Source of the DNA: Anaerophaga thermohalophila str. Valhall
Lineage (GTDB): Bacteria > Bacteroidota > Bacteroidia > Bacteroidales > Marinilabiliaceae
Direction of reading: 5' to 3'
Assembly (NCBI RefSeq): GCF_000250735.1
Contig: NZ_AHZV01000247.1
Location: forward strand, 1 to 35,583
DNA length: 35,583 bases
Shown here in pieces: positions 1-35,583 of this stretch; position 1 is the stretch's first letter; each line of letters starts with the position of its first letter. The translations under genes were made by a program, and so were the position numbers. Below the pieces are notes generated by a model. That model was not told the origin of the DNA. It saw nothing but the letters and a program-made list of their open reading frames with translations, and searched no databases.

Positions 1-80
1 CTTCGCAAGCCTTGTAAATGAGACTTTCTGAACAGACACACATATTGTGAAAACTTTTTGCGAGTTTATAGACGAGCACT
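1..80. repeat. Intergenic repeat, copy at window start
   Basis: This stretch is about 85% identical to 33365-33443, in the same orientation. Both share the block AACAGACACACATATTGTGA and the segment ending TTTGCGAGTTTAT. At the far copy the sequence is the right half of a palindromic element, so the copy here is cut by the window edge. Just after it, GCACTATTTAGTGC (75-88) forms a short hairpin. No gene is visible before the stop codon of the FAD oxidoreductase near 157. The two copies bracket the whole catabolic block, but no transposase or target-site duplication is visible. Confidence 0.75.
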
Positions 81-156
81 ATTTAGTGCGTGTCTCAATA
101 GATCGTTAAATTTTTTTATATATAAGACGATTCATATAGACCTGATATACTGCATT

Positions 157-2036
157 TTAATAAATACGACCTTTGATATTTACATCAACCGAAAACGGAT
201 CAGCGATACGGCTCAGCAAAACAGCCATCTGGCTTCTTGTGAGATCAGCTTCCGGATTGAAAGTGCCAAAACCCAGTTCTTTCCAAATATTCTGTCCTGT
301 TTTCAAATGGTCATTGCCGACAGTTTCTTTCCCTAAGTATTCTGCCAGCTCATAAGCGATTGAAATTCCTTCCTCTACAGAAAGTGTCTCATTTTTGAAA
401 GTATAATCCATTTCCGGAACAAAGTCGTTTAATCCAATCTTTAAAGCCTCAGCGGTCATCACCGAGTCGGGATGAAAAAGTGTCACATTGGTCCAGCCTA
501 TATTTTTTCCTTCACCCCGGATAATGCCTGTTGCACCTGTTTTCTGAACGTCTTTCCAGAAAGCATCTTCGGGGGTAACATCGGAATAAGGCATCAGATA
601 GGCACCGGCTTTCAGAAGATGGGATTGCACATGGCGAACCGGGACTTCAGAAGGTGTAACGTCATTCTTCACTGCAAGTGCAGCCAAAGTACCGGCAGCC
701 TGGCCTATGAGAATACAAACAGGTTGCAATCGTGTTGTTCCGTTGACAATATTGGTGACGGAAATCGATTTCTCTGCCACAATAAAATCTTCAGTGGACT
801 TAGGGATTAGAGTTCCCAAAGGCAGAGAATAAGAGGGGACCGGATAAAAATGCAAATCGGGCACTTTTGACTGATCGGGATAGGCTGCATGATGGTGGTC
901 TATTGGATAATCACCCACGGCAATTCCGGTGCGATATAACGGCCACTCATGATCGAAAGGACGTGCCAGATCATTAACGGTAAACCTGACTTTCCCTTTA
1001 ATGCGTCTTGACTCCCGATGGTAGGGAATTAACGGAAAACCGTCTTCTGTTGGGAATTCATCTTCGGCTATCCCCAAATGTTTGAAACCCAATTCGGTTT
1101 GAAGGTAATAAATGTAACAACGCGTAAACCATTTTGCCTCCTGAAAAGCTTCTTCCCGTTCTTCAGGAGCCATTTCGATAACGTTCAGATAATAATCATT
1201 CCCGTAAATGGGCCAGTTTATCATGTATTTGTCATTAGGCAGTTTCCCGTACTCCATCATCTCATCGCACGGCCAAAGATTACGCGAGATGGTATCGGGA
1301 TCACAAACGCCCCGGCATGTACAAAAGAATGGCGTAGGATCATAATTTTCGGGTCGCTCAATGGTCTTGTCGGCACCTTTACCGAAATCCTGAAGAACAG
1401 CCACATAAGTCATGTCCTGTACAATATCGTTACTTTCCTCAGCAGCAATATCCTCACCTGTTTCGTAACGTGAATCCATTCCGATATCATAAGGAATTCC
1501 GGCCATTTTTGCGACATCACCCAGTTCTGTTCCATCAATAACGACCGAAGCTTCCACGGTCATTTTTCCATCCGGGCCGTCAAGCTGTAGAAGCCAGCCG
1601 TTATCTGTTTTTTCCAGGGTATCCAGCTTTGTATTAAAAACCAAATCAAGGTTCGGTTCATTCATAGCCATTTCTCTGATCAATTTTTCACCGACAGAAG
1701 GTTCAAATAAAACATTACTAACCCAACCGGTCTTCACAGAGTCAGCCCCCCCGTAATAGTCGTAGAGTTTTTGCCTGAACTCTTCCCACAGCCCGGAATG
1801 TAAATTATAATTACCATCAATGGCGCTTACCCCGGCAGAAGTTAACATCCCCCCAACCAGGGGCCTTCTTCAACAATTAGGGTGCCCGCACCCATTCGGG
1901 CCGACTGAATGCCGGCCATGCTGCCGCTGGCACCGCCTCCAACAATTAAAACATCGTAAGAATTCTTTTCTGTACATGAAGTAAGAAAAAGTGAAAAAAA
2001 GATGCTAAAAAGAATGATGTATTTTGTGTTTTTCAT
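157..2036 (-). CDS. Lipoprotein FAD-dependent oxidoreductase, split by a frameshift in a G6 tract
   Basis: The protein resembles the FAD-dependent oxidoreductases (Pfam FAD_oxidored type) common in Bacteroidota polysaccharide-use loci; the substrate is unknown. The N-terminal piece (1842-2036) carries a lipoprotein signal ending LTSC and a dinucleotide-binding motif, DVLIVGGGASGSMAG. The remaining 563 residues lie in another frame (157-1848). The two pieces would join as PWLGG-MLTSAGVSAIDGN, a familiar family sequence, if the C run at 1849-1854 (G6 on the coding strand) had seven bases. The gene is therefore intact apart from one missing base: sequencing error, slippage or a recent pseudogene. 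The C-terminus contains an S-layer-homology-like stretch (FNPEADLTRSQMAVLLSRIA). It is last in the series after the AGE epimerase, separated by 214 bp of low-complexity DNA. Confidence 0.85.
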
Positions 2037-2052
2037 CAGTATAAAATTAGTC

Positions 2053-2076
2053 TAAGTTATTGGTCTAATGGAACTC
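2053..2076 (-). promoter_or_regulatory. Leader motif shared with 30413-30436
   Basis: These 24 bp, beginning TAAGTTATTGG on the plus strand, match 30413-30436 at 21 of 24 positions. Here the motif sits 17 nt upstream of the FAD oxidoreductase start; the other copy sits 22 nt upstream of the first possible start of the metallophosphoesterase gene. The position and similarity suggest a shared regulatory or promoter element. This is inferred from two copies only. Confidence 0.35.
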
Positions 2077-2084
2077 TATACTCC

Positions 2085-2245
2085 ATCCTATTCACCATAC
2101 CACCTTCCTGCCTTTACACCATTTTACCCTTTTTCATCTGCCCTACCGGGCGTCCAGCCTAACAACCTTATTCCATGCCCCTTGCTCTCTGCCCTCTGCT
2201 CTCTGCTCCATGCCACACCACTACCGGGTTATTTCAGTGTATCTT
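2085..2245. repeat. Polypyrimidine low-complexity intergenic stretch
   Basis: The plus strand is C/T-rich, with loosely repeated units such as CTCTGCCCTCTGCTCTCTGC around 2185-2205, lying between the FAD oxidoreductase start and the AGE epimerase stop. A similar C/T-rich stretch follows the transglutaminase gene (33600-33835). A long plus-strand reading frame across it is composition-driven and not a credible gene. Confidence 0.6.
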
Positions 2246-2250
2246 TAAAT

Positions 2251-3423
2251 TTATGGCCTCCAGGCAATCTTTTCAAGGGTCTGCCAGCACTGAAACAGAC
2301 CTCTCGGCACATGAAAACAGCCTTTCCATTTTCCGCCTTTGAGGTTATGCGTAACTTCTCCTCTTCGATTCAGGTAACCAAACCATTCAGGATATTCGGT
2401 ATCTTTAAAATGTTTCCAGGTATAATCATGCACTTTTTCGAACCAATGGAGATTTTCTTTCATGCCGGTAAGACGATAGCCTTTAAGCAAAGAAATAAGT
2501 GTTTCCAGATGCACCCACCAAAGTTTCATATCCCATTCAAGTTGCTGGGGAGGAAGGTTTTTGGCATCCATAAAATAGAAAATACCGCCAAACTCCTTGT
2601 CCCATCCATGCTCAAGTGTTTGTAAGGTGATGGTTTGTGCTTTCTCAATGACATCCTTTCTGTTAAGTCGCTCCGCCAGGTCCATGATAAACCACATGGC
2701 TTCAATAGCATGTCCCGGGTTTAGCAGCCTTCCGTCGAACGTATCGGAAAAAGAACCGTCCTGGTTCACACTTTCCACAATAAGGCCTAAATCGGGGCGA
2801 TAAAAGACATTCATCACTTCATCTATGAGTTTTTCGGCGGACTCTTCAACAAACTCTTCACCAAGCAGATGTTCCATCTCCAGATTGAGGTTGCACATGA
2901 TCATTGGCAGAGCAAAATTCTTAAGATTTCTGGTTCCGGGAACAGCTTTGTTGTACCTCCCTTTGGGATTATCCTGGCGCTCCAGGATGCGATCGTAAGT
3001 TTGCCTGGCAAGGGCTGTATATTCGTCGTTGCCGGTGGCCAGTCCGAGCTGTGCAAAAGCCATGGCCGCAAAGGTGAAAGAGAAAATGTTGTATGGCTGA
3101 ACAAGAGGTTTCCCTTCCCTTGTCAGACTGAAATACCAGTTTCCGTAGCCATCGTGGCCGTATTTTTTCAAAAAATCACCACCCTGTCGTGCAAATTCAA
3201 GCCATTCGGTTTTTTGTTCCACCCGGTTGTAGAGCATCGAAAAAAGCCAGACTTCGCGGGCCTGCATCCAGATAAACTTATCAGTATCGTAAACATTTCC
3301 CTGCCTGTCGAGACATGAAAAATATCCGCCATACATCTCATCTCCGGAATTATCGAGCCAGAAAGGGACTACGTTCGTTAAAAGTTCATCCTTATATTGA
3401 ATAGCCAGCTTTGTGAACTCCAT
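2251..3423 (-). CDS. N-acylglucosamine 2-epimerase (AGE family)
   Basis: A cytoplasmic (alpha/alpha)6-barrel epimerase of 390 residues, the usual family length, with no signal peptide. Members interconvert GlcNAc and ManNAc, or epimerise glucose-type sugars or cellobiose at C2. Visible family signatures are NPGHAIEAMWF (around residue 237), WWVHLETL and, near the C-terminus, GCFHVPRGL. The last closely resembles the true N-acylglucosamine 2-epimerase (renin-binding protein) branch, so GlcNAc/ManNAc is my preferred substrate pair. The cellobiose 2-epimerase branch is the main alternative. The start overlaps the end of the upstream DUF4434-like gene by 32 nt, so the two are probably co-transcribed; the overlap may itself be an artefact of one base missing from an A run (see findings). 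Confidence 0.85.
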   Translation of the reverse strand: MEFTKLAIQYKDELLTNVVPFWLDNSGDEMYGGYFSCLDRQGNVYDTDKFIWMQAREVWLFSMLYNRVEQKTEWLEFARQGGDFLKKYGHDGYGNWYFSLTREGKPLVQPYNIFSFTFAAMAFAQLGLATGNDEYTALARQTYDRILERQDNPKGRYNKAVPGTRNLKNFALPMIMCNLNLEMEHLLGEEFVEESAEKLIDEVMNVFYRPDLGLIVESVNQDGSFSDTFDGRLLNPGHAIEAMWFIMDLAERLNRKDVIEKAQTITLQTLEHGWDKEFGGIFYFMDAKNLPPQQLEWDMKLWWVHLETLISLLKGYRLTGMKENLHWFEKVHDYTWKHFKDTEYPEWFGYLNRRGEVTHNLKGGKWKGCFHVPRGLFQCWQTLEKIAWRP

Positions 3424-4366
3424 TATTTTTGCTTTTTAACTGATCCAAATATTCCATGTAGCGGTTATACAGATGGCCTGCCTGCAAATAGGCCGACTGG
3501 GGACTCATAAAATGGGAAAATTCAAAAGTGATGGCATTCTCAATACCTGCTTTAGCTGCCATTTCGAGTTTCAGTCGAAGCTTTTCCCACTTAATCGGTA
3601 AGAATTTGATTGGCATATCCCTGTCGAAAGTTTCCGAATTGGTCCAGCATTCAAGACCGAATTGATCGGCCAGCGATTTATTGATCTGAAGAAATCCCGT
3701 CAAATCATCGTAATCCACATGGCCGTCCTGAAAGGCGACAATATCCACCGCACCTTTAATGCCGTCAAAGATTTCGCTCCAGTCGGCTTCGTGCTGTTTA
3801 AGCGTTATCCCGTTACTTTTTGTTGTGTCGGTAATGTACTGACTTACATTTTTAATGCCATCTATATAAGGAGAAATCAGTACCGGCAGTCCGTCAGATA
3901 CATCCTTACAATGTTTGGCCAGACCTGCATACAAATCAATAATTTGTCCGGTTTTCCGGCTGATCTCCTGTGAAACATACCATCCTTTAAAAGCAGGCAT
4001 TTTGCCGTAATTTTTCCAGACTTCGTCGATGAATTCTTTATTAATATCTACTTCCTTCCGGAATTTTCCATCGGTCCAGTATTTTCCCGAATCATACAAC
4101 CCGAAATAAAAATCCATCCCGAATTTACCAGCCAGTTCCAGAAACATACGAACCAGGTCTACAGGTGGTCGGTAAGCTCCTTCCTGACTGGTCAAAACAT
4201 TTGAAGGAAATGTCTGCCATTTTCCATAACCGGCACGAATGAGAATAACCGTATCAATACCGGCTTTTTTCATGTAGCCGAAATCTTTTTCCCACTCTTC
4301 TCTGCCCCAGTTTTGATGGGGGATATCATGACTTATCTCGTCTAAAAATGTCCCTTTAATTCTCAT
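3392..4366 (-). CDS. DUF4434-like TIM-barrel protein, putative glycoside hydrolase-related
   Basis: A protein of 324 residues resembling DUF4434 proteins, which have a TIM-barrel glycosidase-like fold and no well-settled activity. Visible features are the N-terminal KGTFLDEISHDIPHQNWG, the strand/loop GIDTVILIRAGYG, the acidic GWYVSQEI, and the C-terminal ENAITFEFSHFMSPQS. No signal peptide is seen, so the protein is predicted to be cytoplasmic, unlike most glycosidases in this window. It lies 45 nt after the SGNH hydrolase gene and runs into the AGE epimerase gene, so it probably belongs to the symporter operon and may act on an imported sugar. The last residues depend on the A5 run at 3426-3430: one extra A would end the protein at a TAATG overlap with the next start. 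Confidence 0.7.
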   Translation of the reverse strand: MRIKGTFLDEISHDIPHQNWGREEWEKDFGYMKKAGIDTVILIRAGYGKWQTFPSNVLTSQEGAYRPPVDLVRMFLELAGKFGMDFYFGLYDSGKYWTDGKFRKEVDINKEFIDEVWKNYGKMPAFKGWYVSQEISRKTGQIIDLYAGLAKHCKDVSDGLPVLISPYIDGIKNVSQYITDTTKSNGITLKQHEADWSEIFDGIKGAVDIVAFQDGHVDYDDLTGFLQINKSLADQFGLECWTNSETFDRDMPIKFLPIKWEKLRLKLEMAAKAGIENAITFEFSHFMSPQSAYLQAGHLYNRYMEYLDQLKSKNNGVHKAGYSI

Positions 4367-4411
4367 CCAATTATCGTCTTAAATCGTTAACAATCCTGTT
4401 TTTTCTAAACT

Positions 4412-5128
4412 CTATCGACAGAGCACCTTGTGTTCCTCAAAGTATTTAATCCAAACCTGATACCCTTTTTCGTTAAGGTGCAGTCCGTCAATACAAAGTT
4501 CTTCCGGTAACTGATCGCCGTCTCCGGCAAAAACACGGTAAAGATCAATGACCTGAAGGTTATACCTGTTCCCCAATTCACGGATATGCTCATTCAATGC
4601 TTTAATGGCAGAAGTTTTGCCCTTCATGTAGTCGTACCTGATAGTAGATTCATTAATCGGTAAAACTGTCTGAAGTACCAGGCGTGTACCGGGACTGTCA
4701 CTTTTCACCTTCTGAATAATCTGTGCATATTTCGAAGCAATCAGATCCGCCGAAAGGCCACGGCCAAGATCATTGATTCCGATCATCATAAAAATGGCAG
4801 CCGGTTTTCCTTTTAATATCGGATTTAACCTGGCATAGACGCCCCAGCAGTTATCACCGCCAATGCCTCTGTTTACCAAAGGAACCGAAGGGAACCACTC
4901 ATTCCAAAGCCCACGTTCTGTTATGCTATTACCCAGAAAAACAACATGCCAGGGTTTTACTTCAACCGTTTCATGCATCGCTCGTTTATTCAGGTAATAA
5001 TCATTAGCATAGGATGTGTCAACTTTTGCCTCCTGTCCTGATACGTTTATCGACAGACCAGTAAGAATAATGACTACTGTCCGGAGAGCTTTCAAACGCC
5101 TCAGATCGTTTAATATATCCTTACCCAT
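4412..5128 (-). CDS. SGNH/GDSL-family hydrolase
   Basis: A serine esterase-fold protein of 238 residues. The SGNH blocks are clear: FLGNSIT with the nucleophile near Ser68, GIGGD, GINDL, and DGLHL with Asp214/His217 near the C-terminus. Such enzymes often deacetylate sugars; O-acetyl or N-acetyl sugar is a reasonable but unproven substrate. A hydrophobic stretch at about residues 14-30 followed by SGQEAK suggests a signal peptide with a long n-region, or a later true start. The start codon overlaps the symporter stop in a TAATG arrangement, which implies translational coupling. Confidence 0.85.
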   Translation of the reverse strand: MGKDILNDLRRLKALRTVVIILTGLSINVSGQEAKVDTSYANDYYLNKRAMHETVEVKPWHVVFLGNSITERGLWNEWFPSVPLVNRGIGGDNCWGVYARLNPILKGKPAAIFMMIGINDLGRGLSADLIASKYAQIIQKVKSDSPGTRLVLQTVLPINESTIRYDYMKGKTSAIKALNEHIRELGNRYNLQVIDLYRVFAGDGDQLPEELCIDGLHLNEKGYQVWIKYFEEHKVLCR

Positions 5129-6966
5129 TATTCAATATTTTTTATATGATCATACCAGAAAAATTTCAACAACACAGTTGTCCCGATAAATACACCCAAA
5201 GAAACCCAGGCAGAAGTATATTCGCCCGATAAGAAATAGAGAGGTAATACCACCATTGACATCTGCCAGGTAATGCCCACTACCACATTAAAAGCATCGC
5301 GCTTGAAATCTTTATTAGGCACAAAGGAAGGGTCTTCCTTCATCACCGCACGTTTAACCGGCTCCCAGAAACCCCATGGTTTGGTTTGCCTGTAAAACTT
5401 TTTAAGGGTTTTCATATCCTCCGGTCTGGTAAGAAGCGTTCCCAATACGGATGCCCCCATAGAAATGAGCAAAACAAGCGGGTACATGTAAATATCGATG
5501 GCACCCGGAACGAATATTCTTACAGTTGGCGGTACAATAACCGACGCAACCAGTCCTCCAAGCATGCCATAGAAATACCCCATACCATTGAAGCGCCACC
5601 AAATCCATTTTAACACGTTGGCTGCGGCATAACCCCCGTAAAGAGAGGATGTAATCCACAATGTAAGACTGTTCAGCGACCTTGCAAACAATCCGAAGGT
5701 TACCCCGATGAGTACCAGCAAAAAGCTTGACATATAACTGTAGCGAACCAACTTTTTATCGGACGCATCAGGATTCAGATATTTTTTATAAAGATCGTTG
5801 ACCAGATAGGCCGGTGCTGCATTAATAAAGGCAGCAAAAGTTCCCATAAAGGCAGCCAGCAATCCGGCCAGGAGCAATCCTTTAACGCCGACAGGCACAA
5901 ATTGCCGGATGGCCAGGGGAAGAACCATTTCAAAGTCAATATCGGTCCCCATTTTCATCAGTTCCGGCTTAAGATAAACCAGTCCCAGAACGGCAAACCC
6001 TCCGATCATCAGGTAACGGGGAATAAAAAGAACCAGTGAAGTCAGACCGCTCATCTTTGCTGCCTCAGCAGGTGTTCTGGTACTCAGGATGCGTTGCATA
6101 TCGTAACTGGGAACAGGGCCGGCCAGGCTGGCAAAGATGCCTTTCAGTATCATCATCATCAACAGCATCCCAAACATTTCATAACCATCCGCACCTATCT
6201 TATCATTCAATTCGGGGAAAGTATCCGACCAATCGAGGTTGAGTCGCCACTCGGGCCACAGATTGGTCCAACCCTCGGGAATAACCGCAGAGAGTTGCTC
6301 CGGTGTCACCTGGTTGTAGGCAATTATTCCAACAGAAATACACGCCACCGTCATGATAAGGAACTGAAGCACCTCGGTACTGACAACACTGTACATCCCC
6401 CCTTTCATAGTATAAATCGTAGTTATCCCTATGATGATAAGGGCATATACCTGTTCCGAAGTGAGGTGCAAACCCAAAATAGTTGTGGAAAGGTCCCATG
6501 TAAAGAAAGTCGTGGCAAATTTTCCGATGCCCTCCACGAAGTAAGCAATGAAACCAATGACGCTAACCACGGCAAATACCACAACAATTATGTGTGAAAG
6601 CCGTCCTCCTTTTCCATCTCCAAAACGGAAGGTAATCCATTGAGCCCCTGTCATTGTATTGGAACGTCGCATCCAAATGGCAAGAAAAACCATTACGAAT
6701 ATCTGATTCCAGACAGGCCATAACCAGGGAATCCACGCACTTTTCAGTCCGTAAACGAAAACGATGGTAACCGTCCACATGGTTCCGGAGATATCAAACA
6801 TCCCCGATGCATTTGAAAGTCCCAGGTAATACCACTTGATGGTGTTCCCTCCCAGAAAATATGCCTGCAGGTCTTTTGATGCCCGCTTCGACAGCCAGAA
6901 TCCGATGAATAATGTCAGCGCCAGATAGGCCAGAACAACGCCAATATCGATGAGTGATAAGTTCAT
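5128..6966 (-). CDS. Sodium:solute symporter (SSS family)
   Basis: An inner-membrane Na+-coupled transporter of 612 residues with about 13 hydrophobic segments. The N-terminal segment (IDIGVVLAYLALTLFIGFW), the LSNASGMFDISGTMW stretch in the first helices and GLLLAGLLAAFMGTFAAFINA in the middle are typical of SSS proteins found beside Bacteroidota sugar-use genes. The substrate cannot be read from the sequence; the neighbours (AGE epimerase, SGNH hydrolases, glycosidase-like proteins) point to a sugar or amino sugar. It appears to head an operon with the SGNH hydrolase, DUF4434, AGE and FAD oxidoreductase genes. The upstream gap of 267 bp (6967-7233) shows a small GCTTGATTCAAGC palindrome at 7108-7120 but no consensus promoter I could recognise. 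Confidence 0.9.
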   Translation of the reverse strand: MNLSLIDIGVVLAYLALTLFIGFWLSKRASKDLQAYFLGGNTIKWYYLGLSNASGMFDISGTMWTVTIVFVYGLKSAWIPWLWPVWNQIFVMVFLAIWMRRSNTMTGAQWITFRFGDGKGGRLSHIIVVVFAVVSVIGFIAYFVEGIGKFATTFFTWDLSTTILGLHLTSEQVYALIIIGITTIYTMKGGMYSVVSTEVLQFLIMTVACISVGIIAYNQVTPEQLSAVIPEGWTNLWPEWRLNLDWSDTFPELNDKIGADGYEMFGMLLMMMILKGIFASLAGPVPSYDMQRILSTRTPAEAAKMSGLTSLVLFIPRYLMIGGFAVLGLVYLKPELMKMGTDIDFEMVLPLAIRQFVPVGVKGLLLAGLLAAFMGTFAAFINAAPAYLVNDLYKKYLNPDASDKKLVRYSYMSSFLLVLIGVTFGLFARSLNSLTLWITSSLYGGYAAANVLKWIWWRFNGMGYFYGMLGGLVASVIVPPTVRIFVPGAIDIYMYPLVLLISMGASVLGTLLTRPEDMKTLKKFYRQTKPWGFWEPVKRAVMKEDPSFVPNKDFKRDAFNVVVGITWQMSMVVLPLYFLSGEYTSAWVSLGVFIGTTVLLKFFWYDHIKNIE

Positions 6967-7233
6967 TGAAATAGTCTTATTGTTATTAAAAGAAGTCTGC
7001 CAATTAGAAATAAAAGCCTAACGGCACAAGCTTGCAACGCGTTTGGACAGGCCTTAACTCCAACAAATTATTATACTTTAAGGCTACTCCTGACCAGACA
7101 CTGATCGCTTGATTCAAGCTAAAAAGCTTTCTAATGTCAGACTTCCATGTTATTCAGTTTCTTATTCGAGAATTATATGTTAGATACCGTATTGTTTCTT
7201 TCCCGTACTGAAAAAATAGAGAAGTATTCCACT

Positions 7234-8568
7234 CTATTCTTCTTGCCGGGCTTCAGAAATTGCATTTTCCAGCACCTGCCACCAGTCTTTATTTATGATG
7301 TGTACAATATCAAATATCATTAGTCCGTCAGTTTTGTTGTAAGCCATTTTCACAGCCTTTTTAAACTGCCCGGTATTCTGTTCATACTGTTCAACGTACA
7401 AGCTACCGGTTACAGGCACAGCACCTTTAATCACCTTGTTGGCAAGTTGGGCACTACCCTCAACGGAGTACCAGTAATCTTTCCCTTCACCCATGGCAGC
7501 TTCTCCTCTTTTCTCCATTGCCACTTCGTTCAGTTTTTCAACTTCCTCAATGGTTACTTCATAAAAGTAGAGGCCGGTCATGTAAAGATCGAGCAGTTCT
7601 GCATATCCGTAATTCCTGTAGTTTTCGGTTGCCCAATCGTAATCTTTGGAAGGGTCGTACCTTTTACTGGCCCAATTGACACCTAACTCATAATAAACCG
7701 GATACCAGGCACCGGTATAGGTGCCAAACTGAATATCAGGATTAGCTTGTTTTGTAACTTCCCGTGCGTCTTCAAAAAAGTTATAGATAACAGATGTTCG
7801 CCATTCAATCCATTTTTTGAAATGTTTGCCCTGCTTCCACTCATACTCTCCATTTTCATCCTGAACCCAATAAAGGATGTCATCTGGAAAATTTTCTACT
7901 TCTACACCAGCATATTCTTCAAAAGCTTTTTTCGAAAACTGACTAAAATCAGAAGTAATACCGTCATACCTCACTCTGTCAAGTACCAGACCATCCAGTT
8001 TCGGATATTTACTGACTACTTCCTCAATAATATTCAGCTGATATTTCTGAACATCAGGAAGTGCAGGATTTAACATACCGTTGTAATGCCATTTCATTTC
8101 TGAAATAGGCACAATAGAATCGCACCAATAGTTGATCGACTGCCACTCCGGATGATCTTCGTAAATAATTCCCCGGTTGTGGAAATTGTGTCCTCCGGCA
8201 AAAACATTCATCGATGCATGCACACCAAGTCCAAGCTTTTTACCTTCCTCAATAAATATTCCCAACATATCATAATCCCTGCTTCTTTCAACGCCTTCCC
8301 ATTCCCCCATATACGGAGCATACTCGCTATCATACAACGTTTCTCCCATTATTGCTTTTACATCAACCACTACATCAGTAACGCCGATATCTTTTACTTT
8401 TTTCAGATAATATCGGATGGAATCGGGATAGCTTAACCGCTCATAGTTGGCTTCGCAATCGAACCACATATAAACCGGCTTTTCTCCTTCAGTATGATTG
8501 TTTGAAGGACTGCAAAATGCGACCAAAACAGAAATTATAGCTGTAATAAATAATGGTACTTTTTTCAT
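7234..8568 (-). CDS. GHL10-type glycosidase-like lipoprotein (first paralogue)
   Basis: A protein of 444 residues with a lipoprotein signal (hydrophobic stretch ending LVAFC) and a TIM-barrel glycoside-hydrolase-like domain of the GHL10/DUF187 kind. Evidence includes the strands TDVVVDVKAIMGETLY, GLGVHASMNVFAGGH, LDGLVLDRVRYDG (around residue 194), and the block TGAWYPVYYELGVNWAS. Characterised relatives include E. coli DigH, which cleaves denuded peptidoglycan glycan, so a glycan-cleaving role at the cell surface or in the periplasm is plausible. It is clearly paralogous to the gene at 10440-11801 (shared LDR-R-DG, GVNWAS, NYGYA, DMIH/DIVH motifs). It is the last gene of the SusC1 group, 53 nt after the small SGNH hydrolase. 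Confidence 0.8.
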   Translation of the reverse strand: MKKVPLFITAIISVLVAFCSPSNNHTEGEKPVYMWFDCEANYERLSYPDSIRYYLKKVKDIGVTDVVVDVKAIMGETLYDSEYAPYMGEWEGVERSRDYDMLGIFIEEGKKLGLGVHASMNVFAGGHNFHNRGIIYEDHPEWQSINYWCDSIVPISEMKWHYNGMLNPALPDVQKYQLNIIEEVVSKYPKLDGLVLDRVRYDGITSDFSQFSKKAFEEYAGVEVENFPDDILYWVQDENGEYEWKQGKHFKKWIEWRTSVIYNFFEDAREVTKQANPDIQFGTYTGAWYPVYYELGVNWASKRYDPSKDYDWATENYRNYGYAELLDLYMTGLYFYEVTIEEVEKLNEVAMEKRGEAAMGEGKDYWYSVEGSAQLANKVIKGAVPVTGSLYVEQYEQNTGQFKKAVKMAYNKTDGLMIFDIVHIINKDWWQVLENAISEARQEE

Positions 8569-8621
8569 AATTCTAATTTATTTACATAAAAAACAATTTA
8601 TCAACCACGCCTAAACTCGAT

Positions 8622-9298
8622 TCATTTTTTCCCACAATCGCTCAGGTAGGGTCGCACAAGGGTTTCCCATAACCGGTATCCTGAAGGATTAAGATGTATC
8701 TTGTCGCCCAGAAAGATATCGTCCTTAATTGTTCCGTTTTTGTCGATCATCAACTGGCTGACATCGATAAATCTTAAATGTGGCTTGCTCATACAAAAAT
8801 CTCTTACCAGACTGTTGGCTTTTTGATATTCATCAGACCATTTTTCTCTTGCCGGGCTGGGTTTTGTTGAAACGAAAGCAAGCTCTGTTCCGGGCAGAAA
8901 AATTTCTACCAGCCGGGTAAAGGTGATGACATCCTGAAGATAAGCTTCAGGACTCATTCCGGAAGCAATGTCATTATCGCCCTCGTAAACGATGATTTGA
9001 CAAGGGTTATATGGTACAACAATATCATCAAAGTAATAAATGAGATCGGCCATATGCGATCCACCGAAAGCCCTGTTGAGAACATTATATTTTGGAAAAT
9101 CATCATTCAGAGAACGCCAGGCCCTGAACGAAGAACTACCAATGAAAAGAATACCTCCCTCCTCAGGAGGGCTATTAAGGTCATTTTGCTTAAACTTAGC
9201 AATGTCATCATCCCACAATGATGCTCTTGAATAATTCTGCTGGGCAAAGGAGGTTAAACAAAAAATACACTTATTATTAAAATTATTATTTTATTCAT
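8622..9298 (-). CDS. Secreted SGNH/GDSL hydrolase, split by a frameshift in a T6 tract
   Basis: The hydrolase core has the nucleophile block LFIGSSSFRAW, FGGSH, YEGDND, and the C-terminal GDKIHLNPSGY carrying the catalytic Asp/His. The longest uninterrupted frame begins at an ATG at 9218 and lacks a signal peptide. Upstream, an ATG at 9298 encodes MNKIIILIISVFF, and the other frame continues LTSFAQQNYSRASLWDDD. The two would fuse into a perfect signal peptide cleaved before QQ if the run at 9260-9265 (T6 on the coding strand) had seven bases. I therefore take the gene as 9298-8622 with one missing base. It follows the unknown lipoprotein gene by about 50 nt in the same operon. The substrate is unknown; an acetyl or acyl ester on a sugar is likely for the family. 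Confidence 0.8.
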
Positions 9299-9349
9299 GA
9301 AGTATAATTTCTTTACTCAAAAAAATTCAATCTCATTTTTCTTTTGTTT

Positions 9350-10264
9350 CTAAATTCCATCGCCATTAATCACAATTGTTTCAGCACCGATTTCCATATC
9401 ATCACCGGAGCAGGAAATATCAAAATACGTCTCATCAGGACATCGCATATCAGTATATCGTCCTTGATGCATGGGGACAGAAAGTATTTCGTCCTGAAAG
9501 TTTCTATATAAGGAAGTGTAGAGCCAGGTTGAGGCTTTTACCACAGTCCTTGTTGGAGAAACTTCTTTCCCTTCATTCCCTACCTGGTCAATGGCATTAA
9601 CCCTCTTGTATTCGGCCGGAACGTCATATCTATATCCGTCGCATTGAAACTTTTTTCGAAATGTCTTCCTGCTTCCTTCCACTTCAAACAAGAGTTTTCT
9701 ATCCTCAATGAGGCGTAGAGAAATGGTAACCGTATCTCCCGGATACCAATAAAAACTGTCAACAGCAGGAGCATTTTCATATATTGCCTTTTGTCCTGTC
9801 GGATTGAAAGCAGTACGCCTTAAAAATGGCCGAAAAGCCCTTCTGTCATCTGTAACATTACCATTTTCATCTATTATAACTTCCCAGGTAAGACCTAAAT
9901 CCGTTTCTTGTCCTTCCGAATTACCTCCAACATATACTGAAGGATTATCCATGAATTGTGCTGGTTTTTCAGGATTATCCCGGGACGAATCAAATTCAAT
10001 CTCCGGTAAAACAACTTTTCCTTCAATACCAACCCACGAGTCGTGTGATGACACAATTTTCCGATAATAAGCACCGGAAAAACATTCTTTACTCGCGGCA
10101 GGTTTCACTTCGGATGGAAAATAAGTGTTTATATAATCCTTTTCGAGCAAAGACTCCTCCACATCTTTTGCGTCTGTTCTTTTTTCGGTCCTGCCACATC
10201 CAACTATGGATACCCCGAAAAGAACCATTAGCAAAAGTCGCTTAATAGGCATAACGCAATGCAT
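9350..10264 (-). CDS. Lipoprotein of unknown function
   Basis: I do not recognise the family. The protein has 304 residues and begins with a clear lipoprotein signal (KRLLLMVLFGVSIVGC), so it is membrane-anchored and exported. An internal ATG at 10252 just before PIKRLLL is an equally good start. The body looks beta-rich, with sequences such as WEVIIDENGNVTDDRRAFRP and DTVTISLRLIEDRKLLFEVEG, which resemble a jelly-roll or carbohydrate-binding-like domain. This is an impression from residue pattern only. It sits between the second GHL10 paralogue and the small SGNH hydrolase, so it probably handles the same substrate. The 175-bp gap upstream (10265-10439) contains a long inverted pair (CCGG-centred arms around 10366 and 10418) but no recognisable promoter. 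Confidence 0.7.
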   Translation of the reverse strand: MHCVMPIKRLLLMVLFGVSIVGCGRTEKRTDAKDVEESLLEKDYINTYFPSEVKPAASKECFSGAYYRKIVSSHDSWVGIEGKVVLPEIEFDSSRDNPEKPAQFMDNPSVYVGGNSEGQETDLGLTWEVIIDENGNVTDDRRAFRPFLRRTAFNPTGQKAIYENAPAVDSFYWYPGDTVTISLRLIEDRKLLFEVEGSRKTFRKKFQCDGYRYDVPAEYKRVNAIDQVGNEGKEVSPTRTVVKASTWLYTSLYRNFQDEILSVPMHQGRYTDMRCPDETYFDISCSGDDMEIGAETIVINGDGI

Positions 10265-10439
10265 GGTTGTGTTTTTTTTAATTAACCCGGAAAATTATTT
10301 CTAACTACTTTTTTTAAAAAACCTGATTTTCGAAGAAAGAGTGTAAAAACACTAAACAACAACCGGTCATTTTGATATGTCAGACAATCAATTTCATTGT
10401 TAACTCAATTGAAAAATCCGGTCGTTAAATGAAAAACTA

Positions 10440-11801
10440 TCAATTCTCTTCGTTGCTTATTACATTGTCAATTCCCTCTTTTACTGCATCCCATTGATCC
10501 TTTTGTTTAAGATGAATCATATCAAACAGAAAATAACCATCACAAACATCCATAACAGCATCAACCGATTCAATGATGGCATTATCAGTGACCTCGTCGC
10601 CGGCAGTGGCCCATTCTCCATTTCCTACATCAGGCCCTCCAACAACAGCGGCATCTCCTTTGATCTTATCCATGGCCTGTGAACAAAAACCCTGAATCGT
10701 CCATTCAGTTGTACCATAAACCCTGGTTGGCGAAGCATAAGCCCCAATCAGTATTATGTCCATGATATCCGCATATCCGTAATTATCGTATTCAGAAGTT
10801 GCCCATGCAGGATAGTCCGAAGCTGTGTTATAATCAGGACTTGCCCAATTAACGCCCACTCCGTAATAGGTAGAATACCAGCCTCCTACATATACCCCGA
10901 ATTTTATATCGGGATTCACCGATCTCACTCTTTCTGCTGCCTTTTCGAAAAAATCGTGCATCACCATAACACGAAATTCCAGCCACTTTTTAAAATATTC
11001 GGGAGTAGAAGACGGGAGATTACCGGGTTTAGTTCCGGCGGCCATAACATCTTCAGGAAAGTTTTGAATCGAATAGCCCAGGTAGTTCTCAAATTTATCT
11101 TTGGTATATGAGGAAAAATCACTATCTAATCCGTCAAATCGGCCTCTGTCAAGAATAATTCCTTCCAGCCCTTCATAAGCAGCTAAATCTTCCAGCATAT
11201 CGCAGATATAATTTTGCACATCGTCCCGAACAGGATTAAAAAACTTAGCACCTGTTCCACCAATCTCCATAGTGCTTTTAATTCCTGTTTCGGTCAGCAG
11301 CTGTGTTGCCCATTCTTCTTTCTCCTGATCCCTGAACAGAACACCTTCTGACCCCAGACTCGTCGTGTTACCTCCTACCATGGTATTAATCCCGGCATAA
11401 ACTTTCAGCCCCACTTCATCCCCTGCATCTATAAATGCCTGCAGATAATCCCACGTTGCGGTCCTTTCAACCTTTGAATATCCTTCGGTCAGCCAGGCCC
11501 CCAGCCATTGAACCTGTTCTACAACATCTGTGTTAAACAGTACATCACCAGTAGTTGGGCGAACATCAACCACGACACTTGTAAAACCTGCATCCTTAGC
11601 CAATTGAAGATCACGAAGTATATTATCCTTGCTGTTAGCAAAATCAATAAAGTTGGCAGCAGCATCTATCCACAACACTCTGGGTTTGGAATCTTCTTCA
11701 TTATCATCCCACTCCCACCCGGGCTTTGTCTCATCATTTTTGTCGCACGACATAGAAGACAACATCAGAGGAACGAGCATTATGAAAAACAACCTTATCA
11801 T
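10440..11801 (-). CDS. GHL10-type glycosidase-like lipoprotein (second paralogue)
   Basis: A TIM-barrel glycosidase-like lipoprotein, paralogous to the gene at 7234-8568. I chose the ATG at 11801 because it starts a clean lipoprotein signal (MIRLFFIMLVPLMLSSMSC). A longer frame reaching 11855 would add 18 residues and run into an intergenic hairpin. Shared family blocks are FTSVVVDVRPTTGDVLF, GLKVYAGINTMVGG, LEGIILDRGRFDG, GGWYSTYYGVGVNWAS and DGYFLFDMIHLKQKDQW. The region between signal and barrel (WEWDDNEEDSKPR) is a short acidic spacer. It follows the DUF5018 gene and is probably part of the SusC1-D1 operon, downstream of a hairpin that may tune expression. Confidence 0.8.
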   Translation of the reverse strand: MIRLFFIMLVPLMLSSMSCDKNDETKPGWEWDDNEEDSKPRVLWIDAAANFIDFANSKDNILRDLQLAKDAGFTSVVVDVRPTTGDVLFNTDVVEQVQWLGAWLTEGYSKVERTATWDYLQAFIDAGDEVGLKVYAGINTMVGGNTTSLGSEGVLFRDQEKEEWATQLLTETGIKSTMEIGGTGAKFFNPVRDDVQNYICDMLEDLAAYEGLEGIILDRGRFDGLDSDFSSYTKDKFENYLGYSIQNFPEDVMAAGTKPGNLPSSTPEYFKKWLEFRVMVMHDFFEKAAERVRSVNPDIKFGVYVGGWYSTYYGVGVNWASPDYNTASDYPAWATSEYDNYGYADIMDIILIGAYASPTRVYGTTEWTIQGFCSQAMDKIKGDAAVVGGPDVGNGEWATAGDEVTDNAIIESVDAVMDVCDGYFLFDMIHLKQKDQWDAVKEGIDNVISNEEN

Positions 11802-11842
11802 TTTGATCTTTTGATTCTCCATTTCCAATAATTGAAGTAACA

Positions 11843-11880
11843 GCGATATTGACATCCGAAATACCGGATATCAATATCGC
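11843..11880 (-). promoter_or_regulatory. Strong intercistronic hairpin after the DUF5018 gene
   Basis: A 16-bp stem (GCGATATTGACATCCG at 11843-11858 against CGGATATCAATATCGC at 11865-11880) with a 6-base loop. The only mismatch becomes a G-U pair when read from the minus strand, so the structure suits the operon transcript. It begins 12 nt after the DUF5018 stop and is not followed by a U run on that strand. An mRNA-stabilising or attenuating element is therefore more likely than a full intrinsic terminator. Confidence 0.65.
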
Positions 11881-11892
11881 CTTATTTAATTT

Positions 11893-13566
11893 TTACATAT
11901 CAATACAATCGAACTGGTATCCAACCACATAACCATTGGTAAACATGAAATAGAGGTAGAGATAGAAACCATCGTCCGACACTTTAAGGGCAACATCTCC
12001 GGTTCCGTTGGCATTAGCAACGCCTCCAGAAATGGCGTTGGGCCCATAAGTATTCAGAGGTGTTTCCCACACAACAGCAGGACAGGTTCCGGATGCAAGA
12101 TTGCCGGTAAAATTGGCTTCGGAACTAACATCCAACAACCAAACCATATCTGCTGCACCCCAGGTAAAACTGTTTACCCAGTTGACAGTAGTATATTGAG
12201 CATTATTGAACTCAACAAAATCAACAGCATTCTGAATATAATTCACACTAATCGACTCCAGTTTGCTGCTTACTTCGTTGGTGCTTCCGTCTACCCAGGC
12301 AAAGGTGTTGTCGGAATAAGAAGCCACAAAATAGTCGCTGTTAACGTCAGAACCTGAAGTGTGGACAATATCAACATTGGTCGTCCAACCTTTTTCAAGA
12401 CCACTCATGGTTACAATTTCAGGTGTCTGGGATGCTAAAACGCCTCCGGAAATCGTCCAACGGGCAAATTGCTGACCATAGTCAAGAATTGGCGCAGTAA
12501 TAATTGCATCTCCGTTAATATCACCCTGAACAGACATTTTCCGGCCTACGGCAACACCACCATCCCATTCTATCATCAACTCGGGGGTATCTGAGACTGA
12601 AGCTACTTTCCATATTCTGAATGCCCCATCATTGGGAGCAAGGTTGCAGATCAAAATATTTCCAGCACGATCGGCAGTGCTATAAAAGTTTGTTAAATTC
12701 CCTTTTGCAGAACCAAGTTCTATTTCTCCAACTTTCTCGCCGCTCTTTGCATCCAGATAAATACTATTCTGGTTTCTTGTGTTAAGAACAACGTATTCGT
12801 CTGTTACGGCCATACCGCCTGTCAGATGGTCAACAGTAATTCCCACGTCAGCCTTCAATTGCTTAGCAAACATAAGCTTTGCACTTCCAGAACGAATTCC
12901 ATAGGGAAGTTTTTCGGGAACTTCTTTTTTCACTGTATATACATTCCGGGTCACTCCGTCATGAGCCGTGACAGTCAGTTCCACCTCTTCGTTATAGTCA
13001 AGGGCCTCTTCGCGGGGATCCGGAGAAATTGTAGCATGATACGATAATGTGACATCGGCAAGAGCAGGTTCAAGTTCACCAATAGCCACCAGCGAAATTG
13101 TTTTTTTAGATTCATTAATAACTCCTGTCAGACCAAGTTCCGGTAAACTGAATTCTTTGATCTGGCATTCCGAACTTTTCCGTATTTCACCCCGAACAAT
13201 GTATTTGTGTTCTTCCCCAAGCTGATCATTCACCGTAATAACATTGTCCTTGGACAAATCCATATACAGAAGCGGAGGAGAAACGGTAACGTTATCATCA
13301 AGGTTGGCCCGAACCCTCATATTTGAAATCATTTCCTCGGTAACCCTGTTGTTACTACTCACGGGAAAATAGTAGGGAATGGGGATCACGATCTCATTGG
13401 TTCCTTCTACAATGGTTCCGGTGAACTCACCTGTACCATCGGGAAAAGTTGCTGTAATGCTGTTTATTCCCTCTCTTGAGACTGAGGGCAACAACTCATC
13501 CGGTTCTTTACACCCACCAATAAAGGTGAGTAATAAAGCTATTGCAAAAATTATATTTCTTTTCAT
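11893..13566 (-). CDS. DUF5018-type surface lipoprotein in the SusE position
   Basis: An outer-membrane lipoprotein encoded right after SusD1, the place where SusE/SusF-like glycan-binding proteins usually lie. I chose the ATG at 13566 because it begins the signal MKRNIIFAIALLLTFIGGC; a longer frame to 13587 would overlap the SusD1 stop. The N-terminal third contains repeated DUF5018-like beta-sandwich units: an EGTNEIVIPIPY/DVTLSYHATISPDP pattern and an HKYIVRGEIRKS/RNVYTVKKE pattern. The C-terminal part looks like a beta-propeller (GEKVGEIELGSAKGNL, ISGGVLASQTPEIVT). The predicted role is binding substrate at the cell surface and delivering it to SusC1/D1. Exact ligand unknown. Confidence 0.75.
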   Translation of the reverse strand: MKRNIIFAIALLLTFIGGCKEPDELLPSVSREGINSITATFPDGTGEFTGTIVEGTNEIVIPIPYYFPVSSNNRVTEEMISNMRVRANLDDNVTVSPPLLYMDLSKDNVITVNDQLGEEHKYIVRGEIRKSSECQIKEFSLPELGLTGVINESKKTISLVAIGELEPALADVTLSYHATISPDPREEALDYNEEVELTVTAHDGVTRNVYTVKKEVPEKLPYGIRSGSAKLMFAKQLKADVGITVDHLTGGMAVTDEYVVLNTRNQNSIYLDAKSGEKVGEIELGSAKGNLTNFYSTADRAGNILICNLAPNDGAFRIWKVASVSDTPELMIEWDGGVAVGRKMSVQGDINGDAIITAPILDYGQQFARWTISGGVLASQTPEIVTMSGLEKGWTTNVDIVHTSGSDVNSDYFVASYSDNTFAWVDGSTNEVSSKLESISVNYIQNAVDFVEFNNAQYTTVNWVNSFTWGAADMVWLLDVSSEANFTGNLASGTCPAVVWETPLNTYGPNAISGGVANANGTGDVALKVSDDGFYLYLYFMFTNGYVVGYQFDCIDM

Positions 13567-13577
13567 AGTTTTCCGCT

Positions 13578-15209
13578 TTATTTCCATTCGTCATATTGTT
13601 CTATTGCTGAATTGTTTGCCAGCTCACTATAAGGAACGGGCAGAACATAAGTCTTCTCAAGGAATTTACGATCCTTAAGATCACAGTCAACATATTCATA
13701 GAGAAAACCTCCAGCAGATTGGGAAATTTTCATTCCATGTACCCTGTAACCGTTGTATTCTGTATGAGCCAGTCGCCAACGACGCATATCCCAGTAAAGA
13801 TGTCCTTCGTAGGCGAGTTCAATTTTCCTTTCGTGACGGATGGCCTCAAAAAGCTCATCGCCAGTCAGTCCTGTTTTGTCAGGAAGACCAACCCTTTCTC
13901 TGACCTTGTTCAGATCATCCAGAGCTTTTCCGCTATTTCCTAAATTGTAATGGGCTTCGGCACGATTCAGGTATACCTCGGCCAGTCGTAATTCGACCCA
14001 TGGATGGGTGCTGTTGTATGTAACCAGATCGGTATGTTCTTCATCACGGTATTTGCGAAGATAGTAACCAGTAACTGTACGTCCTTTTGTGTAGGTATCT
14101 TCTCTGTATCCCATGTACCTCCCATTGGTGCCATCCACTGAATTTTCCATGGTTTTTCCCATCCAGTCAGAACCATTATATATAACTGTAGCATGAAAAC
14201 GCGGTTCCAACTCATCATAAGGAGGAGGTGTAGTAGTTCCACCTTCAACATGCCAGGGCGACCAGTCTACCTGAGTGCCGTCGGCTTTCTCATAAGCTTC
14301 AACCATTTCCTGGGTAGGTGTTCCGCTTCCCCCTTGATTTTCAATCTCACCATAAGTGGCATAAGCTTTATCAAAAGTGTGATTGGGCCCGGTAAGCAAA
14401 TAATTATACTCAAGAATAGACTCAGAATTACCGCCCTTCCAGGCATCTTCATACTCGTCGGTTAAACTATAAACTCCCAATGCCAACACCGAATCGGCTG
14501 CATTTTTTGCAGATTCCCAACGTTCTGCATATAACATTGCCCGCGATTTGAAAGCAAAAGCAGCACCTTTGGTTACACGCTCGCTTGCAGCATTATTCCA
14601 TTGAACGGGCAAAACAGAAGCAGCGAAATCAAGGTCTTCCTCGATAAGATCCCAGGTTTCTTCAGCTGTTGAACGATTTTTATCTTTTTGAAGATTCATA
14701 TCCGTATAAAGAATCACTCCGCCATGTCGCTTAGCCAGCTGGAAATAAAGAAATGCACGGAAAAAACGTGCCTGCCCTTCAAAAAGATTGTTGGTTTCCT
14801 CATCAAGCTCAGAATATTGCTCTAAACCAACCAGAAATTCATTGACACGCCTGATTCTTTCATAGGTTTCTCCCCATGTATCCAGCAAGTTTCCGGATGG
14901 AGATATTCCTTCAGGATCAAACACATACAAATTAGCGTCGCCGGCTTTACTTCCGGGGACATAAGAACCATATTTCAACGTTTCGGTCATCCCTTCAGTG
15001 AGACTCCCGTTAAACTGTGAAGTTCCAAAATTTCCATACCGGTCGAGGTAAGGATAAAATGCATTGACATAAAGATTAACGTTATCTTCATTTGCCCACA
15101 CCACTTCATCTGATATTCTGTCTGTCGGGGTTGTGTCCAGATAATCATCACAACCTGCGAAACCGACAACACCCAGAATAAGGGCTATATTAAATATGAT
15201 ATATTTCAT
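13578..15209 (-). CDS. SusD-like outer-membrane glycan-binding lipoprotein 1
   Basis: A RagB/SusD-family lipoprotein of 543 residues from the ATG at 15209; the frame also extends to a TTG at 15218. The signal ends GVVGFAGC, followed by the SusD hallmark DDYLDTTPTDRISDEVVWANEDN. TPR-like helices (ARFFRAFLYFQLAKRHGGVIL) and the C-terminal block HERKIELAYEGHLYWDMRRWR are characteristic. It acts as the lid of the TonB-dependent transporter SusC1, which is encoded 11 nt upstream. The start lies close behind the SusC1 stop, consistent with one transcript. Confidence 0.95.
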   Translation of the reverse strand: MKYIIFNIALILGVVGFAGCDDYLDTTPTDRISDEVVWANEDNVNLYVNAFYPYLDRYGNFGTSQFNGSLTEGMTETLKYGSYVPGSKAGDANLYVFDPEGISPSGNLLDTWGETYERIRRVNEFLVGLEQYSELDEETNNLFEGQARFFRAFLYFQLAKRHGGVILYTDMNLQKDKNRSTAEETWDLIEEDLDFAASVLPVQWNNAASERVTKGAAFAFKSRAMLYAERWESAKNAADSVLALGVYSLTDEYEDAWKGGNSESILEYNYLLTGPNHTFDKAYATYGEIENQGGSGTPTQEMVEAYEKADGTQVDWSPWHVEGGTTTPPPYDELEPRFHATVIYNGSDWMGKTMENSVDGTNGRYMGYREDTYTKGRTVTGYYLRKYRDEEHTDLVTYNSTHPWVELRLAEVYLNRAEAHYNLGNSGKALDDLNKVRERVGLPDKTGLTGDELFEAIRHERKIELAYEGHLYWDMRRWRLAHTEYNGYRVHGMKISQSAGGFLYEYVDCDLKDRKFLEKTYVLPVPYSELANNSAIEQYDEWK

Positions 15210-15220
15210 AATACTCAAAA

Positions 15221-18200
15221 TTAAAATGTCAGTTTAACACCCATTGAATAAATTCGCTGTTGAGGATAGTATCCATTGGATACGCCCGGTTGTTCCGGAT
15301 CGATATTGTACTTCGTCAACTCACTAAACGTTAATAAGTTCTGACCCTCAGCGTAGATTCTTAAAGTACTCATTCCTAAAGATGCAATCCATCTTTGAGG
15401 CAATGTATATCCAATTTGCATATTCTTAAGTCTCAAATAATCACCATTGCGATACCAGAAAGATGAGGAATAGGCATTGTTGGAACTGGCAGGTACAACA
15501 GCCAGTCTTGGGAATTCTCCATCCGGATTGTCCTCCCTCCAGGAATTTTCAATCAGATATTTTGGCGAATTTCCCCCGTGATAAAATGGCTTTGTCATTG
15601 AAGTATTGTCCATTATACCACTGGGATATACCCCGGTAAGAGCAACATCACGACCAAGAGCTCCCTGAAAAAGAAATGAAACATCAAAATTTCGCCATTC
15701 TCCGGAGAAAGAAAATCCTCCGATAAACTTGGGATAGGCTGACTTCCCGATGTATCCGCGATCCTGTTCATAAGTAATGACTCCATCGCCATTGCGGTCT
15801 TTATATTTAATATCACCGACACGAACATCTTTTCCCGGAATCAAAGGTGAATTATCGATCTCTTCCTGGCTTTGGAACAAACCTTCAGCAATAAATCCAA
15901 CCTGTGAACCAACTTCCTTTCCTGTAAGTTTGAGCCAGTCAGGCGTGTTTGGCGAATCACCATACCTCAACCATCTTCTTTTGGTATAGGTTCCGTTCAG
16001 GTTAATGTTGTATGAAAAGTCACCTATCTTATTTCGATGCGATAAATTGATTTCAAAACCTTTATGGTCCTGCTCATTATTGTTTGCATATCCCGGAACA
16101 TAACCACCGAAAGATGGAGGATAGGTAGCATCTACAGAGCTGAGCATATCATAAATATATTTATAGAAAACATCGAACTCAACGCCTAACCTGCCCTTCC
16201 AAAAAATAGCATCGAAACCTGCATTGTATTGCAAAGCCTTCGCCCATGTCAGGTTCCTGTTGGCAGGACGGGAGGTTATCAACCCGTTTTGAGGCTCTCC
16301 GTCAATAACGACAGCCGGATTGTTAAGAAACGAGAGAGTGTTCAGGTAATAATAAGGTGGAATTTCTGTTGTACCGGTCAAACCGATTCCACCTCTGAGC
16401 TTTAGATTATTAACAAACTCAAGGTTATCAAACCAGCTTTCCTCAGAAATTCTCCAGCCCAATGAAGCAGCCGGAAAAGCCCCCCACCGATCGTTCATTC
16501 CGCCAAATACATAGCTTCCGTCGTAACGGAATGAAAGCTCTGCAAGATATTTGGAAGCATAATCATAATTAAGCCTGCCAACAAACCCTACTTGTCTTTG
16601 TATATAGCTGCCACCGGAGACTTTGGTTTTTTCTTCGAGTGTGGCAAAATCGAGCTCATCCAATTCAATAATATCAAAACCATAGCCATAGGCACCAAAA
16701 TTATTTCCTTCTCTTTCGATGGTCTCTAACAGAGCAAGCGCAGAGATATTATGGTTACCAAATTGATTATCGTACTTCAGACTGGAATTGGTAGTCAGAT
16801 GCGTATACTTTGATGATCCTTCCACCAGGCTTGCGGTTTCACCCCTGGGATCGTATGTATATGAATAACTGATGTCTCCCTCAGGCGATGTTGGAGGATT
16901 TGCGACATAGGTATAATATGGCGTAGAGAAAGATTTTGATGTTTGATTTGACATGTCATAAGCCACCAGAAACTTGGCCTGTAATCCCGGAATAAACGGC
17001 ATGTGATAATTCAACGAAAGATTAGTTTGAATAATATTGGTTTTTACATTATTGTATCCACTTTTTTCAGAAGCCGCAATCGGATTAACATAAGAGCTGG
17101 CTGTACGCGTAGAAACAGGAACACCGTCAATTTCCTCTACTGCGTACGGATGTGCACGAATGGCCTGTTGTGGTATATTGTTCCAATCACCCGGATTAGC
17201 AGAAAAACCAGGGCGCTTTCTGTCTTCAACACGTGCCGAAATGTCAAACCGCAGATCAAGATTCTCGGCAATCACGGCATCGATATTGGAACGTAAATTA
17301 ATCCGGTCGAAATTAAATCCGCTGACATTACCTTCCTGGTCGAAATATCCCAGTGACGTAAAATACTTAATGTTTTCATTTCCTCCGGATGCATTTACAT
17401 TGAAATTCTTGTTGGTACCAATATCAAAAGTCTTATCGTACCAGTTGGTATTTCCCCATCCATCCGTCGGGTCATCATTTTGCATCATTTCAACATGCTC
17501 CGACGAAAATACAGGCTGGTCACCATCCATTTCGCGGGCTTTATTATACCAGTAAGCATATTCGGGGCCGTCCAGTAAATCCAGCATTTGAGTGTTTTCA
17601 CTAATACCGTAGCCTGCATTAAATGTGATTTGTGAATCCCCTTCCTGTCCTCTTTTGGTTGTTATGATAATAACAGCATTGGCATCCATCCCGTAAATCG
17701 CAGCTGAAGAAGCATCTTTCAACACAGAAACAGATTCAATTTCATTGGGGTCAATCTCAGAAAAGTCCCTTTCAATTCCGTCAACAATATATTTGGCAGA
17801 TGATCCGCGTACCAGCAGACTGGCTGCATCAGCCCCGGGCTGACCGGATTGTTGCAGGGAGATTACGCCGGGGACAACACCACCCAGTTTACTTGTAATA
17901 TTACCAACCGGGGCTTTAAGCAGCTTCTCTCCCTCTATCTGTGATACAGCACCGGTAACACTTGCTTTTTTCTGTGTTCCATACCCGACTACAACCACTT
18001 CGTCTAGTTCTGCCAACGATTCTTCAAGCGTAACGTTGATGGAACGTTGACCATTGACAGGAATCTCTTTATTATCAAATCCAATGAAGGAGAATACCAG
18101 TACGGCATTTCCATCTGTTACTTCGATTGAGTAATTACCATCAATATCAGTAATTACCCCGTTCGAGGTACCTTTTTCGACAATGTTGACACCTATTAAC

Positions 18201-18316
18201 GGTTCATTTTTTGTGTCAACTACCTTTCCCGAAACCTGATGCTGGCCTGCCAGCCCCTGAGCACCAAGCAAAGAAAAGAGCATTAAAAAACAACAATACA
18301 AATACAGCTTTTTCAT
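15221..18316 (-). CDS. SusC/RagA-type TonB-dependent outer-membrane transporter 1
   Basis: A protein of 1031 residues with a signal peptide ending near GLAGQ. An N-terminal carboxypeptidase-regulatory-like domain follows (VSGKVVDTKNEPLIGVNIVE). Next come the SusC signature LDEVVVVGYGTQKKASVTGAVS, a plug domain (VSVLKDASSAAIYGMDANAVIIITTKRG) and a long beta-barrel ending ...YSMGVKLTF. It imports oligomers in complex with SusD1 using TonB energy. It is the first gene of the operon and is preceded by a consensus Bacteroidota promoter at 18446-18477, giving a leader of about 120 nt. Confidence 0.95.
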   Translation of the reverse strand: MKKLYLYCCFLMLFSLLGAQGLAGQHQVSGKVVDTKNEPLIGVNIVEKGTSNGVITDIDGNYSIEVTDGNAVLVFSFIGFDNKEIPVNGQRSINVTLEESLAELDEVVVVGYGTQKKASVTGAVSQIEGEKLLKAPVGNITSKLGGVVPGVISLQQSGQPGADAASLLVRGSSAKYIVDGIERDFSEIDPNEIESVSVLKDASSAAIYGMDANAVIIITTKRGQEGDSQITFNAGYGISENTQMLDLLDGPEYAYWYNKAREMDGDQPVFSSEHVEMMQNDDPTDGWGNTNWYDKTFDIGTNKNFNVNASGGNENIKYFTSLGYFDQEGNVSGFNFDRINLRSNIDAVIAENLDLRFDISARVEDRKRPGFSANPGDWNNIPQQAIRAHPYAVEEIDGVPVSTRTASSYVNPIAASEKSGYNNVKTNIIQTNLSLNYHMPFIPGLQAKFLVAYDMSNQTSKSFSTPYYTYVANPPTSPEGDISYSYTYDPRGETASLVEGSSKYTHLTTNSSLKYDNQFGNHNISALALLETIEREGNNFGAYGYGFDIIELDELDFATLEEKTKVSGGSYIQRQVGFVGRLNYDYASKYLAELSFRYDGSYVFGGMNDRWGAFPAASLGWRISEESWFDNLEFVNNLKLRGGIGLTGTTEIPPYYYLNTLSFLNNPAVVIDGEPQNGLITSRPANRNLTWAKALQYNAGFDAIFWKGRLGVEFDVFYKYIYDMLSSVDATYPPSFGGYVPGYANNNEQDHKGFEINLSHRNKIGDFSYNINLNGTYTKRRWLRYGDSPNTPDWLKLTGKEVGSQVGFIAEGLFQSQEEIDNSPLIPGKDVRVGDIKYKDRNGDGVITYEQDRGYIGKSAYPKFIGGFSFSGEWRNFDVSFLFQGALGRDVALTGVYPSGIMDNTSMTKPFYHGGNSPKYLIENSWREDNPDGEFPRLAVVPASSNNAYSSSFWYRNGDYLRLKNMQIGYTLPQRWIASLGMSTLRIYAEGQNLLTFSELTKYNIDPEQPGVSNGYYPQQRIYSMGVKLTF

Positions 18317-18445
18317 GATAAAATTTTTTAATTGTGCTGTTCAACAAAACTGATTAAAGAATATTGAAATGTTTGATCCATTAAAAATGTTGGTTACCAT
18401 ATTTCAAAAATTCATTGACTTGTTTATTATTTTATTTTCTTAATG

Positions 18446-18477
18446 CAAATCTATTTCTAAAAATTTTTAATAACAAA
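18446..18477 (-). promoter_or_regulatory. Bacteroidota-type promoter for the SusC1 operon
   Basis: On the minus strand there is TTTG (18474-18477), a 20-base spacer, then TAGATTTG (18446-18453). This matches the TTTG/TAnnTTTG pattern of the Bacteroidota housekeeping sigma factor exactly. Transcription would start near 18440, about 120 nt before the SusC1 ATG. The rest of the 481-bp gap (18317-18797) holds AT-rich DNA and the terminator at 18668. Confidence 0.7.
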
Positions 18478-18667
18478 TTTTTTTAAAGTTTTTTACTATG
18501 GATATTTTAAAACAACTGATAATGCCCTGTCAAGCATAAAAAATCTCACAAGATACAATGATTTTCGTTTTTTCTTGATGAACCTGAATATACACTGTCG
18601 AAATTTCAACAAACCAACAGGAGCAGATAACCCGGCAGAAAACAATGAATACAATATTTATAAACAA

Positions 18668-18703
18668 AAACCCGACCTGCTTAAAAAAATGCAAGTCAGG
18701 TTT
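18668..18703 (-). terminator. Intrinsic terminator after the D-lactate dehydrogenase gene
   Basis: A 13-bp stem (AAACCCGACCTGC at 18668-18680 against GCAAGTCAGGTTT at 18691-18703) with a 10-base loop. Two C-A mismatches on the plus strand become G-U pairs on the minus strand, which shows it is built for minus-strand RNA. A U-rich run (TTTTTGTTTA) ends it. It lies about 95 nt downstream of the dehydrogenase stop, insulating that gene from the SusC1 promoter. Confidence 0.85.
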
Positions 18704-18797
18704 CTTTAGTTTTATTGTTAAAATTAAATTTTTTAATTCTTAGGGATTTATTTTTAAATTTTTTTATCTAAAATTTTTGATGGCCGGAAAAGTGTAT

Positions 18798-21632
18798 TTA
18801 AACGGTTGCCTCATCCACCAGATAAACGATAGATTTGTAGGTAATACCGCTGTGAAGGGAGAGGCCTATCTCGCAGGTACGACTGGTGCTGTAACCCTCA
18901 CGGACATCTTCGGGGAGCTGCCTCTTTAAAGGTTTCAGGGCCGATGCATTCAGTTCGGGATGAGTAAACCCGCGATCGCCGGCCCAGCCGCAACAGCCTA
19001 CCTCATCGGGAACAATCACTTCGGCGGCGCACATTTCGGCCAGCTGCCTGAACTTATCGCCCAATTCCATTTTGGTGCTGCTACAGGTGGTATGAATGGT
19101 AACCCTGCGATCGACCGGATTAAACTGAAGCCTGCCGGGGAAATATTCCAAAATAAATTCCACAGGTTCATATAATTTGAGATTAGAAGAGAGTGTTTCT
19201 CTCATCCTCAGCAGGCAGGGACTCATGTCACAATAGACAGGATATTTTCCGTTGAGCGAAGCCTTTTGAAGCGCCTGGTCCAACTCCCGAGCCTTACGCA
19301 TCCCCTGTTCTTTAAATCCCTTGCTGTCGAAGGCCATGCCGCAACATAAATTTTTTAATCCCTCGGGAAAAACAACTCTGAAACCGGCTTTTTCGAGCAA
19401 CGACCTTGTTTTTTCTACCACTGTCATTTCCCTGCCGTAATCGGCAGATTTCCCCATCGTGCGATTAATACAGGTTGGAAAATAGACAACAGTATCACGC
19501 CGATCATCTTCCTTCCGGTTAATGGCATAACTTTTCTCCGGCGGCCCTCCATGCGGCATATTGGGATTCCAGAGCGGAATACGGCGATTAGAGATTCTGA
19601 ATAAAAACAAAGAAACAGTCGACATAAAAGTGGTGCCCACCATTTTGTGAATAAACCCGACCATATTCAACCCTATCCTCCCTGTTTTGGTAATAGCTCT
19701 CATATTGCCGGCCACCCATGAAGCAACTTTTTCGGCCCTGGATGAATGCCTCTCAAAACGCAAATCCTTAATCAATTTCCCGGTATTGATATCCACGGGG
19801 CAGGCCAGTTCGCATAATCCGTCGGTAGCACAGGTTGCTTCCCCATGATAATTAAAGGCCTGTTTCATATCAGCCAACTTTTGGCTATCGTTCCCTTCCA
19901 AAGAAAGACGGTGTATTTCACGATAAGCAACAATCCGTTGACGAGGTGTGAGGGTTACATTACGTGAAGGACAATTGAGTTCGCAAAAGCCACATTCAAT
20001 GCAGGCATCAATAAGATCATGCGCTACAGGTAAAGGTTTGAGATTTTTTAGATGAACGACAGGATCTTCATTAATGATAACCCCGGGATTCAGCAAATTT
20101 AAAGGATCAAGAATCGTCTTCACCCGTTTCATGATCTCATAAATTTCTGTACCCCATTCTTTCTTCACAAAAGGGGCCATATTGCGACCGGTACCATGCT
20201 CTGCTTTCAGACTACCATCGTATTTATCAACAACCAGTTCCACCAAATCATCCATAAACCGGCTGTACTTATTGAGTCCGGAAGGATCATTAAAATCGGG
20301 CATCATCACAAAATGGATATTGCCATCCAGCAAATGACCCCAAATCACATAGCCTTCATACTCATAGTGCTCAATCAGCTTTTTGAGATCAACCAGTGCT
20401 TCTGCCAACACATCAGCCCGAAAAGCGATATCTTCAATAATGCAGGCAGTTCCGGCAGGACGAGCAGCAGCTGCAGAAGTAAATAACCCTTTGCGGACCC
20501 GCCACAACCGGTTGTATTCTTCAGCATCTGTAGTAAAGGCTACAGGATAGACGGTGTTAAACGCTGCAAGGGCCGATTCAATGGCCTCCATCTTATGAGA
20601 CAGTTCACTTTCTTCATCTGCAGAGGTTTCAATCAGCAATGCCACCACTTCATCATCCAGTTCTTTCAACACAGCGGGCATTCCCGGCTTCTTCTCAACA
20701 GAACGTAAAGCATTCCTATCCATCAGTTCGGCAGCAGATACGTCGCATTTGCGTAGTGGCATGATGGCTTCGCAAGCCGCCCGGATATCACGAAAAAAGG
20801 CCATCGAAGTCGCCTTAAGCGGATAATCTCGTACCGTCCGAAAGGTCACTTCGGAAATAAAACCCAGTGTGCCTTCCGATCCAATCATCAGGTGCTGAAG
20901 AATATCAACCGGATCCTCAAAATCTATCAGTGCGTTTACTCCGTAGCCGCATGTATTTTTTAATTCAAATTTATGATTGACCCTGGAGCGAATTTCTTCG
21001 GAGGTTTTGGCGTGTTCAGCCAGTTCGGAAAGTTGACTGAGCATTTCCGGATGCGTTCTTCCAAAATTTTCACGCGAAACGGCATCACGTGTGTCAAGAA
21101 TGGTCCCGTCATACATTACAATACGCATCCCCTCAATGGTGTTGTAACTGTTATGCCGAATACCATAACTGGAACCACTGGCATTATTGGAAACTATACC
21201 GCCGATTCGTGCAGAATTGATAGAAGCCGGACTGGGCCCTAACTTACGGCCATAGGGAGCCAAACGTGCATTGGCCAATCCTCCTGTAATACCACTTTGA
21301 AAAGTCGCCAGCTTTCCGTCTTCCGAGATACGGAAATCAGAGAAACCAGCCCCTGTTTCAATAAGGACAGAATCTGTGATGGTCTGTCCGCTAAGGCTTG
21401 TCCCCCCAGCTTTAAAGGTAACCGCCACCTTATATCTATGACAAACCTTTAAAACCTTTGTCATCTCATTCTCTGTTTCCACACCTAAAACCATTTGAGG
21501 CACCAAACGGTAGAATCCGGCATCGGTACCCTTGGTAAGCGTGTAAAGAGGATCGGTATAAATACGGGACTTCGGTAATATCTTTTTTATGTCCTTTTTG
21601 AATTCTTTGGTGATGGCTTTTCTGTTTTCCAT
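18798..21632 (-). CDS. FAD/Fe-S D-lactate dehydrogenase (or glycolate oxidase-like), fused D and F subunits
   Basis: A 944-residue flavoprotein that joins an FAD-binding oxidase to an iron-sulfur/CCG module. The FAD-binding part has FKAGGTSLSGQ (around residue 77) and SARIGGIVSNNASG; the oxidase C-terminal part has AEHGTGRNM (about 477). Two cysteine clusters follow, CIECGFCELNCPSRN (about 540) and CATDGLCELACPVD (about 604), fit for two 4Fe-4S centres. CCGMAFDSKG and CCGWAGDRGF are the CCG motifs. The family oxidises D-lactate or related 2-hydroxy acids and passes electrons to the respiratory chain. No signal peptide is seen, so it acts in the cytoplasm or at the inner-membrane face. D-lactate is what MurNAc 6-phosphate etherase releases, which fits the NamZ gene just upstream. 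Glycolate or D-2-hydroxyglutarate remain alternatives. Confidence 0.85.
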   Translation of the reverse strand: MENRKAITKEFKKDIKKILPKSRIYTDPLYTLTKGTDAGFYRLVPQMVLGVETENEMTKVLKVCHRYKVAVTFKAGGTSLSGQTITDSVLIETGAGFSDFRISEDGKLATFQSGITGGLANARLAPYGRKLGPSPASINSARIGGIVSNNASGSSYGIRHNSYNTIEGMRIVMYDGTILDTRDAVSRENFGRTHPEMLSQLSELAEHAKTSEEIRSRVNHKFELKNTCGYGVNALIDFEDPVDILQHLMIGSEGTLGFISEVTFRTVRDYPLKATSMAFFRDIRAACEAIMPLRKCDVSAAELMDRNALRSVEKKPGMPAVLKELDDEVVALLIETSADEESELSHKMEAIESALAAFNTVYPVAFTTDAEEYNRLWRVRKGLFTSAAAARPAGTACIIEDIAFRADVLAEALVDLKKLIEHYEYEGYVIWGHLLDGNIHFVMMPDFNDPSGLNKYSRFMDDLVELVVDKYDGSLKAEHGTGRNMAPFVKKEWGTEIYEIMKRVKTILDPLNLLNPGVIINEDPVVHLKNLKPLPVAHDLIDACIECGFCELNCPSRNVTLTPRQRIVAYREIHRLSLEGNDSQKLADMKQAFNYHGEATCATDGLCELACPVDINTGKLIKDLRFERHSSRAEKVASWVAGNMRAITKTGRIGLNMVGFIHKMVGTTFMSTVSLFLFRISNRRIPLWNPNMPHGGPPEKSYAINRKEDDRRDTVVYFPTCINRTMGKSADYGREMTVVEKTRSLLEKAGFRVVFPEGLKNLCCGMAFDSKGFKEQGMRKARELDQALQKASLNGKYPVYCDMSPCLLRMRETLSSNLKLYEPVEFILEYFPGRLQFNPVDRRVTIHTTCSSTKMELGDKFRQLAEMCAAEVIVPDEVGCCGWAGDRGFTHPELNASALKPLKRQLPEDVREGYSTSRTCEIGLSLHSGITYKSIVYLVDEATV

Positions 21633-22116
21633 TTTCTATAATAGATTGTTAGATTGTTAGATTTTTGATATAAGATGAATCTTAAGCCGCCCATAATTTG
21701 CATTTTAAGCCATGAGCAATAACATTCCCTCTTCAAAGATATAATACTTCTGACATATTATAAAAAATGTTTTGGTTTTTGGAATTAAAACCGAGGAAAA
21801 TGCAAGAGCAACATTCCTTCACTCAGGAATTCGGCCAAAACATTTATTAATTATGAAAAGTGAAATTGCCAATTGATTTATTTTTTGAAGACTTCATATA
21901 ACACAGCCCGGTAGATTTTTAGATAACATCTCCAGTTCCAATCTTAGCTCTGCTCTTCCCTTCCTGATAAAATAGATAGACTCGAAATCAAGAGTCAACC
22001 TTTCAGAAAGCCATGCAAACCCACAAAGATTAAAATTATTCCTGTCAGTACTCAGGCTGGTAAGAACAGAACCACTATGAGGATTGGTATAAACCCAAAT
22101 TTTAAGCAATCATCTA
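21633..22116. other. Gene-poor gap between the NamZ and dehydrogenase genes
   Basis: This 484-bp stretch holds no gene I trust. Near the dehydrogenase start there is a short period-8 repeat (AGATTGTTAGATTGTTAGAT, reading around 21646-21665). A possible promoter is at 21734-21765. A 71-codon frame beginning with TTG at 22109, only 7 nt after the NamZ stop, has no recognisable domain and is flanked by stops; I do not call it. Confidence 0.5.
21734..21765 (-). promoter_or_regulatory. Possible promoter for the D-lactate dehydrogenase gene
   Basis: The minus strand reads TATCTTTG (21734-21741), a perfect TAnnTTTG element, about 100 nt upstream of the dehydrogenase ATG. Twenty bases further upstream is only TTTT instead of TTTG, so the -33 element is weak. 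This is a candidate from sequence pattern alone. Confidence 0.4.
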
Positions 22117-23280
22117 CTACTCCTCATAAAGCAAATAAGGTCTTCTTTGCTCCTTAAACTTCTCAACATCATCAGTCCACATGGCTTCAATCTCTTCGGC
22201 CGGCCTGCCCTGCATAATCATTTCACGCACATAATCGACGCCTATGAGCTTTTCAAAAAAAGGCCGGAAAAAATGATTTCCGATATTCAGGTTATTGTAC
22301 GCATCGATCACATAAGACAAGTCAATGCCTTCTTCAAAAATCTTCTCATCCGGCAAACCGGAAAGATCAACACCATAACATTCTTTGTTCAGTTGAGGAG
22401 GATTTTTGGCGCCAGGCATACTCCTGGGGGTAAAGCTAAAATCATAGCCTTTCATATTGGGATGCCCGTATATCTGGAAAGGTTTTGAAGTTCCCCGTCC
22501 GAGGCTTACCGGGGTAGCCTCGAAATAACAGGTAGAGGGATAGAGGTAGATCGACTTCATGTTCGGAAGATTGGGTGAAGGCGGTACAGGAACATTGTAC
22601 AAAGTCTGGTGTGTATAATTATCACAGGTAATGACCTCAAGATCGCATTTCCGATCATCAGGAAGCCATCCTTCACCGTTCACCATATTTGCCAGCTCAC
22701 CAAGGGTCATGCCGTGAACAACCGGAATGGGGAGCCAGCCAACCCCAGACTTATGTTTCATATCCAGAATCGGTCCGTCGACGTAATGCCCGTTGGGATT
22801 GGGACGGTCAAGAATGATCATCTTTTTATCATTCAGTGCACATACATCCATCAACTTAACCATGGTAATATAATAAGTATAAAACCTGAGACCAACATCC
22901 TGGATGTCGACCAGCAAAATATCGAAATCATCCAGAATTTCCTGATCAATTCCGCCATTGTTTCCTCCATATAAGGAAAAAATCGGAAGTCCTGTCTTTT
23001 CATCTACGGAGTTCGATACATGCTCTCCGGCATCTGCCGTCCCCCGGAAACCATGCTCGGGAGCAAATATGCCAATCACATCAAAACTGTTTTCCAACAA
23101 AAAATCGACCAGGTGTTTGTCACCAACCAGGCCGGTATGATTGGAAAACACTGCAATACGCTGATCTTCCAGAAGCGGAAAATATTCAGAGGAACGCTCG
23201 GCTCCCACGATTACTTTTTGAGCGTTGGTGGTACAACCCAGAAAAAGAATCATTACTAAAATCATTTTAGTATAGCTCAT
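22117..23280 (-). CDS. namZ: DUF1343/GH171 exo-beta-N-acetylmuramidase (NamZ-like)
   Basis: A 387-residue exported protein. The start MSYTKMILVMILFLGC is a signal peptide that could also be a lipoprotein signal (LFLGC). The DUF1343 hallmarks are all present: VFSNHTGLV, IFAPEHGFRGTADAGEHV with the conserved Glu/His, LLVDIQDVGLRFYTYYITM, LDRPNPNGHYVDGP, and CYFEATPVSLGRGTSKPFQ. The characterised member, B. subtilis NamZ, removes terminal MurNAc from the non-reducing end of peptidoglycan glycan fragments. The gene stands alone between the SusD2 terminator and the dehydrogenase gene. It is the strongest single pointer to peptidoglycan as substrate in this locus. Confidence 0.92.
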   Translation of the reverse strand: MSYTKMILVMILFLGCTTNAQKVIVGAERSSEYFPLLEDQRIAVFSNHTGLVGDKHLVDFLLENSFDVIGIFAPEHGFRGTADAGEHVSNSVDEKTGLPIFSLYGGNNGGIDQEILDDFDILLVDIQDVGLRFYTYYITMVKLMDVCALNDKKMIILDRPNPNGHYVDGPILDMKHKSGVGWLPIPVVHGMTLGELANMVNGEGWLPDDRKCDLEVITCDNYTHQTLYNVPVPPSPNLPNMKSIYLYPSTCYFEATPVSLGRGTSKPFQIYGHPNMKGYDFSFTPRSMPGAKNPPQLNKECYGVDLSGLPDEKIFEEGIDLSYVIDAYNNLNIGNHFFRPFFEKLIGVDYVREMIMQGRPAEEIEAMWTDDVEKFKEQRRPYLLYEE

Positions 23281-23313
23281 AGCTTATTTTTTTTACTTGA
23301 GAATCTGTAAACT

Positions 23314-23354
23314 ATTCCTGTTGTGATAAACTTTGCCATGCTCGTTTCATCTTA
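23314..23354. repeat. 41-bp intergenic repeat, copy 1
   Basis: This stretch matches 30457-30497 at 35 of 41 positions in the same orientation, with the identical core TTGCCATGCTCGTTTCAT. It lies 34-74 nt upstream of the NamZ start, while the second copy lies between the dipeptide epimerase stop and the metallophosphoesterase start. Function is unknown: a shared regulatory site, a small RNA target or a remnant of a dispersed repeat are all possible. Confidence 0.55.
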
Positions 23355-23386
23355 GCAATTTACAAACAGAAACGTCGAGAATCACA

Positions 23387-23412
23387 AAAAGGCCACCCGA
23401 AGGTGACCTTTT
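23387..23412 (-). terminator. UUCG-loop intrinsic terminator after SusD2
   Basis: An 11-bp stem, read on the minus strand as AAAAGGTCACC-TTCG-GGTGGCCTTTT, with an extra-stable UUCG tetraloop and one G-U pair, ending in a U5 run. It starts about 30 nt after the SusD2 stop, so it should end the metallophosphoesterase-SusC2-SusD2 transcript and separate it from NamZ. Confidence 0.9.
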
Positions 23413-23442
23413 GCGATAATAACAAAAAAGTAAAGACTAATA

Positions 23443-25143
23443 CTATTCTGATTCCCATCCGGGATTCTGCTCAAGAGTATATCCATTGTCTTCATAGAGG
23501 GTAATCTGATCAAGTGGCAATGGGTCTAAGTATACCCTGGGATCGGTAAACGGACGTTGAGTTTCCTCTGCAACAGCAGGAATGATATAACCTTCATCTC
23601 CTCCTTCAAGGATAACATTTTTCATTCCCGGATAATCGGCAGCGCGAATATAAGCCCCGCGGTTAATATCAACGTTTTCTTTTGTATCGGTATACTCAAG
23701 TTTTTTCCATCTCTTAAGATCACCAAGACGATAACCTTCGAATACCAATTCCGTTCTTCTTTCACGACGAATTTCCCATATCATTGAAGGAACTTCAGGG
23801 TCTCTCTCAGGATCGTCATACACAACTCCGTTCACGGCAGGTTCTCCGCCAATGACCTGCAAATCAGGCAAACCATTTTCATAGCGCTGTCTCAGCTTGT
23901 TAATGGACTTGTCAAGATCGGCCTGAGTTAAGGTACCCAACTCGGCACAGGCTTCAGCATAGTTCACCAAAACCTCCCCGTAACGAATAACCGGGGCATC
24001 TGTCGGATTGTATGCGTTGGTAGCGATAGGTTCATCCATGATATCATAGTTCAAAAACTTATCGCAGGCATACCCTGTTGTTGAATAGTTTGAAACAACG
24101 CCGTTAATCCGAAGTGTATCTTCAACAAAAGTATCATACATTCTCGGATCACGATTGGCCATTACGTTATCGATACCATCATCGCCCTGATAAACTGAAG
24201 ATAAAGAAACAGGCAATCCGTCAGAACATAGATAAGACTCGATAAGGTCTTTAGATGCTCCTGTCTGGGCTTCCTGATTGACATAGGATACCAGGCAATG
24301 TGTCAGAACGCCTTCCACATAACTTCTGTAAAGGATCACCTCTTTATTATCGGCAAGATCCATACTGCTGAAAATTCCGTGATAATCAGGAACTATCTGG
24401 TAATCAAAGTTGGTAATAATCTCGTTGGCTGCCCATTTGGCGGCTTCAAGAAGTTCCTGAACATTGCTGTTTGGCACTTCATGATACTTCTGGAAAGTAC
24501 CTTCCCAAAGCATCATTCTCGACATAAAAGCCAAAACTACAGCACGGTTAACAGACAAACCGTTAACACCATCTTCATCCCGAACATTTTCTGCAGCAAA
24601 CCTGAAATCTTCCAAAACTTTTTCCATAACAAAAGTTCTGGGGTCTCTCGGTTTATACAAATAGTCCTTTTCTTCCGGTTCTGGAACATAGTCAAACCAC
24701 GGAACGTCGCCAAACCTTTGAACCAGGCGGGCATACTCTAACCCTCTGAAAAACCTGGCCACACCAGTCCAGTGATTAATGGCTTCTTCTTCCATAGGAA
24801 CCTGCTGAATCCTGTCCAGGAATAAATTGGCTTTACGTACATAGGTAAAATCCCATCCTCCGCCTGATGTCGGTACATTTTTGGTCCATTGTGGCGGGTT
24901 GGAAGGAGCAAAGTCATCGTTCAGACTCTGACCGGAAAAATAATCACCCCAGGTCCAGCCTTCACCATAGCCAATAAAGAAGTGTTGGTAGAACCCAAGT
25001 GAAAAAGTTCTCACATTTTCTTCACTGGTCCAAAAGTTTCCATCCGTCATCTGATCGATGGGCTTTTTGTCCAGAAAGTCATCTTCACAGCTCATAAAAG
25101 CCAACAGAGCTGCAAAAATCAACGATATTTTTAAATATTTCAT
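23443..25143 (-). CDS. SusD-like outer-membrane glycan-binding lipoprotein 2
   Basis: A RagB/SusD-family lipoprotein of 566 residues. The signal ends ALLAFMSC and is followed by the typical EDDFLDKKPIDQMTDGNFWTSEEN. TPR-like helices (ARFFRGLEYARLVQRFGDVPW) and the C-terminal WEIRRERRTELVFEGYRLGDLKRW are diagnostic. It pairs with SusC2, encoded 70 nt upstream. It shares only family-level similarity with SusD1, so the two pairs probably bind different ligands. It is the last gene before the UUCG terminator. Confidence 0.95.
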   Translation of the reverse strand: MKYLKISLIFAALLAFMSCEDDFLDKKPIDQMTDGNFWTSEENVRTFSLGFYQHFFIGYGEGWTWGDYFSGQSLNDDFAPSNPPQWTKNVPTSGGGWDFTYVRKANLFLDRIQQVPMEEEAINHWTGVARFFRGLEYARLVQRFGDVPWFDYVPEPEEKDYLYKPRDPRTFVMEKVLEDFRFAAENVRDEDGVNGLSVNRAVVLAFMSRMMLWEGTFQKYHEVPNSNVQELLEAAKWAANEIITNFDYQIVPDYHGIFSSMDLADNKEVILYRSYVEGVLTHCLVSYVNQEAQTGASKDLIESYLCSDGLPVSLSSVYQGDDGIDNVMANRDPRMYDTFVEDTLRINGVVSNYSTTGYACDKFLNYDIMDEPIATNAYNPTDAPVIRYGEVLVNYAEACAELGTLTQADLDKSINKLRQRYENGLPDLQVIGGEPAVNGVVYDDPERDPEVPSMIWEIRRERRTELVFEGYRLGDLKRWKKLEYTDTKENVDINRGAYIRAADYPGMKNVILEGGDEGYIIPAVAEETQRPFTDPRVYLDPLPLDQITLYEDNGYTLEQNPGWESE

Positions 25144-25213
25144 ATCTTAAATATTTTCTAATTGTGTTTAACTTCCCAAAACTTCATTTAAGTTCCGGTT
25201 CGTTTCAATTTTT

Positions 25214-28200
25214 TTACATTGTCAGCTGAAGACCGAATGAAACAGTTCTTCTGAAAGGATAAGAACGACCAAAAGAGAAGCTGTATGCTCCTTCTCTGTT
25301 CCCGGTCTCGGGATCGATAGGAAGTTTCATATTATCAAATTCGAAAAGGTTCTCACCGCTGAAGTATACTCTTAAACGGTTTACTCCGACACGCGATGTC
25401 AGCCTGTTAGGTAATGTATATCCAACGGTAAGGTTCTTACATCTGAGATATGACATATCCATCAGATATTTAGTCTGGCGGAGGAAGTTTCTCGCGTTGT
25501 TCACCCAATCATGGTTGGTCGGGCGTGGATAGAAAGCATCAGGATTATCCGGTGTCCAGTAGTCTTCCTGATGTTCATACCATCCTTCTGCAGGTCTGTA
25601 TCCTGGTATGAATACGGGACCGGTAGCCCAGTAATCTCTTTTTCCTACCCCCTGGAAGAAAACACTCATATCGAAACCTTTCCAGTCGGCCCCGATCCGG
25701 AAGCTGTATTGATAGCGGGGTAACTCATTACCAATCCTTTTCAGGTCGCCATGGTCATCGGTACTGTTTGAACCATAGTTGATTTCGCCATCGCCATTGA
25801 GGTCTTTATATTTGATATCGCCAGGACCATAGAAGAACCATCCGCTTTCAAATGCCTCCTGAGTAGGGATTCCGTCTTTCATCACATACTTTCCGTCTTC
25901 AAGAACGAAATCACCATTGTTATCTTTTACAAAGTCATCTTCAGTAAAGAAGCGGTCGGTCTCATATCCCCAGATTTCACCAATCTCTTTTCCTTCATAG
26001 TACCCGTAAATGTTCTTGCTGTCACCGGCAAACCTGGTAAGCTCCTCACGAAAATCCCATAATGAAGCGGTTGCGTTAACTCTTAAACCGTTGGTAAACT
26101 GATGATTCCAGTCCATGGAGACTTCCCATCCGGTAGTCTGTACTTCACCAAAGTTTTGCTGCGGAGCAGAAGCCCCAAACGATGAAGGTAAGGTTTCACC
26201 TGTAGTTACCATATCGCTGGTTGTTCTCCGGTACCAGTCGAAGGTGAGCCCCAAAGTATTTTCAAAGAAGCGTGCATCAAAACCAAAGTCAACTGTTGTT
26301 ACTGTTTCCCATGTAAGTGTTTCTGGCACAACACGCGGACTCCAGACTGTAAGCTGATTGGTTCCACCCATTAACCAGTCGGAATTACCGGAACTCATAG
26401 TCGGAATATAGGTGTTTGCCCCAACATCATGGTTTCCAATAGACCCCCACGAACCTCTTAACTTAAGTGACGACAGATAAGGCTTCACAAAATCCATAAA
26501 TGGTTCCTCAGTTATGCGATATCCAACAGAAAATGAGGGGAAGAAAGCCCACTGATCATTTGAAGGAAAATGAGAAGAACCATCATAACGGCCATTCAAT
26601 TCAAACAGATAACGATCTTTAAAAGAATAATTGGCACGCCCGAAGAAACCTAAAGTTGACCAATGTGAACGGCCCCCGTCTACCAATTGATCGCCAGTAG
26701 CCAGGTCCAATTCAGCTTTATCCTTATCAATAAGCGTTCTTCTCTCTGAATTATGTCGCCAGTATTCGAAAGACTCAACATCGGAACCGGCCATCAACTT
26801 CAGTGAATGATCTCCAAAATCCCTGTCGAATGTTGTATAGGCTTTAAAAGTGCTGGTTTCATCCCATGCAGAAATATATTCCACCTGATTATGAGAAGAG
26901 CTGGTATAAACCATATACTGGTCAATACCGGTGTTGCCCCAGAAGTTGTATCCTTCGGCCCATCCACCGGGTTCATAAATATGGTTGTTATTTTCGGTAT
27001 AAGTATAATCCGCATCCAGCCTCCAGTCTTTGGCCAGATCGATAGTCGTACCTATGTTAACGCGCTGAAAGGTTTCCTTATCCTCAATCATATTAGCCTG
27101 AGAAACATCGGTAATGGAGCTTCTGAAAGGTTTTCCTTCATATGTTCCATAAGGATAATATTTAGGCCAGCGCAGGAGGTAATACCATGGATCGGCGCTT
27201 GTACCACTGTATGAATAAGGGGTCTTAGTGTTTGACTTTGACATCATCCCTTTAACCCTGAAGTTCATCCACTCTAACACCTGAGAATTCACATTGATGG
27301 TGGCATTGTAACGGTTGTACTCGTCGGGTTTTACCTTCAGAGATCCCCTTTGGTCAAGATACCCAAAAGAAAGATTGTACGTGGTATTTTCATTACCACC
27401 GCTAACAGTCAGGTTGTGATTTTGCTGTGGAGACCAGTCGCGAAGATAGAGTTCTCGCACATCCCATGGACGATAGTAGAACCAACGGCCATCACGGTAT
27501 TCAAAATCTCTGCCGAGTACCATTTCTCTGCCGAGGTCCTGACCACCATACTGCTCGCGCCAGTCTCTCATCTTTTGGATGGCTGTTTCATCAATGTACA
27601 TTCCAAGAGCACCAATTACATCTGTATTGGGGTTGATCCTGCGCTGAGCGGCAAAAGTCATTTCTGCTCCTTCAACGGTTCCCGCAATTTCGGGGATTTG
27701 AGTCGGCTTATTCCATGAAAAGTTATTGGAATAACTAATAGTGGCTTTATCCTCCTTCTTTCCGGTTTTGGTTTCAATAAGGATAACACCCCAGGCACCC
27801 CGTGAACCATAAATTGAAGCCGAGGCAGCATCCTTAAGCACCGAGATAGATTTAATATCGTCAGGATTGATCATCATCAGGTTAGGTACTTCCACGTTGT
27901 CAACAAGAATTAGCGGTTGAGCCTCGGTATTCAAAGAACCATTTATACCACGCAACCGTATATTCGGGTTCTGCCCCAAATCACCGGTTGAGCTGGTGAT
28001 GGTCAACCCGGGAGTAACCCCCTGAAGTCCTCTTGCTACATCTGTAATAGGACGTGCTTCAAGAGCCTCCTCAACATTTACGCTTGAGACCGAGCCTGTA
28101 AGATTGGCTTTTCTCATTTCACCATACCCTACAACTACCACATCGTCAAGCATCAAATCCGAAGGAGCCAGTAGCACGGTCACATTCTGACCGGCAGCAG

Positions 28201-28454
28201 CTTCCAAAGTCTGGTTCTCATAACCAATAAAAGAAAATCGCAATCGGACGGATTCTTCCTGAGTTTCAAGCTCAAAATTTCCGTCCATGTCGGTAATTGT
28301 ACCGCTTCCGGTACCAACTACAACAATGTTAACTCCGGGTATCGGCTCGCCGGATTCCTGATCCAGAACCGTACCCGTAATGTTCTGCCCAACTGTATAG
28401 CCTGTCAGCATACAGAATAGAGCTAAAAGCAACGAGATTTTTTTTGTTCATCAT
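25214..28454 (-). CDS. SusC/RagA-type TonB-dependent transporter 2, with a frameshift in an A8 tract at the signal peptide
   Basis: A TonB-dependent transporter with a carboxypeptidase-regulatory-like domain (ITGTVLDQESGEPIPGVNIVVVG), the signature LDDVVVVGYGEMRKANLTGSVS, a plug (ISVLKDAASASIYGSRGAWGVILIETK) and a barrel ending RTVSFGLQLTM. The uninterrupted frame can only start at a TTG (28432) inside the signal peptide. An upstream ATG pair (28454/28451) reads MMNKK in another frame. If the run at 28438-28445 (A8 on the coding strand) had seven bases, the sequence would be MNKKISLLLALFCMLTG, a normal signal peptide. I therefore extend the gene to 28454 with one extra base. It lies 41 nt after the metallophosphoesterase gene and before SusD2. 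Confidence 0.9.
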
Positions 28455-28495
28455 AATTGTTCAATTAGCTGATTTTTAGATTAAATTAACTCTCT

Positions 28496-30358
28496 CTATC
28501 TAATATTCATGGGATGTCGAAGTTTCATGACCATGCCTTCCATTAAGGTTATCCAGAGGTTTCCCTCATCGTCGGTCACTATTTTGTTTATCGAAGAATT
28601 GCCGGCTTTGTATTTCCATAAAACCCGTCTGCCATCGGACGAGACAATCGTGACCAGCCCGTTTTTGGTAGCCCCGGCAACCCACTTGTTACCGGCCACA
28701 ACCGGGCACGGATTGTGGTCGTAGTTAATACCCGCGTCAATGGTCCACAATGTCTTTGGATTGGCTGTCAGGGAGGACATGGCTAAGATGGAATCGTTCA
28801 TCAGTTTGGCATAAACCTGTGTTCCGTCGGGGCTAATACCCATGGACTCACGCACCTGGTGCTCGTTTGTTCGCCATAGCTGCTTCCCGGTTTCAAGGTC
28901 GATGGCTGTCATATACCGGTCGGGGGCAACAATAAATACCTTCCCGTTAGAGATAACAGGCTTAATATTGCCGGGAGAATAAAGCTTCACGGAAGTGCCG
29001 TTGTTCCATTTCCATCTCAGCGCCCCCGTTTCTTTATCGAGGCTGTAAAGATGCCTGTCCCAGGCGCCAAAAACTACTTCCTTTTTGCCAAGTGCCGGTT
29101 TACCCTGAACCAGACCGTCTATATCGCTGTATTTCCAGAGAACAGAACCATCGGACATATCTATTTTGAAAAACCCGGAATGACCACCTCCGATATAAAG
29201 CACATCGTTTTCAACAGCACCCTCGGCAAGTACCGGAGATCCTGCATTTACGCTCCAAACTTCGCGGCCATCGGATACGTCCAGCCCGATTATATTGCCT
29301 TCCACATTCCCGAAAGCCACCACTTCACCATTGGTAACCGGTGTTGAAAAAAGTGCGCCTTCGTATCGCTTCTCCCAGATCGCCTTTTTATCAGCAATTC
29401 TTAAACCTTTGATATATCCCAGGGAGTTGCCATATACCAATAATGAATCATTAATAAGGCAAGGACCGGTGAAGATGGAAGCGGTATCTTTTAATTCAAA
29501 CTCTACCTGTACATCAGGATATTTTGAATTAACAGAATAATCGGGACGTGTCGAAACGGGAATTGCCTTCAATGTATCCGGGGATGACAAGTCGAAAGCG
29601 AAAAAGGGTTCTCCTTTACTTTCACCTGGCTCTTTATTAAAAACAAAAGCACTGTCATTCCTTAGTTCCAACAAGGTGAATCCGGGATCGTCGAATTGAG
29701 AAGTAACCAGAGAGCGCCCCATAATACCTGGAATTCCCTCAAAGTTTAAGAGTTTAAGTCTGTGGCCGTGGCCGCATAAATCAAGTTTACAATCATGTTT
29801 TTTAAGAATATCCACAACATCAGGCCAATTGTCCAAACCATCGGCCAGCGGATAATGCGCCATGGCAATCAGTACTTTATCGTTGTTTTCATCATCATTG
29901 AGCACCCTTTCAAGCCATTTCAGGTCTTCCTGCTTCACATGTCCGTCGCCCATTTTCATGTAAGGGCCGGTGTTGAATCCAACAAACAAATAATCTTCGG
30001 TGCTGAAAACAAATCTGTCGTTCTCCCAGAGCTCATTAAACATCAATCCGGCCGTTTCCGACCAATTGGTTTCATGATTTCCGGGAATTGTATAATACGG
30101 CACCGTGAGTTTGTCCAACACTTTTTTTGCAGCCAGCAGCTCCGCATTGGAACCGGTATTGGTCAAATCGCCGGTAACCACCACAAAGTCAGGCTGCAGT
30201 GCATTAATATCATCAACTACCAGATCAAGATTTTTCTCTGCCTCCGATCCTGGAGATACGTGAATATCGGTAAGTTGAGCAATTCGCAACGTTTCAGAAT
30301 CAGAATTGCAGGCAGAAAAACCAATAGCGACGATAAAAGCAAAGAATAGTTTTCGCAT
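28496..30358 (-). CDS. Metallophosphoesterase fused to a PQQ-like beta-propeller, lipoprotein
   Basis: Two parts in one exported protein. The N-terminal half is a calcineurin-like phosphoesterase with LTDIHVSPG, VVTGDLTNTGS, PGNHETNWS, MAHYPL and LCGHGHRLK, the usual set of two-metal ligands. The C-terminal half has PQQ-type propeller repeats, for example GREVWSVNAGSPVLAEGAV, DGSVLWKYSD, TGALRWKWNNG and TGKQLWRTNE. I chose the ATG at 30358 because it starts the lipoprotein signal MRKLFFAFIVAIGFSAC; an upstream ATG at 30391 adds 11 residues. It is the first gene of the SusC2-SusD2 operon. The substrate is unknown: a phosphate ester or phosphodiester on the imported material, or a cell-surface sensor role, are possible. 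Confidence 0.85.
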   Translation of the reverse strand: MRKLFFAFIVAIGFSACNSDSETLRIAQLTDIHVSPGSEAEKNLDLVVDDINALQPDFVVVTGDLTNTGSNAELLAAKKVLDKLTVPYYTIPGNHETNWSETAGLMFNELWENDRFVFSTEDYLFVGFNTGPYMKMGDGHVKQEDLKWLERVLNDDENNDKVLIAMAHYPLADGLDNWPDVVDILKKHDCKLDLCGHGHRLKLLNFEGIPGIMGRSLVTSQFDDPGFTLLELRNDSAFVFNKEPGESKGEPFFAFDLSSPDTLKAIPVSTRPDYSVNSKYPDVQVEFELKDTASIFTGPCLINDSLLVYGNSLGYIKGLRIADKKAIWEKRYEGALFSTPVTNGEVVAFGNVEGNIIGLDVSDGREVWSVNAGSPVLAEGAVENDVLYIGGGHSGFFKIDMSDGSVLWKYSDIDGLVQGKPALGKKEVVFGAWDRHLYSLDKETGALRWKWNNGTSVKLYSPGNIKPVISNGKVFIVAPDRYMTAIDLETGKQLWRTNEHQVRESMGISPDGTQVYAKLMNDSILAMSSLTANPKTLWTIDAGINYDHNPCPVVAGNKWVAGATKNGLVTIVSSDGRRVLWKYKAGNSSINKIVTDDEGNLWITLMEGMVMKLRHPMNIR

Positions 30359-30412
30359 TGGATATGGTAATTTAATCAGTCGTTTTCGCATTTCATTAGT
30401 ATATAATTTACT

Positions 30413-30436
30413 TAAGTCATTGGCCTAAAGGAACTC
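30413..30436 (-). promoter_or_regulatory. Leader motif shared with 2053-2076
   Basis: Starts TAAGTCATTGGCC on the plus strand; 21 of 24 bases match the copy upstream of the FAD oxidoreductase. It lies 22 nt above the ATG at 30391 (55 nt above the preferred start at 30358). It may co-regulate the SusC2 operon and the oxidoreductase. Two copies are weak evidence. Confidence 0.35.
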
Positions 30437-30456
30437 GCATGCAAGAACTTATACAT

Positions 30457-30497
30457 ATTCTTGTTGTTGCAAACCTTGCCATGCTCGTTTCATTTTA
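30457..30497. repeat. 41-bp intergenic repeat, copy 2
   Basis: Matches 23314-23354 at 35 of 41 positions, including an unbroken TTGCCATGCTCGTTTCAT. It lies directly after the dipeptide epimerase stop and ahead of the metallophosphoesterase gene, inside the 120-bp gap that probably contains a promoter. Confidence 0.55.
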
Positions 30498-30514
30498 CTT
30501 GTTTATTAAGAGTC

Positions 30515-31666
30515 TTACCTGGGCACAACCCCTATTCCCGGCCTGTCGGGCAGCACCACGCGTCCGTCGACCACTTTCAGCCCGTCGAACACATCGTTGC
30601 TGATCAGGAGGTTTCCGTCCAGATCGGCCCAGTCGGCCAGGGGTGAAAGTTGGGCTGCTGCTGTTACCGCACAGGATGTTTCGGTCATACAGCCAAACAT
30701 TACTTTCATGCCAAGTCCTTTGGCGGTTAGCGCCATTTGATGAGCAGCCCGCATTCCGCCGCATTTCATCAGTTTGATATTAACACCACTGTAAACGCCG
30801 AATACTTTACTGATATCATCCATGGTTTGAACGGCTTCGTCAGCAATAACGGGAAGGGGACTCTCCTGAGTAAGCCGGGCAATATCGTCAACGGCCGTTT
30901 TAGGCATCGGCTGCTCCACAAAAACAACACCCTGCTCTTTCAGCCAGTGTATCATTTCGAGTGCTTCACCGCGGTCTTTCCATCCCTGATTCACATCCAC
31001 ACAAAGCGGTTTATCGGTAACGGCCCTCACATTTTCAATCATTTTGCGGTCGTTACCTCCGCCCAGTTTTACCTTCAGTATATTATAAGGAGCCGCCTCG
31101 CGGGTTTTTTCTCTGACAACATCAGGTTTATCAATGCCTATCGTGAAAGAGGTATCCGGTGTATGTTCGGGGTTGAATCCCCAAATGCGGTACCAGGGCT
31201 GTTGCATCAGCTTACCAACCAAATCATGCAGGGCAATATCTACCGATGCTTTGGCAGCATAATTGCCGGGTGCCAGACCGTCGATATATTCGAGAATATC
31301 GGCAATCAGGAAGGGGTCATTAAACCGGCTGAGGTCTGCTTTCGAAAGGAATTTCCGTACCGACTCATGACTCTCCCCAAGATATGGGGGCATAGATGCC
31401 TCTCCATAGCCCGTTATTCCGTCATATTCGATTTCGGTAAGCATCACCGGCGTAGTGGTTCTGCTGCCCGAAGCAAGAGTAAAAGCGTGTTTAAGCTGTA
31501 ATTCGTATGGTTTAAATTTTAATGTCATCTTCTTGCGCACCGTTGTTTTTCTCCTGTTGCCGGAACTATTGCACGCATTCATTCCGGTGACCAGAAATGC
31601 TGACCCGGCAATAAATCCGGCTGTTTTCAGAAAATCACGTCTGTTTTTGTTTTTTCCCATAATCAC
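30515..31666 (-). CDS. Exported dipeptide epimerase (L-Ala-D/L-Glu epimerase type, enolase superfamily)
   Basis: A 383-residue enolase-superfamily enzyme whose members convert L-Ala-D-Glu, from murein stem peptides, to L-Ala-L-Glu. Active-site blocks are visible: KVKLGG (Lys about 197), DVNQGW (about 225), VEQP (about 248), ADEA (about 273) and NIKLMKCGG (about 297), plus DLDGN near the C-terminus as in dipeptide epimerases. Unusually, it begins with a twin-arginine signal (NRRDFLKTAGFIAGSAF) ending near GMNAC, so it should be exported folded and perhaps lipid-anchored; well-known homologues are cytoplasmic. It starts 5 nt after the NlpC/P60 stop, an arrangement like B. subtilis ykfB/ykfC. 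Other dipeptide specificities are possible. Confidence 0.88.
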   Translation of the reverse strand: MIMGKNKNRRDFLKTAGFIAGSAFLVTGMNACNSSGNRRKTTVRKKMTLKFKPYELQLKHAFTLASGSRTTTPVMLTEIEYDGITGYGEASMPPYLGESHESVRKFLSKADLSRFNDPFLIADILEYIDGLAPGNYAAKASVDIALHDLVGKLMQQPWYRIWGFNPEHTPDTSFTIGIDKPDVVREKTREAAPYNILKVKLGGGNDRKMIENVRAVTDKPLCVDVNQGWKDRGEALEMIHWLKEQGVVFVEQPMPKTAVDDIARLTQESPLPVIADEAVQTMDDISKVFGVYSGVNIKLMKCGGMRAAHQMALTAKGLGMKVMFGCMTETSCAVTAAAQLSPLADWADLDGNLLISNDVFDGLKVVDGRVVLPDRPGIGVVPR

Positions 31667-31671
31667 GGTTT

Positions 31672-32838
31672 TTATGGTTTTGCGTACCAGGGATGTTTCA
31701 ATAAGTGGACGATACCTTCAGCTTCCCGACAGCCATTGATCCGTCTGGCTTTAACCAGTGTGTTTGCCCTGTAAGGGCTATAATTCAATCTGGTGCTGTC
31801 AAGACTGTTTATCTTCACTTTTCCTGCCTCATGTATAAACTCCGAATCGCCAATGTATAATCCCACGTGTGTAATCCGGTCACTCCCTTTGCGCGGAGCA
31901 AAAAAGAGCAAATCGCCTGTTTTGAACACCTCGAAGCCCTGGTCAACAGGTATTTCTTCTCCATACCCGGCCTGCAACGAGGCGTCCCTTGCCAGAACAA
32001 TTCCCTGAAGCCGGTAAACCGTTTTGGTAAATCCGCTGCAATCAAGGGCACGAACAGATGTCCCTCCCCATAGATAAGGGGTTCTGAGAAGACTTAATGC
32101 CCTTTTTTTAAGTTTCTGAACATCTGCCGAATCGGGAAAATGCACCTCATCAAAGGGTACAATATCCGATGCATTGACAAAACCTGTAATCCCGGCTGGC
32201 GTCGTTACAAAAACCTTATCATTTTCACGGTCGGTCTCTTCGATCAGGCATCCGGCAACCAAATCACCAACAACATTGCCGGTTGCTTTATCTCTGATGG
32301 CCGAACAACGACTTGTTACCATTACTTTCGGAGCTTTTTTCCAGGCTTTCCATCCGGCCGAATCGGTAAACTGAACAGCTGCCTTTTCGCACCATCCCAG
32401 GTACCGGTCGGGACTCTGAATGTATACCCACCCTCCTTTTTCTTTAAGGACTCTGACCGGCATTCCCATCAAAGCCTGGCTTACCATGGGGGCAGTATGA
32501 GAGGCTGACGAACGCATAGTGGCCACACTCAGATCGATAATACCAAAAGGTGCAGACACATTATGAGGCAAAACCACGACACTGTCCTGTATATAAAATC
32601 CGTTTGCAATCAAAGTGTCCATCAGCGCTGATTTCAGGGTCCGGTCATCAATTTCCCCTGACAGGATAAATGTTTTACCTCCTACACGTTCGAAGGAAAT
32701 ATCAAACACATTTTCCCGTAAGTCTCCCACGTTTTCATCCTGAAACTGCGAAATAACTTCATCTATCTTCCGGTCGCCTGCGCACCCCGAAAGAAGCACT
32801 AACAAAGAGATTATTATGCCGAAAATGAATGCCTTCAT
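31672..32838 (-). CDS. NlpC/P60 lipoprotein, likely gamma-D-glutamyl-diamino acid endopeptidase (YkfC-like)
   Basis: A 388-residue lipoprotein (signal ending LLVLLSGC). A divergent N-terminal domain is followed by SH3b-like segments (GMPVRVLKEKGGWVYIQSPDRYLGW and KVFVTTPAGITGFV) and a C-terminal NlpC/P60 cysteine peptidase. The catalytic Cys is in ALDCSGF (about 266), the His in THVGLYIG (about 321), and a third polar residue in FIHEAG (about 335). The layout matches YkfC-type enzymes that cut between D-Glu and the diamino acid in free muropeptides with an N-terminal L-Ala. That product is the substrate of the dipeptide epimerase encoded 5 nt downstream. A consensus promoter and operator-like sites lie upstream. 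Confidence 0.9.
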   Translation of the reverse strand: MKAFIFGIIISLLVLLSGCAGDRKIDEVISQFQDENVGDLRENVFDISFERVGGKTFILSGEIDDRTLKSALMDTLIANGFYIQDSVVVLPHNVSAPFGIIDLSVATMRSSASHTAPMVSQALMGMPVRVLKEKGGWVYIQSPDRYLGWCEKAAVQFTDSAGWKAWKKAPKVMVTSRCSAIRDKATGNVVGDLVAGCLIEETDRENDKVFVTTPAGITGFVNASDIVPFDEVHFPDSADVQKLKKRALSLLRTPYLWGGTSVRALDCSGFTKTVYRLQGIVLARDASLQAGYGEEIPVDQGFEVFKTGDLLFFAPRKGSDRITHVGLYIGDSEFIHEAGKVKINSLDSTRLNYSPYRANTLVKARRINGCREAEGIVHLLKHPWYAKP

Positions 32839-32865
32839 ACTATTTTTTAAATAACAAGCGTATTT

Positions 32866-32881
32866 TTGTATTACATCTTAC
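32866..32881 (-). promoter_or_regulatory. Operator-like site A at the NlpC/P60 promoter
   Basis: TTGTATTACATCTTAC on the plus strand, identical over all 16 bases to the site at 35345-35360 upstream of the transglutaminase gene. It lies 7 nt below the -7 element, so it would cover the transcription start. A related site is at 32944. The palindromic core suggests a dimeric repressor; the protein is unknown. Confidence 0.55.
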
Positions 32882-32887
32882 CGAGTT

Positions 32888-32918
32888 CAAAATTAATGTT
32901 AAATTTTTAAAGCACAAA
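32888..32918 (-). promoter_or_regulatory. Bacteroidota-type promoter for the NlpC/P60-epimerase operon
   Basis: The minus strand reads TTTG (32915-32918), a 19-base spacer, then TAATTTTG (32888-32895), matching TTTG/TAnnTTTG exactly. Transcription would begin near 32881, about 43 nt before the ATG. Operator-like sites lie on both sides. Confidence 0.65.
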
Positions 32919-32943
32919 CATTTTTTAATTGTTTTATATCATA

Positions 32944-32962
32944 TAAGATGTATTACATGTTA
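32944..32962 (-). promoter_or_regulatory. Operator-like site B upstream of the NlpC/P60 promoter
   Basis: TAAGATGTATTACATGTTA contains the perfect palindrome ATGTATTACAT and matches site A at 13 of 15 core positions. It lies 26 nt upstream of the -33 element, with its core 82 bp from that of site A. Confidence 0.45.
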
Positions 32963-33076
32963 AAAAAGAAAAAATAACTCTTGTAAAAATTTATTTTACA
33001 GGCATTTAATTGTAAATGTTAAATTTTGAACAGTGAGAAAAAAAATACTTTTTTACAATCTATAGATGAGTGCGTT

Positions 33077-33209
33077 ATAAAAAGCATATTTTTGTCAAAA
33101 TCAAGGCGTTTTAAATTTTTGTACCGGAGTTAACTCGTTGTTAATGAGGATGCAAAAATTTAAAACAACACAGAGTTTGGCAATAAAGATGCTTTTTAGA
33201 CCGGGCTCA
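33077..33209. repeat. MITE-like palindromic element, copy 1 (inverted relative to copy 2)
   Basis: This element matches the reverse complement of 35451-35583 at 130 of 133 positions. Internally it is palindromic: terminal arms TAAAAAGCAT (33078-33087) and ATGCTTTTTA (33189-33198), and inner arms GTTTTAAATTTTTG (33108-33121) and CAAAAATTTAAAAC (33153-33166). It is non-coding, with no transposase nearby. The two copies bracket the transglutaminase gene. Confidence 0.85.
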
Positions 33210-33273
33210 CAGATACAAATATTGACCCTGCCGGATACCATTGATTGAACCTATAATTCTGTATTTTATCCCT

Positions 33274-33404
33274 CTAATTAGTGTCTGTTCATAAAGTACC
33301 ATTTGCTGTGTTACGCTCGCCGCCAAAATCCTCATTTACGAGTAGCAAACTCCGTTTTTGGCGGCTTCGCAAGCCTTGCAACCGGCACTTTCTGAACAGA
33401 CACA
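33274..33404. repeat. Palindromic intergenic repeat element
   Basis: The ends are inverted copies: AGTGTCTGTTCATAAAGT at the left and ACTTTCTGAACAGACAC at the right. Inner arms CGCCGCCAAAA and TTTTTGGCGGC also pair, giving a long hairpin. The left 46 bases recur at 33442-33487 with three changes. The right part recurs at 1-80, at the other edge of the window. Confidence 0.75.
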
Positions 33405-33441
33405 CATATTGTGAAAATTTTTGCGAGTTTATGGACACGCA

Positions 33442-33487
33442 CTAATTAGTGTCTGTCCATAAAGTACCATTTGCTTCGTTACGCTCG
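33442..33487. repeat. Partial second copy of the palindromic repeat
   Basis: This is a direct repeat of 33274-33319 with 43 of 46 bases identical, including CATAAAGTACCATTTGCT. It joins GGACACGCACTAATTAGTGTCTGTCC (33433-33458), itself a near-perfect inverted repeat, so successive insertions or slippage may have stacked partial copies here. Confidence 0.65.
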
Positions 33488-33599
33488 TCTTGAAAAAAGT
33501 CTAAACCCAAAGACCCAGTGACGCAAAGTTTTTATTATGAGAAGGAATTGCGAATTAGGAGGAACGACGAAGAATCTCCCTAAAACACCTGCCGCAGCT

Positions 33600-33835
33600 C
33601 CGCAGCTTATTCTATTCATAAAATCATTCTGCTACCGGTCTTCCACCGCTCCGCGGTTAATTTCTAATAACTACTCGTCTAATCGCCTACCAGCCTAATC
33701 ACCTATTAACCTATTGACCTACTGACCTAATACCCTGCCTCGCCGCGCCCTATTCAAATTGGACCATCCTACCCTTCTACCCTTCCACCCTTCCTCCATG
33801 CCCAAGGCCCATCGCCCTTCTTTTGACTGAAAACC
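33600..33835. repeat. Low-complexity C/T-rich stretch after the transglutaminase gene
   Basis: The plus strand shows degenerate short units such as CCTATTAACCTATTGACC and CTACCCTTCTACCCTTCC with no credible gene. It lies directly behind the transglutaminase stop, mirroring the polypyrimidine stretch behind the AGE gene. Together with the palindromic repeats, the gap 32839-33846 is about 1 kb of promoter plus repeat DNA. Confidence 0.6.
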
Positions 33836-33846
33836 AAATCGCCCAC

Positions 33847-35298
33847 TTACAACCCTTTAACATCCACATTGTATGTCCAGTCATCAAAGTACAGGTTTCC
33901 GTTTTTCCATTCTGCCTCGCCTCTCTGAAAGTCCCAGGGTTCGCTCCGGGGCCATTGTTTCGGGGGACAAAACCGGCGGCCGTAATCTTCATTCACGATA
34001 AACCGGTATGCATCAATTCCTGATATGTAAAATTCCCTGATTCGCTGATCATCGCTTCTTTGCAGCTTAAAAGAAACATCCACGGGCACCCATCCTACGC
34101 CGTCGTACCATACCTGACACCAGTCGTGCAGGTTTACATGTCCGGGATGCAGCATCCATCCGCTTTGCCAGCGTGCGGGAATACCTTTGTAGCGACACAA
34201 GGTCATGAACAGCAGGGTTTGCATTCCGCAGTCACCATGTTTATGATCCAGTGTATATTCGGAGATGTTATTGATTAATCCGTATTCAACGGCCCTGGCC
34301 CAGGGAATATTCTCATTAATCCAGTAATAGAATTGTCTTACCATTTCAAAAGGAAGCATCCCGTCATCGGTGAGTGAGTCGGCCAACTCCTTTATTCTGT
34401 CGCTAAAAACAATATGAGGAGGCCTTTCGGCCAGGTAAGGCAACAATGTATCGGGGATGGTTGTAAAACGTGACTGCATCAATTGTTCAGGAGCGAAATA
34501 CTGAGCTTTGCCGGTAATTTTTGAAACTATGGAGAATTCTGCTGCACCGTCACTTCCTGCTTTCTTTTGCAGGAAAACCGACTGATGGGGACATTCTCTT
34601 GCACTTATCTCAAAATCTTCTACCGAACTCCTCAGAAGTTTAACGTCCGTTTGCCTTTCACTGCCGCGGGTCCCGAAAGGCAACCATACAGAAACCATAC
34701 TGCCGGGAGTAACATTTCCGGGTAAAACTTTTAACGAATAACTGAGCATAAACTCTCTGGGACAAACCGTTTGTCCAGGCTGTTTAGAGGCCGACTCTGC
34801 AAAAACATTCCTGATGTGTTCCACACAAAATGCTCCCAGGTCATCGTCATTAAGTCCTTTTACACCTGCTACGGCAGCAAGCGAATCGTTAAGAAGAACA
34901 AGATTGTAGGGTGCATTTTTGAAGTATCTTTTCTTCCCGTCAATCAGCATACACTCAAGTTGTCCGCTATGTTCCCACTGCCGCATTTGTTCCACGGTAC
35001 ACTCAATACCTTTACGCTCGAGCCTTTCAACAATATCATTCTCCGTAAAGGGATACTCGCTTTGGTATCGTCTCATGTAATCTGTCAAACTGTCAACAAA
35101 AAATCTGATTTCCGGCTCAACAGGCTCTCTTACCCGGGCAATCGCTTCCCTGAGTTCCGAAAATTCACGGGCATTATATAATCTGCTCAGATGGGAGATT
35201 AGCGCTTCGTCAGATTTTTTATTATTATTGCATGAAACGCCCATCATAAGTAGTAGTCCCCAGTAACTCACCTTTTTAATTATATTACATATTATCAT
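33847..35298 (-). CDS. Transglutaminase-fold lipoprotein
   Basis: A 483-residue lipoprotein (signal ending MMGVSC, then NNNKKSDEAL). The C-terminal third is a transglutaminase-like cysteine peptidase fold: Cys in KHGDCGMQTL (about 357), His in HVNLHDWCQVWYD (about 388), Asp in VPVDVSF (about 405). The N-terminal 300 residues include an alpha-helical region (YNAREFSELREAIARVREP) and a beta-rich middle (SMVSVWLPFGTRGSERQTD) that I do not recognise. The activity is unknown; proteolysis or amide hydrolysis of a surface peptide is possible. The gene is solitary, has its own promoter and operator-like site, and is flanked by inverted copies of a 133-bp element. The shared 16-bp site links it to the NlpC/P60 operon. 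Confidence 0.85.
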   Translation of the reverse strand: MIICNIIKKVSYWGLLLMMGVSCNNNKKSDEALISHLSRLYNAREFSELREAIARVREPVEPEIRFFVDSLTDYMRRYQSEYPFTENDIVERLERKGIECTVEQMRQWEHSGQLECMLIDGKKRYFKNAPYNLVLLNDSLAAVAGVKGLNDDDLGAFCVEHIRNVFAESASKQPGQTVCPREFMLSYSLKVLPGNVTPGSMVSVWLPFGTRGSERQTDVKLLRSSVEDFEISARECPHQSVFLQKKAGSDGAAEFSIVSKITGKAQYFAPEQLMQSRFTTIPDTLLPYLAERPPHIVFSDRIKELADSLTDDGMLPFEMVRQFYYWINENIPWARAVEYGLINNISEYTLDHKHGDCGMQTLLFMTLCRYKGIPARWQSGWMLHPGHVNLHDWCQVWYDGVGWVPVDVSFKLQRSDDQRIREFYISGIDAYRFIVNEDYGRRFCPPKQWPRSEPWDFQRGEAEWKNGNLYFDDWTYNVDVKGL

Positions 35299-35344
35299 CC
35301 GACAAAAAAATGATATTTTCTGAAAATATTTTTACATTTGTTTG

Positions 35345-35360
35345 TTGTATTACATCTTAC
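35345..35360 (-). promoter_or_regulatory. Operator-like site C at the transglutaminase promoter
   Basis: TTGTATTACATCTTAC, identical to site A. It abuts the -7 element and would cover the transcription start 47-62 nt upstream of the transglutaminase ATG. Confidence 0.55.
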
Positions 35361-35391
35361 AAACTTACAATTCGTTTGTCATAAAAACAAT
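35360..35391 (-). promoter_or_regulatory. Probable promoter for the transglutaminase gene
   Basis: The minus strand reads ATTG (35388-35391, one mismatch to TTTG), a 20-base spacer, then TAAGTTTG (35360-35367), a perfect -7 element. Transcription would start near 35353, inside site C. Confidence 0.55.
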
Positions 35392-35450
35392 AACAATTTT
35401 AATAAAGGGGTTATTTTTAACGTTATCTTCACATGCAAATGATGTATTTA

Positions 35451-35583
35451 TGAGCCCGGTCTAAAAAGCATCTTTGTTGCCAAACTCTGTGTTGTTTTAA
35501 ATTTTTGCATCCTCATTAACAATGAGTTAACTCCGGCACAAAAATTTAAAACGCCTTGATTTTGACAAAAATATGCTTTTTAT
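35451..35583. repeat. MITE-like palindromic element, copy 2
   Basis: Inverted copy of 33077-33209 with three differences over 133 bases; it runs off the window end, so its outer boundary is not seen. It lies upstream of the transglutaminase promoter. Confidence 0.85.

Follow-up and report, generated by a model that had tools for sequence, protein, structure and literature searches.

The window analyzed here, a stretch of DNA of 35,583 nucleotides, carries on its minus strand a gene pair in which a dipeptide epimerase of the enolase superfamily with an N-terminal Tat-type signal (30515..31660) lies directly downstream of a gene for an NlpC/P60 protein with SH3b domains (31672..32838). The epimerase ORF has an ATG start, and a GTG at 31666 is also possible (the ORF would then cover 30515-31666); depending on this choice, the epimerase begins 5 to 11 nt after the end of the NlpC/P60 gene. 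About 1 kb upstream of the NlpC/P60 gene, also on the minus strand, is the gene for a transglutaminase-like lipoprotein (33847..35298), which, given this gap, is perhaps transcribed separately. Downstream of the epimerase, the same-strand run continues with a metallophosphoesterase with a BamB-like propeller (28496..30391), a SusC-like TonB-dependent receptor (25214..28432), a SusD-like protein (23443..25143), and a homologue of the exo-beta-N-acetylmuramidase NamZ (22117..23280). A scan of the window for promoters and terminators gave a site count not above that of shuffled sequence. Elsewhere in the window, two GHL10-DUF4985 genes (7234-8568 and 10440-11855) lie near a second SusCD pair (13578-18316).

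The epimerase ORF starts MGKNKNRRDFLKTAGFIAGSAFLVTGMNAC, which has the form of a twin-arginine signal and may include a lipobox. The predicted signal peptide, MGKNKNRRDFLKTAGFIAGSAFLVTGMNA, is encoded at 31574..31660 (minus strand); its motif RRDFLK (31625..31642, minus strand) occupies residues 7-12 counted from the ATG, and an h-region of 15 residues (mean Kyte-Doolittle 1.47) comes next. R7, R8, and F10 of the motif reach 90% conservation or more among 74 family members, and when the extension was shuffled, a motif appeared within the first 14 residues with p = 0.002. The twin arginine of the window protein is 6 residues from the ATG, compared with 2-4 residues after the start codon in 136 of the 143 distinct Tat-type N-termini. 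Cys30 (31571..31573, minus strand), 23 residues after the first Arg, is a possible lipidation site within a weak lipobox (NAC). Among the 143 distinct family signals, 37 have a [GASNT]C pair in the expected range, and a Cys stands 23-24 residues after the twin arginine in 27. The TIGR01409 profile scored the window epimerase at 13.2 bits, under its curated cut-off of 16.7 bits. The prediction from this single sequence is therefore weak, and the case is carried by conservation.

To place the signal in its family, 249 loci bearing relatives of the epimerase were classified: 145 with RR, seven with KR or RK, 96 signal-less, and one cut by a contig end. Four of the RR entries repeat one locus, and hence the Tat-type extension is present in 148 of the 244 related loci fetched, window included; four further pairs with identical cores bring the distinct Tat-type proteins to 144. 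Three individual cases deserve mention. The RR that decided the class of L150 is a chance pair upstream of its real motif, KR; in L154 the nearest start codon is more than 14 residues from the motif; and L061 is a partial gene that was counted as signal-less. A sample of the class, in which 75 of 295 genomes matched, supplied 70 of the fetched loci. The order gave 72 matches in 70 of 393 genomes, and every one but that of G615 was fetched; a wider contig search supplied the best 80 of 576 confirmed stretches; and a single genus, with 88 of 99 genomes matched, supplied 30 loci. This sampling is biased by similarity, and the fractions are not natural frequencies. The Tat-type loci are mostly from Bacteroidota. 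Some are on contigs labelled Ignavibacteria, Gemmatimonadota, Acidobacteriota, Neomarinimicrobiota, and Rhodopirellula, where a single label may be wrong, most contigs of the wider set being metagenome-assembled genomes (MAGs).

Across the 148 loci, the first motif column holds R or K in 142 and 6 cases, the second in 147 and 1, F follows in 144, and the next conserved column is L in 103 or I in 37. In 19 close pairs with signals of equal length, substitutions in the signal-coding DNA are distributed over the codon positions as 152/116/330, and in all 19 pairs that differ in signal length the difference is a multiple of 3. This codon-position bias, together with the in-frame length changes, argues that the extension is translated and under selection. 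For a search with TIGR01409, every second of 146 Tat-type members was taken together with the window; 54 of these 74 matched at E ≤0.1 and none of the 25 nearer signal-less members at E ≤0.08, the signal-less search at E 0.1 having left three of 28 families unlisted. PF10518 matched 35 of the same 74. Conservation, codon-position bias, and the HMM contrast rule out a chance motif or a wrongly called start. The original prediction that the epimerase carries a twin-arginine signal is thus confirmed at the level of sequence, as a general trait not peculiar to the window; the signal-peptide prediction proposed as its check was weak for the window protein alone, which scored below the curated cut-off, and gave a match at E ≤0.1 for most of the Tat-type members searched. 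Two genomes encode two epimerase copies each, one Tat-type and one signal-less (L074 and L126 in G617; L099 and L121 in G316).

The window's genome encodes one TatC (G000:C272:44985-45686, E 2.9e-64). Among the 68 order genomes with a classifiable best copy, TatC was found in 47 of 47 with a Tat-type epimerase versus 17 of 21 with a signal-less one (Fisher p 0.007, uncorrected for relatedness; G453, which is cut, and G615, whose match is at a contig end, were excluded), and two of the four TatC-less order genomes belong to one genus. In the class set, TatC occurs in 66 of 71 genomes. A locus was fetched from 66 of these 71, always signal-less or, in L061, partial; 61 of the 66 have TatC, and the five TatC-less class genomes are all among them. 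No TatC-less genome has a Tat-type copy, while most genomes with signal-less copies do have TatC, and TatC loss therefore explains few of the signal-less copies. Taking the signals and the TatC distribution together, predicted Tat-dependent export of the epimerase is well supported by sequence. In the four order genomes without a TatC match (L116, L118, L120, and L122), the signal-less epimerase has no NlpC/P60 relative in the available flank.

The start codon bears directly on this reading, and the original prediction had itself named a start at the Met before TLKFKPYELQ as what would overturn it. An ATG is indeed present there in the window (31526..31528, minus strand), at approximately the position where signal-less relatives start. 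This coincidence, together with the weak TIGR01409 score of the window protein, is what could be said for an unused twin-arginine extension, with the internal Met as the real start and a cytoplasmic enzyme. Against it stand the conservation of motif and frame over 148 loci, the codon-position bias, the TIGR01409 contrast described above, and the absence of the signal in the four of 71 order genomes without a TatC match, and we regard an unused extension as very improbable. Alternatively, two starts in one gene could yield an exported and a cytoplasmic epimerase, so that L-Ala-D-Glu would be processed on both sides of the membrane. An ATG is kept at the signal-less start position in 80 of the 144 distinct Tat-type genes, the window's included, and a start-capable codon (ATG, GTG, or TTG) in 95; besides, G617 and G316 encode both types of copy, as if some cells used both sides. 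However, the remaining 49 of the 144 have no start-capable codon there, and hence an internal start cannot be the general rule, although a second start in the window is possible. Moreover, the position favors Met or Leu anyway, and retention of the ATG may be structural or a relic. Such a dual location seems unlikely to us.

The phylogeny gives some indication of how the signal-bearing form arose. In a tree of 88 rows (53 Tat-type, 35 signal-less), a supported branch (96*) separates all 53 Tat-type proteins from nine of the 10 more distant signal-less proteins that served as outgroup; the tenth, L137, falls on the Tat-type side. The Tat-type side also contains other signal-less lineages, and the best tree has 11 changes, of which at least 5 are forced by starred branches; a quicker tree of 239 rows has 15 changes, at least 11 of them forced. 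Read most simply, the trees suggest that the ancestor was cytoplasmic and that the signal was gained early and then lost several times; repeated gains are also possible.

The best match of the window epimerase in the PDB is the chain of 3iji, 3ijl, and 3ijq, which we take to be BT_1313 of Bacteroides thetaiotaomicron with dipeptide ligands; L220, whose gene is identical to the 3iji chain, has 63% identity to the window epimerase over the core. The residues K198, K200, D224, E251, D276, K298, D348, and D350 (GTG numbering) are identical in 148 of 148 Tat-type and in 95 of 95 signal-less sequences (one position at E251 was unreadable, and the partial L061 was excluded). These presumably comprise the KxK and second catalytic Lys, the metal ligands D/E/D, and the DxD that binds the dipeptide. 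A relaxed, dead enzyme is ruled out by the intact catalytic residues of all 148 Tat-type sequences. The window protein scored below the NCBIfam equivalog cut-offs (NF011708, 153/343 bits; NF041118, 103/500 bits; NF042940, 214/400 bits), and its assignment is therefore to the family and not to an equivalog; its substrate would be L-Ala-D-Glu. In the window's genome, the MR_MLE_C profile has four matches, the window gene included. The match on C39, considered as a second cytoplasmic epimerase, was rejected, for its 416-aa product resembles a sugar-acid dehydratase by eye. The C353 match, flanked by genes judged by eye to be menaquinone-related, is probably MenC, and that on C8 is below the cut-off. 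In the epimerase search, only the window gene was matched in its own genome at E ≤1e-60.

The partner protein begins MKAFIFGIIISLLVLLSGCAGD, a lipoprotein-type signal whose LSGC lipobox is standard as judged by eye, in keeping with the further claim that the NlpC/P60 partner is a lipoprotein. Its structural model (mean pLDDT 94.1) best matches BT_1314 (4r0k, 3pvq) and BACOVA_00612 (3npf), followed by YkfC of Bacillus cereus (3h41). D266, C267, S268, and H324 are invariant in 35 members, and D285, H336, and Y146 are at least 90% conserved; we take Cys-His-His to be the catalytic residues of NlpC/P60 enzymes. In YkfC, according to the available text of PMC2954226, a conserved Asp and an SH3b Tyr read the free N-terminal L-Ala, and, judging from an alignment, the window protein appears to have residues corresponding to this pair (Asp256/Tyr118).

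Within the available flank, an NlpC/P60 gene neighbors the epimerase in 126 of 148 Tat-type versus 6 of 96 signal-less loci, a contrast uncorrected for relatedness; at least 1.3 kb of upstream sequence was available in 130 of the 148 and 87 of the 96, respectively. Of the six signal-less exceptions, three are Parapedobacter loci, two are f44 genomes placed with these in the tree, and one is a Melioribacteraceae contig. When seven independent pairs were drawn from the tree, approximately three agreed with the coupling to NlpC/P60 and none opposed it, with four showing no difference (median p 0.25, too few pairs for significance).

The transglutaminase-like lipoprotein may belong to the same pathway. 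Its model (pLDDT 90.4) best matches 3isr, a putative cysteine protease of Cytophaga hutchinsonii; Cys357, His391, and Asp407 are invariant in 19 sequences, its N-terminal region is unassigned, and no NCBIfam family matched it. Where 3.2 kb or more of upstream sequence was available (57 Tat-type loci), 48 loci have the NlpC/P60 gene and 19 have a transglutaminase-like gene nearby. In L187, a Muribaculaceae MAG, transglutaminase-like and NlpC/P60 domains share one 741-aa ORF that starts 2341 bases upstream of the epimerase core, and this fusion points to a joint function of the two domains. We consider this lipoprotein a candidate for a new peptidoglycan-peptide enzyme.

NamZ and SusCD beside the epimerase suggest a peptidoglycan-utilization region. 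Neighbors of the epimerase in other Tat-type loci include NamZ (12 loci), GH3-beta-lactamase fusions (8), NagB-like (8), AmpG-like (6), and MurQ (4) proteins, and a metallophosphoesterase-propeller homologue recurs in 8 Tat-type loci, window included; these families are BLAST clusters with one representative each checked, and the counts are given without a background. NamZ, GH3, and MurQ were each found beside a single signal-less locus as well, and as 3.2 kb of upstream sequence is available in 7 of the 96 signal-less loci, the two groups are not comparable on NamZ-type neighbors. The recurrence of the NamZ, GH3, NagB-like, AmpG-like, and MurQ neighbors points to peptidoglycan salvage as the setting, and the peptides probably derive from scavenged or self-derived peptidoglycan.

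In known systems, the same two activities are placed differently. Like the window pair, YkfA-C of Bacillus subtilis and MpaA-YcjG of Escherichia coli combine a gamma-D-Glu-DAP endopeptidase with a subsequent L-Ala-D/L-Glu epimerase, and ykfB and ykfC are adjacent in B. subtilis. However, that pathway acts in the cytoplasm after import, as far as the available text of PMC2954226 describes it, and its recycling scheme draws the epimerase in the cytoplasm, whereas both window proteins carry export signals. The same text gives YkfB of B. subtilis and B. cereus as without a predicted signal peptide, which bears out for YkfB the original premise that characterized epimerases are cytoplasmic. B. cereus shares with the window an exported YkfC-type peptidase (3h41) and an adjacent epimerase (Xu et al. 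2010, PMC2954226, available text); it differs in that the epimerase is signal-less and import of L-Ala-D-Glu is proposed. It is the Parapedobacter loci L155, L158, and L163 and the grouped genomes L006 and L007 that resemble the B. cereus arrangement, not the window.

A closer parallel is found in Bacteroides. A gene in G678 is identical to the 3iji chain over 335 of 335 residues compared; its ORF begins MPNRRDFLKTAAFATLGSGIAVSQVLAGE and carries a Tat-type signal, MPNRRDFLKTAAFATLGSGIAVSQVLAG. Between the NlpC/P60 protein beside it and the BT_1314 chain, 281 positions could be compared, of which 3 differ. This 3iji-identical gene, which we take to be BT_1313, thus has the same kind of signal and neighbor as the window epimerase. 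In structure, the window NlpC/P60 protein is matched most closely by BT_1314 and the Bacteroides ovatus protein 3npf. In the available text of PMC12071298, recombinant BT_1314 hydrolyzes Tri-DAP, and vesicles are found to contain the protein. BT_1314 is predicted as Sec/SPI (PMC9397113, available text), whereas the window NlpC/P60 looks like an SPII lipoprotein with a longer N-terminus. Xu et al. 2010 recorded the adjacency of ykfBC in B. thetaiotaomicron, and the available text of PMC2954226 yielded no discussion of a signal on the Bacteroides epimerase; the word epimerase is absent from the main text of PMC12071298 and PMC9397113. Literature searches, largely of open-access papers, found no paper on an exported dipeptide epimerase, the sole text match pairing a Glu epimerase with twin-arginine being an unrelated genome paper.

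Thus, the gene pair is quite probably an extracytoplasmic version of the YkfC-YkfB murein-peptide pathway. The epimerase would fold with its metal in the cytoplasm, be exported by Tat, and possibly be lipid-anchored at Cys30; in the periplasm it would turn L-Ala-D-Glu into L-Ala-L-Glu. Ordinary dipeptidases could then act on the L,L product, or, in relatives, POT transporters could import it. We infer the location of the epimerase, its substrate, and the fate of its product. That L-Ala-D-Glu is made and epimerized outside, as originally proposed, agrees with the conserved export signals on both proteins and with the YkfC-type coupling; the last step of that proposal, in which ordinary peptide transporters bring in the L,L-dipeptide, is not supported in this genome. 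Searches of the window's genome (371 contigs, 99.97% complete) gave no match to POT, OPT, or SBP_bac_5, while positive controls matched. POT is present in 68 of the 71 order genomes searched (67 above the cut-off) and absent from G000, G363, and G532, all Tat-type. Import by POT is therefore possible in relatives; here, given these missing matches, it is more likely that the L,L-dipeptide is cleaved outside the cytoplasm or enters by a carrier other than POT, OPT, or SBP_bac_5. The Mpl profile has five matches in the window's genome, all below the cut-off (best 171 versus 388.7 bits).

The exported enzyme might instead act mainly on other dipeptides, such as X-D-Glu or X-L-Glu from protein digestion or L-Pro-D-Glu, with the NlpC/P60 protein not its main source of substrate. 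More than one dipeptide ligand occurs among the PDB entries of the closest solved epimerase, the window protein scored under every NCBIfam equivalog cut-off given above, and 22 of the 148 Tat-type copies have no NlpC/P60 neighbor in the available flank (18 of the 148 have less than 1.3 kb upstream). Yet the strong gene association with a YkfC-type peptidase, the repeated presence of NamZ, MurQ, and AmpG-like genes in the surroundings, and the identity of the catalytic and DxD residues in Tat-type and signal-less groups all speak against this, and a main role on other dipeptides appears improbable. Beyond the extracytoplasmic gene pair itself, we propose, tentatively and with some doubt, that the whole stem-peptide route is extracytoplasmic. 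SusCD would take up the material, NamZ would act on the glycan, the transglutaminase-like lipoprotein, as a cysteine enzyme of novel function, would act on the stem together with the NlpC/P60 protein, and the Tat-exported epimerase would remove the D-configuration ahead of transport across the inner membrane. D-Glu dipeptides would thereby become usable by periplasmic L,L-dipeptidases, and no dedicated murein-peptide permease would be needed.

The gene behind the crystallized epimerase 3iji itself encodes a Tat-type signal, which is not mentioned in the literature examined. If the extracytoplasmic reading is true, Bacteroidales and several other groups remove the D-center of peptidoglycan peptides before import. 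This would change which transporters are needed and which muropeptides survive around the cells, including NOD1 ligands such as Tri-DAP.
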